From the NCBI GenBank assembly GCA_910574935.1, contig CAJTCU010000005.1, forward strand, positions 91,581 through 155,580: a stretch of DNA of 64,000 nt, in the 5' to 3' direction. The notes beneath the pieces were generated by a model. That model saw only the letters and a list, made by a program, of their open reading frames with translations. It did not search any database and was not told the DNA's origin. This document shows positions 1-64,000 of the stretch, piece after piece (positions within the stretch are counted from its first letter, which is position 1; each line of letters begins with the position of its first letter). The position numbers and the translations under genes are program-made. The DNA comes from Oscillospiraceae bacterium. GTDB taxonomy: Bacteria > Bacillota > Clostridia > Oscillospirales > Acutalibacteraceae.

Positions 1-18
1 ATGGATTGCGTTATACCA

Positions 19-1164
19 TTACATCAATTTGCGGAACAAAACGGTAAAGTCCTCCACCCCCGCTTCCCTGGGGTTGCCCGGGGCGCAGGCGTCGGCTGCG
101 GCGGACTGGGCCAGAAACTGTAGATCTTCTTCCTTCAAAGCTTCCAGCTTGGTGGGAATGCCAACATCCACGCTAAGCTTCCGCACCGCGTCAATAGCAG
201 CCTGGCGATAAGCGGCCTGGTCCATGCCAGTGGTGTCCACCCCCATGGCCTGGGCCACGTCCCGCAGTTTTTCGCCAGTATATGCCTGATTATACTCCAT
301 GACAATGGGCAGGCACATGGCGCAGGCCACACCGTGGGGAGTATCGTACACAGCGCCCAGAGTATGGGCCATAGAGTGGGCAATGCCCAGGCCCACGTTG
401 GAGAAAGCCATGCCAGTGACATATTGGGCCAAGGCCATGCCCTCCCGGCCGTGGGGCTCGTTATTTACAGCGGCCCGCAGATTTTTGGAGATCAGCTTAA
501 TGGCTTCCAAGTCCAGGCAATCGGCCAGCTCCCAGGCTGCGCGGGTGGTGTAGCCTTCAATGGCGTGGGTCAGGGCGTCCATACCTGTGGCGGCGGTAAG
601 GCTCTTGGGCATGGTAGACATCATGTCTGGGTCCACCACGGCAATGTTCGGGATGTCGTTCACGTCCACGCACACGAACTTGCGCTTCTTCTCCACGTCG
701 GTGATCACATAGTTGATAGTTGCCTCGGCGGCGGTACCTGCGGTGGTGGGCACAGCAATGGTGAACACCGTGGGGTTCTTGGTGGGAGCTACACCCTCTA
801 GAGAGCGTACGTCGGCGAATTCCGGGTTATTGATAATAATTCCAATGGCCTTGCCAGTATCCATGGAGGAACCGCCCCCAATGGCAATCATGTAGTCGGC
901 CCCGGACTTTTTATAGGCCTCCACGCCGGACTGAACATTCTCAATGGTGGGGTTGGGCTTGATGTCAGAGTAAACCTCATAGGCCATGCCTTTCTGGTCC
1001 AGCAGGTCGGTAACCTTTTTAGTAACCCCAAATTTCAGCAGATCGGGGTCGGTGGCAATGAAGGCCTTCTGAAATCCCTTTGCCTGGACGATGCCGGGAA
1101 TCTCTTGGATAGCGCCCTTGCCGTGATACGAAATGCCGTTGAGCACGAAACGATTGACAGCCAT
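19..1164 (-). CDS. fucO: Iron-containing alcohol dehydrogenase, lactaldehyde reductase (FucO) type
   Basis: A 381-residue group III (iron-dependent) alcohol dehydrogenase, the normal length for FucO/1,3-propanediol dehydrogenase relatives. The nucleotide-binding motif GGGSSMDTGKA lies near residue 100. The metal-ligand pattern is complete: Asp and His in GMDALTHAIEGY, then two His in GIAHSMAHTLGAVYDTPHG. The family reduces aldehydes such as lactaldehyde to alcohols with NAD(P)H in the cytoplasm. The overall sequence resembles FucO, but no fucose or rhamnose genes are adjacent, so the substrate is inferred. It is a single gene with its own promoter and an AGGAGG site about 9 bases before the ATG; the stop lies 18 bases inside the window edge. 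Confidence 0.88.
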   Translation of the reverse strand: MAVNRFVLNGISYHGKGAIQEIPGIVQAKGFQKAFIATDPDLLKFGVTKKVTDLLDQKGMAYEVYSDIKPNPTIENVQSGVEAYKKSGADYMIAIGGGSSMDTGKAIGIIINNPEFADVRSLEGVAPTKNPTVFTIAVPTTAGTAAEATINYVITDVEKKRKFVCVDVNDIPNIAVVDPDMMSTMPKSLTAATGMDALTHAIEGYTTRAAWELADCLDLEAIKLISKNLRAAVNNEPHGREGMALAQYVTGMAFSNVGLGIAHSMAHTLGAVYDTPHGVACAMCLPIVMEYNQAYTGEKLRDVAQAMGVDTTGMDQAAYRQAAIDAVRKLSVDVGIPTKLEALKEEDLQFLAQSAAADACAPGNPREAGVEDFTVLFRKLM

Positions 1165-1209
1165 ACTGTATTGCCTCCTGAATAAAATGTTTTGGATGCC
1201 ATTCGCTTT

Positions 1210-1238
1210 ATTATATTACATTTTGCCAAAGATTGCAA
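1210..1238 (-). promoter_or_regulatory. Sigma-A-type promoter of the FucO-type gene
   Basis: Read on the minus strand, TTGCAA (1233-1238) is followed after 17 bases by TATAAT (1210-1215). It lies about 45 bases before the start codon and matches the vegetative consensus well. Confidence 0.6.
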
Positions 1239-1293
1239 GGGCGAACTGGGAGAAGAGACTGGCCAAAGCAGGCTGTTCCCTTGGAAAAACCCC

Positions 1294-1323
1294 TTGGCAA
1301 AGCCCTGCCTTTGGTGTTATAAT
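1294..1323 (+). promoter_or_regulatory. Sigma-A-type promoter of tex
   Basis: TTGGCA (1294-1299) and a perfect TATAAT (1318-1323) are separated by 18 bases, about 60 bases upstream of the tex start codon and divergent from the fucO promoter. Confidence 0.55.
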
Positions 1324-1382
1324 AATCGAGTCCGCCTGTTCCGGCGGCGGAAACCCATCCTATAGCAAATGAGGTAATTTAT

Positions 1383-3545
1383 ATGGACCATATCATTGAA
1401 AATCTTTCTCAAGAGCTTCATGTTCGTCCAGAACACGCCCAGGCTGTGGTGGCCCTTTTAGACGAGGGCAATACCGTGCCTTTTATTGCCCGCTACCGTA
1501 AAGAGCAGCACGGCACCATGGACGACCAGACCATTCGCACGCTGGCCGACCGGCTGCAATATCTGCGGGGCCTGGACCAGCGCAAGGCCGAAGTCATTGC
1601 CGCAGTGGCCGCCCAGGAAAAGCTGACCCCAGAGCTGGAGGCTGCTGTGAACGCCGCCGCCACCCTTACCGAGGTGGAGGACTTGTACCGCCCCTACCGG
1701 CCCAAGCGCAAGACCCGGGCCAGCGTGGCCCGAGACCGGGGCCTGGAGCCCCTGGCCCAGGCGGTATGGACCGGCAAAGACCCCGAGGGCAGGGCCCTGA
1801 CCCTGGCCGGCCTGGAGGCGATGGCCAAAACCTTTGTGGACGAGGAAAAAGGTGTGGCCACCCTGGAGGAGGCCCTGCAGGGTGCTGGGGACATTATTGC
1901 CGAGGATTTTTCCGATGACGCGGCCCGCCGCAAGGTTCTGCGGGAGAATATCAATCGCAAAGGAGACTTGCGCTGTGCCGCCAATACAGAGGAGGACACG
2001 GTCTATAGTACTTATTATGATTTTCAGTCGCCTCTGCGCCGGCTGCAAGGCCACCAAATTCTGGCCATGGACCGGGGTGAACGGGAGGGCGCCCTGAAGG
2101 TCTCGGTGCTGCCCGGAGACTTTGGCCCAGTGGGTATGATCTTGCAGGGCGTGGCCCTTGGACATCCCTTCTTTAGCCGCCTACAGGACATTGCTCAGGA
2201 CGCCTGGGATCGGCTGATTTTCCCCTCCCTAGAGCGGGAGGTGCGCAAGGCCCTGACAGAACAGGCCGCAGAACAGGCCATCTCAACCTTTGCCCTCAAC
2301 CTTCGCCCCCTGCTGATGCAGCCCCCGGTAAAGGGCAAGGTCACCCTGGGCTTTGACCCGGCCTATCGCACCGGCTGTAAGCTGGCGGTGGTGGACGAGA
2401 CCGGCAAGGTGCTGGAAACCGCCGTGATCTACCCCACCAAGCCCCATAACAAGACCGAAGAGGCCAAAAAGGTGCTGCGCCGCCTTTGCGAGCGCCATGG
2501 GGTCAGCTGCATTGCCATCGGAAACGGCACCGCCAGCCGGGAGTCGGAAATTTTTGTCAGCGAGTTTATCAAAGAGTATCCTGGCCAGGTTTCTTATATG
2601 GTGGTCAGCGAGGCCGGGGCTTCGGTGTACTCCGCCTCTAAGCTGGGGGCAGAGGAGTTCCCGGACTTTGATGTCAGCCTGCGCTCGGCGGTATCCATTG
2701 CCCGGCGGCTGCAAGACCCCCTGGCCGAGCTGGTGAAGATTGACCCCAAGGCCATCGGCGTGGGGCAGTACCAGCACGACATGCCCCAGGCCCGGCTGGG
2801 AGAGGCTTTGGACGGGGTGGTGGAGGACTGCGTGAATGCCGTGGGCGTGGACGTAAACACAGCCTCCCCGGCCCTGCTGCGGCGGGTGGCGGGGATTACC
2901 CCCACTGTGGCCAAGAACGTGGCCGCCTACCGGGAGGAAAACGGCGGCTTCCGCACCCGGAAGGAGCTATTGAAGGTGCCTAAACTGGGTCCCAAGGCCT
3001 TTCAGCAGTGCGCGGGTTTTTTGCGGGTGCCCGAGAGTGAGAGCGTGCTGGACAACACCGCTGTGCACCCAGAGTCCTATCAAGCGGCGGAAAAGCTGCT
3101 GGCGCTGTGCGGCTATACGCTAAAGGACGTGGGGGGCCTGAGCGAACTGGGCACCCGGCTGGAAAAGCTGGGGGCAGCTAAAGCCGCCGAGGCCTGCGGG
3201 GTAGGCGTGCCCACCCTGCGAGACATTTCCGCCGAGCTGCAAAAGCCCGGCCGGGACCCTCGGGACGAGCTGCCCCCGCCTCTGCTGCGCACAGACGTAA
3301 TGGACATCAGCGACCTGGCTCCAGGCATGAAGCTAAGCGGGGTGGTGCGCAACGTGGTGGACTTCGGTGCATTTGTGGACATTGGTGTACACCAAGACGG
3401 CCTGGTACATGTATCCCAGCTGGCGGACCGGTTTGTGAAAAATCCCAGCCAAGTGGTCACTGTAGGAGACGTGGTGGAGGTGACAGTGCTGGAGGTAAAC
3501 CAGGCGAAAAAGCGCATTGCCCTGACCATGAAAAAACAGGGGTAA
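1383..3545 (+). CDS. tex: Tex-family RNA-binding transcription accessory protein
   Basis: A 720-residue Tex (YhgF) protein. The order is an N-terminal helical region (FIARYRKEQ near residue 35 is typical), a YqgF/RNase H-like fold (TLGFDPAYRTGCKLAVVDE near 322-340), helix-hairpin-helix segments (VNTASPALLRRVAG near 490) and a C-terminal S1 domain (GVVRNVVDFGAFVDIG near 655). Tex proteins bind nucleic acid and act in transcription and RNA handling in the cytoplasm. The family is highly conserved and the length is normal. The start follows a GAGGTAATTTAT Shine-Dalgarno. It appears monocistronic. Confidence 0.95.
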   Translation: MDHIIENLSQELHVRPEHAQAVVALLDEGNTVPFIARYRKEQHGTMDDQTIRTLADRLQYLRGLDQRKAEVIAAVAAQEKLTPELEAAVNAAATLTEVEDLYRPYRPKRKTRASVARDRGLEPLAQAVWTGKDPEGRALTLAGLEAMAKTFVDEEKGVATLEEALQGAGDIIAEDFSDDAARRKVLRENINRKGDLRCAANTEEDTVYSTYYDFQSPLRRLQGHQILAMDRGEREGALKVSVLPGDFGPVGMILQGVALGHPFFSRLQDIAQDAWDRLIFPSLEREVRKALTEQAAEQAISTFALNLRPLLMQPPVKGKVTLGFDPAYRTGCKLAVVDETGKVLETAVIYPTKPHNKTEEAKKVLRRLCERHGVSCIAIGNGTASRESEIFVSEFIKEYPGQVSYMVVSEAGASVYSASKLGAEEFPDFDVSLRSAVSIARRLQDPLAELVKIDPKAIGVGQYQHDMPQARLGEALDGVVEDCVNAVGVDVNTASPALLRRVAGITPTVAKNVAAYREENGGFRTRKELLKVPKLGPKAFQQCAGFLRVPESESVLDNTAVHPESYQAAEKLLALCGYTLKDVGGLSELGTRLEKLGAAKAAEACGVGVPTLRDISAELQKPGRDPRDELPPPLLRTDVMDISDLAPGMKLSGVVRNVVDFGAFVDIGVHQDGLVHVSQLADRFVKNPSQVVTVGDVVEVTVLEVNQAKKRIALTMKKQG

Positions 3546-3619
3546 AAACTTTTTTAGACCACTCCGCATGTGGTTTTATAAAAAGGTCTTGTATACATTC
3601 CCAGCGCCCGCTTTTTCTA

Positions 3620-3648
3620 TTGAAAATATTTCGGAACTCGTGTATAAT
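3620..3648 (+). promoter_or_regulatory. Sigma-A-type promoter of the first GH3 gene
   Basis: TTGAAA (3620-3625), a 17-base spacer and TATAAT (3643-3648), about 64 bases before the GH3 start codon. Confidence 0.6.
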
Positions 3649-3711
3649 ACCTATAGATCTTTTCTGTGTCTTTTTGAGCATAATTTATAGAAAGGAAAGG
3701 CGGAAAAACGG

Positions 3712-6510
3712 ATGGAACACAAAACGTTTGACCTAAAGGCCTATGCGGCCAAAGCGCGGGAGACTGTGGCCGAGGGCGCGGTGCTTTTGCGCAACGAAAA
3801 CCGCACATTGCCCTTTGACAAGGGGGAAAAGCTGGCGGTTTTTGGCCGCAGCCAGTTTAACTACTATAAGAGCGGCACAGGCTCTGGCGGTCTGGTGAAT
3901 ACCGCCCCAGTGCCCACCATTACCCAGGCTTTGGAAAAAAGCGGCCGGGTCCAGGTGGACCAGGCGCTGAAGGGGGTCTATGAGGAGTGGCTGAAGGATC
4001 ATCCCTTCGACGTGGGCGTGGGCTGGGCTGCCGAGCCCTGGTACCAGGAGGAGATGCCTTTGGACCCGGCCCTGGTGGAGAAAGCCAGCAAGCAGAACGA
4101 CGCGGCCCTGGTGATTCTGGGACGCACCGCCGGGGAGGATAAGGACAACTCCGCTGCCGAAGGAAGCTACCTGTTGGCCCAAGCCGAGCAAGACGTGTTA
4201 AAGGCTGTCTGCGCTGCTTTCTCTCGGGTGGCCGTGGTGCTGAACACCGGCAGCATTCTAGACATGAAATGGGTGGAGGAGTATAAGCCCGGCGCTGTGA
4301 TGTACGTGTGGCAGGGGGGACAGGTGGGCGGCCTGGGTACCGCCGACGTGCTGACGGGCGCGGCCCAGCCCTCTGGGCGGCTTTCGGACACCATCGCCTA
4401 TGACATCAGCGACTACCCTGCCGCTGGAAACTATGGCAGCGAAACCCGCAATATTTACGCCGAGGACATCTATGTGGGCTACCGGTACTTCGAGACCTTT
4501 GCCCCGGACAAGGTGCTGTACCCCTTCGGCTTTGGTCTGGGCTACACGGAGTTTGAGGTAAAGGCTGTCTCCATGGGAATGGACGGGGCCAACGTGCACT
4601 TTGAGGCAGAGGTAAAGAACACAGGCGCTGCTCCTGGCAAGCAGGTGGTGCAGGTCTACTGCGGGGCCCCTCAGGGCCAGCTGGGCAAGCCCGCCCGGGT
4701 GCTGTGTGCTTTTGGCAAAACCCGGCTGCTCCAGCCTGGAGAGCGTGAGGTTCTCTCTCTGGAATGCCCGGTAAACAGCCTAGCCTCCTATGACGACTGC
4801 GGCGCTACAGGCCACAAGTCCGCCTGGGTGCTGGAGGCCGGCGAGTACGCTTTCTATGTGGGCACGGATGTGCGGCGGGCCAAGCTGGCGGGCTCTGTCA
4901 CCCTGGAAGAGACCGTGGTGGAGCAGCTGGAAGAGGCCTGCGCTCCTGTAACAGCCTTTGACCGTCTGCGCCCCGGCCCGGCGGCGGAAGGCATCTTCGC
5001 CAAAGAATATGAGCCGGTACCTCTGCGTACGGTGGCCCCCATGGACCGCAGGGCCCAGCGCATGGCCCCAGAGCTGCCCCAGACCGGCGACAAGGGCTGG
5101 AAGCTGTGGGACGTGGCCGACGGAAAGGTGAGCCTGGACGACTTTGTAGCCCAGCTTAGCGAGGAAGAGCTATGCTGTATTGTTCGGGGCGAGGGCATGT
5201 GCTCTCCCAAGGTGACCCCTGGTACCGCTGGAGCCTTTGGCGGGGTGACCCAGTCTCTGCTAGATAAGGGCATTCCCACAGGCTGCTGCGCCGACGGCCC
5301 CAGCGGCATCCGCATGGACTGCGGCACCATGGCTTTCTCCATGCCTAACGGCACCTGCCAGGCCTGCTCGTTCAACCTGCCCCTGGTGGAGGAGCTCTAC
5401 GAATACGAGGGCATGGAGCTGCGGAAGAACCGGGTAGACACCCTGTTGGGCCCTGGCATCAACCTGCACCGCCACCCCCTGAACGGCCGGAACTTTGAAT
5501 ATTTCTCCGAGGACCCCCTGCTCACTGGTAAAATGGCCGCCGCCCAGCTGGCCGCCATGCAGAAGTACGGGGTCACGGGCACCATCAAGCATTTTGCCTG
5601 TAATAGCCAGGAGTTCAAGCGTAATGACGTAGAGGCCGTGGTTTCCGAGCGGGCCCTGCGGGAACTGTATCTTAAATGCTTCGAAATTCCCGTAAAAGAG
5701 GCGGGGGCCTATTCTATTATGACGAGCTACAACCCCATCAATGGCTTCTGGTCTGCCAGCAACTACGACCTGCTGACCACCATCCTTCATAGCCAGTGGG
5801 GCTATAAAGGCCAGGTAATGACCGACTGGTGGGCCAAGTCCAACGACGAGGGCCAGCCCGGCGACCGGACCAATACCGCGGCTATGGTCCGGGGCCAGAA
5901 CGACCTATTCATGGTGAATACCGACGCGGGGGCCAACTCTGGCCACGACAATTCCGCCGAGGGCCTGACCGCCGGTACGGTTACCCGGGGGGACTTCCAG
6001 CGCTGCGCCAAGAATATTTGCGGCTTTCTGCTGCGTTCTCCGGCCCTTTTGCGGCTGCGGGGCCAAGAGACCCAGCTGGACAAGGAGCTGGGCGAAGCGC
6101 CCTCCTTTGACGATGCCAGCGCCGGGGAAATGCACTATGCGCGGGCCGGGGAGGATAACTGTGTGACCCTGGACACATCCCTTATTGGTCTGGAAAAGGG
6201 AAGTAACACCCGGTTCGCGGTGACGGTGAAGGAACAGGGCATGTATAATATGAAACTGGTGCTGAAGAGCACAGACAGCAACGACGTGTCGCAGCTGCCT
6301 ATTTCCGTATTCCAGGACCGGAACCTGCTGGGGACTGTGACCCTGACCGGCGCGCAGCGGGAGTGGGAGACGATAGAACTGAATGTAGCGGCTTTCTCCG
6401 GCAACTTCTACCTGCGGTTCTTCGCGGCCCAGACTGGTCTGGCCATTCAGTCCTGCACCCTGGAACTGACCGAGACCCTGGAGCAGTTCCGTAAGCGGAT
6501 GGAGAAGTAA
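3712..6510 (+). CDS. Glycoside hydrolase family 3 protein with permuted domain order
   Basis: A 932-residue GH3 enzyme in which the usual C-terminal (alpha/beta)6 domain comes first. Residues about 15-240 hold the acid/base-type loop (GRTAGEDKDN, candidate Glu142). A fibronectin III-like domain follows at about 250-400. The TIM-barrel domain comes last, about 470-790, with KHF at 626-628 and the nucleophile motif VMTDWW (Asp705). About 110 residues of beta-rich sequence after the barrel resemble a carbohydrate-binding module. This reversed order is established for Ruminococcus albus and Butyrivibrio fibrisolvens beta-glucosidases. No signal peptide is seen, so it probably cleaves imported oligosaccharides in the cytoplasm. 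The exact sugar specificity cannot be read. Confidence 0.9.
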   Translation: MEHKTFDLKAYAAKARETVAEGAVLLRNENRTLPFDKGEKLAVFGRSQFNYYKSGTGSGGLVNTAPVPTITQALEKSGRVQVDQALKGVYEEWLKDHPFDVGVGWAAEPWYQEEMPLDPALVEKASKQNDAALVILGRTAGEDKDNSAAEGSYLLAQAEQDVLKAVCAAFSRVAVVLNTGSILDMKWVEEYKPGAVMYVWQGGQVGGLGTADVLTGAAQPSGRLSDTIAYDISDYPAAGNYGSETRNIYAEDIYVGYRYFETFAPDKVLYPFGFGLGYTEFEVKAVSMGMDGANVHFEAEVKNTGAAPGKQVVQVYCGAPQGQLGKPARVLCAFGKTRLLQPGEREVLSLECPVNSLASYDDCGATGHKSAWVLEAGEYAFYVGTDVRRAKLAGSVTLEETVVEQLEEACAPVTAFDRLRPGPAAEGIFAKEYEPVPLRTVAPMDRRAQRMAPELPQTGDKGWKLWDVADGKVSLDDFVAQLSEEELCCIVRGEGMCSPKVTPGTAGAFGGVTQSLLDKGIPTGCCADGPSGIRMDCGTMAFSMPNGTCQACSFNLPLVEELYEYEGMELRKNRVDTLLGPGINLHRHPLNGRNFEYFSEDPLLTGKMAAAQLAAMQKYGVTGTIKHFACNSQEFKRNDVEAVVSERALRELYLKCFEIPVKEAGAYSIMTSYNPINGFWSASNYDLLTTILHSQWGYKGQVMTDWWAKSNDEGQPGDRTNTAAMVRGQNDLFMVNTDAGANSGHDNSAEGLTAGTVTRGDFQRCAKNICGFLLRSPALLRLRGQETQLDKELGEAPSFDDASAGEMHYARAGEDNCVTLDTSLIGLEKGSNTRFAVTVKEQGMYNMKLVLKSTDSNDVSQLPISVFQDRNLLGTVTLTGAQREWETIELNVAAFSGNFYLRFFAAQTGLAIQSCTLELTETLEQFRKRMEK

Positions 6511-6590
6511 GTGCTCGCTTTTCTTCTACCCGGTTTGGGCTTTGGGGACTACAATTAGGCAGGAGCTTGACCTTTTGGTCAAAGGCGGAC

Positions 6591-6622
6591 AAAAGGGAGA
6601 GGCTCTGTCCCTCCCTTTTAAA
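6591..6622 (+). terminator. Hairpin after the first GH3 gene
   Basis: AAAAGGGAG (6591-6599) pairs with CTCCCTTTT (6611-6619), ending in a short T tract about 80 bases past the GH3 stop. A smaller TTGACC/GGTCAA hairpin lies just before it. Confidence 0.5.
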
Positions 6623-6667
6623 TCCTCTCCCCACTAAGGGGGACCGTGTCCCTTGTAGAATCTCCCC

Positions 6668-6698
6668 TTGACTTAGACCCCGCTTCCTATGTTAGGAT
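6668..6698 (+). promoter_or_regulatory. Promoter with 19-base spacer before the aldo/keto reductase
   Basis: TTGACT (6668-6673) and TAGGAT (6693-6698) are 19 bases apart, longer than the optimal 17. A CCTA/TAGG dyad sits at the 3' end of the spacer. Overlong spacers of 19-20 bases are the hallmark of promoters activated by MerR-family regulators. That reading is inference, and no MerR gene is present nearby. Confidence 0.4.
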
Positions 6699-6738
6699 GA
6701 TACAGAGAACGTATTGAAAAACAAAGGAGGAGTCCACC

Positions 6739-7767
6739 ATGAAAACCGTCGCCCTGGGCCGCACCGGCCTGGTGGCTAACAAAAACGGCTTTGGGGCCTT
6801 GCCCATCCAGCGGGTCAGCGCCGAATACGCCGGTCAGCTGCTGCGCAAAGCCTATGAGGCCGGCGTCAACTTTTTCGATACGGCCCGTTCCTATACCGAC
6901 AGCGAGGAAAAGATGGGCCTGGCCCTCGCGGACGTGCGAGAGCAGGTCATAATAGCCACTAAAACCCCTTCCACCACGGTGGAGGGCTTCTGGAAGGACC
7001 TAGAGACCAGTCTCTCGCTGCTAAAAACCGACCATGTTGACATCTACCAGTTTCATAACCCCGCCTTTTGCCCCAAGCCCGGGGATGGCACCGGGCTGTA
7101 CGAGGCCATGGAAGAAGCCAAGGCCCAGGGGAAGATCCGCTTTATCGGCATTACCAACCACCGGCTGGCCGTGGCCGAAGAGGCAGTGCGCAGCGGGCTG
7201 TATGACACCCTGCAATTCCCCTTCTGTTATTTGGCCACCGAGAAGGACCTGGACCTGGTGGAGCTGTGCAAAAAGCAGAACATGGGCTTTATTAGCATGA
7301 AAGGACTCTCCGGAGGGCTGATTACCAACTCGGCGGCAGCCTATGCCTGGCAGGCCCAGTTCGACCATGTGCTGCCCATTTGGGGCGTGCAGCGGGAGGC
7401 AGAGCTGGACGAGTTTCTCAGTTACATAGACGACCCGCCCAGCATGGAGGACCCTGCCATTCAGGCGGTGATTGAGAGGGACCGGACCGAGTTGATTGGA
7501 AACTTCTGCCGTTCCTGTGGCTATTGTCTGCCCTGTCCGGCCAATATCAACATTCCCCAGTGTGCCCGGATGAGCCAGCTTATCCGCCGCAGCCCTTCGG
7601 CGGGTTGGCTGACCCCAGAAGCCCAGGAGATGATGCTGAACATTGAGAACTGCAAGGACTGCGGCCACTGCAAGAGCAAATGTCCCTATGAGCTGGACAC
7701 CCCCACGCTGCTGAAGCGGAACCTGGCGGACTACAAGGAAATTTTGGCGGGTAAGGTGCCGCTGTAG
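6739..7767 (+). CDS. Aldo/keto reductase with C-terminal 4Fe-4S ferredoxin-like domain
   Basis: A 342-residue protein. The N-terminal 250 residues form an aldo/keto reductase barrel: GRTGLVANKNGFGALPIQ, the catalytic Asp/Tyr region in TARSYTDSEEK, and Lys in IIATKTPS. The C-terminal 90 residues carry two cysteine clusters, CRSCGYCLPC and CKDCGHCKSKC, typical of two 4Fe-4S clusters. This fusion is common in anaerobic Clostridia and implies electron transfer between NAD(P)H, an iron-sulfur relay and an unknown carbonyl substrate. It is preceded by AAAGGAGGAG, stands alone, and faces the IlvD-like gene across a strong shared terminator. Confidence 0.9.
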   Translation: MKTVALGRTGLVANKNGFGALPIQRVSAEYAGQLLRKAYEAGVNFFDTARSYTDSEEKMGLALADVREQVIIATKTPSTTVEGFWKDLETSLSLLKTDHVDIYQFHNPAFCPKPGDGTGLYEAMEEAKAQGKIRFIGITNHRLAVAEEAVRSGLYDTLQFPFCYLATEKDLDLVELCKKQNMGFISMKGLSGGLITNSAAAYAWQAQFDHVLPIWGVQREAELDEFLSYIDDPPSMEDPAIQAVIERDRTELIGNFCRSCGYCLPCPANINIPQCARMSQLIRRSPSAGWLTPEAQEMMLNIENCKDCGHCKSKCPYELDTPTLLKRNLADYKEILAGKVPL

Positions 7768-7877
7768 GGCTTTGGCCGGCGTTCCTTCTTTTCCTTGCGC
7801 TGCGCCCCGCCTTTAAGGTCAATGTCATGGGCAATGATGCCTCGGCCGGCTCGAGGACGCTCCGCGCCCAAAACCCT

Positions 7878-7931
7878 GCCAGGGCTTCTCGTCTTGGATC
7901 CCGGAAGGGGCCCGCCCCTTCACCGCGCAAT
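7878..7931. repeat. Intergenic repeat (family B), copy 1
   Basis: The segment contains CCCCTTCACCGCGCAAT (7915-7931). The exact reverse complement of this 17-mer occurs at 24384-24400 and 45433-45449. The flanking GGCTTCTCGTCTTGG...CGGAAGGGGC also matches the 45450-45495 copy with a few substitutions. It has no coding potential I can support. Confidence 0.5.
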
Positions 7932-7957
7932 GATGCCCCCCTCCGGCTGATTTGTAA

Positions 7958-7994
7958 AGAGAACAGCGGTGCTTTTACAGCACCGCTGTTCTCT
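7958..7994. terminator. Bidirectional terminator between aldo/keto reductase and IlvD-like gene
   Basis: A perfect 15-bp stem (7958-7972 with 7980-7994) and a 7-base loop, flanked by T-rich tracts, lies between two convergent genes. The right arm ends two bases before the stop codon of the minus-strand dehydratase. Confidence 0.85.
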
Positions 7995-7995
7995 T

Positions 7996-9720
7996 TTAGC
8001 ACATATATCCGCCCAGCATGGGGGCCGAGGCGTTTTTGGTATACAGACCCAGCACGCCGGTCTTGTACCGGGGCTGGGGGGGCTGCCATCGGGTTCTGCG
8101 CTCCGCCAGCCCGGCAGCAATTTCCTCCTCGGTCATCTCCCGCCCCTTCAGGCCGCACAGGCGCAGTACTCGCCGGGAAATGTCCAGCTCGATCAGGTCT
8201 CCCTCTTCCACCAGGGCAATGGGCCCACCCTGGGCCGCCTCGGGGGAGAGGTGACCAATAGCGGGCCCTTTGCTGGCCCCAGAAAAGCGCCCGTCCGTGA
8301 TCAGGGCGATGGACGCGGCCAGTTCCGGGTCCGAGGCGATGGCCTCGGTGGTGTAGAACATTTCTGGCATGCCGCTGCCCCTGGGGCCCTCGTAGCGGAT
8401 GATCACCCCGTCTCCAGGCAGGATCTTTTTGTGAAGAATGGCGGCGATGGCCTCCTCTTCGCTGTCAAAGGGGCGGGCCCGCAGCACGGCCCGGTGCATT
8501 TCTTTGGGCACCGCGCTGTGCTTGACCACCGCGCCCTGGGGGGCCAGGTTGCCTTTTAGCACCGCTACGGCGCCGTTGCTGCCTATGGGCGTGTCGAAGT
8601 CTCGGATAATGTCCGTGCGGCCCAGCCCGCCGGTTAAGGCCGCCACATGGGCCTCGTGCTCCTCAAAATAGCCGCAGCGGTGCAGGTCCTCCAAATTCTC
8701 CCCCAGGGTCTTGCCGGTAACGGTCATCACGTCCAGGTGGAGCATGGATTTGATTTCCTCCATCACCCGGGGCACGCCTCCAGCGTAGCTAAAGTACTCG
8801 GCAGGCCAGCGTCCAGCCGGGCGGATGTCCAGGAGATAGTGGGCCCCCCGGTGTAGCTGGTCAAAGTCCTGGCCAGTCAGCTCTACCCCAAACTCCCGGG
8901 CAATGGCGGGCAGGTGTAAAAGGGTGTTAGTAGAGCCAGAAATGGCCGCGTGGACCATTACCGCGTTTTCAAAGCTTTGGCGGGTTACCATTTTCCGGGG
9001 AGCCAGGCCCTCCTGGGCCAGCCGCGCCGCCCGTTGCCCAGAAGCCCGGGCCAGCTCTTCCAGTTCTCTGCTGCCCGCTGGCAGCAGGGCCGCGCCAGGC
9101 AGGGTGAGACCCAGGGCCTCGGCCATAATCTGCATGGTGCAGGCCGTACCCATAAAGGAACAGGCCCCGCAGCCCGGGCAGGCGTGCCGCTTATAAAAGG
9201 TAAACTGCTCCTCGCTGATCTCTCCCCGCTGGAACATGGCGCTGTACATGCCAATCTGTTCCAGAGTTAGGCGGTCAGGTCCGGCGGGCATTACCCCGCC
9301 AGGAACCAGAATAGAGGGGATATTCACTCTGCCAATGGCCATAAGCTGGGCGGGTACAGATTTGTCGCAGGAGGAGAAAAAGATCCCGGCGTCAAAGGTG
9401 GTGGCCTTAGCGTGGATTTCAATAAGATTTGCAATGGTGTCTCGAGAGGCCATGGAGTAATTAATCCCATCGTGGCCCTGGGCCATGCCATCGCAGATGT
9501 CCGTGGCAAAATATAGTGCGGGGCGGCTGCCGCCCTTTTGAATCTCGGCGGCGGCGGTCTGGGCCATTTCCAGCAGGTGGGCGCTGCCAGGATGGCTTTG
9601 GCCATAGGTGCTTTCCACTAAAACCTGGGGCCGGTCTAGGTCCTCTGGAGACCAGCCCATACCCAGGCGCAGAGGGTCCATTTCGGGGGCGATTTTGCGC
9701 ACTTCTTGACTTTTCAGCAT
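7996..9720 (-). CDS. IlvD/Edd-family dehydratase
   Basis: A 574-residue member of the iron-sulfur dihydroxy-acid / phosphogluconate dehydratase family. The cluster ligands are visible: Cys in TDICDGMAQGHDG (about 76), SCDKSVPAQLMA (about 118) and CPGCGACSFMGTAC (about 181-187). The C-terminal motif TDGRFSGASKGP and the GNLAPQGAVVK loop are also typical. Enzymes of this family dehydrate dihydroxy acids (valine/isoleucine synthesis) or sugar acids. CPGCGACSFMGTA is closer to the sugar-acid subgroup, and no ilv genes are adjacent, so the substrate is open. I chose MLKSQEVRK because the 31 residues upstream are unconserved and overlap a miniature-element remnant. Confidence 0.82.
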   Translation of the reverse strand: MLKSQEVRKIAPEMDPLRLGMGWSPEDLDRPQVLVESTYGQSHPGSAHLLEMAQTAAAEIQKGGSRPALYFATDICDGMAQGHDGINYSMASRDTIANLIEIHAKATTFDAGIFFSSCDKSVPAQLMAIGRVNIPSILVPGGVMPAGPDRLTLEQIGMYSAMFQRGEISEEQFTFYKRHACPGCGACSFMGTACTMQIMAEALGLTLPGAALLPAGSRELEELARASGQRAARLAQEGLAPRKMVTRQSFENAVMVHAAISGSTNTLLHLPAIAREFGVELTGQDFDQLHRGAHYLLDIRPAGRWPAEYFSYAGGVPRVMEEIKSMLHLDVMTVTGKTLGENLEDLHRCGYFEEHEAHVAALTGGLGRTDIIRDFDTPIGSNGAVAVLKGNLAPQGAVVKHSAVPKEMHRAVLRARPFDSEEEAIAAILHKKILPGDGVIIRYEGPRGSGMPEMFYTTEAIASDPELAASIALITDGRFSGASKGPAIGHLSPEAAQGGPIALVEEGDLIELDISRRVLRLCGLKGREMTEEEIAAGLAERRTRWQPPQPRYKTGVLGLYTKNASAPMLGGYMC

Positions 9721-9766
9721 GGAGAAAGAACCCTTTCTATAAGATAATCTGGTCTTTCCCTTACTA

Positions 9767-9821
9767 GGCCGTGTTTGAAAATAGAGGAAAAGACGGCGCT
9801 TTTGATGCTTCATACAGGGCC
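9767..9821. repeat. 55-bp remnant of the TA-flanked miniature element family
   Basis: Flanked by TA on both sides. It begins GGCCGTGTTTGAAAATAGAG, matching the reverse complement of the right end of the full copy at 30652-30814. It then jumps to AAAAGACGGCGCTTTTGATG, matching that element's other end, and finishes CAGGGCC. It looks like an internally deleted copy in opposite orientation. The rest of 9721-10058 holds only the aroD promoter region. Confidence 0.5.
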
Positions 9822-9985
9822 TAAGCCCAGCGGACGCAGAAAAAGACGCAAAGCGCTGCGGGGTCAGGCAGAGCTCCTAGCGAATTTTTTAGGGGCAGGG
9901 CCCTGATTACGGCATGCTTCCACTGGGCAAGGGGAACACCTTTATATTATATATGAATTTATTCTTACTGGCAATAGGGATTCAA

Positions 9986-10027
9986 TTGACTTTTTACGTT
10001 CCGGCAATTATACTATGTGGTATAGTA
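9986..10027 (+). promoter_or_regulatory. aroD promoter with overlapping dyad
   Basis: TTGACT (9986-9991), 17 bases, TATACT (10009-10014). An inverted repeat TACTAT-GTGGT-ATAGTA (10011-10027) overlaps the -10 box and the expected transcription start, a suitable operator position. No regulator is assigned. Confidence 0.55.
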
Positions 10028-10058
10028 AGCGTAAAAGATCAACAAGGAGATGCCTTTT

Positions 10059-10790
10059 ATGATAACCATAGAGATAGCCGGGCTAAGCTTTGGCCAAGGC
10101 CCGCCCCAAATATGCCTGCCTCTTACCGCCCAGGACTTGCCCAGCCTGTTAGCCCAGATGACCACCGCCCAGGACTTGCCCGCAGGCTTGTACGAGTGGC
10201 GGGCGGATCTGTTTAGGGGGCCTCTTACGGTGGCGCTGGAGGAGCTCTGTCAAAAAGCGGATAAGCCGCTGCTCTGCACCCTGCGCACCCGGGGCCAGGG
10301 GGGCCAGGGGACGGCCTCTCCAGAAGAATATGAAGAGATTCTGCTGGAAATGATGGAGACGGGGGGCTTCTCTCTGCTGGATGTGGAGCTGGCCCAGGGG
10401 CAGGACAGGGCTTTACGGCTGATACGGGCAGCGCACCGTTGGGGCCTGGGGGTAATCTGTTCCCACCATGACTTTCAAAAGACGCCCACCCAGGGCCGCA
10501 TGGTGGCCATTTTAGAGCAAATGAAAGCTTTGGGGGCCGACCTGCCCAAGCTGGCGGTCATGCCCAACAGCCCCCGGGACGTGCTGCGGCTGATGGATGC
10601 CACTCTGCTGGCCTATGAGCGGCTGGGGCCAGTGGTGACCATGAGCATGGGGCCTTTGGGTCAGCTTAGCCGGGTGGCGGGGGGGCTTATTGGCAGCTGC
10701 ATGACCTTTGGCGCGGGGACAGAGGCCTCGGCGCCAGGGCAGCTGCCGGCTGAAAAGCTTTGTGAGATATTACAGGCACTTGACCAATGA
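10059..10790 (+). CDS. aroD: Type I 3-dehydroquinate dehydratase
   Basis: A 243-residue type I dehydroquinase of the shikimate pathway, making 3-dehydroshikimate through a Schiff base. The catalytic His lies in ICSHHDF and the Schiff-base Lys in LPKLAVMP; YEWRADLF and the C-terminal SMGPLGQLSRVAGG and GSCMTFG motifs fit. An upstream in-frame ATG (10050) overlaps the AAGGAGA Shine-Dalgarno itself, so translation should begin at the next ATG, 8 bases past it. It stands alone among shikimate genes here. The AAA+ gene follows 16 bases later, suggesting cotranscription. Confidence 0.92.
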   Translation: MITIEIAGLSFGQGPPQICLPLTAQDLPSLLAQMTTAQDLPAGLYEWRADLFRGPLTVALEELCQKADKPLLCTLRTRGQGGQGTASPEEYEEILLEMMETGGFSLLDVELAQGQDRALRLIRAAHRWGLGVICSHHDFQKTPTQGRMVAILEQMKALGADLPKLAVMPNSPRDVLRLMDATLLAYERLGPVVTMSMGPLGQLSRVAGGLIGSCMTFGAGTEASAPGQLPAEKLCEILQALDQ

Positions 10791-10806
10791 GAAAGAGGGC
10801 GCACTG

Positions 10807-12933
10807 ATGAAAAATGATATAGATTCTATTTTAGACTCCATGTTTCGGGATGGCCGGATGAATTTCCGCTCAAGCGGGGCGGGCAAGCCCCCAAAGGCCG
10901 CCAAAGTGGCCCAGCCGGAGCCAGAGGACTATTTGCAGGAGAGCCTGCGGCGGATGCGGCGGGAGAGCCAGGAATTGGACGCGGCCATAGGCCGAAGCGC
11001 CCAGGCCGGAAAAATGATACAAGAGGCGGAACAGGCCCAGCAGGGGCTTAGCGAGTCCTTGCAGGAAAGCATTGAGCGCATGACCCGGGAGGCCCAGGCG
11101 GACATGGAGGACCTGCGCCAGCACCTGGAAATGGATGGGGTGAAGGAGGAGCGGGCCGACAACGGCGGCGGGGCTCTTGACCTGGAAAAGGCTTTTCAGA
11201 ATGCCCGGGAGGAAGCCCTGGCCCAGGTCTTTGGCCAGGAGGAGTTTGTAGAGAGCCTTACCCTGGCCTTTAAGCGGCCCTTTGTGGCAGGCAGCGCCGG
11301 GGACATCCCCCTGTGCCGGGCGGCGCTGCTGGGCAGGCCGGGAACTGGGCGGCACAGTGGGGTGAAAGCCCTTACAGCCTCCTTGGGGCGGCAGGGGGTG
11401 CTGAAAAGCCCAAAGACCGCGTCCCTAGATTTGGGCGCATACGCCGCGCCAGGCTCGGAAAAACTATTTGTACAGGACCTGTACGCGGCCTTAAAGGGCG
11501 GAGCCTCCGCGCTGTTCTTTGAAAACTATGGCCAGTGCCACCCCTCGGTGCTGCCTATGGCGGCAGCTCTGTTCACCACGGGCAGCGTGCCCCTGCCTGG
11601 CCGCTATGCCGAGCAAAAAGGCCTTTTGGTGGATGTGGGCAGTGCCCTGGCCCCAGGGGCGGTGTCCAAGCTTTCGGCAGGGGGCAAGTACCTGTTCCTG
11701 CTGGCTGGGCCAGAGCTCTCCCGGCTCACCGGGGCCTTTGGCGGGGCGTTCATAGCCGCTTTGGACGATGTGCTGTTTACCAGGGCCTTTACCCAGGAAA
11801 GCCTTGAACAGATTGCCCAGGCCAGCCTGGGCGCTCTGAGCCAGCGGGCGGAAAAGCAGCTGGGCTTTCTCCTGCGGTTTGGCACAGAGGAGGTAAAAGC
11901 CTTGTCGGCAAAATATACCAAGGAGCAGGGCGCGGCCGCGATAGAGGCCGGGGCCCAGGCCCTGTATAAAGCCATGAGTGAGGAAAAGCTGCGCAAATCT
12001 CTGCGCCCGCCGGTGCAGGCTTTCTTAAAGGCCCAAGAAGGCGGGCTGGCCGTGGAGTACAGCACAGGGGAGAGCGTTTCAGGTAGGATTGTGCCCCAAG
12101 AACCCGGCCGGGCTGCCAGCCAAGCCGAGCTGGCCGAGGTAAAGGCCCAGCTGGAGGATATTGTGGGCCTGCAAAAGGTAAAGGATTACATTCTCTCCCT
12201 GGAGGATACCTTCCAGATGCAGCAGCTGCGCCGCCGGCGTGGCCTAAAGGCCGAGCCGCCCTCAATGCACATGATTTTCACCGGCAACCCCGGTACGGGC
12301 AAGACCACTGTGGCCCGCGTTGCGGCCCGGTATCTCAAAGCTATGGGAGCCCTTAGCGGGGGCCAGCTGGTAGAGGTGACCCGGGCGGACCTGGTAGGCC
12401 AGTACGTGGGACACACCGCGCCCCTGACCCAAAAGGCGATTCAGTCGGCCATGGGGGGCGTGCTGTTTATTGACGAGGCCTACGCCCTGTACCGGGGCCG
12501 GGACGACAGTTTTGGTCTAGAAGCCATTGACGCCCTGGTAAAGGGCATGGAGGACCACCGGGACCGGCTGGTGGTGATTTTGGCAGGGTATTCCCGGGAG
12601 ATGGAGGAATTTCTTTCAGCCAATTCGGGCTTGCGCTCCCGGTTTCCCAACCTTATCGAATTCCCAGACTACACAGCGGAAGAGCTGGTGGAGATTACCG
12701 AGAGCATTGTAGAAGGGAAGGGCTACCGGCTGGACCCGGCCTGCCGGATGCCGCTTCTGAACTATTACCGGGAAAAGCAGCTGACCGGCGATTCCCGGGT
12801 AAACGGCAATGGCCGCATGGCCCGGAACAAGGTGGAGGCCGCGGTGATTGCCTGTTCCCGGCGAAATATGCGGGCCGAAGAGGCAGAGCGGGACCTAGAG
12901 CTGCTGCTGCCCGAGGACTTTGAGGTAGAATAA
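10807..12933 (+). CDS. Tandem AAA+ protein, CbbX/SpoVK-like
   Basis: A 708-residue protein. Residues 1-120 are charged and helical (Gln/Glu/Arg-rich, probably coiled coil). Residues about 140-400 look like a degenerate AAA module in which the P-loop reads GRPGTGRHS, with Arg-His replacing the Lys-Ser/Thr of Walker A. Residues about 455-705 form an intact CbxX/CfqX-type AAA+ domain: Walker A GNPGTGKTT (492-500), Walker B GVLFIDEA (about 551-558), pore-region LVGQYVGHT and an Arg-finger-like GLRSRFPN. The family remodels proteins or complexes with ATP; the target here is unknown. It follows aroD closely in the same direction. CbbX/SpoVK similarity is family-level only. Confidence 0.85.
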   Translation: MKNDIDSILDSMFRDGRMNFRSSGAGKPPKAAKVAQPEPEDYLQESLRRMRRESQELDAAIGRSAQAGKMIQEAEQAQQGLSESLQESIERMTREAQADMEDLRQHLEMDGVKEERADNGGGALDLEKAFQNAREEALAQVFGQEEFVESLTLAFKRPFVAGSAGDIPLCRAALLGRPGTGRHSGVKALTASLGRQGVLKSPKTASLDLGAYAAPGSEKLFVQDLYAALKGGASALFFENYGQCHPSVLPMAAALFTTGSVPLPGRYAEQKGLLVDVGSALAPGAVSKLSAGGKYLFLLAGPELSRLTGAFGGAFIAALDDVLFTRAFTQESLEQIAQASLGALSQRAEKQLGFLLRFGTEEVKALSAKYTKEQGAAAIEAGAQALYKAMSEEKLRKSLRPPVQAFLKAQEGGLAVEYSTGESVSGRIVPQEPGRAASQAELAEVKAQLEDIVGLQKVKDYILSLEDTFQMQQLRRRRGLKAEPPSMHMIFTGNPGTGKTTVARVAARYLKAMGALSGGQLVEVTRADLVGQYVGHTAPLTQKAIQSAMGGVLFIDEAYALYRGRDDSFGLEAIDALVKGMEDHRDRLVVILAGYSREMEEFLSANSGLRSRFPNLIEFPDYTAEELVEITESIVEGKGYRLDPACRMPLLNYYREKQLTGDSRVNGNGRMARNKVEAAVIACSRRNMRAEEAERDLELLLPEDFEVE

Positions 12934-13004
12934 CTAGGGCTGTGGGAGCCCGCCCTATACAGTTAACGTGTGTTCTTTCTAGTCTATAAAAACGGAGTGT
13001 ATCT

Positions 13005-13997
13005 ATGAAACCCTTTTTCTCAATCGTCCTATCTTTTATGCTGATTCTGTCCCTCTGCGCCTGTTCGGCTCCGGCTTTTTCCGCGCCAGAAAGCAGTGGG
13101 GCGGCGCCCTTTCAGCCGGACGAAAGTTCCTCTGGATCCCCTGCCGCTGAAACCGTTACTCTGACGGACAGCGGTGGAGAGAGTGTCCAGGTTCCCGAAA
13201 ATCCCCGGGTAGTCAGCCTATACGGTTCCTACAGCGAGGCCTGGCTGCTGGCTGGGGGCAGTCTGGCGGGGGTTACCCAGGATGCTGTGGACGAACGGGG
13301 TCTGGACGTGGGCGGAGCACAGGTAGTGGGCACAGTAAAAGAGCCCAGTGCGGAGGCCATCATTGCGCTGGAACCGGACCTGGTAATTTTGTCCTCGGAT
13401 ATTGCCGCCCAACAGGACATGCTGGACGTGTTGGAAAACGCGGGGCTCGCCTGCCTTAGCTATCGTATGGATACCTTTGGGGACTACGCGTCTATGATGG
13501 AGCAGTTTTGCAGGGCCACCGGCCATCCGGAACTGCTGGAAGAAACCGTGGAGGTACCCAGAAGGCAGATTCAGCTGGCAAAAGAAAAGGCGCCCACAGA
13601 TGGTGCAGGCCCCCGCGTGCTGCTGATGCGGGCTTTTTCCACGGGCATTAAGGCCAAGACTGACGACGAACTGGCCGGGGCCATTCTTCAGGACTTGGGC
13701 TGTGAGAACATTGCCGACGGCAGCCCAATGATGCTGGAGGACCTGAGCCTGGAAGAGGTCATTGCCGCCAACCCGGACTTTATCTTTGTCACCACCATGG
13801 GGAACGAGGAAAAGGCCCTTGGCTACCTGCAAAGCGCCATAGAGCAAAATCCCGCCTGGTCCGGCCTAACGGCGGTAAAAGAGGGGCGCTATGTGGTGCT
13901 GCCCAAGGACCTGTTCCACTATAAACCCAACCACCGCTGGGGGGAGAGCTATGAGTATTTGGGCAAGATCCTCTATCCAGAAGCTGGCTGGGACTAA
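13005..13997 (+). CDS. ABC transporter substrate-binding lipoprotein, BtuF/FepB type
   Basis: A 330-residue lipoprotein with an N-terminal signal and lipobox ending LCAC, followed by a Ser/Pro-rich linker. The rest is a class III (helical-backbone) periplasmic-binding fold: VPENPRVVSLYGSYSE, EAIIALEPDLVIL, and the C-terminal WSGLTAVKEGRYVVLP. Such proteins bind siderophore-iron, heme or cobamides on the outer membrane face and deliver them to the permease encoded next. The ligand cannot be told from sequence. It is the first gene of a three-gene importer, with coding overlap to the next. Confidence 0.88.
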   Translation: MKPFFSIVLSFMLILSLCACSAPAFSAPESSGAAPFQPDESSSGSPAAETVTLTDSGGESVQVPENPRVVSLYGSYSEAWLLAGGSLAGVTQDAVDERGLDVGGAQVVGTVKEPSAEAIIALEPDLVILSSDIAAQQDMLDVLENAGLACLSYRMDTFGDYASMMEQFCRATGHPELLEETVEVPRRQIQLAKEKAPTDGAGPRVLLMRAFSTGIKAKTDDELAGAILQDLGCENIADGSPMMLEDLSLEEVIAANPDFIFVTTMGNEEKALGYLQSAIEQNPAWSGLTAVKEGRYVVLPKDLFHYKPNHRWGESYEYLGKILYPEAGWD

Positions 13998-14991
13998 GCT
14001 GCCTGCCAGGGCCAAGCTGGCCCTGCTGCTGGGCCTGGCTCTGGGGGCAGCGCTGCTAGGCCTGGGGGCCGGAGCCCAGCAGATTGACTTATGGACTGCC
14101 TTAAAGGAGCTGGCCACCCAGGGAGCGGAGTCTGCGGGCAGCCGTATTTTGTTATATGTGCGCCTGCCCCGGGTGTGCGCAGCGCTACTCTCGGGGGCGG
14201 CCCTGGCGGTAAGCGGTATGCTAATTCAAGCGGTGCTGGGCAATCCATTGGCCTCACCCAATGTGATTGGGGTCAATGCGGGCGCGGGGTTTTTCACCTT
14301 TTTGGCCTTGGCGGTGCTGCCCGGAGTACCTGGCGCGGCGGCGGGCGGAGCTTTTTTTGGGGCGCTGCTGGCAACCCTGGTGGTGTACGCTGTGGCGGCC
14401 GGGGCCGGAGCGGGCAGGCTGACCATTATCCTGGCGGGGGTGGCGGTGAGCAGTATTTTCACCGCCGGGCTCAACGCGGTAAAAACTTTTTTTCCAGATA
14501 CGGTCTATAACGGCAGTACCTTCCTCATCGGCGGTTTTGGGGGGGTGTCGTTGCAGAACCTGTCTCCAGCCTGGGCCATGATTTTAGGAGGACTCTTGCT
14601 GGCCGAGCTGCTCTCGGGGCAGGTAGACGTGCTATGCCTGGGGGAAGAAACCGCCCGCAGCCTGGGGCTAAACGTAGCCCTTATCCGTTTTTTGCTAATC
14701 GTTACGGCATGTGTGCTGGCGGGCAGCGCGGTAAGTTTTTCGGGGCTATTAAGCTTTGTAGGCCTGCTGGCGCCCCACATGGTGCGGCGGCTTTTGGGAG
14801 AGGCGGCCACTGGCCACCGGGCGCTTCTTCCGGCAGCGGCGCTGCTGGGGGCTGGGTTTGTGGCCCTGTGCGATCTGCTAAGCCGGGTTCTTTTCGCGCC
14901 CTTTGAAATTCCTGTGGGGATTTTACTTAGCTTAGTAGGCGGCCCCTTTTTCCTGTTTCTCATTTTACGGCAGAGGGGGCGGGGCAGGTGA
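13951..14991 (+). CDS. FecCD/BtuC-family ABC importer permease
   Basis: A 346-residue multi-pass membrane protein with the FecCD signature: LPRVCAALLSGAALAVSGM, then QAVLGNPLASPNVIGVNAG, and the C-terminal SFVGLLAPHMVRRLLG. About nine to ten hydrophobic segments are visible. The ATG at 13951 sits 47 bases inside the upstream binding-protein gene behind GGGGGGAGAG. A longer in-frame start at 13891 has no ribosome site. It forms the translocation channel for the importer. Confidence 0.87.
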   Translation: MSIWARSSIQKLAGTKLPARAKLALLLGLALGAALLGLGAGAQQIDLWTALKELATQGAESAGSRILLYVRLPRVCAALLSGAALAVSGMLIQAVLGNPLASPNVIGVNAGAGFFTFLALAVLPGVPGAAAGGAFFGALLATLVVYAVAAGAGAGRLTIILAGVAVSSIFTAGLNAVKTFFPDTVYNGSTFLIGGFGGVSLQNLSPAWAMILGGLLLAELLSGQVDVLCLGEETARSLGLNVALIRFLLIVTACVLAGSAVSFSGLLSFVGLLAPHMVRRLLGEAATGHRALLPAAALLGAGFVALCDLLSRVLFAPFEIPVGILLSLVGGPFFLFLILRQRGRGR

Positions 14992-15761
14992 TCCAGTTCC
15001 ATCAGATCAGCGTGGGCTATGGATCTAGGGCAGTGGTAAAACAGGTCAGTTTTATCGCGCCCAGGGGCCAGATAACCTCCCTAATTGGCCCGAATGGTTG
15101 TGGAAAGACCACCCTGTTGAAAACCGCCTGCAACCTGCTAAGGCCCAGCGGGGGGCAAGTTTTGTTTATGGAGCGCCCCGTCAGCCAGCTGTCCCGTCGG
15201 GAGCTGGCACAGCTGGCAGCCCTGCTGCCCCAGACCCGGGAGATCCCAGCCATTACTGTGGAGCGGCTGGTGGCGCATGGCCGCTATCCACACCTAAGCT
15301 TTGGGCGGCAGCTTACCGCCCTGGACCGGGAGAAAATTGCCGGGGCCATGGAATGGACGGGAGTACAAGACCTGGCTCACCGAGAGCTGCAAACTCTTTC
15401 CGGCGGTGAGCGCCAGCGGGCCTATATTGCCCTGGCCCTGGCCCAGGACAGCGAAATCTTGCTGCTAGATGAACCCACCACCTACCTGGACATTGACCAA
15501 AAATACCAGGTGATGGACCTGGTAGTCCGGCTGCGGGACCGGGGAAAGACCGTGCTGATGGTCTTGCATGACCTGCCCTTGGCTTTTGCCTATAGCGACT
15601 ATATCGCGGTGCTGGGAGAAGGAGAGCTGAAAGCCTTTGGCCCGGCGGAAGAGGTGTTTCAGGCCGGCGCGGCCCAAGCGGTCTTTCATGTCCAAGGAAA
15701 AAAGCTCCCGGTGGATGGCCGGGAGTACTATCTCTTTTACAATCAACGCGGGGAAGATTGA
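14988..15761 (+). CDS. ABC importer ATP-binding protein, FecE/BtuD type
   Basis: A 257-residue ATPase with Walker A GPNGCGKTT, signature LSGGERQRAYIALALAQ, Walker B ILLLDEPTTYLDI and the switch His in VLHDL. It starts at a GTG that overlaps the permease stop (GTGA), so the two are translationally coupled. With the two upstream genes it completes an importer for an iron chelate or corrinoid. Its stop codon's final A is also the first base of the target duplication of an adjacent miniature element, so the element inserted right at the gene's end. Confidence 0.92.
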   Translation: MIQFHQISVGYGSRAVVKQVSFIAPRGQITSLIGPNGCGKTTLLKTACNLLRPSGGQVLFMERPVSQLSRRELAQLAALLPQTREIPAITVERLVAHGRYPHLSFGRQLTALDREKIAGAMEWTGVQDLAHRELQTLSGGERQRAYIALALAQDSEILLLDEPTTYLDIDQKYQVMDLVVRLRDRGKTVLMVLHDLPLAFAYSDYIAVLGEGELKAFGPAEEVFQAGAAQAVFHVQGKKLPVDGREYYLFYNQRGED

Positions 15762-15764
15762 TAA

Positions 15765-15923
15765 GGCAATACCGCACAATTCTAAGCACCATATTGCGCA
15801 GTCAGATTTTTCTTCAGAGGGTACAGATTGAGCGCCGTCCATCTCACCATTGACCAGCGAAAGCTGTGCGCTATCACGGAAAATGTGCAAGCGAGACGGT
15901 GCTTAGAATTGTGCGGTGTTGCC
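15765..15923. mobile_element. 159-bp miniature inverted-repeat element, ATAA target duplication
   Basis: Terminal inverted repeats of 26 bp (15765-15790 and 15898-15923), starting GGCAATACCGCACAATTCTA on the left, match at 25 of 26 positions. The element is flanked on both sides by ATAA (15761-15764 and 15924-15927). The 107-base interior encodes nothing recognisable. It is therefore a non-autonomous element that needs a transposase from elsewhere in the genome. Confidence 0.8.
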
Positions 15924-15946
15924 ATAAACCTTTTGTGCCTTGATTA

Positions 15947-16108
15947 GCCCCTGTTTGAAACATCGAAAACGCCATCTTATTGCCCAGAAGCGCCTCTTTC
16001 CGCGTCAAAAATCCTGGTGAATCGGGGAAGATTGCCTTGCGTGTTTTTTCTTGCAATGGACCCCTTCTGGACAAAAGTCCCTCATTTCCTCTGTTTTCAA
16101 ACAAGTCC
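15947..16108. mobile_element. TA-flanked miniature element, copy 1 (162 bp)
   Basis: Ends GCCCCTGTTTGAAAC and (reverse) GGACTTGTTTGAAAAC, flanked by TA at 15945-15946 and 16109-16110. The interior shares GAAAACGCC, CCGCGTCAAAAATCCT and CATTTCCTCTGTTTTC with the copies at 30652 and 57043. It is non-coding and lies 23 bases from the ATAA-flanked element. The remainder of the 15762-16248 gap shows nothing else. Confidence 0.75.
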
Positions 16109-16248
16109 TAAATATACCTTTTTTCGGAGGGAACACAGGCAACAGATTTGGGAAAAGCTTGCAAGCGGGGCCGCTTGCAAACTTCTAGTATGGTATCGAT
16201 TAATGGAGGCGGGGATAGGGAGCCTAGAAGATTGCTGTAAAGCGGCCG

Positions 16249-16926
16249 CTAGCTTTTTGCCACGTCTGTTACCCGCAGAATGCCGCCCTCCACCGTGAAT
16301 TTCACTTCCACGCCTCCAAAGACCATACCATACACCCGCTGGGGGTCTTTGTGGTAATGGGGCCGGGGGTCCGCCGCTAGAACAGCTAGCAAGGCCTCCC
16401 GGCTTTCGGCAGGGACCCGGGTCAGCAGCTCCGGCGGGCACTCTACGGAAAGGGTCCGCCAGGGCGTCGCCTGGGCAAAGCCACCGGTGGCTTTCGGCTG
16501 GCAGTCCGCCTGGGGTAAGTAGGGTTTTATGTCGAAGATAGGCGTGCCATCCACCAGGTCGGCTCCCCGCACCAGCAGGCTGGGACCCTGGGGACCATCC
16601 AGTTCCACCTGCTCAAGGGCTACGCAGGAGAGCCCCAGGGGATTAGGGCGAAAGGGCGACCGGCTGGCGAATACGCCCACCCGCTGGTTGCCCCCCAGCC
16701 GGGGCGGGCGCACGGTGGGGGACCATTTGCCGGCTGGACACTGGGAGAACTGCCAGATCAGCCAGAGATGGGAAAAGCCCTCTAGCCCCCGAAAAGCCTC
16801 TCGCACCTGATAGGGGGGTTCAAACACGATTCGGGCCCGGAGGGCGTCGATGAGGCCGCTTTGCCTGGGTACGCCGAATTTTTCGGGAAACTGGCTTTGA
16901 ATATGTGCAATGGGAAGTAGTTCCAT
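16249..16926 (-). CDS. trmO: tRNA N6-threonylcarbamoyladenosine methyltransferase TrmO
   Basis: A 225-residue YaeB/TsaA (TrmO) family protein, which methylates t6A37 of certain tRNAs using S-adenosylmethionine. Motifs are FPEKFGVPRQSGL, EGFSHLWLIWQF, the family signature VFASRSPFRPNPLGLS (about 87-102) and GADLVDGTPIFDIKPY. The C-terminal domain (RVYGMVFGGVEVKFTV) is usual. TAGGAGGAG precedes the ATG. A terminator hairpin lies just upstream, separating it from the surface-acylation genes on the same strand. Confidence 0.93.
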   Translation of the reverse strand: MELLPIAHIQSQFPEKFGVPRQSGLIDALRARIVFEPPYQVREAFRGLEGFSHLWLIWQFSQCPAGKWSPTVRPPRLGGNQRVGVFASRSPFRPNPLGLSCVALEQVELDGPQGPSLLVRGADLVDGTPIFDIKPYLPQADCQPKATGGFAQATPWRTLSVECPPELLTRVPAESREALLAVLAADPRPHYHKDPQRVYGMVFGGVEVKFTVEGGILRVTDVAKS

Positions 16927-16940
16927 ATGCTCCTCCTAAC

Positions 16941-16975
16941 AAAAACAGGCAGCCGTTGGGGGTTGCCTGTTTTTT
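16941..16975. terminator. Hairpin upstream of trmO
   Basis: ACAGGCA (16945-16951) pairs with TGCCTGT (16964-16970), with T tracts on both strands. On the minus strand it lies directly before the trmO Shine-Dalgarno. It could terminate the acyltransferase operon or attenuate trmO. Confidence 0.7.
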
Positions 16976-17216
16976 GTGCTTGATGATTTGTCTAAGCTGA
17001 AAAAATCGGAAAACGAAACGCGAAACAGAGTGGGATTCTTAAGGGCATGCTACATACCAGAGACACACGCCGAACAAGGAACCGAGCAGTATGGGAGCCG
17101 CCCTTCGGCCTGAAGGCCTGGAAAGTCCTCTGACAAAATTCGTTCCAATGGGTCCGTCTCAACAGACTATAAAGAAAGAGGCGCATGGTGAAGTTCCTTG
17201 TACAGACTTGTTACGT

Positions 17217-18620
17217 TCAACCGCCTGTGGCCACCATCCATTCCCCGCCGCTGCTGAACAGAACCTCCACTGCTCCAGTCAGGTTTTCCGGCAGATACAG
17301 GGCAAAGACACAGCCAGACTGGCCGGACGCACCCTCGTCTATGGGGAAAGCCTCGTACACGGTTTCTCCGCAGCGGACGTACACCGGGCTCTCTTGGTCA
17401 CAAGGAACCTCCACCCGGCCGCTGAGCCGCAAGTACCCCGGCAGGTTGGCGGCGGGCTCGGACTCTATCTGGGCGGCGGCGCCGGCTGGAATAGCGTTCA
17501 TGTCAAAGACCACCTGAGGCGCGGGCATTAGAAAGGGAGCCTGGGCTAAACGAGGCAGATTTCGTTCCACAATTTCCACCACAATGTATTGTGCGCCGTT
17601 CTGCTCCATCATCCCTAGATGATAGGGGGTGGCCCGGGAGAATGTAGCGGAAGAGAAGCTCTCGGCCATCAGAGCGTGCAGGGCGTTGCCAAAGGAATCC
17701 CGAAACATCAGCAGCGGGGCATTTCCGGCGGCGCTGGTGGTCTGAATGCGCAGATCATCCACCCCTCGGATGGGCACGGCATATTCAAATGCCAAGGCGT
17801 CCTCAAACGTAAACTCCAGGTCCATCTCTTTGGAGGCTGGGTATAGCATCTCGTGCAGGTCCCCCCGGTGGGTAGGCTGGTAGCTGCCCGCCTTGCCGAA
17901 AGCATCCTCTGGGGGCAGGCCCAGGGTTTCCAACAATACATCGTGGCCCAGGGCCGCGCCCTTGTTGGTCCAGTGGGAGTCCAAGGCAAAGTAGAGGGGC
18001 TCGCCGTCCAAAGAGGGTATCTGCTCCAGCATCTCGCTGGCGTTGCCCAGGGCCGTGAACAGGTCGGCATAGTTCACCCCCTGCCGGCGGAGGGCGTCCT
18101 CTACCGGGGCGGCATAGGCCACGGGAGCGGGGGAGAGGCCTTCCGGCAGGTATTCGGGGCAGATGGAGGCCTTATTTGGGGCAATGGTAAAGGCGAACAC
18201 CCCGCCCTGCCCCTCCACATAGGACTGGGCCAGGGCCAGGGACCGGGCTATGCAGTAGGCCTGCCGCCCTGTGAGGGCGTCCGCGCCGGTGTAGTCGTCC
18301 AAAGTCTCGGCGTAGAAGAGCCAGCCGTTCCGGCCCAAAGCCACATCGTTTTGGGCAGAGGTGGCAAACAGACTGGACTTCATCACCGAGTCGGCGGTGA
18401 CCAGCTCTTGCCGAAAAGCAAAGTGGTCCGAGAAGTAGTCGGAGGCGTCCGAGAGCAGCTCCAGGTTAAAGCTGCCGTCAGGGGCAAAGGCCCGGGGCGG
18501 AGCCGCCAATACCTCATTACCCGCGGCAGGGCTGGGGCCTAAAATCAGCATACCAATCCCAGGGATGAGGCAAGCCAACATAAACACGCCGGTGAATAGT
18601 AAATGACCGAGTTTTTTCAT
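17217..18620 (-). CDS. DHHW/AlgJ-like (SGNH) surface acyl-transfer protein
   Basis: A 467-residue protein with an N-terminal membrane anchor (about residues 5-27) and an extracytoplasmic SGNH-like domain. LGRNGWLFYAETLDDY near 95, the Asp-Ser-His-Trp motif in FALDSHWTNKG (about 215) and FRDSFGNAL with the candidate nucleophile Ser are typical of the DHHW/AlgX/AlgJ group. Partners of MBOAT proteins in this group transfer acetyl groups to extracellular polysaccharide or wall polymer. It follows the MBOAT gene by 11 bases in the same transcript. The polymer acylated is unknown. The C-terminal 80 residues look like an additional beta-rich segment. Confidence 0.82.
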   Translation of the reverse strand: MKKLGHLLFTGVFMLACLIPGIGMLILGPSPAAGNEVLAAPPRAFAPDGSFNLELLSDASDYFSDHFAFRQELVTADSVMKSSLFATSAQNDVALGRNGWLFYAETLDDYTGADALTGRQAYCIARSLALAQSYVEGQGGVFAFTIAPNKASICPEYLPEGLSPAPVAYAAPVEDALRRQGVNYADLFTALGNASEMLEQIPSLDGEPLYFALDSHWTNKGAALGHDVLLETLGLPPEDAFGKAGSYQPTHRGDLHEMLYPASKEMDLEFTFEDALAFEYAVPIRGVDDLRIQTTSAAGNAPLLMFRDSFGNALHALMAESFSSATFSRATPYHLGMMEQNGAQYIVVEIVERNLPRLAQAPFLMPAPQVVFDMNAIPAGAAAQIESEPAANLPGYLRLSGRVEVPCDQESPVYVRCGETVYEAFPIDEGASGQSGCVFALYLPENLTGAVEVLFSSGGEWMVATGG

Positions 18621-18631
18621 GGCCAGCCTCC

Positions 18632-20038
18632 TTAAAATCGAAAGTAGATAAAGGGGTTAAACTGGCTGCCCGCCAGGTTCATCACGCACAGCAAGAACAG
18701 TGCCCCTGCCGCTGCATAAGACCCGGCCCGGGCCAAAGCGCAGGCCTTGCCGTCTCTGCTGGCCAAAGCCTGGACCCTGGGCAGGATAGGCAGGGCACAC
18801 ACCAGGCTGACCCCCAAAATGAACAGATTGTATGGAGTGAGCAGGGACCGCAGCAGTGCCGCACCTTGGACCGTAGCAGTAAAACCAGTAAACATTTGGC
18901 TGTACACCAGCCCGGCCTCGGCCAGGGTGTCCGCCCGAAAGAGCACGAAACCCAGCAGCACGATGAGCAAAGTAGTCCCGTGGCCAAGGACCCGGCGCAG
19001 CCTGCCACCTTTGGGGAGAAAATCCTCTAGAATGATAAATAACCCGTGCCAAAGGCCCCACAGCACAAAGTTCCAAGAGGCCCCATGCCAAAGTCCGGTG
19101 CAGAAAAACACCAGACACTTGTTCAGCTGGGTGCGCAGGCGGCCCTTGCGGTTGCCGCCTAGGGGGATGTACAGATAGTCCCGGAACCAGCTGGACAGAG
19201 AGATATGCCACCGCCGCCAGAACTCTTTAATAGAGGCGCTGGCATAGGGGTGGTCGAAGTTTTCCAGAAACCGAAAGCCAAACATGCGGCCCAGGCCAAT
19301 GGCCATGTCTGAGTAGCCGGAGAAATCGAAATAGATTTGCAGCATGTAGCACAGGGCCCCCAGCCAAGCGGACCGGGCATCCAGCTGTAGGGCCGAAGCC
19401 CCGAACACCAGGTCCGCCATCTGTCCTACCGTGTTGGAAAGCAGCAACTTTTTGGAGAGACCTAGGATGAACCGCCGTATTCCATCCGCGGTGAGGGCGG
19501 GAGAGGTCTCCCGCCGGTCGATTTGCAAGCTTACGTCGTGGTACTTGACAATGGGCCCGGCAATCAGCTGGGGAAAGAAGGAAATGTATAGGGCCAGCTT
19601 TAACAGGCTGCGGCTGACCAGCGTTTCGTCCCGGTATACATCGATGACATAAGACAGGCCTTGAAAGGTAAAGAAGGAGATGCCCACCGGCAGGGCAATG
19701 CCCGGCAGGGGCAGGGAAAGCCCTGCCAGCCGGTTTAAAGAGTCCAAAGCGAAGTCGGTATATTTAAAGACAGAGAGCAGCCCCAGGTTTACTGCCACAG
19801 ATAGGGCCACTACCGCCTTTTTATTGAAACGCTGGGAGACAATGAGCCGGCCGGAGAGATAATTAACCACCACAGAGGCCAAAAGCAGCAGTACGTATAC
19901 TGGCTCACCAAAAGCGTAGAATACTACGCTGACCAAGGTGAGCAAGACGTTTTTAGCAGTAAGGCCCGGCAGCAGCCGGTATAGCAGAAAACACAGGGGC
20001 AAAAAAGCGAAGAGAAAGGCAGGAGAACTGAATACCAT
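18632..20038 (-). CDS. MBOAT-family membrane O-acyltransferase (AlgI/PatA type)
   Basis: A 468-residue polytopic membrane protein of the MBOAT family. YVIDVYRDET, FSGYSDMAIGLGRMFGF, the REFW-like KEFWRRWHISLSSWFRDY and the catalytic His in GLWHGASWNFVLWG are all present. These enzymes move acyl groups from a cytoplasmic donor across the membrane for O-acylation of surface polymers. It sits between a lipoprotein gene (6 bases upstream) and the DHHW protein gene (11 bases downstream), so the three probably act together. Confidence 0.93.
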   Translation of the reverse strand: MVFSSPAFLFAFLPLCFLLYRLLPGLTAKNVLLTLVSVVFYAFGEPVYVLLLLASVVVNYLSGRLIVSQRFNKKAVVALSVAVNLGLLSVFKYTDFALDSLNRLAGLSLPLPGIALPVGISFFTFQGLSYVIDVYRDETLVSRSLLKLALYISFFPQLIAGPIVKYHDVSLQIDRRETSPALTADGIRRFILGLSKKLLLSNTVGQMADLVFGASALQLDARSAWLGALCYMLQIYFDFSGYSDMAIGLGRMFGFRFLENFDHPYASASIKEFWRRWHISLSSWFRDYLYIPLGGNRKGRLRTQLNKCLVFFCTGLWHGASWNFVLWGLWHGLFIILEDFLPKGGRLRRVLGHGTTLLIVLLGFVLFRADTLAEAGLVYSQMFTGFTATVQGAALLRSLLTPYNLFILGVSLVCALPILPRVQALASRDGKACALARAGSYAAAGALFLLCVMNLAGSQFNPFIYFRF

Positions 20039-20044
20039 AGACGT

Positions 20045-20584
20045 TTACCCGATGTCTTGGACCGTCTCAGAGCCATCTGCGCGGTAGGTGTATACCGTGA
20101 AGTTGCTGTAATACAGCAGGCCGTCCTCGCCGGGGCCCATGCAGCTGGGGCCGTAGTCTGAGCTGTTGGGGTATCCAAACACGCTGTAGAAGGTGTTGAT
20201 ATCGGAACCAATATAGTCCGAAGGGTTGGCCTGGGGTTCAGGGTCCGGCTCGGGGGTGGGTTCCGGGGTGGGCTCCGGGGTGGGTTCGCTGGGGCTGATA
20301 AAGATCTCATGGTTTTCTTCCGGGTCACTGCTCTCGGGAGTAGGCTCTGACGTGGGGGATTCAGTGGGCTTAGGGACAGCCGAGGGCTTTGCGGTGGGCT
20401 TGGCCGTAGCTTTGGGTTTGGCGGAAGGCGAGGCCGAGGGCTTTGTCGTGGGCGTAGCCAAGGCCGAGCTGGAGCTGGTTTGAGAACTACTCAACGAAGA
20501 ATCCTGATTATCGGAATCGTTACAAGCAGCCAGAGTAAGCGCACAGGCTGCTGAGAGGAAAAGGGCCACTAAATTTTTTTTCAT
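20045..20584 (-). CDS. Lipoprotein with Pro/Thr/Glu-rich stalk
   Basis: A 179-residue lipoprotein. MKKNLVALFLSAACALTLAAC provides the signal and lipobox. It is followed by a long low-complexity stalk (Ser/Thr/Pro/Lys, then TPEP repeats to about residue 135) and a compact C-terminal domain of about 45 residues containing IGSDINTFYSVFGYP and Tyr-rich strands. That end domain resembles the small outlier domains of other clostridial lipoproteins but is not assignable. It begins an operon with the MBOAT and DHHW genes. The start is the ATG before KKN because the 33 residues upstream lack signal character. Confidence 0.78.
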   Translation of the reverse strand: MKKNLVALFLSAACALTLAACNDSDNQDSSLSSSQTSSSSALATPTTKPSASPSAKPKATAKPTAKPSAVPKPTESPTSEPTPESSDPEENHEIFISPSEPTPEPTPEPTPEPDPEPQANPSDYIGSDINTFYSVFGYPNSSDYGPSCMGPGEDGLLYYSNFTVYTYRADGSETVQDIG

Positions 20585-20654
20585 TGCGCAACATTCCCAT
20601 TCTACAATTAAGTTTGAGCTTGCAGGAAACGCCAGTTTTCGGCAAACTAATATA

Positions 20655-20683
20655 AGAATAGCATACCTAGTCCTGTAAGTCAA
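20655..20683 (-). promoter_or_regulatory. Promoter of the lipoprotein-MBOAT-DHHW operon
   Basis: On the minus strand TTGACT (20678-20683), 17 bases, TATTCT (20655-20660), about 70 bases before the lipoprotein start. Confidence 0.6.
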
Positions 20684-20717
20684 GTTTCAGTAAAGGCCGG
20701 GGAAGAGAGGCTGGGGC

Positions 20718-22325
20718 TTACACATATTTTTCCAGGGTCCTCCGCACCGCCCCGGGGCCCGCCAGCATCTCCCGCAGCATTCCGGCCACCTTTTCCGCCA
20801 GACCCACTGCATACAGGTCCACTCCGAATAGGACTGGGTTAGATAGGATGGGCCGCAGGGTCTGCTCCGCAGCCGCTCCGCCCAGATGAACCCCGGCCAG
20901 CTGGGATTGCAGAGACTCCAGCATGGGGTCGCTGCTGCATGCCAAGGGATGGCCGTGGTCGTCCACTGCCAAAAGATACCGCAGCCACCCGGCCAAAGCC
21001 AGGGGGATATAGGTCAGGCTGGCGGCGTCTAGGTCGGGCCTGGCCTGGTAGCTCTTGATGGTCTCGCCAAAGCGGATGGGCAGCTTTTGGCTGGTGTCTG
21101 TGGCAATGCGCTGGGGGGTGTCTGGGATAAAGGGGTTGGGCAGGCGCTCCTCCACCACTTCTTTAATAAAGGCCTGGGGATTCAATATCTTGGGGTCCGT
21201 CACCACGGGCAGACCTTCCGTGTAGCCGATTTTTTCCACCAGGCCCTTTAGCAACGGATCCCCCATCTCAGCGGCAATGGTCTGATACCCCAGCAGGCAT
21301 CCAAACACTGCCAGAGCCGTATGCAGTGGGTTTAAGCAGGTGGTCACCTTCATGCGCTCGGTGGCGTTCACGGTGTCCCGGTCCGTCAGGTAAACCCCGG
21401 CCTTTTCCAGGGGTGGGCGGCCGTTAGGGAAGGCGTCCTCTACCACAAGGTATTGGGGTCCCTCCGCGTTGACAAAGGGAGCAATGTAGGTTCCCCTGCT
21501 GGTGACGGTGGGAGACATGTCCTCCACACCGGCGGCGGTCAGGGCTTCTTCCACCACTTGGGCGGGGCGGGGGGTGATCTTGTCGATCATGGTCCAGGGG
21601 AAAGAGACTTTGTTGTTATCTCCCAGCCAGGCCAGAAAATCTTGGGACACATACCTGTTCTTCTCCCAATTTTCTGCTACGGTCACTACCCCGGCCTGAA
21701 GTTTTTCCCCGTTGTGGGAACAGTTGTCCATGCTTACCAGGGCAATGGGCGCGCCGCCGGCCAGAAACCGTTCCAGCAGCAGAGCGGCGGTAACGCTCAT
21801 GGCGTGGGAGCAGCGGCCGGGCCCCTCTGCAAAATCCGCCTGTACAGCCGGAAAGAAATTCCCGGAAAGATCCGCTAGGGCATAACCTTTCTCAGTGATG
21901 GTATAGCTGACCATTTGCAGGGAGGGGGCGCGGAAAATGGCCCGCAGTTTTTCCATATCCTGTGGATACGCCCCGCTGGCCCGCAGCCCCTGGGAGATGG
22001 AGGCCACCACCTCTTTTTTTACCGAGCCATCCGGCAGCAGGGTGGCTAGCAAGGTCATGCTGTGGTGGGGATCATAAATCATATCAATGATGTCCAAGTC
22101 AAAAGTATCTGCCGCCACAATACCGGTACTTACCAGGCCTTGTTCCAGCAGGTCCTGCTGCAATTTGGCAATAAATCCTCGGAAAATGTTCCCTGCCCCA
22201 AAGTGTACCCAGACCGGGGCCGCCTGGGTTTGGGCCCGCATCTGGTTCCAGTCAAACTTCGGCAGCCGAATGCCCGCCTGTTCCCAGGAGGCCTGGTTCT
22301 GTATTCCCATGCAGTCTAATTTCAT
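20718..22325 (-). CDS. uxuB: Fructuronate reductase (mannitol dehydrogenase family)
   Basis: A 535-residue polyol-dehydrogenase-family protein. VHFGAGNIFRGFIAKL is the N-terminal nucleotide-binding motif, and SMDNCSHNGEKL, FPWTMIDKITPRP and the catalytic Lys region KLPIRFGETIKSY follow. It reduces D-fructuronate to D-mannonate with NADH in glucuronate breakdown. The start overlaps uxuA by four bases (ATGA), and the pair forms the standard two-step pathway. The N-terminus was set at MKLDCMG behind GGGAGGATTTGCA; the upstream extension is uxuA sequence in another frame. Confidence 0.92.
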   Translation of the reverse strand: MKLDCMGIQNQASWEQAGIRLPKFDWNQMRAQTQAAPVWVHFGAGNIFRGFIAKLQQDLLEQGLVSTGIVAADTFDLDIIDMIYDPHHSMTLLATLLPDGSVKKEVVASISQGLRASGAYPQDMEKLRAIFRAPSLQMVSYTITEKGYALADLSGNFFPAVQADFAEGPGRCSHAMSVTAALLLERFLAGGAPIALVSMDNCSHNGEKLQAGVVTVAENWEKNRYVSQDFLAWLGDNNKVSFPWTMIDKITPRPAQVVEEALTAAGVEDMSPTVTSRGTYIAPFVNAEGPQYLVVEDAFPNGRPPLEKAGVYLTDRDTVNATERMKVTTCLNPLHTALAVFGCLLGYQTIAAEMGDPLLKGLVEKIGYTEGLPVVTDPKILNPQAFIKEVVEERLPNPFIPDTPQRIATDTSQKLPIRFGETIKSYQARPDLDAASLTYIPLALAGWLRYLLAVDDHGHPLACSSDPMLESLQSQLAGVHLGGAAAEQTLRPILSNPVLFGVDLYAVGLAEKVAGMLREMLAGPGAVRRTLEKYV

Positions 22326-23407
22326 TGCAAATCCTCCCATCTGTCCAGGGCGTCCCAGATCCCCCAAAGATACATAATGCCCAAGGCCCGGTCGTACAGG
22401 CCGTAGCCGGGGCGCACACTGCCTGGCCCCTCGCCCCACAGGTGCCGGCCGTGGTCGGGACGGACATAGCCTTCAAAGCTGCCGTCGTGGAAGGCTTTCA
22501 CAATGTCCAAAATGCCGGCATCCCCCTGGCAATCCCGGTGGCTGGTCTCGGTAAAGTCTCCATTAGGGTAATGCTTCACGTTGCGGATGTGGGCAAAGGC
22601 AATGCGCCCGCAGTGCTTGCGGACCATAGCGGCCACATCGTTTTGAGGGTTGGCGCCCAGACTGCCGGTGCACAGGGTCAGGCAGTTGCAGGGGTCGTCC
22701 ACCATATTCAAGAACCGGTCAATGGAGGGCTCGTCCACCAGCAGCCGGGGCAGACCAAAGATGTCCCAAGGCGGATCATCCATATGGATGGCCATTTTAA
22801 CGCCGCACGCATGGCATACGGGCATTAGCCGCTCCAAAAAGTACCGCAGATTCTCCCACAGCTGTTCTTTGCTTACCTCTTTGTAGGCGGCGAAGAGCTG
22901 GTCCAGCTGGGCCATACGCTCCGGTTCCCAGCCGGGAAAGGTGAGGCCGTGGAGGTTGTTGAGAATGTACTGGGCCATCTCCTTGGGGTCGTCGTGAATC
23001 TTGGAAGCTTCATAGAATAGGGCTGTAGAGCCGTCTGGCAGGGGATGGAACAGATCTGTACGAGTCCAGTCAAACACGGGCATAAAGTTGTAGCAGATCA
23101 CCTTAACCCCAAACTGGCCCAGGTTGCGGATGGTCTGGATATAGTTCTCAATGTACCCATCTCGGCTAGGCCGGCCCGTTTTAATATCGTCATGGACGTT
23201 GACAGACTCTACTACATCCATATGGAAGCCGTAAGGGTCCAGCTGTTCCTTGACCTGGGCAATCTCCTCCACAGGCCAAACCTCCCCTGGCAGCTTGTGA
23301 TGCAGGGCCCAGACAATGCCGCTCACCCCGGGAATCTGCTTGATATAGGACAGTGGAATTTCATCGTTTCCTTGGCCGTACCAGCGAAAACACATGTTCA
23401 TGCTCAT
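22322..23407 (-). CDS. uxuA: Mannonate dehydratase
   Basis: A 361-residue UxuA, dehydrating D-mannonate to 2-keto-3-deoxygluconate. Characteristic segments are FRWYGQGNDEIPLSYI at the N-terminus, YNFMPVFDWTRTDL, the metal-binding region MAIHMDDPPWDIFGLPR, and FAHIRNVKHYPNGDFTETSH. The length is normal for the clostridial form. It leads the uxuA-uxuB operon. The later genes of the pathway (KDG kinase and aldolase, uxaC) are not in this window. Confidence 0.95.
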   Translation of the reverse strand: MSMNMCFRWYGQGNDEIPLSYIKQIPGVSGIVWALHHKLPGEVWPVEEIAQVKEQLDPYGFHMDVVESVNVHDDIKTGRPSRDGYIENYIQTIRNLGQFGVKVICYNFMPVFDWTRTDLFHPLPDGSTALFYEASKIHDDPKEMAQYILNNLHGLTFPGWEPERMAQLDQLFAAYKEVSKEQLWENLRYFLERLMPVCHACGVKMAIHMDDPPWDIFGLPRLLVDEPSIDRFLNMVDDPCNCLTLCTGSLGANPQNDVAAMVRKHCGRIAFAHIRNVKHYPNGDFTETSHRDCQGDAGILDIVKAFHDGSFEGYVRPDHGRHLWGEGPGSVRPGYGLYDRALGIMYLWGIWDALDRWEDLQ

Positions 23408-23471
23408 GAGAATTCTCCTTTACTGTGCCTGGGCGTTCGGTACGCGGCAGGCGCGAAATACTCTATTATGA

Positions 23472-23500
23472 AGTATAGTAGGGGTGGGGGAGATTGTCAA
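23472..23500 (-). promoter_or_regulatory. Promoter of uxuA-uxuB
   Basis: Minus strand TTGACA (23495-23500), 17 bases, TATACT (23472-23477): a near-consensus vegetative promoter about 65 bases before uxuA. No clear operator palindrome was found. Confidence 0.65.
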
Positions 23501-23618
23501 GCTTCAGCGCGTTTTTGTGCGGGCAAAGTATGGACACATCGCGCGGTCAAGAGGAAGAGCGCTGGCAAAGGCCGCAATCGTGTGAAGTAAAATTTAGTAG
23601 CTTTTTTGTAAACTATAC

Positions 23619-23647
23619 TTGACTTTTTATCGCAGATAATATACAAT
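23619..23647 (+). promoter_or_regulatory. Promoter of the XRE regulator/membrane protein pair
   Basis: TTGACT (23619-23624), 17 bases, TACAAT (23642-23647), about 21 bases before the start codon, so the leader is very short. Confidence 0.6.
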
Positions 23648-23668
23648 ATCAGGCGAGGAGGTGATCCG

Positions 23669-23875
23669 TTGGGCAAAAACCTGAAAATGAAAGCCGCTCG
23701 GGTTGCCAAGGGTCTGACCCAGCAGGACCTGGCCGACGCGGTGGGAGTTACCCGCCAGACCGTGGTGGCCATTGAGCGGGGGGACTACAACCCCACGGTA
23801 CGTCTGTGCATAGAGATATGCCGGGTGCTGGGAACCACGCTGGACGGTTTGTTTTGGCCGGAAGAAGAAAATTAG
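23669..23875 (+). CDS. Small XRE-family helix-turn-helix regulator
   Basis: A 68-residue single-domain DNA-binding protein of the Cro/C1 type: LTQQDLADAVGVTRQTVVAIE is the helix-turn-helix, followed by LCIEICRVLGTTLDGLFW, typical of the small YozG/YvaO-like group. It starts at TTG, preceded by AGGAGGTGATCC, which matches the 3' end of 16S rRNA over 12 bases. Such regulators are usually paired with a small membrane protein, encoded here 18 bases downstream. It probably represses its own short operon (inference). Confidence 0.85.
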   Translation: MGKNLKMKAARVAKGLTQQDLADAVGVTRQTVVAIERGDYNPTVRLCIEICRVLGTTLDGLFWPEEEN

Positions 23876-23893
23876 CTGAAAGGATAGGGAGAA

Positions 23894-24346
23894 ATGTCTA
23901 TGCGGAAAAAGTATGAATTTGATGAGCGCCAGTTGCTTTTGCGGGGGAATGTGTTCCAGCACACCACCGTTTTGTTGTTTGTGCTTTTGTTTGCCAATGG
24001 GGTGCTGAAAATTGATGACATCCACTGGGCGCCGGGGTTTTATGAGAACATGCTCATTCTATGGGCCGGCCTGGACTTTGCCTTGATTGAGTACATCCTA
24101 CGAGACATTACGCAAAAAAACAGCCGCCAGAACTGGCTTTATGGACTGGAAGGAATATTTGGCCTGATTTTGCTGGCCATCAGCATGACCCATGTGATAG
24201 ACGGAGACCCTTTGGTGCGGGACGGGGCTTTGACAGAAGAGGGGGCGCATATGGCCTTTGCCGGTTTTATGGTGTTAGTGGGCGTGGTTTTTGTGGTAAA
24301 ACGTCTGTGGGACCGCTGCAAAGAGCCAGCCGGAGACGAGGACTGA
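23894..24346 (+). CDS. Four-helix membrane protein paired with the XRE regulator
   Basis: A 150-residue integral membrane protein with about four hydrophobic segments (near residues 22-38, 48-66, 84-100, 122-138). The N-terminal DERQLLLRGN motif is typical of small uncharacterised membrane proteins encoded beside XRE regulators in Firmicutes. It is cotranscribed with the regulator and ended by a clear terminator. The function is unknown; a signal-sensing role with the regulator is inference. Confidence 0.75.
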   Translation: MSMRKKYEFDERQLLLRGNVFQHTTVLLFVLLFANGVLKIDDIHWAPGFYENMLILWAGLDFALIEYILRDITQKNSRQNWLYGLEGIFGLILLAISMTHVIDGDPLVRDGALTEEGAHMAFAGFMVLVGVVFVVKRLWDRCKEPAGDED

Positions 24347-24387
24347 ACCAGGGAGTTTCGTGAAAGATCCAGAAATAGAACCGATTG

Positions 24388-24425
24388 CGCGGTGAAGGGG
24401 ACTAAGGTACCCGCACCGCGTTTTT
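24388..24425 (+). terminator. Rho-independent terminator after the XRE pair
   Basis: CGCGGTG (24388-24394) pairs with CACCGCG (24414-24420) and is followed directly by TTTTT. Its left arm lies in a copy of the 17-mer ATTGCGCGGTGAAGGGG found in the family B repeats. Confidence 0.8.
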
Positions 24426-24462
24426 ATTGGCGGGTTTTGGGTGGAAGGCACAAAAATTAGGC

Positions 24463-24491
24463 TTGCGTTTAGGTCCCGAAAACGATACAAT
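24463..24491 (+). promoter_or_regulatory. Promoter upstream of yqzL-like ORF and recO
   Basis: TTGCGT (24463-24468), 17 bases, TACAAT (24486-24491). The transcript would have a leader of over 100 bases containing a CTGCAAA/TTTGCAG inverted repeat (24575-24610). Confidence 0.5.
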
Positions 24492-24608
24492 AGGGGTACA
24501 AGCACATTCGCCGGGAAAAGTCCGTCGAGCGGCGTCGATAAAAGATATTTTTTCCACTCATACCCGCCCGGTTCCTGCAAATACTTTCATTGTAAGGGGG
24601 CGTTTGCA

Positions 24609-24809
24609 GTGAATGAAAATCAGGCTTGGTTGAATTTTACCCGTTCGGGCCGGGTAGAGGACTATATTCTATATGCCAAAGTGCGGGGCAGCGCACAAAA
24701 TATTGCATACGAGAGGGGGCCGCGGGGTGCGGCTGAAGACCCAGGGGATTATTATTCGGGAGCAGACAGTGGGCGAGAGCGACCGGCTGGTTACGGTTCT
24801 GACCCGTGA
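24609..24809 (+). CDS. YqzL-like small protein overlapping recO
   Basis: A GTG-initiated 66-residue ORF behind AAGGGGGCG. Its first 30 residues include AWLNFTRSGRVEDYILYAK, which resembles the conserved core of YqzL, a short protein encoded directly before recO in Bacillus and many Firmicutes. The remaining sequence is Gly/Arg-rich and shares 83 bases with the start of recO in another frame, so only the front part is likely conserved. The function of YqzL is unknown. Without a database search this rests on motif resemblance and gene order. Confidence 0.5.
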   Translation: MNENQAWLNFTRSGRVEDYILYAKVRGSAQNIAYERGPRGAAEDPGDYYSGADSGRERPAGYGSDP

Positions 24810-25473
24810 CGAGGGTGTGGTGCGGGCTTTTGCCCGGCGCGCAAAAAATTATAAAGACAGCAAAAATTCAGCCACAGGGCTGCTTTGCTATTCCCGCCTG
24901 GACCTGCACAAGGGGCGGGATAAGTACATAATCGACGCGGCCCGGCCCATCGAGGTGTTCTTTGGCCTGCGGGGGGATCTTTTGAACCTCTCGGCGGGGC
25001 AGTATTTTTGTGAGCTGGCCGCCGAGCTGGTGCCCGAGGGGGTGGAGTCGGCCCAGTACCTGCGGCTGGTGCTGAATGCCCTGCATTTTCTCTGCACTGG
25101 CGCCCGCACGGCCCAGCTGCTAAAGCCTGTGGTAGAGCTGCGGATGCTCTCTATGGCGGGATATATGCCAAACCTGGTGGCCTGCGAGGCCTGCGGGGCC
25201 TATGGGGCCCCGCGCATGTTTTTCCGGGTGAACCGGGGAGAGATCTACTGCCAAAATTGTTATATAAATAAGGGAACCCCTGTGGTTGCGCTTTCGCCGG
25301 GGGCGCTGACAGCTATGCGGTATATTATTTATTCTGAGTTTGAGAAGATCTTTTCTTTTCACCTGGCAGGCCACGCCCTGACTGAACTGACAGACGCCGC
25401 AGAGGCCTATACCCTGCATGTGCTGCAAAAGCGGCCCAAGACCTTGGAATTTTATCATAGTCTTTTGATATAG
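24727..25473 (+). CDS. recO: DNA repair protein RecO
   Basis: A 248-residue RecO with the N-terminal OB-fold start LKTQGIIIREQTVGESDRLV, a helical middle and a zinc site, CEACGA (about 170) with CQNC (about 195). RecO anneals single strands and loads RecA with RecR in the RecFOR pathway. The start is the GTG before RLKTQG, behind GAGAGGGGG; the longer ATG extension has no family match. It is followed after 15 bases by a GNAT gene and then mutS2, so the cluster groups genome maintenance genes. Confidence 0.93.
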   Translation: MRLKTQGIIIREQTVGESDRLVTVLTRDEGVVRAFARRAKNYKDSKNSATGLLCYSRLDLHKGRDKYIIDAARPIEVFFGLRGDLLNLSAGQYFCELAAELVPEGVESAQYLRLVLNALHFLCTGARTAQLLKPVVELRMLSMAGYMPNLVACEACGAYGAPRMFFRVNRGEIYCQNCYINKGTPVVALSPGALTAMRYIIYSEFEKIFSFHLAGHALTELTDAAEAYTLHVLQKRPKTLEFYHSLLI

Positions 25474-25488
25474 AAGGGAAAGAAATTG

Positions 25489-26208
25489 ATGAACCCATGT
25501 ATCATAATAAATACGGTGCGGGCCTATCTGGCGGCCCAGCTGGACTGCACCCCAGAGGGCTTATCCGGTTCGGGCGTTCTCTACGTGCCCAATAGAACCG
25601 CCCAGCCTCCTTTTTTAAAGCTGGCAGTGATTGGGGGGGGGCGTGTGGTGGTTTCCTCCTCCCCAGAGCTTCTGCCGCAGGTAAAAGCCCTAACCCAAGG
25701 CCGCACCCGGGACGAGCTGTTCGAGCTGCCTCTGGTGTATGGCCAGACCATCCACTTTATACCGGACCAGGTTTCAGACATGCCCCTTTCTGCTGGTTAT
25801 GAGTACCATCTGCTGGAAGGGGCGGCTCTTGGCCAGCTGGCGGGCTTAAGTGCTTTCCCCAATTCTCTGGCCTTTGATGAGGATGGACATACCGGCACGG
25901 GCATGGTATGTTTTGCCCAGTTTCAGGATCAAATGATTGCCTTGGCCGGGGCGGGGGAGCAGTCTCAAAGCCTCCAGGAGATGGGCGTGGACACCAGCCC
26001 CTCCCACCGGGGACGGGGGCTGGTCAGCTGGCTGGCCCGAGAGCTGCTGGCTCGGGAAAGGGTGCCTTTCTACAGCGCGTCTGTAACCAATATTGGTTCA
26101 CAGGCTGTAGCCCATCGCAGCGGCCTGCGGCCGTGCTGGATGGACACCTACAGCAATGTGCTTCGAGAGGACTATATCTATAAAAAATGCATCAAGCGAG
26201 TATTTTGA
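25489..26208 (+). CDS. GNAT-family N-acetyltransferase
   Basis: A 239-residue protein whose C-terminal 110 residues have GNAT features: an acetyl-CoA loop in VDTSPSHRGRGLVSWLARE, then SVTNIGSQAVAHRSGL with the late Asn/His motif. The N-terminal half is unassigned and may be a substrate domain. A TTG immediately before the ATG is an alternative start; AAGGGAAAG serves either. It sits between recO and mutS2 in one transcript. The acceptor molecule is unknown. Confidence 0.8.
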   Translation: MNPCIIINTVRAYLAAQLDCTPEGLSGSGVLYVPNRTAQPPFLKLAVIGGGRVVVSSSPELLPQVKALTQGRTRDELFELPLVYGQTIHFIPDQVSDMPLSAGYEYHLLEGAALGQLAGLSAFPNSLAFDEDGHTGTGMVCFAQFQDQMIALAGAGEQSQSLQEMGVDTSPSHRGRGLVSWLARELLARERVPFYSASVTNIGSQAVAHRSGLRPCWMDTYSNVLREDYIYKKCIKRVF

Positions 26209-26226
26209 AATTGAGGATAAACGGAT

Positions 26227-28578
26227 ATGAATAAAAATTATAAAGCGCTAGAATTGGATAAAATACTGGACCTGGTGGCAAGCGAGACCACCTGTGACGA
26301 CGCGGTGGAGTTAGCCCGGTCCATAGAACCGAAATGCAGCTTAGCGGAAGCAAAATATCTGCTGGAAGAGACGGACGCCGCCTTTGTACTGATGGCCAAG
26401 TTCGGCGGGCCCAGCTTTAATGGCCTGAAGAACGTCACCAACCCTCTGCGCCGGGCCCAGGCCGGGGGCGGGCTGGGGATGCGGGAGCTGCTGGATGTGG
26501 CGGGTACTCTGCGGGCCATTCGGGCTTTGCAGAGCTGGCACGATAAATCCGCTGGCATGCGCACGCCCCTTAGCGACCGATTCCACGTGCTGGCTCCCAA
26601 CAAATACTTAGAGGAAAAAATTTATACATGCATCCTCAGCGAAGAGGAGATGGCCGACGCCGCCTCGCCCACGCTGGCGAATATCCGGCGGAAGATTCGC
26701 TCTGCCTCGGCCCGGGCCCGGGACCAGCTGGAAAAGCTGGTCCGCTCCAGCTCCCACCAAAAGCACCTGCAAGAGAGCATCATCACCCAGCGGGGAGGCC
26801 GCTACGTGGTGCCGGTTAAAGCAGAGTTCCGGGGGGAGGTGCCGGGCCTGATCCACGACACATCTTCCAGCGGGGCCACGGTATTCATTGAGCCTATGAG
26901 CGTGGTAGAGGCCAACAACGAGATCCGCGTACTTCAATCCCAGGAGCTGGAAGAGATCAACCGTATCCTTCGGGAGCTCTCCGCCGAAGCCGGAGAGTTC
27001 GCGGGGGCGATTATCGACAGCTACCGCTGCGCTGTGGAGCTGAATGTAATCTTTGCCAAGGCCCAGGTGGCCTACCGCATGAAAGCGGTAACCCCCCAGC
27101 TGGGTGAGGACGGGGTCACCCAGCTGACCGCCGCCCGGCACCCGCTGATTGCCAAAGAAAAGGTGGTGCCCACGGACATCCGCCTGGGAAAGGACTTTGA
27201 CAGCCTGATTATCACCGGCCCCAACACCGGCGGCAAGACCGTGGCCCTTAAGACCGTGGGCCTGCTGTCCCTGATGGCCATGTGCGGTCTGATGATTCCC
27301 GCCGCCGAGGGCAGCCGGGTCTCGGTATACAGCCATATTCTGGCGGATATTGGAGACGAGCAGAGTATTGAGCAGAGCCTTTCCACTTTTTCGGCCCACA
27401 TGACCAATATCATCAAGATCCTGTCTATTGCTGACGAGAACAGCCTGGTGCTTTTGGACGAACTGGGCGCGGGCACGGACCCGGTGGAGGGCGCCGCTTT
27501 GGCCACGGCCATTATTGAGGAGCTGCGGGGCAAGGGGGCGCGGCTGGCCTGCACCACCCACTATGCCGAGCTAAAAGCCTACGCCCTACAGACCCCGGGG
27601 GTAGAGAACGGCTGCTGCGAGTTTGATGTAGAGAGCCTGCGGCCTACCTACCGGCTGCTCATTGGTGTGCCGGGCAAGTCCAATGCCTTTGCCATCTCCC
27701 GGCGGCTTGGCATGGAGGGGCGCATTGTGGACCGGGCGGGGCAGCTGGTCTCTCGAGAAAACAGCGTGTTCGAGCAGGTGGTGGGCCGCCTGGAGGAGGA
27801 CCGCCGTAAGCTGGAGGACGAGCTGGCCCTAGCCCGCCGGGCCGCGGACAAGGCCCGGGACAGCATTCGCCAAGCGGAGGCAAAGCAAGTGGAGGCCGCT
27901 GGGCTGGCCCGCCGGGAGCTGGAGCAGGCCCGGCAGCAGGCGGAGCAGATTGTACAAAAGACCCGGCGGCAGGCGGATGCCCTCTTAAATGAGCTGGACG
28001 AGGCGCGCCGCAGCCAGAACAAAGCCCTTTCGGCAGAGCAAAAGGCCCGGCTGCGCAGCGGTATGCGCCAGCTGGAGACCGCCGCCGACCCGGTAAGCCG
28101 CCCCCGGGACACCAACTACCAGCTGCCCCGGGAGCTGAAACCAGGGGACAGCGTACTGATGGTGGACATTGACAAAAAGGCCTCGGTGCTAGAGCCCCCC
28201 CGAGACGGCCAGGTGCTGGTGCAGGCGGGCATCATTAAGACCCGGGTGCCGGTAGAAAGCCTGCGTCTGCTAAGCGAGAAACAGGAGCAGAAGCTCCGGG
28301 GGCGGTCGGTGACCAAGGACGTAAGCCAGCCCCAGGGGGCCGCCAGCCTGGACTTGCGGGGCATGAGCAGCGATGAGGCCCTGATAGAGGTAGACGCCTT
28401 TTTGGACCGAGCGGCCCGGGCGGCCCTGACCCAGGTGACCATCATCCACGGCAAGGGCACCGGTGTGCTGCGGGCAGCGGTGCAAAAGCACCTGCGGCGC
28501 TGCCCGCAGGTAAAGCGCTTCCGGCTGGGGGCCTTTGGCGAGGGAGAGAGTGGCGTTACAGTGGTGGAGATGAAGTGA
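26227..28578 (+). CDS. mutS2: MutS2 endonuclease/ATPase
   Basis: A 783-residue MutS2. Order: helical core with LELDKILDLVASET, ABC-type ATPase (Walker A GPNTGGKTVALKT about 330, signature region SLSTFSAHM, Walker B LVLLDELGAGTDPVEG), a long coiled coil (about 515-610) and a C-terminal Smr domain (LDLRGMSSDEAL and IHGKGTGVLR). MutS2 acts on recombination intermediates and, in Bacillus, on collided ribosomes; it is not the mismatch repair MutS. The length is normal. It is the last gene of the recO group. Confidence 0.96.
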   Translation: MNKNYKALELDKILDLVASETTCDDAVELARSIEPKCSLAEAKYLLEETDAAFVLMAKFGGPSFNGLKNVTNPLRRAQAGGGLGMRELLDVAGTLRAIRALQSWHDKSAGMRTPLSDRFHVLAPNKYLEEKIYTCILSEEEMADAASPTLANIRRKIRSASARARDQLEKLVRSSSHQKHLQESIITQRGGRYVVPVKAEFRGEVPGLIHDTSSSGATVFIEPMSVVEANNEIRVLQSQELEEINRILRELSAEAGEFAGAIIDSYRCAVELNVIFAKAQVAYRMKAVTPQLGEDGVTQLTAARHPLIAKEKVVPTDIRLGKDFDSLIITGPNTGGKTVALKTVGLLSLMAMCGLMIPAAEGSRVSVYSHILADIGDEQSIEQSLSTFSAHMTNIIKILSIADENSLVLLDELGAGTDPVEGAALATAIIEELRGKGARLACTTHYAELKAYALQTPGVENGCCEFDVESLRPTYRLLIGVPGKSNAFAISRRLGMEGRIVDRAGQLVSRENSVFEQVVGRLEEDRRKLEDELALARRAADKARDSIRQAEAKQVEAAGLARRELEQARQQAEQIVQKTRRQADALLNELDEARRSQNKALSAEQKARLRSGMRQLETAADPVSRPRDTNYQLPRELKPGDSVLMVDIDKKASVLEPPRDGQVLVQAGIIKTRVPVESLRLLSEKQEQKLRGRSVTKDVSQPQGAASLDLRGMSSDEALIEVDAFLDRAARAALTQVTIIHGKGTGVLRAAVQKHLRRCPQVKRFRLGAFGEGESGVTVVEMK

Positions 28579-28634
28579 TTTGTTTATGTTGCGGTAAAAA
28601 ATGTAAATATTCTGCGAACAAACTGAAAAACCTG

Positions 28635-28663
28635 TTGCGATATTTAGAAATAGGGGCTATAAT
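28635..28663 (+). promoter_or_regulatory. Promoter of the secreted protein gene
   Basis: TTGCGA (28635-28640), 17 bases, TATAAT (28658-28663), then a leader of about 75 bases ending in AAGGAGG. Confidence 0.55.
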
Positions 28664-28744
28664 ATTTTTAGACGTACAGGAGAGCAGAAAGGAGGCGGTG
28701 AATAGCGGGTGCAAGGCGGCGTCTTTGCGGCAAGGAGGCATAAA

Positions 28745-29542
28745 ATGAAAAAATTAGCAAGTCTTTTGGTCATGTTCGCGTTTGCGGGCGTATTCGCGGT
28801 GTCTGCTTCGGCCTCTAATGAAATGGAGGAAGCTGTACGCCAGCGCTATTTGGAGCAAGGATATACAGAGGTTATCCATGACCCTGGAATTGCTCTCCAG
28901 GCAGATAGTCCAGATGAGGTTCTAAGTTTGGCCTACATGGATATTGAAAAGGCCGATGAGGAAATGAAAGAAAAGATTCTGGAAGCGCGCAACAAGGTCA
29001 TTGATCGGTATGATTGGTCAGCGGATGATGTGGTCGCCTATGTAGTAAATGATGAGGATCGTACATTTGAAATTGATCCTCATTTCAGTGACCTTTTCCC
29101 AGGCTGGGACTTGCCGGTTGTGAACGCACCGGTTGAGGATGAGAAAAGCCCACAAAAAGGAGAAGGTGGCATAGCGCCTTATGGAGATGCCGTAACTACT
29201 AGGTGGGTCTGTAAAGACGTATATGTGCAAAAGGCGGTGGAAGGAATCCTTACAGGTGCATTTAAAACAGTTGATTCCGTTTCAAATAATACTTATATTA
29301 ATGGGATTACTACCATCGCATCTTCGTTACCTTCCGGAGTGACGAAATATAATTTGGGCTATACCAATGAATCCACAGGAAGATCGATTTCATCACGGCG
29401 AAACTTAGACTTTACGTCTACTAAAATCGACTATTATGGAATTGACTTTGATGTTCGGGTCCACGGTAAGGTAGGTGTACGTGCAAGTAACTATCAGAAG
29501 AGCGGCTATGGAAGCTTTGTAGTAGATAGAACTGCATATTAA
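28745..29542 (+). CDS. Secreted protein of unknown function
   Basis: A 265-residue protein with a clear signal peptide (MKKLASLLVMFAFAGVFAVS, likely cleaved after ASA). The mature N-terminal half is acidic, and the C-terminal half is Ser/Thr/Asn-rich with alternating Tyr/Gly typical of beta strands (YYGIDFDVRVHGKVGVRAS). No family is recognised. The start has a strong GCAAGGAGGCATAAA site. The coding sequence is visibly more A+T-rich, with different codon choice, than neighbouring mutS2 and sigG, which suggests a recent arrival. It has its own promoter and ends before a terminator shared with sigG. Confidence 0.8.
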   Translation: MKKLASLLVMFAFAGVFAVSASASNEMEEAVRQRYLEQGYTEVIHDPGIALQADSPDEVLSLAYMDIEKADEEMKEKILEARNKVIDRYDWSADDVVAYVVNDEDRTFEIDPHFSDLFPGWDLPVVNAPVEDEKSPQKGEGGIAPYGDAVTTRWVCKDVYVQKAVEGILTGAFKTVDSVSNNTYINGITTIASSLPSGVTKYNLGYTNESTGRSISSRRNLDFTSTKIDYYGIDFDVRVHGKVGVRASNYQKSGYGSFVVDRTAY

Positions 29543-29557
29543 ATTAAAACGGAATGA

Positions 29558-29597
29558 GAAAAAGGACCCACCCCACCGGGCGGGCCCTTCTTTTTTG
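29558..29597. terminator. Bidirectional terminator between the secreted protein gene and sigG
   Basis: A GC-rich stem (AAGGACCCACCCC with GGGCGGGCCCTT, G-U pairs allowed), A-rich on the left and TTTTTT on the right, lies between convergent genes. Confidence 0.75.
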
Positions 29598-29607
29598 CGG
29601 CTGGGGG

Positions 29608-30378
29608 CTAGGCCCGTATCTCCGCCTTAATCTTCCCCAGGGCTCCCTTTTCCAGCCGGGAGACCTGGGCCTGGGAGATGCCCACTTGCCCGGCCACCTC
29701 CATCTGGGTCTTGCCTTCCAGGAACCGCATGGAGAGAATGCGTTTTTCCCGGTCGCTAAGGTTGTGGATGGCCTGCTTAATGGCAATTTCCTCCAGCCAG
29801 TCCTCGTCCTTTCCGTCGCCCACCTGGTCCATGATATATACCGGATCGCCTCCGTCCGAGAAGGTAGGCTCGTACAGAGAAACAGGCTCCACAATGGCCT
29901 CCAGGGCCACCACCACGTCCTCACGCTTCAGCTCCAGTTCTTGAGAGATCTCCTCTACCGTGGGTTCCCGGCCGTTCTGGGCGGTAAGGCGCTCTTTGCA
30001 CTGAATGGCCTTGTAGGCGGTGTCCCGCATGGAGCGGCTGACCCGCACAGAGTTGTTGTCCCGGAGAAAACGCCGGACTTCGCCAATAATCATGGGTACT
30101 CCATAGGTGGAAAACTGTACCCCCTGGCTTACATCAAAGTGGTCGATGGCCTTCATCAGGCCAATGCACCCCACCTGGAACAGATCGTCGGGATTCTCGC
30201 CCCGGTTGCCAAAACGCTGGATCACGCTGAGCACCAGCCGCAGGTTGCCATGAATCAGCTTTTCTCTGGCTTCCCGGTCGCCGTCGTGGCTTCGGATGAG
30301 CAGCTCCCGCATTTCGTCACTTTTCAGCACCTTCAGTTTCGCGGTGTTCACGCCGCATATTTCCACCTTGCCTTGCAT
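29608..30378 (-). CDS. sigG: RNA polymerase sporulation sigma factor SigG
   Basis: A 256-residue sigma-70 family factor whose N-terminus GKVEICGVNTAKLKVLK is diagnostic of SigG, followed by region 2 (NPDDLFQVGCIGLMKAID), region 3 and region 4 with helix-turn-helix KTQMEVAGQVGISQAQVSRLE. SigG directs late forespore transcription, so the organism is a spore former. MQGKVEIC is preferred over an upstream ATG because AAGGGGGCC lies 7 bases before it and the homologous proteins begin there. The usual neighbours spoIIGA-sigE are absent from this window. Confidence 0.96.
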   Translation of the reverse strand: MQGKVEICGVNTAKLKVLKSDEMRELLIRSHDGDREAREKLIHGNLRLVLSVIQRFGNRGENPDDLFQVGCIGLMKAIDHFDVSQGVQFSTYGVPMIIGEVRRFLRDNNSVRVSRSMRDTAYKAIQCKERLTAQNGREPTVEEISQELELKREDVVVALEAIVEPVSLYEPTFSDGGDPVYIMDQVGDGKDEDWLEEIAIKQAIHNLSDREKRILSMRFLEGKTQMEVAGQVGISQAQVSRLEKGALGKIKAEIRA

Positions 30379-30403
30379 AAGCAGGGCCCCCTTCCAAGTT
30401 TTA

Positions 30404-30420
30404 GGAGGCGCCATACCTCC
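30404..30420 (-). promoter_or_regulatory. Leader hairpin upstream of sigG start
   Basis: On the minus strand GGAGG-TATGGCG-CCTCC forms a 5-bp stem that hides a Shine-Dalgarno-like GGAGG and an in-frame upstream ATG. A regulatory role is inference. Confidence 0.3.
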
Positions 30421-30651
30421 ATGAATGGTTTTTCAGAGGTATTGTTTGCATTTTTTGCCGGGTTTAAACCAAGGCCTTTGGGCAGCCAAAAGTCAAAAAA
30501 CCTTCCATATATAGAGATTTCCTATAAGGGAGAGAAAAAAATTTTTTCAGTCTGGTTGTGCTAAAACAGTTTACAAGCGGCAGGCGCTTTTACCCATAAA
30601 ACGGGCGAAGGTGCCGCATGAAATTGGTAGCAATCCTCAAACGCCTTTTTA
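30421..30651. other. Intergenic stretch upstream of sigG
   Basis: Non-coding. It contains an AAAAAAATTTTTT tract near 30537 and no ORF I can support. A forespore-type promoter for sigG was sought but no convincing match was seen. Confidence 0.4.
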
Positions 30652-30814
30652 GGGCTTGTTTAAAACATGGAAAACGCCGTCTTTTTACCCAGAAGCGGCC
30701 CTCTTCCGCGTCGAAAATCCTCGTAAAACCGCAAGGATTCCTTGCGGTTTTCCCCCTGGAAGCGGACCACTTCGGGTCAAAAATCCGCCATTTCCTCTAT
30801 GTTCCAACAAGCCC
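30652..30814. mobile_element. TA-flanked miniature element, copy 2 (163 bp)
   Basis: Terminal repeats GGGCTTGTTTAAAACAT and (reverse) GGGCTTGTTGGAACAT, flanked by TA at 30650-30651 and 30815-30816. An internal AAACCGCAAGGA/TCCTTGCGGTTT inverted repeat (about 30726-30751) adds a central hairpin. It has no coding capacity and is the best-preserved copy of the family. Confidence 0.8.
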
Positions 30815-30920
30815 TAGTCTTAAAAGATATTCTGGCGGGTATTTGGAATGACAAAAAGGAGTAAGCAGCGGCAGTTTTGCGGGGCGCCCTACGGTATGCG
30901 GATTTTTATTAAAACGGACC

Positions 30921-30941
30921 CCCCCGGAGCATTCCAGGGGG
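30921..30941 (-). terminator. Possible terminator of the ClC gene
   Basis: CCCCCGGA pairs with TCC-A-GGGGG. On the minus strand it is followed by CCGTTTTAATAAAAAT, about 90 bases past the channel gene's stop. The T tract is interrupted. Confidence 0.4.
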
Positions 30942-31032
30942 ATAATAAGTCCTTCGTTTTCCTCTTGCGTAGGGATAGAGAATTTCCTACTTTGGAAACT
31001 CTGCCAGGTAGATGTTCCTTATAGGCCGGAAA

Positions 31033-32304
31033 TTAGTGCGTGTTCGTGTCAAGGGTTCTGTGCTTCACCTTTGAAAAGCGGATGACCTGGCTGCTGTACA
31101 GCCCAAAATAGCCCGAGAGCACAAAGCTGACCGCAATGGCCAGAGCGAATAGCCCCAGCTCACCGGTAGAGAACAACTCGGCAGCCAAAAAGAGCGTGGC
31201 AATGGGGCAGTTTACCACAGAGCAGAATAGGGCGCACATTCCCACAGCGGCGGCAAAGCTTGGGTCTAGGCCCAGCAGTGGGCCCACCGCGCAGCCAAAG
31301 GTAGCTCCCACAAATAAGGTGGGCACGATCTCGCCCCCTCGAAAACCCGCGCCCACACACAGGGCCGTTAGGATAATCTTCAGCAGAAACGCCCAGGGAA
31401 CTGTTTGGCCGCCTACAGCCTTTTCGATGATATGGGCGCCCGCTCCTGTGTAGTCGTACAGACCGAACAAGACCACCAACAAGGTCATAAGAACCCCTCC
31501 TAACACGATGCGCAGGTAGGAATTTTTTATCAGCTTCTCCGCCCAGTGTGCTGCTTGATGTAGGGCCACACATAGGAGAATGCCTACCCCGCCGCACAGG
31601 GCCGCCAGCAAAGCGGTCTGACCCGCTGTGGCTGGTGTGAGGCCGGGAATGCTGCCGGATAGTTCAAACCGCATGGGGGGAACCCCCAGCAGACCGCTAA
31701 TAAAGAAAGCGGTATAAGAGGCCGCCACACAGGGCAGAAAGGCGTTGTAAGAGATAGACCCCACCACAATGACCTCCAGCACAAACACAGCCGCCGCAAG
31801 AGGCGTGCCGAACATGGCGGAAAAACACGCCGCCATGCCGCACATGGACAAAACCCGGACATCGTCCTCGTCAAAACGGAGCAGCTCGCCAAAATTGTGC
31901 CCTAGAGAGCCCCCCAGCTGCAAAGCCGCGCCCTCCCGGCCCACCGAGGCCCCGAACAGGTGGGAAAGCAGGGTGCCCGCCACAATGAGTGGGGCCAGCA
32001 AAACCGGAATATGCTCGTTGGTGGTTACAGACTGGATGATCAAGTTAGTCCCAGTGCCAAAACTAACTTTACACAGCCGGTATAGCAGCAGAGTAATCAG
32101 ACCCGCACATGGCAGCAGCCAGACGATCAGCGGGTAAGTCTGGCGCGTCTCGGTAGCACGGTCGATCAGAATATGAAAGCAGCTTCCCAAAAAGCCGCAG
32201 ACCGCCCCTATTGCCAGGGCCGCTATGACCCAACGCAAAAATGCCAACAAATACTGCCCAACATCTTTGGAGGCCATCAACATACGATCTTCATTTCTTT
32301 GCAA
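31033..32304 (-). CDS. ClC-family chloride channel/transporter
   Basis: A polytopic membrane protein of about 423 residues with ClC signatures: ASVGREGAALQLGGSLGHNF (the GREGP region with Ala in place of Pro) and GFRGGEIVPTLFVGATFG (the GGxxxP region). About ten to twelve hydrophobic segments are visible. ClC proteins move chloride or fluoride, often coupled to protons. There is no cytoplasmic CBS domain. The start is uncertain: TTG at 32304 lies 6 bases after AGGTGG, GTG at 32313 is the longest option and ATG at 32283 the first ATG. It is a single gene, divergent from the GH3 gene. Confidence 0.88.
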   Translation of the reverse strand: MQRNEDRMLMASKDVGQYLLAFLRWVIAALAIGAVCGFLGSCFHILIDRATETRQTYPLIVWLLPCAGLITLLLYRLCKVSFGTGTNLIIQSVTTNEHIPVLLAPLIVAGTLLSHLFGASVGREGAALQLGGSLGHNFGELLRFDEDDVRVLSMCGMAACFSAMFGTPLAAAVFVLEVIVVGSISYNAFLPCVAASYTAFFISGLLGVPPMRFELSGSIPGLTPATAGQTALLAALCGGVGILLCVALHQAAHWAEKLIKNSYLRIVLGGVLMTLLVVLFGLYDYTGAGAHIIEKAVGGQTVPWAFLLKIILTALCVGAGFRGGEIVPTLFVGATFGCAVGPLLGLDPSFAAAVGMCALFCSVVNCPIATLFLAAELFSTGELGLFALAIAVSFVLSGYFGLYSSQVIRFSKVKHRTLDTNTH

Positions 32305-32470
32305 GAAAGCCACCTTCTCATCCGGTAAAATTTTCTTTCAGATTTCAGTATACTCTCTTTCTCTTGGTTCTGCAAGGGGGATAAAGAGAAAAGTAAAGAA
32401 AATGCCGTGGCATAGGGGGGATGCTTGAAATTTTTTTACAGAATGGTTTGCTTGTATGGTGAATATTCTG

Positions 32471-32513
32471 TTGACATTGCTCTAATAAGTGCTTATAATT
32501 ATAGTGTTAACAC
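32471..32513 (+). promoter_or_regulatory. Strong promoter and palindromic operator candidate of the second GH3 gene
   Basis: Consensus TTGACA (32471-32476), 17 bases, TATAAT (32494-32499), followed by a perfect palindrome GTGTTAACAC (32504-32513) at the expected transcription start. The placement suits a repressor such as a LacI-family sugar regulator. No such gene lies nearby. Confidence 0.7.
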
Positions 32514-32532
32514 AATTTCAAAGGAGGTTGCT

Positions 32533-34767
32533 ATGGCTGAAAAAGAGAAACGCGCTGCTGCTTACCAGGTATACAAAAATCCAGACGGACCGGACATTGG
32601 TACCGCTGGAGCCAATGTTTTAGAGGTGGACGGGCTCTATTTTAAAGATTTAGCCCGCACTGGCTGCCTGCTACCCTATGAGGATTGGCGGCTGCCCGCT
32701 GAAGAGCGCGCCCGGGACCTGGCCGCGCGCATGAGCGTGGAAGAGATCGCCGGGTTAATGCTCTACTCGCCCCACCAGATGGTGCCGTGCCCCGCCCAGG
32801 GGCCCTTCCCCGGCACCTACGGCGGCAAGACCCTGGATGAGAGCGGGGCCGAGCACTGGGCCCTGACGGATCAGCAAAAAACTTTTTTGGAGAAAGATCA
32901 CGTGCGCCACGTGCTGGCTATGGCCTTGGAAAATGCCCGGGTGGCTGCCAACTGGAGTAATGGCCTGCAAAGTTTTGCCGAGGCCCTGCCCTGGGGCATC
33001 CCAGTGAACATATCCAGTGACCCCCGCCACGGCGCCGCCAAGGCCGGGGCGGAGTACAAAAGTGGTGCGCAGGATGTTTCTAAGTGGCCGGAAGGGTTGG
33101 GTATGGCCGCTACCTTTTCTCCCGAGACCTGCCGGGCCTTTGGAGACGCGGTCTCAAAGGAGTGCAGGGCTCTGGGCATCACCACGGCCCTGTTCCCCCA
33201 GGTAGACGTGGCTACCGAGCCCCGCTGGATGCGCCTGGAGGATACCTTTGGCGCCTGCCCAGACCTGGTGACAGACTTCGGCAGGGCCTACTGTGATAGC
33301 TTGCAGACTACCCAAGGCGCCCCTGGCGGCTGGGGTAAGGACAGCGTCTGCGCTATGGCCAAGCACTGGCCCGGCGGCGGCCCCTGCGAGGGGGGCCGGG
33401 ACGCCCATTATCCCTTCGGAAAGTTCGCCGTGTACCCGGGACAGCAGTTAGACGGCCACCTAAAGCCCTTCCTGGAGGGGGTTTTTCAGTTGGACGGCCC
33501 CACGGGCAGCGCCTCGGCCATTATGCCCTACTACACGGTGAGCTGGGGGCTGGACCCTTCGGGCAAGAACATGGGCAACTCCTACAGCCAGTACATCATC
33601 CACGACCTGCTGCGGGAAAAATACGGCTACCAGGGCATTGTCTGCACCGACTGGGGCATTACAGGCGACCCGGTGCCGGAGGTGGACTCTTTTGGCAGCC
33701 GCTGCTACGGGGTAGAGGACCTGACCGAGGGCCAGCGGCACCTGCTGGCCATAGAAAATGGGGTAGACCAGTTTGGGGGCAACTCGGCGGTAGCCCCGGT
33801 GCTGGAGGCCTACCGGCTGGGCTGCCAGAAGCACGGCGAGGCCGCCATGCGTAAGCGTTTTGAAGAGTCCGCCGTGCGGCTGCTGCTAAATATCTTCCGC
33901 TGCGGCCTGTTTGAGAACCCCTACCTGGACCCCGAGGAGAGCGCCGCCACGGTGGGCCGGGAGGACTTTTGCCAGGCGGGCTTTGAGGCCCAGCTAAGGT
34001 CCCTGGTGCTGGTGAAGAACAACGGCGCGCTGCCCCAGCGGGAGCGGAAAAAGGTGTATATCCCAGACCGGCATGTGGCGGCGGGCAAGACCTTCTTCCG
34101 TACGCCCATGCCCGCCCAGACCATCCAACCGGTGGAGCGGGCCCTGGTGGAAAAATACTACGACTGGGCCCAGTCCCCGGAGGAGGCGGACTTTGCCCTG
34201 GTGTTTATGGAGAGCCCCCTCTCCGACGGCTATTCCCAGGCAGACCGGGAGGCCGGGGGAAACGGCTACCTGCCCGTTAGCCTGCAATACAGGCCCTACA
34301 CCGCCCACGCCGCCCGGGAGGAGAGCGTGGCTGGGGGGGACTTCCGGGAGGACTTTACCAACCGCTCGTATAAGGGCAAGACCACGGTAGCCCGCAACGA
34401 GAGCGACCTGGATCTGGTGCTGGACACCAAAAAGGCCATGGGGGAGAAGCCGGTGATTGTGGTGCTGCGGATGCACAACCCCACGGTACCGGCCGAGTTC
34501 GAGCCCTATGCGGACGGAATTCTCGTTGATTTCGGGGTGCAGGGCCAGGCGCTGTTCCAGATGATCAGCGGCGGAGCCCAGCCCAGCGGTCTGCTGCCAG
34601 TGCAGATGCCGGCCCATATGGAGACGGTAGAGCGCCACTGTGAGGACGCCTCCCTGGATATGGAGCCCTACACCGACAGCCAGGGCCATGCTTATGACTT
34701 CGGCTTTGGCATGGACTGGTCCGGGCCTATTGAAGACGGACGTGCCCAGCGGTACGGAAAGAAATAA
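32533..34767 (+). CDS. Glycoside hydrolase family 3 protein, standard domain order
   Basis: A 744-residue GH3 enzyme with the barrel domain first and the C-terminal domain after it. AKHWPGGG (277-279 KHW) and the nucleophile motif IVCTDWG (Asp373) are clear; the second domain spans about 500-740 and ends DFGFGMDWSGP. No signal peptide or fibronectin III domain is seen, so it is probably cytoplasmic. The start is the ATG 6 bases after AAGGAGG; a longer frame upstream runs through the promoter. Beta-glucosidase or beta-xylosidase-like activity is likely, but specificity cannot be fixed. Confidence 0.9.
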   Translation: MAEKEKRAAAYQVYKNPDGPDIGTAGANVLEVDGLYFKDLARTGCLLPYEDWRLPAEERARDLAARMSVEEIAGLMLYSPHQMVPCPAQGPFPGTYGGKTLDESGAEHWALTDQQKTFLEKDHVRHVLAMALENARVAANWSNGLQSFAEALPWGIPVNISSDPRHGAAKAGAEYKSGAQDVSKWPEGLGMAATFSPETCRAFGDAVSKECRALGITTALFPQVDVATEPRWMRLEDTFGACPDLVTDFGRAYCDSLQTTQGAPGGWGKDSVCAMAKHWPGGGPCEGGRDAHYPFGKFAVYPGQQLDGHLKPFLEGVFQLDGPTGSASAIMPYYTVSWGLDPSGKNMGNSYSQYIIHDLLREKYGYQGIVCTDWGITGDPVPEVDSFGSRCYGVEDLTEGQRHLLAIENGVDQFGGNSAVAPVLEAYRLGCQKHGEAAMRKRFEESAVRLLLNIFRCGLFENPYLDPEESAATVGREDFCQAGFEAQLRSLVLVKNNGALPQRERKKVYIPDRHVAAGKTFFRTPMPAQTIQPVERALVEKYYDWAQSPEEADFALVFMESPLSDGYSQADREAGGNGYLPVSLQYRPYTAHAAREESVAGGDFREDFTNRSYKGKTTVARNESDLDLVLDTKKAMGEKPVIVVLRMHNPTVPAEFEPYADGILVDFGVQGQALFQMISGGAQPSGLLPVQMPAHMETVERHCEDASLDMEPYTDSQGHAYDFGFGMDWSGPIEDGRAQRYGKK

Positions 34768-34779
34768 ATAGAAAATAGA

Positions 34780-34816
34780 AGACCGGCGCAGCCTTTTTGC
34801 TGCTGCCGGTCTTTTC
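34780..34816 (+). terminator. Terminator of the second GH3 gene
   Basis: AGACCGGC pairs with GCCGGTCT around a loop, followed by TTTT, about 15 bases after the GH3 stop. Confidence 0.8.
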
Positions 34817-35020
34817 GCATCTCCTGAACAAAATACTAGGAAAACTAGCGCGGTCCAGGTGCGAAGAGTTGGCCCTGTCAACTCTCGGTACCTGGCGGGG
34901 GGGAGTGAGCTCTGCCGGCAGCAGACAAGCTGCGAACCGACCGAGACGCAAAGCCCCAAGGGTCCTGCCGTAGGGCGCGCTCCGTGCGGAGCGGCAGCTA
35001 TTTCGCAAAAAGGAGGTCTT

Positions 35021-35356
35021 TTATTTGCGGAACCGCCCGCCGGTATTGCACCAGGCCACCGCGAAGCCGCACAGCCCCAGCAGCAGAACCAGGTACACCC
35101 AGGTGATCCATGGCAGGCTAAAACAGAACAGCCCCACCCCATACAGTATGGTGGCCAGCCCGCAGGCCAGCAGAATCTTCCCGGTAAACCGGGCCAGGGC
35201 CGGACCGTCCCACTGGGCTTTTTCCTGGGCGCTCATGGTGTTATATCCAGCCACTAACCAAGCGCCCTTGCCCATCAGCAGGGGAACAGACAGGCCGATG
35301 AGGGACAGGGCTACGATCATCAAAATGACAAAGCCTACTATATCCGTTGAAGTCAT
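35021..35356 (-). CDS. DUF3784 small membrane protein
   Basis: A 111-residue protein with three hydrophobic segments (about 5-27, 57-78, 80-100). The segment GKGAWLVAGYNTMSAQEK matches the DUF3784 signature (a Lys-Gly ... AGYNT ... EK pattern). The function of the family is unknown. It follows gpmI by 28 bases on the same strand, with TGAGGTAA before the ATG, and is probably the last gene of the glycolytic transcript. The 34817-35020 region downstream holds nothing I can assign. Confidence 0.82.
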   Translation of the reverse strand: MTSTDIVGFVILMIVALSLIGLSVPLLMGKGAWLVAGYNTMSAQEKAQWDGPALARFTGKILLACGLATILYGVGLFCFSLPWITWVYLVLLLGLCGFAVAWCNTGGRFRK

Positions 35357-35384
35357 AGCAGTTTACCTCATCTGGAGTCTCTTT

Positions 35385-36896
35385 TTATTTTATAATGCTC
35401 TCGCCGCTCATCTCGGCGGGCTGGGGCAGGCCCAGCACTTTCAGCATGGTAGGGGCAATGTCCGCCAGGCGACCGCCTTCCCGCAGCTGGCAGGGGTGGT
35501 TGATCACGCAGAAGGGCACCGGGTTGGTGGTGTGGGCGGTAAAGGGCGTACCGTCGTCATCCACCATCTTGTCGGCGTTGCCGTGGTCCGCAGTCAGCAG
35601 GATGCAGCCGTCCATCTCTTTCACGGCAGCTTCCACCCGGCCAATGCAGGCGTCCACAGCCTCCACAGCCTTGACGGCGGCCTCAAACACGCCGGTGTGG
35701 CCCACCATGTCGCAGTTGGCATAGTTGAGAATCAGGGCGTCGTATTTGCCAGACTTCACAGCCTCCACCATCTTGTCGGTAACCTCGTAGGCGCTCATCT
35801 CCGGCTGTAGGTCGTAGGTGGCTACCGCCGGGGATTTTACCAAAATCCGGTCCTCGCCGGGGTACTGCTTCTCCACGCCGCCGTTAAAGAAGAAGGTCAC
35901 ATGGGCGTACTTCTCTGTCTCGGCAATACGCAGCTGGGTCAGGCCCTTATTAGAAATATATTCGCCAAAAGTGTTCTCCAGGCCCTCGGGCTTGTAGGCC
36001 ACGTCTACGTTAGGCATCGTTGCGTCGTACTGGGTCATGCACACGTAGTTGAGGGGGAAGAAGCCCTTTTTGCGCTCAAAACCGGTAAAGTCTGGGTCTA
36101 CCAGGGTGCGGGTGATCTCCCGGGCGCGGTCGGGGCGGAAGTTGTAGAAGATGATAGAGTCTCCCGCCTCAATGGGCTGGGCGCCCTGGCACACTGTGGG
36201 CACCACGAACTCGTCGGTGACCTTCTGGTCGTAGGAGGTCTGCACCGCGCACACGGGGCACGCGGCCTCTAGGCCTTCGCCATACACCATAGCGGCATAG
36301 GCCTTTTCCACCCGCTCCCAGCGGTTGTCCCGGTCCATGGCATAGTACCGGCCCATCACAGTGGCCACCTGGCCCAGGCCAATCTCCTCCAGCTTTTCCG
36401 CCAGCTCCTTCACATAGTCTTTGCCGCTGGAAGGGGGCACGTCCCGGCCGTCCAAAAAGCAGTGGACAAAGACCTTTTCCACGCCGATATTCTTGGCCAT
36501 GCCCAGCAGGGCGTACAGGTGGGTGTTGTGGCTGTGCACGCCGCCATCAGATAAAAGGCCCATAAAGTGCAGGGCCTTGCCGTTCTCTTTGGCAGACCGC
36601 ATGGCGTGCAGCAGGGCGGGATTCTTCTCCATGTCCCCGTCCTGGGCGGACTTGGTGATACGGGTCAGCTCCTGGTACACAATGCGGCCCGCGCCAATAT
36701 TGGTGTGGCCCACTTCGCTGTTGCCCATCTGGCCGTCGGGCAGGCCCACGTCCATGCCGGAGGCCCCGATCTTTGTGACGGGGTTCTCCTTAAGGATGCG
36801 GTCCAGGTTAGGGGTCTTGGCGGCCACAATGGCGTTGCCCTCATCCGGGGCAATGCCGAAGCCGTCTAGAATCATCAAAACAAGGGGTTTTTTCAT
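35385..36896 (-). CDS. gpmI: 2,3-bisphosphoglycerate-independent phosphoglycerate mutase
   Basis: A 503-residue manganese-dependent mutase interconverting 3- and 2-phosphoglycerate. [10 protein letters not shown] (metal Asp), the active-site Ser in [25 protein letters not shown], and the C-terminal metal site [12 protein letters not shown] are all intact. It lies downstream of pgk and tpiA, giving three consecutive lower-glycolysis steps, and overlaps the preceding small ORF by four bases. Confidence 0.97.
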
Positions 36897-37123
36897 GCTG
36901 TACTTCGGTTCCTTTCGTTATTACTTTTTACGGTGGAGGAGGCTGGCCGCCAGCTCCACGCCGCGAACAGCAGCCCGCCCAAAAGGCAGACCAGGGACAT
37001 CACCGGCAAAAAGGGCCCCAGGCTGTCCAGCGCCAGCTGAAAGGTGACGTTGTTGGCCAGTTTACCGGCGGTCAAAACGGCCGCGCACAGGGATTGGGCG
37101 ATCTTGAACAGCGCGGCCGGCAC
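36893..37123 (-). CDS. Possible small hydrophobic protein between tpiA and gpmI
   Basis: A 76-residue GTG-start ORF with two hydrophobic stretches (about 3-22 and 38-58) and a basic tail. Its TGA overlaps the gpmI ATG (ATGA), an arrangement typical of coupled genes, and it fills the 269-base tpiA-gpmI gap. Against it: no good Shine-Dalgarno precedes the GTG, and I recognise no family. Confidence 0.4.
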
Positions 37124-37165
37124 CCACAGGGTGTGAACATAGCGCCCGCAGCGCTCCTACACGGC

Positions 37166-37936
<771 letters not shown>

Positions 37937-37972
37937 GGTAATTATTCCTCCAAAGTATTTTGCAAATTTTTC

Positions 37973-38074
37973 CTAAATCTTTACAATGAGTTTTGACTTT
38001 TTCTCGGGATCATTTTCAAGCTCGGTGTCATCCGGCGCGTCAATAATCATACGCAAAAAAGCGCGGAACTGCAT
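37973..38074 (-). CDS. Possible 33-residue peptide upstream of tpiA
   Basis: A short ORF, MQFRAFLRMIIDAPDDTELE followed by a Lys/Glu-rich tail, ending 36 bases before tpiA. The ribosome site is weak (AGGACC). It shares F-x-A-F-L-R-hydrophobic-hydrophobic-I with the decayed ORF upstream at 38158-38302, which is the main reason to list it. Confidence 0.3.
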   Translation of the reverse strand: MQFRAFLRMIIDAPDDTELENDPEKKSKLIVKI

Positions 38075-38157
38075 GTCAGTTGGTCCTATAGAAAATTTTC
38101 CTTGCGGTGGCCGGTTTGTGGTCTGGTATATTCGAATTCAGCCTTTCACCGTTCATT

Positions 38158-38302
38158 TTAGTCCAGCAGGGCGGTACTCTCCAGGTCCTCAATCCTTTTT
38201 TTTCAGCAGCTTGTCCTTTTGGGAAGGGGCCCGTTCCGCGCAGATTCATTTCAGCGGGCTAATCACCAGCCGCAGGAACGCGCCAAAAACCTGGTCTTTC
38301 AT
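38158..38302 (-). pseudogene. Decayed small ORF between pgk and tpiA
   Basis: Starts MKDQVFGAFLRLVISPLK and meets a TGA. The same frame continues through SQKDKLLK into a run of eight A residues; removing one A continues as KRIEDLESTALLD to a stop. Exactly one extra base (145 bases in total) plus one internal TGA separate this from a 47-residue gene. The family is unknown. It could instead be non-coding leader. Confidence 0.35.
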
Positions 38303-38363
38303 AGACCGATCCTTCTTTCACAAGAAAGAGCGGAGTCATCCCCCGCCCTCCCGTATAGCAAAA

Positions 38364-39662
38364 TTATTTCTCGTTCAGGCAGGCAATACCAGGCAGCTCC
38401 AGGCCCTCCAGGAACTCCAGGGAGGCGCCGCCGCCGGTGGAAATGTGGGTCATCTTCTCCGCGAAGCCCAGCTTCTCTACCGCCGCCGCGCTGTCGCCGC
38501 CGCCGATGATGGAAATGGCGCCGCTTTCGGCCACAGCAGAGGCTACGCCAATGGTGCCCTTTGCGAAGTTGTCCCACTCGGAGACGCCCATGGGGCCGTT
38601 CCACACCACGGTGGCCGCGCCCTTAATAGCCTCGCTAAACAGCTCAATGGTTTTGGGGCCAATGTCCAGGCCCATCCAGCCCTCGGGAATACTGGTGGAG
38701 TCCACTACCTGGCTCTCGGTGTCGGGGTCAAACGCCTTGCCTACCTTGGTGTCCACAGGCAGCAGGAACTTCACGCCGTTCTTCTGGGCTTTTTCCAGGG
38801 TAGCCTTGGCCAGCTCCAGTTTGTCCTCTTCGCATAGTGAGGTGCCAATGCCATAGCCCTGGGCTTTGAAGAAGGTATAGGCCATCCCGCCGCCGATGAT
38901 CAGGGTGTCTACCTTGCTGATCAGGTTGTCGATCACGCCGATTTTGTCAGAGACCTTCGCGCCGCCCAAAATGGCCACAAAGGGGCGCTTGGGCTCGGTC
39001 AGGGCGCCGCCCATGACGGTGATCTCCTTCTGGATCAGGTAGCCGCACACGGCAGGCAGATAATGGGACACGCCTTCGGTAGAGGCGTGGGCCCGGTGGG
39101 CGGTGCCGAAAGCGTCGTTTACATAAATCTCGGCCATAGAGGCCAGCTCTTTGGCAAAGGCGGGGTCGTTCTTGGTCTCTTCAGCATGGAAGCGGATGTT
39201 CTCAATAATCATCACGTCACCGTCTTTCAGAGCGGCGGCTTTGGCTTTGGCATCGGGGCCGATCACGTCCTTGGCCATAGTCACTTCTTTGCCCAAAAGC
39301 TTACCCAGCTCGGCGGCCACAGGGGCTAGGGAGAACTTGGTCACATCGCCCTTAGCGGCCTCCAGGGCCTTAGCGGTGGCCTCGGCCTGCTCGGCCTGGG
39401 GCATAGCGTCAATCTTTTTCTTTTCCTTCTTGTCCAGCTTCACGGTATCGTTAAAAATATTGTGGGGACGGCCCATGTGAGAGCAGAGAATCACTTTGGC
39501 GCCGTGATCAGAAAGGTACTTTACAGTGGGCAGCGCGCCTACAATGCGCTTGGTGTCGGTGATTGCGCCGTCCTTCATAGGGACGTTAAAGTCGCAGCGG
39601 ACCAGAACCCGCTTGCCGGCTACGTCAATGTCCTCAACGGTCTTTTTGTTCAAATAGTTCAT
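38364..39662 (-). CDS. pgk: Phosphoglycerate kinase
   Basis: A 432-residue kinase making ATP from 1,3-bisphosphoglycerate. [37 protein letters not shown] and the nucleotide-binding [19 protein letters not shown] segments are present. It is some 30 residues longer than typical Pgk because of a Lys/Ala-rich insertion (about 62-95, [11 protein letters not shown]...), placed after the Arg-Pro of the first substrate loop. It is first in the glycolytic cluster, with a promoter and AAAGGAGTG upstream. Confidence 0.97.
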
Positions 39663-39722
39663 GTTGGAGCACTCCTTTTGTATAGAGATAAGGTGGCGGT
39701 AACGAACAGCCTACTACCAAAT

Positions 39723-39751
39723 ATTGTATAACAAAACGCGGCTGTTTGCAA
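39723..39751 (-). promoter_or_regulatory. Promoter of pgk
   Basis: Minus strand TTGCAA (39746-39751), 17 bases, TACAAT (39723-39728), about 60 bases before the pgk start. The -35 box lies inside the terminator stem of the upstream GNAT pseudogene. Confidence 0.6.
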
Positions 39752-39775
39752 GTAGAACTTTGCGAAAACAGCCGC
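39738..39775 (-). terminator. Terminator of the GNAT pseudogene
   Basis: GCGGCTGTTT and AAACAGCCGC form a perfect 10-bp stem. On the minus strand it is followed by GTTTTGTT. Confidence 0.75.
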
Positions 39776-39800
39776 GCGAGGGTAAATTTTCCAGGGATTC

Positions 39801-40489
39801 CTAAATTCGAAAGGCATAAATATCCGCCTGCTGTCCTTCATGGGTAAAGCTGCGCTGGTAGACGCCGCCGTTACGCTTGATTACCTTTACCGAGGGGAGG
39901 TTTTCCCGCTCCACAGAGATATACAGCGCTGTCAGTCCCACCTCTTTGGCCCGGTCCAGCACCTGCCCCAGCATCTGCCCCGCATAGCCTTTTTGGCGCT
40001 GGCTGGGCCGCACATTGCAGCCGCAGTTGCCCAAGTCTGCTAAAAAGTCATTGAGAGTATGGCGTAGGTCAATGATGCCCACAATCTTGTCCTCTCCGTC
40101 CATTGCGAAAAACGTGTCGGTTCGCACCCAGCTAGGGCGTGTTCCCATAAGCAGAGTATGCGGATTTTGGAGTAAATTTTTGTCAGATTCAAGACGAAAA
40201 TTCGCAGACGTACTCGCGTACTTCAAGAATTTTCAACGAAGAAGATGACAAAAATTTGCCAAAAAGACGCGTACGAACGCTTATGTGAACACGCCCTAGG
40301 GCTTACGGTCTCTGGGGCCGCGTTTTTTGTGACGCTATCCAGCCAGTCCTCATAGCACTCGGTTTGGTCCAGCAGCTCGCTGCCAAACATCACCGGCTCG
40401 CCGGAACTGAAAAATTCCTGCCGAAAAGCCAGCGCGCGCTCCTTGTGGTTTTGGCGGGGAACTTCCAGATGAATCCGTTTGTTTTTCAT
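39801..40489 (-). pseudogene. GNAT acetyltransferase gene interrupted by a miniature element
   Basis: The 5' part (40298-40489) encodes MKNKRIHLEVPRQNHKERAL... to PETVSP. The 3' part (39801-40134) encodes SWVRTDTFFAMDG, the acetyl-CoA loop VRPSQRQKGYAGQML, and ends ADIYAFRI. Deleting the 162-bp element and one TA joins them in frame (…VSP-SWVRT…), giving 525 bases and 174 residues, the normal size of this GNAT group. As it stands the 5' part runs into the element and stops at residue 88. The 3' part retains the acetyl-CoA site but has no plausible own start. The gene is most likely inactive. Confidence 0.85.
40135..40296. mobile_element. Miniature inverted-repeat element inside the GNAT gene (162 bp)
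   Basis: Terminal repeats GGGCGTGTTCCCATAAGC and (reverse) GGGCGTGTTCACATAAGC, flanked by TA at 40133-40134 and 40297-40298. Size, TA duplication and GGGC-TGTT ends resemble the other TA-flanked family in the window, but the interior differs. TA duplication fits Tc1/mariner-IS630-type transposition (inference). Confidence 0.85.
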
Positions 40490-40518
40490 GATAACATACG
40501 CCTTTGCGTATTCTTTGT

Positions 40519-41151
40519 TTATGGATCGGATGAACGCTCTCCCTCCGCGTCCTCATAGCACATTCGCTGTGCCGTAAGGGTTTGTAATATCTCGTCAAAG
40601 ACTTTCTCCCGTTGAAGGGAGGTCTCATAGTAGGGCAGGCCCAGCTTTTGGCACTGGTCCCGAATCATTCGGCTTTGTTCCACCAGGTATTCGCAGCCCT
40701 CCATGCGCTCTTCGTCAGAGAGACAGTAGCTGTAGTCCTCTGGCGTATCATATTTTTTCTGGATGTCAAAGCGCTCCTGAGGGGTTACGTCGGCGGTAAG
40801 AAGATAGAAAATATCGCAGACCGCCGGGTTCAGGAACTGGGTATAGTCCTCTGGCAGAAGTTGGTACATGTCAATGACCATAGGCCCGTTTTTCTGGTCG
40901 TATTCCTCTTGGCTGGTCATAACCTCCAGGAAAGGGGCCATCTTTCCGCTGATGATGCGGAGAATCTCTGCCGAGGGCTTCCCTGCGTTTACAGCGATGC
41001 CGGTGTCCACCCCGGTTTGGGGGAAGCAGCGTTCGAACCCGGCGATCACCGCGTCCATGGAGATATGCTGCCAGCCAAAGGACTGGGCCACCCGGCGGGC
41101 CAGGGTGCTTTTGCCAGACCGGGGCACCCCGGCAATGATGAGATGTTTCAT
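40519..41151 (-). CDS. P-loop NTPase, kinase-like
   Basis: A 210-residue protein with an N-terminal Walker A GVPRSGKST (residues 8-16), an ISMDAVI segment like the substrate-binding strand of small-molecule kinases, and a Walker B-like GPMVIDMYQL near 90. The C-terminal third is helical and charged. It resembles adenylate/shikimate-kinase-like proteins of unknown substrate common in Firmicutes. The start has AAGGAGACTCACC. It has no operon partner that reveals its role. Confidence 0.75.
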   Translation of the reverse strand: MKHLIIAGVPRSGKSTLARRVAQSFGWQHISMDAVIAGFERCFPQTGVDTGIAVNAGKPSAEILRIISGKMAPFLEVMTSQEEYDQKNGPMVIDMYQLLPEDYTQFLNPAVCDIFYLLTADVTPQERFDIQKKYDTPEDYSYCLSDEERMEGCEYLVEQSRMIRDQCQKLGLPYYETSLQREKVFDEILQTLTAQRMCYEDAEGERSSDP

Positions 41152-41211
41152 GGTGAGTCTCCTTAATGAATTTCTAGATGAGACAGCGCGGTGCCCGCGC
41201 CCCTTGATTCC

Positions 41212-44200
41212 CTACTCCGGCGCCTTCATGCTTTCCACCATACTGATATTTGCCAGCTTCTTATACATCACCAGGCTTACTAACAGGCTGAACAGGAAGG
41301 TCAGCAAAGTGGCGAATATATAGCTGAGGGGGTAGATATTCCGGCCGAACATTACTAGGTCCACCTCTGCGGTGCGGATGACAAACTGGTGCAGCACAAC
41401 GCCCAGCAGCAGCCCCACCCCGGTTCCAATCAGGGTCAGCATGGCGGACTCACGGTAGATATAGGCAGCCACCTCGCTCTGGTAAAAGCCCAGCACCTTG
41501 ATGGTGGCCAGCTCTTTTTCCCGCTCGGTAATATTGATGTTGGTCAGGTTATATAGCACTACAAAGGCCAGGGCCCCCGCCGAGATAATGAGCACCAGCA
41601 CAATGGAATTGATGCTTTGCAGGCTATTATGAAAGCTGGCGGAAAGCTCTTTGGTAGAGGTGGTCATGGCCACGCCGCCGCACTGGAGCAGGTCCGTGGT
41701 CAGGGCCTCTTCACCGCCCCGGGGGCCCTCTTCCGGTAACTTACATAATAGGGAGTTTACCGTGGCTTCCTGGCCAAAGGCCTCCTGGTAGGCAGCAGGG
41801 GAAAGGTATAGGTAGTGGTGTACATAGTTTTCGCAAATATCGGTTATGACAAAGCTGGCCTGATCTTCATCCTGATTTTTCACAGTAATACGATCTCCTA
41901 CCGAGAGACGGTGGCGCTCCGCCAGCTTTTCTGTAATAATGACAGAGTTTTCGTTATAGTCCACAGGCTGGCTGTCTGTGCGGTGGCGGAAGTGGAAAAA
42001 CTCTGGCAGCCGGTCCCCTTGGGGTGTGGCGAAAATAGTCACACTGTCCTCTGGCCGGCCCGCTTCTGGTATCACCGTGCCACTGTCCTGTAGGGCGGGC
42101 AGGTAGTCCAGCACCCGGTCCTTACCGGACAAAATCTCCATAAGACCAGGAGTTTCCAAAGCCTCGCTTTCGTTTAGGGCCACAATAAGCTGATACTGGG
42201 ACAGCTGGGTATATTGCAGTTCCACAATGTCGGAGATGGAGTCCCGTATGCCAAAGCCTGTCACCAGCAGAGCCGTGCACCCGGCAATGCCCAGCACGGT
42301 CATGAAAAAGCGTTTTTTATAGCGGAACAGGTTGCGGGCGGTTACCTTTTGGGTAAACTTCAGGCGGCTCCACAAGGGGGTGATATATTCCAGCAGAATG
42401 CGTTTGCCCGCCTTGGGGGCTTTAGGCAGCATCAGCCGGGCAGGGACCTCCTTTAGGGCGTGCCAGCAGGCAGAGAGGGTGGCCGTCAGGGTACACAGCA
42501 CAGCCGTTACCGCCGAGACCAGCGCCAGGGTCCAGTTAAAGGGCGTCAGCGCCTGGGGCAGGTCGTACATGATATTATAGGCATTCACAATAATAGTGGG
42601 GAACAGCCACATGCCCACAGCCACCCCCGCCGCGCAGCCGAAAAGACTGGCCGCGGCGGCATACAGCAGGTACTTGGCGGCAATGGAGAGGGAGGAATAC
42701 CCCAGGGCTTTCATGGTGCCAATAAGCTGCCGCTCTTCCTCCACCATGCGGGTCATGGTGGTCAGGGCCACCAGCGCGGCCACCAGGAAGAAGAACACCG
42801 GGAACACCTGGGCAATGGCGGCAATCTTGTCCGCGTTGTCCGCGTAGCTGGAAAAGCCCGCGTTGTCCTTTCGGTCAAAGATATACCACTCGCAGGCCTC
42901 TATTTTGTCGATATCCGCCTGGGCGTCATGGATCTTCTCCTCCGCGTCGGCCAGTTCCCGGTCCGCGTCGGTCCTGCCAGTTTCGTACTCATCCCAGCCC
43001 TGGGCCAGATCCTTTTTGCCATCCTCCAGCTTTTGCAGGCCCTCGTCATAGTCGGCCTGTCCCTGGGCCAGGTCCTTTTCCGCCTGGGCAAACTCTGCCT
43101 CGGCGTCCCGCATGGCCTGCTGCAAGGCGGCCTCCGAGCGGTCCAGCTCCGCCTTTTGACTGGTAAGCTGGGCCTGCTGCTGTTCCAGCTGGGTTAGCTG
43201 GGCGTTTAGCTGCCGCTGGCTCTCTTCCAGGCGGGTCCGGGCCTGCTGGGCCTGGGCCAGGCCTGTGTGATACTGGGCCAAACCTGTCTCTATGGCCTGC
43301 CGGGCCCCGGCAGTGTCTGTGCCTTGAGCAGCCAGGGCTTCCAGCCCTGCCTTTAGTTGCGCAAAGGCCTGGGCGGCTTCTGGGGCCAGCTGTTCCAGCT
43401 GGGAAATCAGGGCTAGGGTGCTTTGGTCGCTGCCGTCTCCGGCAGGTAGGCCCAGCTGGGCGGCGGTCTGTTCCAGCGCTGCTTTTCCCTGGTCCAGAGC
43501 GTCCAGGTTGGCCTGGGTCTTGTCCAGCTCCTCTTTGGCTCCGGCCAGTTCCGCTTCGTTGGCGGCCAGCTCTTCAAAACCTCCGTTCAGCTGGGCTTGG
43601 GCGGTGCGCAGCTGGGCCCTGCCGCTGTCGATCTGGCTTTGGTAGCCGCTGATCTGGTCCCGGCCATCGCGAATCCTTTGTTTGGCATCCGCTGTTTCCG
43701 CCTGGTATTTGGTCCGCCCCTCTTCCAGCCCCTTGCGGCCGTCAGCCAGCTCCTGTTCGGCGTCGGCCAGCTTTTGTTCGCTGTCGGCCAATTTCTTCTC
43801 TCCGTCCTGAAGCTCCTTTAGGGCTTTCTCCAGCTCTTCCTCAGCCTCTTTTTTTCCATCCTCATACTCTTTGCGGGCGTCGGCTAGCTGGGCGTTGGCC
43901 TCGTCCATAATATCTTGATACCGAATCCCCGCCCGCTGCTCTCCCAGGGCTTCCAGCTTTTCGGCAGCGTCCGCCACCAGTTGCTCATAGGCCCCGTCAA
44001 AGGCGTTCAGCTCTTGAGAACCCTCCAAAGTCAGATAGGCCGTGGTATAATAGTCCTGGTCAAAGTTCTCGGCTACGGTATAGGCCATAAGCCCCAGAGA
44101 ACCCGATCCGGCGGTGGTGTATTCCTGCTCTAAAGACATATATAGCGGGGTTTTAACCGTACCCACCACAGTAAACTGTCGGGGCAGGGCTTCGTTTTCC

Positions 44201-44673
44201 TCCTCCAGGGTCAGGGTCTGGCCCACCCAGTTGCTGCCCTTGAAAAAGGACTTGGTCAGCACCACCGCGCATTCGCCAGCCTTTTGGGGCAGCCGCCCCT
44301 CGACCAGTATAGGGGTGTTAATACGGCCCCCGTCGCTTTCAGCCAGGGTGTGCAGCCGGGTGGTATAGGCGTCCCCTTCTTCCGAGCGCAGTACCAGGTC
44401 CAGGTCGTAGGCTGGCTGAACGTCCGCCACGCCCTCGACCTGGGCCAGAGCCGTTATATCATCCTCTGTCAGCCCCAGGGTAGACACAGCCCGCAGGTCA
44501 AACATGTTGCCCTGGTCACAGTAGTTGTCCGCGGAAAGGCGCATGTCCAGGGGCGAGGCCAACACCCCCGCCAAAAAGCCGGACCCCAGAGCCACAATGG
44601 AGAAGATGGCCAAAAACCGGGAAAGGCTGTGGCGGATGGTGCGCCAAATGGACTTGAGGTACGTTTTTTTCAT
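41212..44673 (-). CDS. ABC transporter permease (FtsX/MacB type) with long coiled coil
   Basis: A 1153-residue protein. An N-terminal transmembrane helix (about 18-42) is followed by a MacB-like extracellular domain (45-250), a very long coiled coil with repeated Lys-Leu-Ala-Asp-x-Glu-Gln-like heptads (about 255-600), an FtsX core with three helices (about 630-750), a second extracellular domain and a C-terminal FtsX core (about 1020-1150). Such exporters couple cytoplasmic ATPase motion to extracytoplasmic work such as peptide or lipid release. The ATPase gene is 13 bases upstream in the same operon. Confidence 0.9.
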   Translation of the reverse strand: MKKTYLKSIWRTIRHSLSRFLAIFSIVALGSGFLAGVLASPLDMRLSADNYCDQGNMFDLRAVSTLGLTEDDITALAQVEGVADVQPAYDLDLVLRSEEGDAYTTRLHTLAESDGGRINTPILVEGRLPQKAGECAVVLTKSFFKGSNWVGQTLTLEEENEALPRQFTVVGTVKTPLYMSLEQEYTTAGSGSLGLMAYTVAENFDQDYYTTAYLTLEGSQELNAFDGAYEQLVADAAEKLEALGEQRAGIRYQDIMDEANAQLADARKEYEDGKKEAEEELEKALKELQDGEKKLADSEQKLADAEQELADGRKGLEEGRTKYQAETADAKQRIRDGRDQISGYQSQIDSGRAQLRTAQAQLNGGFEELAANEAELAGAKEELDKTQANLDALDQGKAALEQTAAQLGLPAGDGSDQSTLALISQLEQLAPEAAQAFAQLKAGLEALAAQGTDTAGARQAIETGLAQYHTGLAQAQQARTRLEESQRQLNAQLTQLEQQQAQLTSQKAELDRSEAALQQAMRDAEAEFAQAEKDLAQGQADYDEGLQKLEDGKKDLAQGWDEYETGRTDADRELADAEEKIHDAQADIDKIEACEWYIFDRKDNAGFSSYADNADKIAAIAQVFPVFFFLVAALVALTTMTRMVEEERQLIGTMKALGYSSLSIAAKYLLYAAAASLFGCAAGVAVGMWLFPTIIVNAYNIMYDLPQALTPFNWTLALVSAVTAVLCTLTATLSACWHALKEVPARLMLPKAPKAGKRILLEYITPLWSRLKFTQKVTARNLFRYKKRFFMTVLGIAGCTALLVTGFGIRDSISDIVELQYTQLSQYQLIVALNESEALETPGLMEILSGKDRVLDYLPALQDSGTVIPEAGRPEDSVTIFATPQGDRLPEFFHFRHRTDSQPVDYNENSVIITEKLAERHRLSVGDRITVKNQDEDQASFVITDICENYVHHYLYLSPAAYQEAFGQEATVNSLLCKLPEEGPRGGEEALTTDLLQCGGVAMTTSTKELSASFHNSLQSINSIVLVLIISAGALAFVVLYNLTNINITEREKELATIKVLGFYQSEVAAYIYRESAMLTLIGTGVGLLLGVVLHQFVIRTAEVDLVMFGRNIYPLSYIFATLLTFLFSLLVSLVMYKKLANISMVESMKAPE

Positions 44674-44686
44674 AGCGAGGGCCTCC

Positions 44687-45388
44687 TTACCACTCGATGT
44701 CCTCCACTGGGGTGGGGTGGGGGTTCACTTGGTTGGAGATGGCCTTGCCGCTTTTAATTTTTATAACCCGGTCGGCCATGGCGGTCAAGGCCCCGTTGTG
44801 GGTGATCACCAACACGGTGCGGCCGGTTTTCCGGCAGGTCTCCTGCAAAAGGCCCAGCACAGCCTTGCCGGTGTTGTAGTCCAGCGCGCCGGTGGGCTCG
44901 TCGCACAAGAGGATCTTAGGGTTCTTGGCCAGGGCCCGGGCAATGGACACCCGCTGCTGCTCGCCGCCGGAGAGCTGGGCTGGAAAGTTGCGCAGCCGGT
45001 CCCCCAGCCCCACACCCTCCAGGGTGGTTTTGGCGTCCAGAGGATCTGGGCAGATCTCGCTGGCCAGCTCTACATTTTCCAGGGCGGTTAGGTTCTGCAC
45101 CAGATTGTAAAACTGGAACACAAAGCCCACGTCCGTGCGGCGGTAGGCGGTAAGCTGCCGGGAACTGTATTCGCTAATCACCGCGCCGTCCAGCAGAATG
45201 CGGCCCTCATCGCAGGCGTCCATGCCCCCCAGCATGTTTAGCACCGTGGTCTTGCCAGCGCCGGAAGGGCCCACGATAACGCAAAATTCGCCTTTTTCCA
45301 CAAAGAAGCTGATGTGGTCGGCAGCGGCGATTTTGTTTTCGCCCATGGCATAGAATTTGCAGACGTCTTGAAACTCGATAAAATGCAC
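44687..45388 (-). CDS. ABC transporter ATP-binding protein, MacB/LolD type
   Basis: A 233-residue ATPase with Walker [11 protein letters not shown]-loop VFQFYNL, signature [16 protein letters not shown], Walker [13 protein letters not shown] and switch His in VITHN. The subgroup pairs with FtsX-like permeases. It is translated just before the coiled-coil permease. Its upstream region (45389-45869) contains a repeat and two perfect hairpins. Confidence 0.94.
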
Positions 45389-45432
45389 AGCGCACCTCCA
45401 TATGGAAAGGGAAATGGTAAAAAAGCGGACAC

Positions 45433-45545
45433 ATTGCGCGGTGAAGGGGCGTTAGGCCCCTTCCGAGGTCCAGGGCGAGGAGCCCTGGCCGCCGGAGGCG
45501 ACCTTGACCCTAAGGCCCTTAAAAGCGGCGCGAAGGAAAAAGGAG
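45433..45545. repeat. Intergenic repeat (family B), copy 2
   Basis: Contains ATTGCGCGGTGAAGGGG (45433-45449), a CCAGGGCGAGGAGCCCTGG palindromic segment and AAAAGCGGCGCGAAGG. Most of it is matched, with changes, by the reverse complement of 7790-7931. No ORF is supported. Confidence 0.5.
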
Positions 45546-45619
45546 TGGGTCCACTGACTCGGCCCGGCCCACTGGGCTAAAGAGGCCCCCAGACCAGCGC
45601 CGCGCCCAAAAGCAGCGCC

Positions 45620-45646
45620 TTTCGGCGTTGCATAGCAACGCCGAAA
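45620..45646. repeat. Perfect 11-bp hairpin
   Basis: TTTCGGCGTTG and CAACGCCGAAA are separated by five bases. It is not followed by a clear T run and would lie in the leader of the ABC transporter operon. Confidence 0.6.
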
Positions 45647-45733
45647 CAGCGGCCCGCCAGCACCTGGTCCCCCAAGAAGGGGCCCACCAACAAAGCAAAA
45701 GCGGCGGCAAGCCCAGTCCGATTCGCTAAGCCC

Positions 45734-45777
45734 ATTATACCACAACTCCCCCTGGGCACGGAAGAGGGGGAGTTGTG
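45734..45777 (-). promoter_or_regulatory. Hairpin plus extended -10 promoter of the ABC operon
   Basis: CACAACTCCCCC (45741-45752) and GGGGGAGTTGTG (45766-45777) form a perfect 12-bp stem. Its minus-strand 3' arm runs directly into TGGTATAAT (TATAAT at 45734-45739), an extended -10 box. There is no good -35. The stem could end trmL transcripts or bind a regulator. Confidence 0.45.
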
Positions 45778-45869
45778 AATTTTGTGAAAACAATGGGGGC
45801 TGGAGGCATGGTATTTAGGGAACGCGGGGCGGTTTTTTGCGGGTCAAGGAATTGAAAGGCAGCCGGGTT

Positions 45870-46403
45870 TTACAAATACTCAGACCCCGGAAAAGCCTCT
45901 TTGGCCGCGGCCCAGTCATAGTCCCGCAGGGCTCCGCCGCATTCCAGCTGGGGATAATCCCACTGGCGCAGCACCTCGAAAGTTCCGATGGCCACGGAAT
46001 TGGCCAGGTTCAGGCTGCGGGCCCCGCCCAGCATGGGAATGCGCACACAGCGGTCTGGGTGGGTAAAAAGCAGGTCCTCCGGCAGGCCGGCAGACTCTTT
46101 TCCAAAGAACAGATAGCACCCGTCGGGATAGTGCGGGTCGCTGTGGCGGCGCTGGGCTTTGGTGGAAAAAAAGAAAAATTCTCCAGTGTTTTTCTCAAAA
46201 AATTCGGATAGGCTATTATAGCGATAAAGGGACAAAAACCGCCAATAGTCCAGCCCCGCGTGGCGCAGCTTTTTGTCGTCCGGGGTAAAACCCATGGGTC
46301 CCACCAGATGCAGAGACGCTCCGGTGACCGCGCAGGTGCGGGCAATGTTGCCGGTGTTTTGTGGGATTTCCGGCTGGACCAGGACAATATTGAGAGTTGA
46401 CAT
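45870..46403 (-). CDS. trmL: tRNA (cytidine/uridine-34-2'-O)-methyltransferase TrmL
   Basis: A 177-residue SPOUT methyltransferase. The N-terminal VQPEIPQNTGNIARTC, HLVGPMGF, and the C-terminal knot motifs LFFGKESAGLP and RIPMLGGARSLNLANSVAIG identify the TrmL/CspR group, which methylates the wobble ribose of tRNA-Leu. The length is normal. It is a single gene on the minus strand, divergent from a small plus-strand gene. Confidence 0.95.
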   Translation of the reverse strand: MSTLNIVLVQPEIPQNTGNIARTCAVTGASLHLVGPMGFTPDDKKLRHAGLDYWRFLSLYRYNSLSEFFEKNTGEFFFFSTKAQRRHSDPHYPDGCYLFFGKESAGLPEDLLFTHPDRCVRIPMLGGARSLNLANSVAIGTFEVLRQWDYPQLECGGALRDYDWAAAKEAFPGSEYL

Positions 46404-46524
46404 GATAAAGACCTTTCGCAGAAAAATTTACCCGGAATAAACGGGGACGGAGGCGGGAAACATGAGCATTAGGGCAGTATTGTGGCTGCTGAGAATCACA
46501 ATTATATTATGGAGGTTTGACGCG

Positions 46525-46716
46525 ATGTATAAGCAGACAATGAGCGTGGCAAAGGGCGTGGGCATGGGCCTGCTGGCTGGCACGGCGGTGGCCGTTATCG
46601 GCACAAAAGCTATGGGCGGCCGGCGTAGTAAGGCGGCGCACATGAAGAAAAATGCCAGTAAGGCCATTCATACGGTGGGCAATCTCATTGGCGACGTGGA
46701 GAAAATGATGCGCTAA
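46525..46716 (+). CDS. Small conserved-looking protein with one hydrophobic segment
   Basis: A 63-residue protein with a Gly/Ala-rich hydrophobic segment (GVGMGLLAGTAVAVIGTKAM, about 11-30) and a basic amphipathic C-terminus ending IGDVEKMMR. TGGAGG lies 9 bases before the ATG; the 21 residues upstream are discounted. It looks like a small membrane-anchored protein reminiscent of YtxH-like proteins, but I cannot name a family. Confidence 0.65.
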   Translation: MYKQTMSVAKGVGMGLLAGTAVAVIGTKAMGGRRSKAAHMKKNASKAIHTVGNLIGDVEKMMR

Positions 46717-46725
46717 ACACCAAAG

Positions 46726-46755
46726 GGCTGGGGGCTGGCAGGGCGGTCCCCAGCC
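46726..46755. terminator. Possible terminator hairpin after the small gene
   Basis: GGCTGGGG and CCCCAGCC form an 8-bp stem between convergent genes. It lacks a proper T tract. Confidence 0.4.
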
Positions 46756-46767
46756 TACATATTGTGT

Positions 46768-48942
46768 CTATTCTTGGTCTGGCTGAGAAAGCTTTTGATA
46801 CAGCACACCGTTATAGTAGGCCCCTTCCCGCCACTGGCCGTCAAACACCACCGCGCCGTTTTGGTCGAATTCGGTTCCATGGCCGTGGCGCAGGCCGTTT
46901 TTCCACTGGCCATAGTACAGCAGCCGGCCCTCCTGGTCAAAGGCCGAACCCAGACCTGTGGGTTCGCCGCCCTTCCACTGGCCCACAAATACGGTGCCGT
47001 CTTGGGCGTCCAGCACCACACCCGCGCCCTCTTTTTTGCCGTTTTCAATTCTTCCGCCAAACCGTAGGCTGCCGTTGGCGTCGAATAAGCTTACCAGCCC
47101 TCCAGGCTGGCCGTTTTTCCAGTTTGCCACGTGTAGGGCGTGGTCGCTGTCCCGGAAAGAGACCCCCAGGCCGTCCCGCCGATCCTCCTTCCAGAAACCG
47201 GCGTAGCACAGGTTTCCATCCTTATAGTAGTAAGAGCCAAATCCATGGCGCTTTCCATTGACATAGTCCCCTTCATACGAGGTATAGCCGTTAGGCTGCT
47301 GGGTGCGCCCCCGGCGGTTCAAAGGGGGCGTCTCCTGTTGGGAAGGTCCCGACTCCCGAGAGCCGTCGGGCGCTGCCGAGGAAGCCAAGTCCGTTGATGT
47401 CGCGCTGTGTTCCTGTTGGGAAGGTCCCGACTCCCGAGAGCCGTCGGGCGCTGCCGAGGAAGCCAAGTCCGTTGATGTTGTGCTGTGTTCCTGTTGGGAA
47501 GGTCCCGGCTCCCGAGAGTCGTCGGGCGCTGCCGAGGAAGCCAAGTCCGTTGATGTCGCGCTGTGTTCCTGTTGGGAAGGTCCTGGTTCCCGAGAGCCGT
47601 CAGGCGCTGCCGAGGGAGCCAAGTCCGTTGATGTCGCGCTGTGTTCCTGTTGGGAAGGTCCCGGCTCCCGAGAGCCGTCGGGCGCTGCCGAGGAAGCCAA
47701 GTCCGTTGATGTTGCGCTGTTTTCCTGTTGGGAAGGTCCCGGCTCCCGAGAGCCGTCGGGCGCTGCCGAGGAAGCCAGGTCCGTTGATGTCGCGCTGTGT
47801 TCCTGTTGGGAAGGTCCCGGCTCCCGAGAGCCGTCAGGCGCTGCCGAGGAAGCCAGGTCCGTTGATGTCGCGCTGTGTTCCTGTTGGGAAGGTCCCGGCT
47901 CCCGAGAGCCGTCAGGCGCTGCCGAGGAAGCCAAGTCCGTTGATGTCGCGCTGTGTTCCTGTTGGGAAGGTCCCGGCTTCCGAGAGCCGTCGGCTTCCAT
48001 CAGGGAAGCCGCGTCCGCTGTTGCGTCGCCGGTTTCCGGCAGAGCAGAAGCTGTTTCCAGAGAGAGCATAGGTTCCTCCCCAGAGGGGGCTTCCAAAAGG
48101 CTGTTTGGATCAGCGCTGGGGGTGAATTCCTCCCCGGAGGGCAGGTCCGGCTGGGGGGGAGCAGGAGAGACGGGGGCCGCGCTTCTCCGGCCTGGCTCAA
48201 TCTTGGCGTATTCTTCCAGGCTGGTAAAGGTAATGGTGGTGGGTTCCTCCGCTTCTCCGTCCACAAGGGCTCCGTCCCGGACCTCCCAGGCGGGCATTAG
48301 AATGGTCGCTTCCCCAGCAGCGTCTTGTGTGGCCTGTTCCCGCAGCTGGGCCTGGGCGCCGGGGCAGCAGCAGAGCTCGCCGGTGACAGTGGCCAGCAGA
48401 AGCAGCGGCTGGCCCAGCTGGGCGTCCACCACATTTTGCTGGGCCGTGCCGGACTGGTATGGGGCCAAAGCCAGACGGGTCTCTCGAAAGGCCTGTTTGG
48501 CTGGGTCCCAGTCCCGCAAAAGCACCTGGCGGTCTTTGCGCAAAGGGGAAAAGACCACCTTGGCCTGGGTAGAGTCCCAGGGCTCATAATATTCGCTTTT
48601 AACCCAGTCGTGGTTTTGATCAAAATAGGAGCGGCCGGTAATTACCCCGGTAAAGTCCCTGGTCACCAGCATCCAGCCGCTGGGCTGGCCAAAGGCCTCC
48701 TCCAGAACCACGCTGTTTCCCTGGGCTCCGCTGATCTTCAGGCTCCAGTACACGGAGTGCCTGCTAAGCTTTCCCCGAACTTGACCCCTGTAGCCGTTCA
48801 GAGTCAGGTTCTCTCGTACCCGCACCGGTTTTTGGCCGGTGGCAAAGAATTTCCGCATAGCCAGGGCCAGCTGGCTGTTCAGTACGTCTATACCGTCCCG
48901 TTTCGGGAAGCAGACCCGGCAGATCTCGCTAAGTTGATACAT
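46768..48942 (-). CDS. MORN-repeat protein with 26-residue tandem repeats
   Basis: A 724-residue protein with no signal peptide. Residues 1-220 form an unassigned globular region with Trp/Tyr-rich strands. About 220-325 is acidic and Pro/Ser-rich. Residues about 317-540 consist of eight complete and one partial 26-residue repeat (PDGSREPGPSQQEHS ... DLASSAA). The C-terminal 165 residues contain about seven MORN repeats (YEGDYVNGKRHGFGSYYY, GQWKNGLRHGHGTEF). MORN arrays are thought to be structural or lipid/protein-binding. The repeat linker is predicted disordered and phosphorylatable (Ser/Thr). The long antisense ORFs here are by-products of the repeats. Confidence 0.85.
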   Translation of the reverse strand: MYQLSEICRVCFPKRDGIDVLNSQLALAMRKFFATGQKPVRVRENLTLNGYRGQVRGKLSRHSVYWSLKISGAQGNSVVLEEAFGQPSGWMLVTRDFTGVITGRSYFDQNHDWVKSEYYEPWDSTQAKVVFSPLRKDRQVLLRDWDPAKQAFRETRLALAPYQSGTAQQNVVDAQLGQPLLLLATVTGELCCCPGAQAQLREQATQDAAGEATILMPAWEVRDGALVDGEAEEPTTITFTSLEEYAKIEPGRRSAAPVSPAPPQPDLPSGEEFTPSADPNSLLEAPSGEEPMLSLETASALPETGDATADAASLMEADGSRKPGPSQQEHSATSTDLASSAAPDGSREPGPSQQEHSATSTDLASSAAPDGSREPGPSQQEHSATSTDLASSAAPDGSREPGPSQQENSATSTDLASSAAPDGSREPGPSQQEHSATSTDLAPSAAPDGSREPGPSQQEHSATSTDLASSAAPDDSREPGPSQQEHSTTSTDLASSAAPDGSRESGPSQQEHSATSTDLASSAAPDGSRESGPSQQETPPLNRRGRTQQPNGYTSYEGDYVNGKRHGFGSYYYKDGNLCYAGFWKEDRRDGLGVSFRDSDHALHVANWKNGQPGGLVSLFDANGSLRFGGRIENGKKEGAGVVLDAQDGTVFVGQWKGGEPTGLGSAFDQEGRLLYYGQWKNGLRHGHGTEFDQNGAVVFDGQWREGAYYNGVLYQKLSQPDQE
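47331..47994. repeat. 78-bp tandem repeat array, about 8.5 copies
   Basis: The string CCTGTTGGGAAGGTCC recurs at 47334 and every 78 bases to 47958, nine times, with only scattered substitutions. The unit is a multiple of three and stays in frame in the MORN gene, giving the 26-residue protein repeat. Such arrays change copy number by slippage or recombination. Confidence 0.93.
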
Positions 48943-49234
48943 GACCCATATTTCCCCACTTTTTCATATTGATAACCGCCGCACCAGAGGAACCATATTA
49001 GAACAGAAAATGCTTCGCGGCGGCAAATACTCTGGGAATATTATACCACACAAGCCCCGGAACGTACATCCTATTTTTCTCTTGTTGAGAAATTTTCCGG
49101 AAAATATTCCTATTTCAGGAAAAAGTGTGTATAATAAAGGTGGCGCTTGGACCGGCTTATTTGATTTTTCTATTCTTTACTAATAAAAAAAACGGCGGCA
49201 GCCGGTGGAAAAACAGTAACGGGGAGGGGTCTTG

Positions 49235-50038
49235 ATGGACGAATTTATTCATAAAACCATCAGCTGGCTGCTGGACCTGGGCGGCAACCTGCTGGTGGCG
49301 GGGATAATCTTTTTTGTGGGCTGGCAGCTGGCCCGGCTGGCCGCGACCCTTACTAAAAAGGCCATAAAAAGGGGCGTGGCAGACCCCCTGGTGGCGGGGT
49401 TTGTCGGCTCGGTGGTAAAGGCCCTGGTGATCGCTGTGGCCTCGGTCAGTGCCATTGCCCAGCTGCAAATTAATATTACCTCTCTGGTGGCGGCTTTGGG
49501 GGCGGCGGGGCTTACCGCCAGCTTTGCCCTGCAAGGAAGCCTCTCTAACTTTGTCAGCGGGATGCAGATCATCTTTACCAAACCCTTTAAAATGGGAGAT
49601 TACCTGGCGTTTGGGAACTATGAGGGCACGGTGAAGCGCATTGAGATTCTCTATACCATTTTGGCTACATATGACAACAAGGAGGTCATTGTGCCAAACT
49701 CAAAGATTACCGGCGACGTGGTGGTGAACTTTTCCACCAATGGCACCCGGCGGCTGGACCTAAGCTATGGTGTGGCCTATACGGCGGACCTGGAAAAGGC
49801 TAAAGCCGTGCTGGCCCGCCTGGCGGAAAAAGATCCCCGTGTGCTGGAAACGCCCGCGCCCATGATTGCAGTGGGAGACTGGAAAGACAGCTCGGTGACC
49901 TTGGTAATGAAGCTGTGGTGTAAGCAAGAGGAGTATTGGAACCTGTATTTTGCCATGCAGGAGGGGGTAAAGGCCGCTTTCGACAAAGAGAACATTTCCA
50001 TTCCCTTCCCCCAGCTGGACGTGCATATGACGGAGTGA
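49235..50038 (+). CDS. mscS: Small-conductance mechanosensitive channel MscS
   Basis: A 267-residue MscS with an N-terminal helix, two further transmembrane helices and the pore helix (GAAGLTASFALQGSLSNFVSG near 88-108), then the conserved FTKPFKMGDYL beta domain, EVIVPNSKI and the C-terminal cage. It opens under membrane tension to release solutes during osmotic downshock. ATG follows GGGGAGGGG by about 7 bases; a TTG one codon earlier is possible. It is a single gene. Confidence 0.94.
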   Translation: MDEFIHKTISWLLDLGGNLLVAGIIFFVGWQLARLAATLTKKAIKRGVADPLVAGFVGSVVKALVIAVASVSAIAQLQINITSLVAALGAAGLTASFALQGSLSNFVSGMQIIFTKPFKMGDYLAFGNYEGTVKRIEILYTILATYDNKEVIVPNSKITGDVVVNFSTNGTRRLDLSYGVAYTADLEKAKAVLARLAEKDPRVLETPAPMIAVGDWKDSSVTLVMKLWCKQEEYWNLYFAMQEGVKAAFDKENISIPFPQLDVHMTE

Positions 50039-50047
50039 AATGCCGCA

Positions 50048-50400
50048 ACGAAAAAAATCCGCCGCTATAGTCAGTGCGGCGTAGAAAGAGCTATGGAATC
50101 AAATGGTTTTTGTAAAACAGGGCGGTAAGCGGCCTAATCGAAAATTCGGCTTTACCGGCTTTTCCAGCGGGGCCCATTATAACGCGTAAAGAGCCCGGGG
50201 CACGGCCGCCCTGTAAGGCCATCCTATTACCAAAACGTTTAAGGGGCAAAGGAGCAGTTTCTTTAAAAAATGCCCATCATTTGCTGCGTGGCGTAACCTA
50301 AGGCCCGTGCCAGCGTAAGGCCAGCTGGGCCGGCTCATTTGCCTAACGACAGCTTTTGAGCAGAAAAACAGAAACAGGGCTGTCTGAAATAGACAGCCCT
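50048..50400 (-). terminator. Two minus-strand terminators downstream of rpmB
   Basis: The first is a perfect 10-bp stem AGGGCTGTCT/AGACAGCCCT (50376-50400) followed on the minus strand by GTTTCTGTTTTT. The second, CGCCGC/GCGGCG (50060-50081), is followed by a run of seven T at 50052-50058. The sequence between them, in the mscS-rpmB gap, shows nothing else. Confidence 0.65.
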
Positions 50401-50431
50401 GGCTCATGCGGATGTGGACGCGGCCTAGCGA

Positions 50432-50620
50432 TCATACGGCGCGGGTAACTTTGCCGGAGCGCAGGCAGCGGGTGCAGGCGTATACACGCTGGGGAGTCCC
50501 GTCAACAATTGCCTTTACGCGGCGGATGTTAGGCTTCCAGGTCCGATTGGAGTGACGCATGGAGTGGGACACCTTGCAGCCAAAAGAAACGCCCTTGCCG
50601 CAAAATTCACATTTTGCCAT
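50432..50620 (-). CDS. rpmB: 50S ribosomal protein L28, zinc-binding form
   Basis: A 62-residue L28. MAKCEFCGKGVSFGCKVSHS and the C-terminal CTRCLRSGKVTRAV carry two Cys-x2-Cys pairs, the zinc-ribbon (C+) form. The start is set by AGGAGGTGCAG 7 bases upstream; the 15 residues added by an earlier ATG are not part of L28. It is monocistronic. Confidence 0.97.
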   Translation of the reverse strand: MAKCEFCGKGVSFGCKVSHSMRHSNRTWKPNIRRVKAIVDGTPQRVYACTRCLRSGKVTRAV

Positions 50621-50682
50621 ATCTCTGCACCTCCTTCTATAGCAGGCAGATATTTTGTGGTTCAAATTCTTTAAACAAATGG

Positions 50683-50711
50683 ATTATACCAGACATGGGG
50701 ATAAAATGCAA
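50683..50711 (-). promoter_or_regulatory. Promoter of rpmB
   Basis: Minus strand TTGCAT (50706-50711), 17 bases, TATAAT (50683-50688). Confidence 0.65.
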
Positions 50712-50728
50712 GTTTTTTTTGAAAAGAA

Positions 50729-50757
50729 TTGTCTTTTCTCCAAAAATAGGTTATAAT
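50729..50757 (+). promoter_or_regulatory. Promoter of the M50 protease/scpAB transcript
   Basis: TTGTCT (50729-50734), 17 bases, TATAAT (50752-50757), divergent from the rpmB promoter and about 140 bases before the first gene. Confidence 0.6.
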
Positions 50758-50897
50758 CCTTCCATGTACTGTTTTACCCGGGGGTCTTTCGCTGCCTCCG
50801 CTATCAAAACACCGTGCCTTTTTACAGGGTGCGCGGCCGTTTTCCGGCCGGGAAAGGAACGTGGCGTAGTTTGATTTTTAATGTGATAAGGACCATC

Positions 50898-51575
50898 ATG
50901 GCCGGGGGCCACGTGGATGTGTCCCTGGTGGCGGCCCAGGTGTTGGCCATCATTTTTGTGATCGTCTGCATTCTGCCTTTGCACGAGTGCGCCCACGGCT
51001 GGGTGGCCTATAAGCTGGGAGACCCCACCGCTAAGCTGGACCGCCGCCTGACCCTGAACCCCCTGGCCAGCGTGGACCCGGTGGGCACGGTGTGGCTGTT
51101 TCTCTTTGGGTTTGGCTGGGCAAAGCCCGTGCCGGTGGATCCCCGCTATTTTAAAAAGCCGAAGCGGGACATGGCCATTGTGGCCCTGGCGGGGCCGGTT
51201 TCCAACCTTTTGGCAGGGCTTTTGGGGGCGGTTCTGGCCAACGCGCTGGTGGTTTCCGCCCGGTTTACCGGGGTGAACGGCGTAAACCAGTTTATTTATC
51301 ATCTGCTGAATTACTATATCACGGTTAATGTAACCCTGGCTGCCTTTAACCTGCTGCCCATTCCGCCCCTGGATGGCTCCCGGATTTTGGGGGCTTTTCT
51401 CAGCGACCGGGCCCTGGAAACCTACTACCGCTACCAGAATATTTTCGTTATGGTACTGTTTGTGCTAATGTTTTCCGGGGCGTTTTCGGGTCCCCTGTAT
51501 GCGGTGGAAAGCGTCCTTACCCGGGGCATTCTCTGGGTGGCAGAGATGCCCTTCCGGCTGTTTGGGGCGTTTTGA
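50898..51575 (+). CDS. Site-2 protease family (M50) membrane metalloprotease
   Basis: A 225-residue protease of the compact bacterial S2P group. The zinc site HECAH (29-33) lies in the second hydrophobic segment and the third ligand in NLLPIPPLDGSRIL (about 155-168). Four to five membrane helices are seen. It cleaves substrates within the membrane; targets are unknown. ATG with TAAGGA 5 bases upstream was chosen over an extended start. The gene precedes scpA by three bases, a conserved neighbourhood in Firmicutes. Confidence 0.92.
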   Translation: MAGGHVDVSLVAAQVLAIIFVIVCILPLHECAHGWVAYKLGDPTAKLDRRLTLNPLASVDPVGTVWLFLFGFGWAKPVPVDPRYFKKPKRDMAIVALAGPVSNLLAGLLGAVLANALVVSARFTGVNGVNQFIYHLLNYYITVNVTLAAFNLLPIPPLDGSRILGAFLSDRALETYYRYQNIFVMVLFVLMFSGAFSGPLYAVESVLTRGILWVAEMPFRLFGAF

Positions 51576-51578
51576 CCA

Positions 51579-52298
51579 ATGGATAAGCTGCAATATAAGC
51601 TGGAGGCCTTCCAGGGTCCCCTGGACTTATTGCTGGCCCTGGTGGCAAAGAGCAAGATAGATATTTACGACATCCCCATTGCGGAGCTTTTGGACCAGTA
51701 CCTGGAGCAAATTCAACTGATGCGGGAGGCGGACCTGGACGTGGCCAGCGAGTTTTTAGAGATGGCGGCCCGGCTGGTATATATCAAAACCGCCTCGCTG
51801 CTGCCCCGGCAGGAGGAGGAAGAGGACCCCCGGCTGGAGCTAACGGGCCTGCTGCTGGAGTACCAGCAGTGCAAGCGGGCCGCAGAAAAACTGCGGGAGA
51901 TGGCGGCCTTTAACACGGTCACCCGGCCAGCGGAGGAGCTGCCTGCGGACTATACCTACAAGCGGATTCACCATCCGCTGGAGCTGTGCCAGGCCCTGCG
52001 GGCGGCCTGGGGCAAGGGTAAGAGCCTGATGCCGCCAAAGCCCGAGAGCTTTTCGGCGCTGGTGTCCAGCCGGATTGTATCCGTGGCCAGCCAGACAGTA
52101 TTTGTGCTGCGGTGCTTGTGGAAGCGGGGGTTTATAGCCTATAAGGCTTTGTTTGCGGAAAAGACGGAGCGTTCGGCCCGCGTTGCCCTGTTTTTAGCGG
52201 TACTGGAGCTGGTAAAAAGCCGGCGCGTCCGGGTAGAGGGCGAAGGGGACTTTTGCCGTGTGGAGCTGCTGCGGGGCCGAGAAGGCAAAGAGCGCTAA
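51579..52298 (+). CDS. scpA: Segregation and condensation protein A
   Basis: A 239-residue kleisin. FQGPLDLLLALVAKSKIDIYDIPIAELLDQYLEQI at the N-terminus, AARLVYIKTASLLP and the C-terminal winged-helix region (VALFLAVLELVKSRRVRV) are diagnostic. With ScpB and Smc it compacts and segregates chromosomes. It is tightly coupled to the protease gene upstream. Confidence 0.97.
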   Translation: MDKLQYKLEAFQGPLDLLLALVAKSKIDIYDIPIAELLDQYLEQIQLMREADLDVASEFLEMAARLVYIKTASLLPRQEEEEDPRLELTGLLLEYQQCKRAAEKLREMAAFNTVTRPAEELPADYTYKRIHHPLELCQALRAAWGKGKSLMPPKPESFSALVSSRIVSVASQTVFVLRCLWKRGFIAYKALFAEKTERSARVALFLAVLELVKSRRVRVEGEGDFCRVELLRGREGKER

Positions 52299-52309
52299 AG
52301 ATTATTTAG

Positions 52310-52367
52310 GCTGCCCCGGGGTCCAGGAGCTTTGGCCCCGAAGCCAAGCTAAAAAGAAGGGCAGCCT
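52310..52367 (+). other. Structured spacer between scpA and scpB
   Basis: GGCTGCCC (near 52310) pairs with GGGCAGCC (near 52361), enclosing a GGGG/CCCC inner stem. A TTTCT tract follows. It may attenuate or process the transcript between the two genes. Confidence 0.4.
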
Positions 52368-52437
52368 TTCTGCGCTCTGGCGGTTTGGTTTGGAAAGCTG
52401 CTATGGTCTCAAAATATTGAAAGGAGGGCGCCGGGCT

Positions 52438-53076
52438 ATGGACCAGGTTGCGCCGGTCCCCCAAAACCCCGGGGCCGATACACTCTATATGGATTTAGAC
52501 GAGCTGATGGGTAAGACCGAGGCCATCCTCTTCGCCGGGGGCGAGCCTGTGGCCCTAGACCGGGTGGCCCAGGTGCTGGGGGTGCGCACTTATGCTATAG
52601 AGGAAACAGTGACCCGGCTTCAGAAAAAATATAATACCCCAGAAAGCGGCGTGCACCTGCTGCTGCTGGGAGACAGCGCCCAGTTTTGTACCAATCCGGC
52701 CTATGTGGAGCCAGTGCGCCAGGCCCTGGACCTAAAGCGGAACACCCCCCTTTCTCAGGCTGCTATGGAGGTGCTGGCCGTGGTGGCATACAACCAGCCG
52801 GTGACAAAAGCCTTTGTAGAGCAGGTGCGGGGGGTGGACTGCTCGGGGGTTATCAGCAGCCTGATGCAGAAGAATCTGCTGGAAGAGCGCGGACGGCTGG
52901 AGTTACCCGGGCGGCCCCTGTTATACGGCACGACCGAGAACTTTCTGCGATGCTTTCAACTGGCCTCAATTGATCAGCTGCCGCCCCCGCCTACCGGCAG
53001 CGCAGAGGAAGAAGAGGACGGCGGCCCAGAGGGCGCCTTGGAAGAAAATTTGGAAAGTGAGCAGACCAGCCTATAA
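52438..53076 (+). CDS. scpB: Segregation and condensation protein B
   Basis: A 212-residue ScpB with tandem winged helices: KTEAILFAGGEPVALDRVAQVLG, LSQAAMEVLAVVAYNQPVTK, VEQVRGVDCSGVISSLMQKNLL and GRPLLYGTTENFL. The C-terminus has an acidic tail of about 30 residues. It starts at the ATG after AAGGAGG; the longer frame upstream runs back into scpA. Confidence 0.96.
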   Translation: MDQVAPVPQNPGADTLYMDLDELMGKTEAILFAGGEPVALDRVAQVLGVRTYAIEETVTRLQKKYNTPESGVHLLLLGDSAQFCTNPAYVEPVRQALDLKRNTPLSQAAMEVLAVVAYNQPVTKAFVEQVRGVDCSGVISSLMQKNLLEERGRLELPGRPLLYGTTENFLRCFQLASIDQLPPPPTGSAEEEEDGGPEGALEENLESEQTSL

Positions 53077-53195
53077 AGCCTAATAATCTAAATAACTGCA
53101 AAAGTAGGGGGTTCAGCGTACAGATGAGGTAAGAACCTCTATTTAGGCAGCGTTCAGTGCCTGGGAATCCAGGTTTAAAGAGGGGAGGGCCAGGT

Positions 53196-53927
53196 ATGGC
53201 GATAGCCGCCACCATTGCGTTGTATATTATTTTGGGCGTGCTTCTGGTTTTGCTTTTGCCGCCCGTTCTCCCTCTGCGCCTGGTGGGAATTCTTATGCTT
53301 CTGGCGCTGCCCGCCTTTGTGCCGGTGCGGGTGAGGCTGGCCTTTCAGGAGGAGTTCTCCGTAGAACTGCAATATCTCTTTCTGAAAAAAAAGCTGCCGC
53401 CCCTTGAGAATACCGCCGAAGAGGAGCCTGAGTCCCCGGAAAAAGAAGAAGAGGAGAAGCTTTCGAAAAAGGATGGAGAGGGGAAAAAGGCAATGCTGAA
53501 GCGGCTTTTGACCCGAAAGGGAATCAGTGGCTTTTTGCAAAGCCTGGGCGAGCTGATCCGGCTGGTGGGGGGGTGTTCTGCGCGGCTGCTTCGGCGGCTG
53601 AAGCTACGGCAGTTCGACCTGTACCTATGTCTGGCTGGGGCCGGGGATGCCGCCGGGGCCGCGCTGCTGTACGGCAAGGTTTCGGCAGGGGTGTACGGCG
53701 CCTGCGGGGGGCTTTTCGCCCAGATGCCCTGCAAGGACAAGGGCATTACGGTGGACATGGATTATACCGGGGCAGAGCACCGGGTGGTCTTTTCGGCCGT
53801 ATTATCCTTCCGGCCCGCATTTCTCGTGAAAGAGGGGGTCGTGTTGCTGTTCGGGGCATTGCCGCCGGTCTGGCGGGTGTTCCAGCTGCTTAGGCCCCCA
53901 AAAGCCCCTAGGGGCAAAAAAGCGTAA
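53196..53927 (+). CDS. DUF2953 domain protein (YtfI-like)
   Basis: A 243-residue protein with two N-terminal hydrophobic segments (about 5-50), a highly charged Glu/Lys segment (about 80-115) and a C-terminal region with GAGDAAGAALLYGKVSAGVYG, the usual DUF2953 core. YtfI-like proteins are encoded next to ytfJ in spore formers, as here (39 bases). A sporulation-linked role is inferred from that. GAGGGGAGG precedes the start. Confidence 0.85.
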   Translation: MAIAATIALYIILGVLLVLLLPPVLPLRLVGILMLLALPAFVPVRVRLAFQEEFSVELQYLFLKKKLPPLENTAEEEPESPEKEEEEKLSKKDGEGKKAMLKRLLTRKGISGFLQSLGELIRLVGGCSARLLRRLKLRQFDLYLCLAGAGDAAGAALLYGKVSAGVYGACGGLFAQMPCKDKGITVDMDYTGAEHRVVFSAVLSFRPAFLVKEGVVLLFGALPPVWRVFQLLRPPKAPRGKKA

Positions 53928-53966
53928 AATAAGCACCGAAAATAAAAACCGGAGAGGAAGGTCAAT

Positions 53967-54401
53967 ATGAGCGAAAACAAAGTGAATGGCCTGCTGGGCG
54001 TCAGCATGGATAAGATTAAAGAAATGGTGGACGTGAACACCGTGGTAGGCGACCCCATTACCACCCCGGACGGCGTCACGGTGATTCCTATTTCCCGGGT
54101 AAACTATGGCTTCGCTGCCGGCGGCTCGGACCTGCCCTCTAAGTCTCAGCCCGCGGGGGGGCTTTTTGCTGGAGGCAGCGGGGCAGGCGTCACGGTAACC
54201 CCCGTGGCCTTTCTCTCTATCAATAAGGAAAATGTGAGGGTGATTCAGATTGAGCCCTACTTCAGCCCTGTGGACCGGGCCCTGGAGAAGATCCCGGATA
54301 TTGCTGATATGCTGGGCGGCCTGTTCAAGAAAGAGAAAGAGGAGAAGCGGGAGAAAAGCGGCGAGACGGACCGCTTAGCAGAAACGGCCGCCCAGGAATA
54401 G
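53967..54401 (+). CDS. ytfJ: Sporulation protein YtfJ (GerW family)
   Basis: A 144-residue GerW/YtfJ protein: GLLGVSMDKIKEMVDVNTVVG, VIPISRVNYGFAAGGSD and VTPVAFLSINKENVRVIQIE are the conserved strands, followed by a charged C-terminal helix. The Bacillus homologue is a forespore protein needed for normal germination. The gene follows DUF2953 and precedes a DacF-type carboxypeptidase. Confidence 0.95.
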   Translation: MSENKVNGLLGVSMDKIKEMVDVNTVVGDPITTPDGVTVIPISRVNYGFAAGGSDLPSKSQPAGGLFAGGSGAGVTVTPVAFLSINKENVRVIQIEPYFSPVDRALEKIPDIADMLGGLFKKEKEEKREKSGETDRLAETAAQE

Positions 54402-54463
54402 CCCCTGTCCGTCATACCTTTTCGCATGTCCGCATACTCTTTGAGAAGAGGCGGTGATGTGAA

Positions 54464-55627
54464 TTGAAAAGAATCCTTTGGGTGAGGAGCTGCGCCCTGT
54501 GCGCCCTATGTTTTTTGCTGGCCTTGGGGGGCCCTGCCGCTGGGGCGGCGCAAAAAGAGACCCCAGGCGTCTCGGCTCAAAGCGCGATCCTCATTTCAGC
54601 GGACGACGGCCAGGTGCTCTATGAGCACAATGCCCACCAGCAGCTGGCTATGGCCAGTACCACCAAGATCATGACAGCCCTTCTGACCCTGGAAGAGGCC
54701 GCGCGTTCCGACGACCCAGAGCTGACCATTACCGAGGAAATGGTGATGGTGGAGGGCTCTTCGATGGGCTTGCAGGCAGGCAACCGTTTGACCCTGCGAA
54801 ACTTGACCGCCGGGATGCTGCTGGCCTCAGGCAACGATGCGGCCAACGCCGCAGCCCTGGCCCTGGGCGGAAGCCAGGAGGGCTTTGCCCAGCTGATGAA
54901 CCGCCGGGCAGCGGAAATTGGCATGGCAGAGACAAACTTTGTCACACCTTCGGGTCTGGATGACGAGGCTCATTACTCCACTGCTTATGACATGGCTTTG
55001 TTGGCCCGGGAGGCCCTGAAAAACCCGGAGTTTGCCCGCATTGCCGCCAGTTCTACCCTACAGGTGGAGTTTTTAGAGCCTGCCCAGAAGATAAGCTATT
55101 CCAACCATAACCGGCTGCTGAAAATGTATGAGGGATGCATAGGGGTCAAGACCGGCTATACCAAAAAGGCGGGGCGCTGCCTGGTCTCTGCGGCCCGCCG
55201 GGAGGGCACTACCCTGGTGGCTGTTACCTTGAACGCCCCGGATGACTGGGACGACCACATGGCCCTGTTTGACTATGGTTTTGCCAATTTTGCCACCGCC
55301 TCTTTTCATAGCTGTGGGCTGCCGGAAACCCTGCCTGTGGTGGGCGGAACCCAGGGAGAGACCCAGCTGGTTCCAGGGGAGGAGAGCGCGGCCACCCTGC
55401 CCCTGGAACAGGCCCAGGCAATAACCCGCCGGGTGCTGCTGCCCCGGTTTTTATACGCCCCGGTAACAGCTGGAGAGCAGGTGGGGGAGGTACAGTATTG
55501 GTTAAACGGAGAGGCGCTCTACCGTCTACCGCTATTCGTGGGACAAAACGCGCCGTGCTTGGAACCAGAGCCCACCGGCTGGAAAGCCTTTTGGGGAAAG
55601 GTGAAGGGCTGGTTTGGCTGGGACTAA
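54464..55627 (+). CDS. dacF: D-alanyl-D-alanine carboxypeptidase, DacF/DacB type
   Basis: A 387-residue penicillin-binding protein with a signal peptide (about 1-28), catalytic STTKIM (Ser-x-x-Lys), SGNDAAN and KTGYTKKAGR motifs, and a C-terminal beta domain. It trims the terminal D-Ala of peptidoglycan stem peptides outside the membrane. The start is TTG because GTG and ATG choices upstream are out of frame or followed by stops; GAGGCGGTGATG precedes it. Position after ytfJ suggests a spore-cortex or sporulation-linked form. Confidence 0.92.
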   Translation: MKRILWVRSCALCALCFLLALGGPAAGAAQKETPGVSAQSAILISADDGQVLYEHNAHQQLAMASTTKIMTALLTLEEAARSDDPELTITEEMVMVEGSSMGLQAGNRLTLRNLTAGMLLASGNDAANAAALALGGSQEGFAQLMNRRAAEIGMAETNFVTPSGLDDEAHYSTAYDMALLAREALKNPEFARIAASSTLQVEFLEPAQKISYSNHNRLLKMYEGCIGVKTGYTKKAGRCLVSAARREGTTLVAVTLNAPDDWDDHMALFDYGFANFATASFHSCGLPETLPVVGGTQGETQLVPGEESAATLPLEQAQAITRRVLLPRFLYAPVTAGEQVGEVQYWLNGEALYRLPLFVGQNAPCLEPEPTGWKAFWGKVKGWFGWD

Positions 55628-55703
55628 GGAAAGAGCAGTCCAGGTTTTCCATGTTGAACCAGGGCTAAAGCGGCGGGCGCCCCGAGGCCTGCAAGCTGCC
55701 GGT

Positions 55704-55820
55704 CCCGGCTATTGCCCCGGCTGGGTCAGGGGAAACGTCACCCGTGGATTTCCCGCGCTTTGACCGTGCCCTTTATCGAGCGCGTTTATTTTGCAAGTGG
55801 TCCGAAAATAAATAGCCGGG
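55704..55820 (+). ncRNA. Candidate structured RNA leader upstream of rluB
   Basis: Three nested inverted repeats: CCCGGCTATT (55704-55713) with AATAGCCGGG (55811-55820), GGTCA (55724-55728) with TGACC (55761-55765), and GGGAAA (55730-55735) with TTTCCC (55749-55754). The outer 10-bp pairing is perfect. No T run follows, so it is not a simple terminator. No known riboswitch was recognised. Confidence 0.4.
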
Positions 55821-55851
55821 GGGCCTCTTCCGGTGGGTAGGTGGATAAAGG

Positions 55852-56598
55852 ATGGGAGAAAAAAGCAGGATTCAGAAAATATTGGCGGCACAGGGCGTAG
55901 CCTCCCGGCGTAAAGCCGAAGAGCTTATCGCAGCCGGGAGGGTTACGGTCAACGGCCGGCCGGTAAAGCTGGGAGACAGCGCCGACCCGGCCCGGGACAT
56001 CATTGCTGTGGACGGACAGAGGCTGGCCCGCTCTGCGGGGAAAATCTATTTGGCACTGCACAAGCCCCGGGGTTTTGTCACCACGATGGAGGACGAGCGG
56101 GGCCGGCGCTGCGTGGCCCAGCTGGTGGAGGATGTGCCCGGGCGGGTGTACCCGGTGGGCCGTCTGGACAAGGATTCGGAAGGCCTTTTGATGATGACCA
56201 ATGACGGGGCTTTTGCCAATGCGGTGGCTCATCCTAAAACCCATGTGGCAAAGACCTATCGGGTCACCCTGCGGCCAGGGGTCAATGAGGAACAGCTGGT
56301 GAAGCTGAGCACAGGAATTCTGATAGAAGGCCGCATGACCGCCCCCTGTAAGGCCCGGGTTTTGGAGCAGCGGCCAGGGCGGGCGGTGGTGGAGCTGGTC
56401 CTTTACGAAGGCCGTAACCGGGAGATACGAAAAATGTGCCAGGCCCTGGGCCTGGAGGTGGCCCGGCTAAAGCGCACGGCCATTGGTCCTGTACGGCTGG
56501 GAATGCTCCCCCAGGGAAAGTACCGGGAACTGACCCGGGAAGAAGTCAAAGGACTGCTGGCAGGGGTGAAAAGAGGAAATGGCAGTGAACGGCGATAA
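55852..56598 (+). CDS. rluB: RsuA/RluB-family 23S/16S rRNA pseudouridine synthase
   Basis: A 248-residue protein with an N-terminal S4 RNA-binding domain (RIQKILAAQGVASRRKAEELI) and a pseudouridine synthase domain with catalytic Asp in GRLDKDSEGLLMMTND. NREIRKMCQALGLEV near the C-terminus fits RluB. It probably modifies 23S rRNA; RsuA and RluB cannot be cleanly separated by eye. It overlaps the next gene by 20 bases. Confidence 0.92.
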   Translation: MGEKSRIQKILAAQGVASRRKAEELIAAGRVTVNGRPVKLGDSADPARDIIAVDGQRLARSAGKIYLALHKPRGFVTTMEDERGRRCVAQLVEDVPGRVYPVGRLDKDSEGLLMMTNDGAFANAVAHPKTHVAKTYRVTLRPGVNEEQLVKLSTGILIEGRMTAPCKARVLEQRPGRAVVELVLYEGRNREIRKMCQALGLEVARLKRTAIGPVRLGMLPQGKYRELTREEVKGLLAGVKRGNGSERR

Positions 56599-56965
56599 GC
56601 GGAGGCTGCTGATCCTGCTGGTTTTTGCCCTGCTTTTGGTACTGGCCCAGCAAGTGATCTCTCGTCTGAGCCCGCCGGTAGAAATCTTCATTGTGGCACA
56701 GGACGCTCAAGAGGCCCAGTCCGCCTACCCCAATGCCCAGGTGGTAACTCCGTCGCCAGAAGAGCTGCCGGAGCCGGTGAATCTGAACACTGCTACCGTG
56801 GAGCAGCTGGAGGAGCTTCCTGGACTAAGTTCCCGCATGGCCCAGCGGGTGGTAGAATACCGAGAGGAACAGGGAGAATTTCAGTCAGTGGACGAGCTGG
56901 AACAAGTCTATGGCATTGGTCCGGCTACGCTGGAAAAGCTGCGGCCATACGTAACAGTGGACTGA
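56579..56965 (+). CDS. ComEA-like helix-hairpin-helix protein
   Basis: A 128-residue protein with an N-terminal membrane anchor (about 9-27), a short linker and a C-terminal ComEA-type helix-hairpin-helix DNA-binding domain: VNLNTATVEQLEELPGLS and VYGIGPATLEKLRPYV. ComEA binds DNA outside the membrane during transformation. No comEC or comEB is adjacent, so competence is uncertain. Its start lies inside rluB. Confidence 0.85.
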   Translation: MAVNGDKRRLLILLVFALLLVLAQQVISRLSPPVEIFIVAQDAQEAQSAYPNAQVVTPSPEELPEPVNLNTATVEQLEELPGLSSRMAQRVVEYREEQGEFQSVDELEQVYGIGPATLEKLRPYVTVD

Positions 56966-57042
56966 GGAAGCTGGGCGCAAGCACGCGTTGTTTGCGGTCC
57001 AAACCACCGCTAACTCGGTTAGAAAATTGTACAGCACATCTA

Positions 57043-57205
57043 GGATTTGTTTGAAACATCGAAAACGCCGTCTTTTTGCCCCGAATAGGCCGCTTTCCGC
57101 GTCCAAAATCCTCGTCAACTGGGTTCGGGCCGGCTTGCGGTATTTTCCTTGAAATGGACCTCCCCTGGCCCCAAATTCGTCATTCTCTCTATGTTCAAAA
57201 GGCCC
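57043..57205. mobile_element. TA-flanked miniature element, copy 3 (163 bp)
   Basis: Left end GGATTTGTTTGAAACATC after TA (57041-57042); right end (reverse) GGGCCTTTTGAACATAGAG. It shares GAAAACGCCGTCTTTTTGCC and CCGCGTCCAAAATCCTCGT with copies 1 and 2. The right flanking TA has become TC, so this copy is older. The rest of the 56966-57395 gap holds the feoB terminator. Confidence 0.7.
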
Positions 57206-57363
57206 TCCTCGCTTTCGAAGTGTTCAGGCGGAATCCCAGCGCTTTCGTGCTTTTTTGTTTTGCCAACAATAAATTTACCCCCTGAATCCGCGTACCATCC
57301 CACAGTTTCTAACAGGAAAGGCACCGGAGCCAAAGCCCTGTTGTGGAAAAAGGAGAAGGAGAA

Positions 57364-57393
57364 AAGAGCAGCGCCCAGGTGGACGCTGCTCTT
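57364..57393 (-). terminator. Terminator of feoAB
   Basis: AAGAGCAGCG and CGCTGCTCTT form a perfect 10-bp stem just after the feoB stop, followed on the minus strand by TTCTCCTTCTCC. Confidence 0.7.
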
Positions 57394-57395
57394 CC

Positions 57396-59525
57396 TTACC
57401 CCGCCAGTCCGCCGCAGGCCAGGTTCACTAGAAAGCACAGTGCCAGTCCGCACACAGTGGGCACTGCCATGGAAACGGCGGTCCATTTCCAGCTTTGGCT
57501 CTCTTTTTTAATGGTCATACAGGTGGTGGAGCAGGGCCAGTGCATGACCGAAAACAGAACCACGCACAGGGCCGTAACCCAGGTCCAGCCATTCCCCACC
57601 AGCAGGTCCCGTAGGGCAGCCAGATCTGTCATCTCTACCAGACTTCCTTGGGAGAGATAGGCCATAATCATGAGCGGAATGACGATCTCATTGGCGGGCA
57701 GCCCCAGGATAAAGGCCAATAAGATCACGCCGTCCAGTCCGAATACCCGGGCAAACGGGTCTAGAAACCCCGCGCAGTGAGAGAGCAGGGACGCATCTCC
57801 TAGGTGTACATTGGCCAAAAGCCAAATGACCAGCCCTGCTGGGGCTGCCACCGAAGCCGCCCGCCCTAGCACGAATAGGGTGCGGTCAAAGATAGAGCGC
57901 ACAATGACCTGGCCGATCTGGGGCTTTCGGTAGGGGGGCAGCTCCAGGGTGAAGGAACTGGGGACCCCCTTAAGAATGGTCAGGGAGAGCAGCTTTGATA
58001 CAGCAAAGGTCATGGCAAAGCCCAGGCCCAGGACCCCCACCAGCAGCAGGGCGGAAAGGGCCGTTTCCCCAAAGTTTCCCACAGCGCCCACAAAGAACAT
58101 CGTGATCAGGGAAATCAGCATGGGCAGCCGCCCGTTGCAGGGGATGAAGTTACTGGTGATCATCGCGATGAGCCGCTCCCGGGGGGAGTCGATAATCCGG
58201 CACCCTACCACCGCCGCCGCGTTGCAGCCCAAAGACATACAGCTGGTCAGGGCCTGTTTGCCGCAGGCTCCACAGCAGTGGAAACAGCGGTCCAGGTTAA
58301 AGGCCACCCGGGGTAGATAGCCTAGGTCCTCCAGCAGGGTAAACAGGGGGAAGAAGATGGCCATAGGCGGCAGCATGACAGAGACCACCCAGGCCAGAGT
58401 CTTGTAGATTCCGTCCCATAAAAGCCCTGTTAGCCACCAGGGGGCCCCTAGGTCTACAAACATTCCCCGCAAAGCGTCCCCCAGGCTGAAAAGGCCCTGA
58501 CTTAGCAGCTGAGAAGGGACGTTAGCCCCAGCCACCGTGAGCCAGAAAATCCCCAGAAGCATGAGAAGCATAATGGGAAAGCCTGTTAGGGGGCTGGTAA
58601 GGATTTTGTCAATTTTCCGGTCTCGCTGGCTGTAGCCTCCTCCCCCAGATGTGACCTGACGGGCGATCTCCTCAGCTTGGTGAACCGTAGACGCGGCCAT
58701 GGCGTCTCGAAGCTCCTGGCGGTCTGTGGCAATGGAGTCAAGAACGTGGCGAATGTCCGGGTCAGCGGCCGGGTTGGCGCCCAAGTGACGGACTAGAGAG
58801 CTTTGCAGGCCGGGGTCCAGGCCCTCCACCAGCCGGGCGGCCAGCCACCGGGGACTGGCCTTGCCATTGCAAAGACGCTGGGCATGGGGCAGCAGTTCGT
58901 TCATGTATGCCTCTGCCTGGGGAGGATATTTTACGGCGGGGGCCTCTCTGGGGGGCAGGGGATGCAGGCAAAGGCCCTCCACCAGGTCCATTAGATGGGA
59001 AAGGCCTTTTCCCTCTCGCGCGGAGGTCCCCACCACTGGCACGCCTAAAAGCCGGGAGAGGCCCCCAAGGTCCACCAAGACCCCTTTGCGCTTGGCCTCG
59101 TCCAGCAGGTTGACACAGACCACCAGGTTGGGGGTAATCTCCAAAATTTGCAGCACTAAGTTCAGGTTGCGCTCCAAGCAGGTAGCGTCGCATACGGCCA
59201 CAGCGCAGTGGGCCTCACCAAAACAGAGGAAGTCTCGGGCAGCCTCCTCTTCTGCGGAGTGGGCCAGCAGGGAATAGCACCCGGGCAGGTCCACCAGCAC
59301 ATAGCCCGCGTCCCGGTGGCGGCAGTAGCCCTGGGCGTTGGTCACGGTCTTACCAGGCCAATTCCCCGTATGCTGATGCAAGCTGGTTAAAGCGTTAAAC
59401 ACCGTGCTCTTGCCCACATTGGGGTTTCCGGCCAGAGCCACCACCCGGTCGGCGGGGTCCCGTTTTTCAATGACCAGCGGACCGCCGGCCGCCCTGGCCC
59501 CGGTAGATTCCCTAGAAAGCCCCAT
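57396..59525 (-). CDS. feoB: Ferrous iron transport protein B
   Basis: A 709-residue FeoB. The N-terminal G domain has GNPNVGKSTVFNALT (G1), DLPGCYSL (G3) and NLLDEAKRKG (G4). The membrane part contains two Gate regions with LGCNAAAVVGCRIID and FIPCNGRLPML, and a core domain. It imports Fe(II) under anaerobic conditions. It overlaps feoA by 14 bases. Confidence 0.97.
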   Translation of the reverse strand: MGLSRESTGARAAGGPLVIEKRDPADRVVALAGNPNVGKSTVFNALTSLHQHTGNWPGKTVTNAQGYCRHRDAGYVLVDLPGCYSLLAHSAEEEAARDFLCFGEAHCAVAVCDATCLERNLNLVLQILEITPNLVVCVNLLDEAKRKGVLVDLGGLSRLLGVPVVGTSAREGKGLSHLMDLVEGLCLHPLPPREAPAVKYPPQAEAYMNELLPHAQRLCNGKASPRWLAARLVEGLDPGLQSSLVRHLGANPAADPDIRHVLDSIATDRQELRDAMAASTVHQAEEIARQVTSGGGGYSQRDRKIDKILTSPLTGFPIMLLMLLGIFWLTVAGANVPSQLLSQGLFSLGDALRGMFVDLGAPWWLTGLLWDGIYKTLAWVVSVMLPPMAIFFPLFTLLEDLGYLPRVAFNLDRCFHCCGACGKQALTSCMSLGCNAAAVVGCRIIDSPRERLIAMITSNFIPCNGRLPMLISLITMFFVGAVGNFGETALSALLLVGVLGLGFAMTFAVSKLLSLTILKGVPSSFTLELPPYRKPQIGQVIVRSIFDRTLFVLGRAASVAAPAGLVIWLLANVHLGDASLLSHCAGFLDPFARVFGLDGVILLAFILGLPANEIVIPLMIMAYLSQGSLVEMTDLAALRDLLVGNGWTWVTALCVVLFSVMHWPCSTTCMTIKKESQSWKWTAVSMAVPTVCGLALCFLVNLACGGLAG

Positions 59526-59820
59526 AGCCGGCCTCCTGTTCAGGACGGGTCCTTTGGGGCAAAAGGGCTTCCGGCTGAGGCGTATAAGGCGTGTCTACCA
59601 AAATGCCCTGTGCGTCCCGGCGGCGCAGGGCAATAACCGCCCCCCGTATCAGGTAGGCGCTGGGGTCTCCCAGAGGACTGGAGCCCAGACATTCCACCAC
59701 AGTGCCGGGAATTAGCCCCAGGTCCTGGAATCGCCTGCGCATGGTCCCTTGGGCGGAAAGCCCTGTTACCCGCGCCAAATGGCCGGCACAAAGGCTGGAA
59801 AGGTCTTGCTTCTCGTACAT
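59512..59820 (-). CDS. feoA: Ferrous iron transport protein A
   Basis: A 102-residue FeoA with the SH3-like core (AGHLARVTGLSAQGTMRRRFQDLGLIPGTVVE) and a 20-residue C-terminal tail. It supports FeoB. MYEKQDLSSL was chosen as start; the 36 residues upstream run through the regulatory region. It is first in the feoAB operon, divergent from a DtxR-type regulator. Confidence 0.9.
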   Translation of the reverse strand: MYEKQDLSSLCAGHLARVTGLSAQGTMRRRFQDLGLIPGTVVECLGSSPLGDPSAYLIRGAVIALRRRDAQGILVDTPYTPQPEALLPQRTRPEQEAGYGAF

Positions 59821-59882
59821 ATTTTCATCAGCTCCCGAATAAGTTTGGCTATGAAATATTTTTGGTTTTGGAAAAGTTTCCT

Positions 59883-59903
59883 TTAGGAAAGACTCTTTCC
59901 TGA
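59883..59903. promoter_or_regulatory. Palindromic operator candidate between feoA and the DtxR-type gene
   Basis: TTAGGAAAG-ACT-CTTTCCTGA, nine-base arms matching at 8 of 9 positions. Size and TTAGG edge resemble DtxR/IdeR-family boxes. It lies between the two divergent starts, next to a minus-strand TATAGT (59907-59912). Confidence 0.55.
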
Positions 59904-59956
59904 TACCACTATATTCCGGTTGTCCCATTTTGCTACTGGCCGGGGGAGGATGCGCT

Positions 59957-60376
59957 ATGGCGGAAGAGGGGTTCTATACGCTGAAGGGATACCATTTGAT
60001 GGAGCACGGATTGCTTACCTCGTCCATGGAGGACTATTTGGAGATGATTTACCGGATGCAGCAAGAGGACCCCGGGGTGGTACGGGTATCGGCTTTGGCG
60101 GTCGCGCTGCATGTAACGCCCTCGTCGGCGTCAAAAATGGCGGGAAATCTGCGGGCCCGGGAACTTATCAGCTTTCCTCGGTACGGCTATATTACCCTGA
60201 CCGGCACGGGTCGGAAGGTAGGGGAATATCTGCTGCGGCGGCACCAGTTGGTACACCAACTGCTATGTGTGGTGAACGGCACCCAGAATGAGCTGGTGGA
60301 ATGTGAGAAGATTGAACATTTTCTGTCAACTAGAACGGTGCTGAACCTGGAACGATTTTTGGAGAAGCTGGGGTGA
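59957..60376 (+). CDS. DtxR/MntR-family metal-dependent repressor
   Basis: A 139-residue regulator with an N-terminal winged helix (SMEDYLEMIYRM, VRVSALAVALHVTPSSASKMAGNL) and a metal-binding/dimerisation helix region (LLRRHQLVHQLLC, EKIEHFLS). It lacks the C-terminal SH3 domain, like MntR and short IdeR forms. Divergent orientation from feoAB and a palindrome between them suggest iron-responsive repression of Feo (inference). ATG follows GGGGGAGG by 7 bases. Confidence 0.9.
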   Translation: MAEEGFYTLKGYHLMEHGLLTSSMEDYLEMIYRMQQEDPGVVRVSALAVALHVTPSSASKMAGNLRARELISFPRYGYITLTGTGRKVGEYLLRRHQLVHQLLCVVNGTQNELVECEKIEHFLSTRTVLNLERFLEKLG

Positions 60377-60546
60377 GAGAAGACAAACGTTGGTTTTTTT
60401 GCAGTGTTATAGCCAAAGTACAGCGCTGCGAAAAGACGCGGGAAAGCTCCTTCAAAAAATTTTCCTATTGCAGAGAGAGGCCCTTTGTGGTAAGATAGGG
60501 TGGATTTATTGAGACTTGCTTACTAAAAAGGGAAGTGTAAATAGGA

Positions 60547-61908
60547 ATGAAAATTGTCATTGTAGGTGATGGCAAGGTGGGCTTTGCGCTAACCACCCAG
60601 CTGGCCAAAGAGGGCCACGACGTGGTGGTGATAGACAGCAATAAAGTGGTTCTGGCAGAGGCCCAGCAATCATTGGACATCAATGTGGTCCAGGGAAACG
60701 GAGCCACCATCAAGTGCCAAAACCAGGCGGGGGTGGACACCAGCGACTTGCTGATTGCGGCTACCTCGGCAGACGAGACCAACCTGCTCTGTTGCATTAC
60801 GGCCCACAAGCTGGGCTGCGCCCACACCATTGCCCGGGTGCGGGACCCAGAATACTTCAGCCAGCTGTATGACTGGAAAGAGGAGCTGGGCCTTAGCATG
60901 ATGATTAATCCCGAGCTTGCTACAGCTAGTGAGATCGTCCGCCTGCTGCAATATCCCTCTTTCCTGCGCCGGGATTCCTTTGCCAAGGGCCGGGTAGAGA
61001 TTGTGGAAATCGAGCTGGCGGAGGACAGCCCCCTGGATGGCTGCCGGCTGACGGAGTTTGGCAAAAAGGTGAAGGTGCAGGTACTGGTTTGCGCGGTGCA
61101 GCGGGGAAACCAGGTGTTCATCCCGGACGGCAGCTTTCAGCTGAAGCAGGGGGACCGCCTGCATGTGACCGCCCCTACGGATAACTTGGCCAAGCTGATT
61201 CGCAGCCTGGGGGTGACCCAGAGGAAGATTCGCGATGTAATGATTATTGGCGGAAGCCGGATCGCCTACTATTTGGCCAGCGACCTGGTCAAAAGCGGGG
61301 TCAGTGTAAAGCTTATTGAGAAGGATCCCACTCGTTGCCAGCATTTGGCGGTCATTCTGCCCAAAGCAACGATTATTAATGCCGACGGTTCCGACCGGAA
61401 TATTCTGGATACGGAGGGAATTGCCCAAACAGATGCGGTGGTCACCCTAACGGATTTTGACGAAGAAAACATGATTATCTCTATGTACGCCAATTACCTG
61501 GGCGTCTATAAGGTGATTACAAAGATCAACCGGACCGAGTTTAACGAGGTTCTTAACGGCAAAGGTACTGGCAGCCTGGTGAGCCCCAAAGAACTAAGCT
61601 GTAACGACATCCTGCGCTATGTACGGGCCATGAGCAACCGAACAGGGGGCTCTGTCACCACCCTGCACCGGCTGGTAGAGGACCAGGTGGAGGCCCTGGA
61701 GTTCCAGGTGGGCCGGGGGCTGCCCTTTTTGGGCCAGCCACTGATGAAGCTGCGGCTAAAGCCAGGCACCCTGCTGGCCTGTATCCACCGGCGGGGGCGG
61801 GCCATTATTCCCGGCGGATCAGATACTATCGAGCCGGGCGACTCGGTCATTGTGGTTTCCACCGCAGACCGGGCCATACAAGACCTGCGGGACATTTTTG
61901 CGGATTAA
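60547..61908 (+). CDS. trkA: Trk potassium uptake regulatory protein TrkA
   Basis: A 453-residue peripheral protein with two RCK halves. Each has an NAD-binding Rossmann domain (MKIVIVGDGKVGFALTTQL and MIIGGSRIAYYLASDL) and a C-terminal TrkA-C domain. It gates the TrkH channel in response to nucleotides. It is followed by trkH after 23 bases. Confidence 0.96.
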   Translation: MKIVIVGDGKVGFALTTQLAKEGHDVVVIDSNKVVLAEAQQSLDINVVQGNGATIKCQNQAGVDTSDLLIAATSADETNLLCCITAHKLGCAHTIARVRDPEYFSQLYDWKEELGLSMMINPELATASEIVRLLQYPSFLRRDSFAKGRVEIVEIELAEDSPLDGCRLTEFGKKVKVQVLVCAVQRGNQVFIPDGSFQLKQGDRLHVTAPTDNLAKLIRSLGVTQRKIRDVMIIGGSRIAYYLASDLVKSGVSVKLIEKDPTRCQHLAVILPKATIINADGSDRNILDTEGIAQTDAVVTLTDFDEENMIISMYANYLGVYKVITKINRTEFNEVLNGKGTGSLVSPKELSCNDILRYVRAMSNRTGGSVTTLHRLVEDQVEALEFQVGRGLPFLGQPLMKLRLKPGTLLACIHRRGRAIIPGGSDTIEPGDSVIVVSTADRAIQDLRDIFAD

Positions 61909-61931
61909 CTACAGAAAGAAGATTGTGAAAA

Positions 61932-63380
61932 GTGAATTATAGAATGATTGTACGGCTGATCTGCTATATTCTGCGGGTAGAGGCAGTTTGTCTGCTGCCA
62001 TCTCTGGGGATTTCCCTTTTTACAAAAGAGTGGGCCTCGGCTGCCGGCGTGGGGGTTACCATCGGCCTGGCGGCGCTGCTCAGCCTGGTCAGTTTTTTGT
62101 GGAAGCCCCAGGACAAGCAGATCAGTGCCCGAGAGGGCTTTCTCAGCGTGGCCTTGTGCTGGGTGGCGGTTTCGGTGGTAGGAGCGCTGCCCTTCTTTTT
62201 TAGTGGGGCCATTCCCAATTTTATTGACTGCCTCTTTGAAACAGTTTCCGGCTTCACCACCACCGGGGCCAGTATTCTTACAGATATTGAGAGCCTGCCC
62301 ATGGGAATACTGTACTGGCGCAGCTTTACCCACTGGCTGGGGGGAATGGGGGTGCTGGTATTTTTGCTGGCGGTCATGCCCATGGGTAAGGGAAAGAACT
62401 CTCTTCTGCACGTAATGCGGGCGGAAAGCCCTGGCCCCCAGGTGGACAAGCTGGTGCCCAAGCTGCAAAACAGCGCCAAGATCCTGTATGCCATCTATAT
62501 CGGCCTCACCCTTTTGCAGATTGCTCTGCTGTGTTTGGGCGGAATGCCTTTGTTCGACAGCCTGACCACGGCTTTTGGCACGGCGGGTACCGGCGGCTTT
62601 GCCATCAAGGGCGACAGCCTCATGGGCTACAGCCACTATATTCAAACAGTCTGTACGGTGTTTATGGCGCTTTTTGGAGTAAACTTCAGCATCTTCTATC
62701 TGCTGCTTTTACGTCAGTTTATGAAGGTGCTGAAAAACCAGGAGCTTTTGCTGTACCTGGGGGTTATGTTGGGCAGTATTGTCATAATTACCTATGACGT
62801 TATGTCTGTTTACCACAATGTGGGCGAGGCCCTGCACCAGGCGGCGTTTCAGGTGTCCTCCATTATGACTACGACGGGCTTTGCCACAGCGGACTTCAAC
62901 CAGTGGCCGGCTCTTTCCAAGACTCTCTTGGTTATGCTGATGATTTTCGGCGCCTGCGCGGGCTCCACCGGCGGCGGGGTAAAGGTGGCCCGAATTCTCT
63001 TACTGTGTAAGTCTGGGCGGCGCAGCATTCGCCGGATGCTGCGCCCCCGGTCAGTGTCTCAGGTGCATATGGACGGCCAAATGGTAGAGGAGGACGTGAT
63101 ACAGAACACCTATAGTTACCTGGCGCTGTATACGGCCCTGGCCGTGGGATCTATCCTGTTTATTGCCCTGGACGAGTTTTCTCTGGAGACCAACGTAACG
63201 GCAGTGCTGGCCTGCCTGAACAATATTGGCCCGGGCTTAGACGTGGTAGGGCCCATGGGTAACTATGCGGCTTTTTCCTGGCACAGCAAGCTGATTCTCA
63301 CCTTTGATATGCTGGCTGGGCGGCTGGAGCTCTTCCCCATGATCATGCTGTTTGTCCCCATGGCCTGGAAGAGAAACTAA
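61932..63380 (+). CDS. trkH: Trk potassium channel subunit TrkH
   Basis: A 482-residue potassium transporter with four selectivity-filter loops, recognisable as SGFTTTGASIL, TAGTGGFAIKGDS, IMTTTGFATADF and NNIGPGLDVVG, and about ten membrane helices. The start is GTG at 61932 with only a weak AGAAAGAAG; an internal ATG four codons later is an alternative. It works with TrkA. Confidence 0.95.
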   Translation: MNYRMIVRLICYILRVEAVCLLPSLGISLFTKEWASAAGVGVTIGLAALLSLVSFLWKPQDKQISAREGFLSVALCWVAVSVVGALPFFFSGAIPNFIDCLFETVSGFTTTGASILTDIESLPMGILYWRSFTHWLGGMGVLVFLLAVMPMGKGKNSLLHVMRAESPGPQVDKLVPKLQNSAKILYAIYIGLTLLQIALLCLGGMPLFDSLTTAFGTAGTGGFAIKGDSLMGYSHYIQTVCTVFMALFGVNFSIFYLLLLRQFMKVLKNQELLLYLGVMLGSIVIITYDVMSVYHNVGEALHQAAFQVSSIMTTTGFATADFNQWPALSKTLLVMLMIFGACAGSTGGGVKVARILLLCKSGRRSIRRMLRPRSVSQVHMDGQMVEEDVIQNTYSYLALYTALAVGSILFIALDEFSLETNVTAVLACLNNIGPGLDVVGPMGNYAAFSWHSKLILTFDMLAGRLELFPMIMLFVPMAWKRN

Positions 63381-63411
63381 GGACTGCTGCCGATGGATTT
63401 AAAGAAAAATG

Positions 63412-63478
63412 AGCTGTCCCCGGGGGCCTGTTTTGAGACTGGCTTTGAGAGATTCTCCCGGGCAGCTTGTTTTTTTTG
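63412..63478 (+). terminator. Terminator of trkAH
   Basis: AGCTGTCCCCGGG and CCCGGGCAGCT pair around a long loop, followed by a run of T (63469-63478). Confidence 0.7.
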
Positions 63479-63568
63479 GCAAAGCAAGGTATAATAGGAA
63501 AGAGATCCGTAAAGGCGCGGAAGGGCCAACGGCCAAACAGAATATTTTTATTTTAAGGATGGATATAG

Positions 63569-64000
63569 ATGTCGATTCGCAAAACCGTACCGCTTATACT
63601 GGCCGCCCTGACACTGGGTGCGGCTTTGACTGCCTGCCAAGAGCAGGAGGAAGTTATTTATGAAATAGAGGTCCGGGCCCAAAATAATGGCCAGCCCGCC
63701 ACCCTGACGGTGGAGACCCAGGGGCTGGACGCCGCCTATTTGCAGGAGCTGGAGCATATAATTGAGAAATACCAGGCGGATTTTCCCAATACGGACATTC
63801 TTTTCGAGGGCTCCAGCCTGGACCAGACAGAAAAAAACCTGCTGTTCCAGGCAGCGGGGACTGCTTCTAAAGCTGATTTACAGTTGGTGCGGGCCAGCGG
63901 GCAAGGCGGCGCCCAGGATCTGGCAGACCTTTCGGAGTATCTGGACTTCTGGCAGTGCGAGGGCAGCCTGGGAGCGTGGACCAGCCTGGCAATGCACCAC
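63569..64000 (+). CDS. Solute-binding lipoprotein, truncated by window end
   Basis: The first 144 residues of a longer protein: MSIRKTVPLILAALTLGAAL then the lipobox LTAC, followed by a region with IEKYQADFPNTDILFEG like the N-terminal lobe of family 1 extracellular solute-binding proteins. AAGGATGG precedes the ATG. It probably begins an ABC sugar/peptide importer operon beyond the window. The class is tentative since most of the protein is missing. Confidence 0.75.
   Translation, partial: MSIRKTVPLILAALTLGAALTACQEQEEVIYEIEVRAQNNGQPATLTVETQGLDAAYLQELEHIIEKYQADFPNTDILFEGSSLDQTEKNLLFQAAGTASKADLQLVRASGQGGAQDLADLSEYLDFWQCEGSLGAWTSLAMHH

Follow-up and report, generated by a model that had tools for sequence, protein, structure and literature searches.

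The window, the whole stretch of 64,000 nucleotides that was analysed, comes from a gut bacterium and carried a GNAT-type acetyltransferase gene that was split into two parts by a 162-bp hairpin (GGGCGTGTTCCC...GTGAACACGCCC) with a TA on either side (Table 1). The sequence-only reading had already placed a TA-flanked element here, and its coordinates were exact. The 162 bp and one TA amounted to 164 bp, a length that three does not divide, and the gene was thus broken into two open reading frames (ORFs). The ORF on the N-terminal side had 88 residues, of which 64 were native, and its native part ended with ETVSP. The ORF on the C-terminal side had 141 residues, 110 of them native from SWVRTD onward, and started with a TTG within the element; a TTG-initiated product of 141 residues from the split locus is possible. 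Neither half showed any further stop or frameshift. The terminal inverted repeats of the hairpin had 1 difference in 18 positions, and all ORFs of at least 60 aa that touched the element entered it from the flanks, with no transposase ORF inside the 162 bp. The sequence TAGGGC was present at both junctions, so the copy alone cannot fix its own boundary; the flanks of other copies of the family point to the TA as the boundary. A scan of the window for TA-flanked inverted ends, in which 3 mismatches over 18 positions were tolerated, gave two elements, this one and one other, and three shuffled windows yielded 1, 0, and 0 in the same scan, so the inverted ends alone were not decisive. When positions 40133-40299 were folded as DNA, the single strand formed one hairpin from end to end, with an energy of -43.1 kcal/mol versus -15.58 kcal/mol (sd 2.77) for the shuffled sequences (z -9.94), and none of the 200 shuffles was as stable.

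Table 1. Features at the split gene and members of the hairpin family in the window (positions are those of the window; type A and type B denote kinds of element ends)
Feature	Position	Strand	Basis or remark
Hairpin MITE, 162 bp, type A ends GGGCGTGTTCmCATAAGC	40135..40296	(-), the strand of the family model	Sequence, fold, copies elsewhere, model match
TA, one copy of the target duplication	40133..40134	.	Sequence; flank census
TA, other copy of the target duplication	40297..40298	.	Sequence; flank census
Split GNAT gene, N-terminal part, 64 residues	40298..40489	(-)	Aligns before the junction in homologues
Split GNAT gene, C-terminal part, 110 residues and stop	39801..40133	(-)	Pfam; aligns after the junction
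Phosphoglycerate kinase (pgk) ORF (label by eye), syntenic neighbour	38364..39662	(-)	428/432 residues as in G014
P-loop ORF (label by eye), syntenic neighbour on the other side	40519..41151	(-)	201/210 residues as in G014
Full-length member, type B ends, TA on both sides included	30650..30816	(+)	One of the 35 model sequences; empty in G014
Degenerate member between likely genes	15945..16110	(+)	97.4 bits
Degenerate member between ComEA-like and FeoB-like ORFs (labels by eye)	57041..57207	(+)	90.5 bits
Short family remnant	9765..9823	(-)	35.6 bits, E 1.4e-7

The C-terminal piece of the GNAT gene was searched against 60 genomes, including the one that carries the window (G000, the own genome), and some match was found in 33 of them. 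The best match outside the window's own locus was 89% identical and came from a genome of the same genus, G014. Its 13.8-kb contig was collinear with window positions 29984-43277, with blocks that were 92-96% identical and unaligned stretches of a few hundred bases. At this locus (L039), the two flanks of the hairpin aligned at positions 6-1835 and 1831-2837 and abutted without extra sequence. The 5-base overlap between the two alignments was AGGGC, which was found at both junctions in the window. The GNAT gene of G014 was a single open frame of 171 residues. In G014 the site read CCAG, opposite CTAG in the window, and the TA that preceded the insertion in the window lineage is therefore one that we infer. 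The collinearity of the protein was analysed with the two halves kept apart and never joined, using the ten closest homologues among the extracted loci (L039-L048, 65-89% identical). The results showed that in all ten the halves lay in one frame, with the expected number of residues between them and no extra residues. A paralogue in the own genome (G000:C55), which was 63% identical, was likewise collinear across the junction. Homologues carrying the 162 bp as coding sequence would have spoken against an insertion, and none was found among the ten. The precise insertion suggested by the sequence-only reading was thus confirmed by the empty site in G014, where the gene order was kept, and by the halves abutting in every homologue examined; colinearity across the junction, for which it had asked, was found with the halves aligned separately. 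The opposite history, in which the 162 bp are ancestral and were excised precisely in G014 and the other homologues, is conceivable because elements of this kind can in principle excise precisely, but it requires a precise loss in all ten homologues examined, and the copy in the window was 98% like another copy in the own genome. We regard this history as extremely improbable. The insertion had also been described as recent, which held in relative terms only, given the 98%-identical copy at G000:C8, the absence of the element in G014, and the lack of other lesions in the halves.

The C-terminal piece alone exceeded the Pfam cut-offs for Acetyltransf_1 (37.5 bits, cut-off 20.7) and Acetyltransf_3 (37.1 bits, cut-off 25.4), and three intact homologues also exceeded the cut-offs of both families. 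For the N-terminal piece by itself, neither Pfam nor NCBIfam gave a match at E up to 0.1. In the search of the separate halves against the named resistance acetyltransferases of NCBIfam, the best score was 19.3 bits versus a cut-off of 170; no resistance family came near its cut-off, and the gene was therefore treated as a general GNAT gene. In the comparison with G014, the dN/dS of the C-terminal half was 0.47 (8.0 synonymous and 13.0 nonsynonymous differences, which are small counts). The value of the N-terminal half was 0.68 (8.5 synonymous and 22.5 nonsynonymous differences, again small counts), and it was inflated because the G014 frame was out of register with the other homologues over about its first 15 residues. 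The corresponding values of the neighbours were 0.17 (P-loop ORF), 0.106 (tpi), and 0.026 (pgk). Additionally, one of the ten homologues (L042, from G010) carried an in-frame stop. The GNAT gene appears dispensable, given its paralogue and the lesions seen in two other genomes. The insertion could therefore be real and yet have hit a gene that was already dispensable or decaying, so that nothing that mattered was disabled. The higher dN/dS of both halves relative to the three neighbours, the aberrant 5' end in G014, the stop in G010, and the 63%-identical paralogue all favour this possibility, but both halves in the window were open and had no other lesion, and the other nine homologues were stop-free throughout. 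We consider it rather unlikely, and the loss of GNAT activity through the insertion likely. The earlier description of a disabled acetyltransferase therefore stood with regard to the split frame, whereas the loss of function itself is what the split frame suggests, and the relaxed constraint and the 5'-end changes in G014 leave room for a gene that was perhaps already dispensable.

Two further full-length copies with type A ends were found in the own genome, at C8:31971 (98% identical) and C1:233534 (92% identical). Both were located between long gene-like ORFs and were overlapped by short or antisense ORFs. The 98%-identical copy (L186 2972-3137) lay just upstream of an ORF for a 711-aa GTPase of the translation-factor type (3161-5296; label by eye). 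Matches to the 162-bp element were found in 11 of the 60 genomes including the own one; nine of the 11 belonged to the same genus, and the other two, in other families, gave weak matches (E 2.6e-5 and 7.8e-4). A search for the exact end in a collection of named genomes, from which the own genome is possibly absent, gave 18 stretches, 16 of them from Acutalibacter/Neglectibacter-type bacteria or other Clostridia. The remaining two (L109 and L111; contigs JAQVKF010000113.1 and JAQVKF010000090.1) came from a MAG of the Thermoguttaceae, which is remote from the other hosts, and are possibly due to chance; by our own estimate, about 7 chance matches to the exact end were expected in this collection.

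A search of the own genome for the end pattern, in which at most 3 mismatches were allowed, yielded 12 end-like sites, compared with 1 in the reversed control. Two of these sites bounded an element of 808 bp, TA included (L074, G000:C1:638298-639105). Its ends differed from the MITE ends by 2 of 17 bases on each side, and a TA was present on both sides. The element held two overlapping ORFs matching DUF4096 (73 bits, cut-off 34.3), DDE_Tnp_1 (54.3 bits, cut-off 23), and the NCBIfam IS5 transposase model. With this model (NF033580), the second ORF scored 112.2 (cut-off 110), and the first ORF alone scored 89.8, which was below the cut-off. Inspection by eye revealed no sequence common to L074 and the MITE beyond the ends. 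At L074 943-1494, the IS5-family element adjoined an ORF resembling a site-specific recombinase (label by eye) that started at its border; this ORF may have been interrupted by the element. Only 8 of the 29 same-genus genomes contained relatives of the second ORF at E up to 0.001. Full-length type A copies were present in eight genomes, and in four of these (G013, G014, G024, and G026, all less than 90% complete) no transposase relative reached that threshold. L080 carried another element of the L074 type, found by its pattern; its two ends were unlike at 4 of the first 14 bases, and it escaped a scan for IS ends that tolerated 3 mismatches. That scan covered the surroundings of 26 transposase loci and gave candidate pairs at 13 of them, some of which are probably due to chance. 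Clear IS ends of other types were GAGTCTGTTTTAAAAC (L097), GGCCTTGTTTGAAAA/GAACTTGTTTGAAAA (L103), and GAGTCTGTTCTCAC (four copies in G022).

At the loci with weak matches, a similar core was found between different ends. The 162-bp element is one branch of a family of hairpin MITEs of about 165 bp with at least three types of ends. With up to 2 mismatches, TAGRGCTTGTTTGAAAA occurred at 243 sites in the own genome and TAGAGYCTGTTTTAAAA at 67, each against 1 site in the control, and some sites were common to both lists. A total of 65 distinct paired-end stretches were extracted from the family loci, one of which (L100) was an IS fragment. For the census of target sites, the 6 stretches without TA at both ends were left out. 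Among the other 59, 55 sat at YTAR, 21 of them at CTAG, compared with 15.6% YTAR and 2.8% CTAG among the background TA sites of the window. An element that adjoins another family member creates CTAG by itself, so 15 such cases were left out in a recount; without these and the IS fragment, 39 of 43 elements were at YTAR and 9 at CTAG.

To cover the family more widely, 35 elements (161-169 bp), hand-picked for spread, were aligned and a covariance model was built. The model matched at least 148 places in the own 4.2-Mb genome at E up to 0.001, when the best 150 of 1925 candidates were scored; a few of these places overlap. Across the 60 genomes, where stricter filters were applied and at most the best 48 candidates per genome were scored, at least 25 genomes had a match. 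These comprised 16 of the 29 same-genus genomes and nine genomes of other genera, two of which had at least 36 and at least 45 matches; under the same filters and scoring, the other 13 same-genus genomes had none. The copy in the GNAT gene, which was one of the 35 model-building sequences, scored 163.6 bits. According to the model, the window contained four full-length members and one remnant, and two of the four were among the model-building sequences. The site of the member with type B ends read ACGCCTTTTTAGTCTTAAAAG in G014, inside an XRE-like ORF (label by eye). This ORF was whole in G014; in the window the member sat in what is left of it, and the greater part of the ORF, upstream, was absent. 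A member at positions 5169-5333 of the G014 contig was absent from the window, and the flanks differed, so it was not a clean reciprocal case. Four of the six copies with an inspected neighbourhood sat between likely genes. No description of this hairpin MITE family was found among the listed titles and abstract openings from searches of openly licensed literature.

Several further arrangements were observed. One MITE of type B and one of type C lay side by side with one TA in common at L076 1021-1347, L129 1186-1517, L135 1194-1517, and L141 1281-1546, and these pairs look as if one element had inserted at the edge of the other. At L134 1501-1668 and L150 1353-1517, elements had one type B end and one type C end, and they are possible recombinants between the subfamilies. 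Extra short palindromes were present at the hairpin tip in L157, L172, L183, and others (a 186-bp class) and in L016 and L036; these tip palindromes differed between type B and type A elements. A different inverted-repeat stretch of 161 bp, with ends AGGCAAYACCGCACAATT and TA on both sides, was located at window positions 15762-15926. In L003 similar sequence adjoined a family member, and in L077 it lay close to a stretch resembling an element.

The changes in the two arms of the hairpin were analysed in the alignment of the 35 elements. The RNAalifold structure of the mixed alignment contained only 19 pairs and was replaced by a structure from the column pairing of the alignment, and covariation was compared with 500 shuffles and with slid partners. 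Standard pairs were found in 90.9% of the 1572 stem cells versus 78.8% in the shuffles (0/500 reached the observed value), an excess that is partly built in, as the structure was derived from the same alignment. In 198 stem cells, both sides were changed and pairing was kept, compared with 74.6 (sd 6.6) in the shuffles (0/500) and with at most 67 for the slid partners. The covariation score was 0.357 versus 0.156 (0/500), and the slid partners remained well below the observed values of these three measures. The two measures that, according to the tool, relatedness misleads least showed no excess: pairs with a change on both sides numbered 20 versus 17.8 (reached by 56/500 shuffles), and further pair types numbered 59 versus 58.1 (228/500). 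In pairwise counts, double changes in type A elements occurred at 3.5 times the rate expected under independence, with 337 of 427 complementary; in type C elements, only 51 of 115 (0.44) were complementary. For complementary double changes, a chance level of 1/3 is too low, since it ignores transition bias. Over 122 sequence pairs, which are not mutually independent, a run-length test for template switching gave 8 adjacent double changes versus an expected 4.3. These results are suggestive of arms that change together. Part of the signal is inherited from the divergence of the subfamilies, and it could stem either from selection for the fold or from template switching between the arms. It is conceivable that the hairpin was selected as a folded strand, for example as single-stranded DNA in transposition or in an RNA role after insertion, and that structured MITEs swapped end types to suit different IS5 transposases and kept their core. 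This idea is weakened because two of the five covariation measures did not exceed the shuffles, and we hold it to be improbable. A further possibility is that the GNAT gene still works and the hairpin is a functional folded element, such as a structured RNA or an intervening sequence that is either removed or active post-transcriptionally. The very stable hairpin and the stem pairing with its double-changed cells across the 35 members are in accord with such a function, but the same two measures were no higher than the shuffles, no Rfam family (structured RNA or self-splicing intron) reached its gathering score in the window and nine loci, and the copies were dispersed with a TA/YTAR preference, most of the inspected ones between likely genes. 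We hold a functional fold that spares the gene to be very improbable.

The best explanation, to which we give a probability of about 95%, is the insertion of a MITE at a YTAR site, trans-mobilised by an IS5-family transposase, that split the GNAT gene. It builds on several observations: the insertion is exact, the relative has an empty site, the family shows a target preference and further copies, and the own genome holds an IS5-family element whose ends are almost those of the MITE. An IS5-family transposase recognising ends like GGGCSTRTTCACATAAG would mobilise the non-autonomous MITE in trans, and the MITE would insert at the YTAR site in the GNAT gene with duplication of the central TA. 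The gain of 164 bp shifts the frame and splits the protein ahead of the GNAT domain recognised by Pfam. The candidate transposase of the L074 type probably moved the MITE, as its ends and ORFs suggest, and the activity of the acetyltransferase was presumably lost with the frame. The insertion event is of a known kind and ordinary in itself. Its value lies in a clean gene disruption by a MITE with an empty-site control in a relative, and in a large family whose single core is combined with several end types (at least 148 places in the 4.2-Mb genome, among the best 150 candidates scored). The family provides a natural data set on how bacterial MITEs maintain their palindromes and follow different transposases.

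The element resembles other prokaryotic MITEs in being short, in lacking a transposase gene, and in having inverted ends of the IS type, a target duplication, and dispersed copies. Unlike the prokaryotic MITEs named here, it forms a hairpin over nearly its full length, and its family has one core with several end types. L074 resembles the IS5 family in its DUF4096 and DDE_Tnp_1 matches, its two overlapping ORFs, its match to the IS5 model, the TA at both ends, and ends close to those of the MITE; unlike the insertion sequences of that family, the MITE codes for nothing. Within the family, L074 may resemble IS427. IS427 is one group of the IS5 family according to PMC12730594. Archaeal MITEs share only their borders, generally under 20 nt, with their autonomous partners, as PMC3852290 states, and similarly only the ends were common to the MITE and L074. 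Template switching, a kind of mutation by which the two arms of a hairpin regain their pairing, is described for RNA genes in PMC8794818. Such a process could explain the arms that change together in the MITE family, with the difference that the hairpins in that paper belong to RNA genes and those described here to MITEs.
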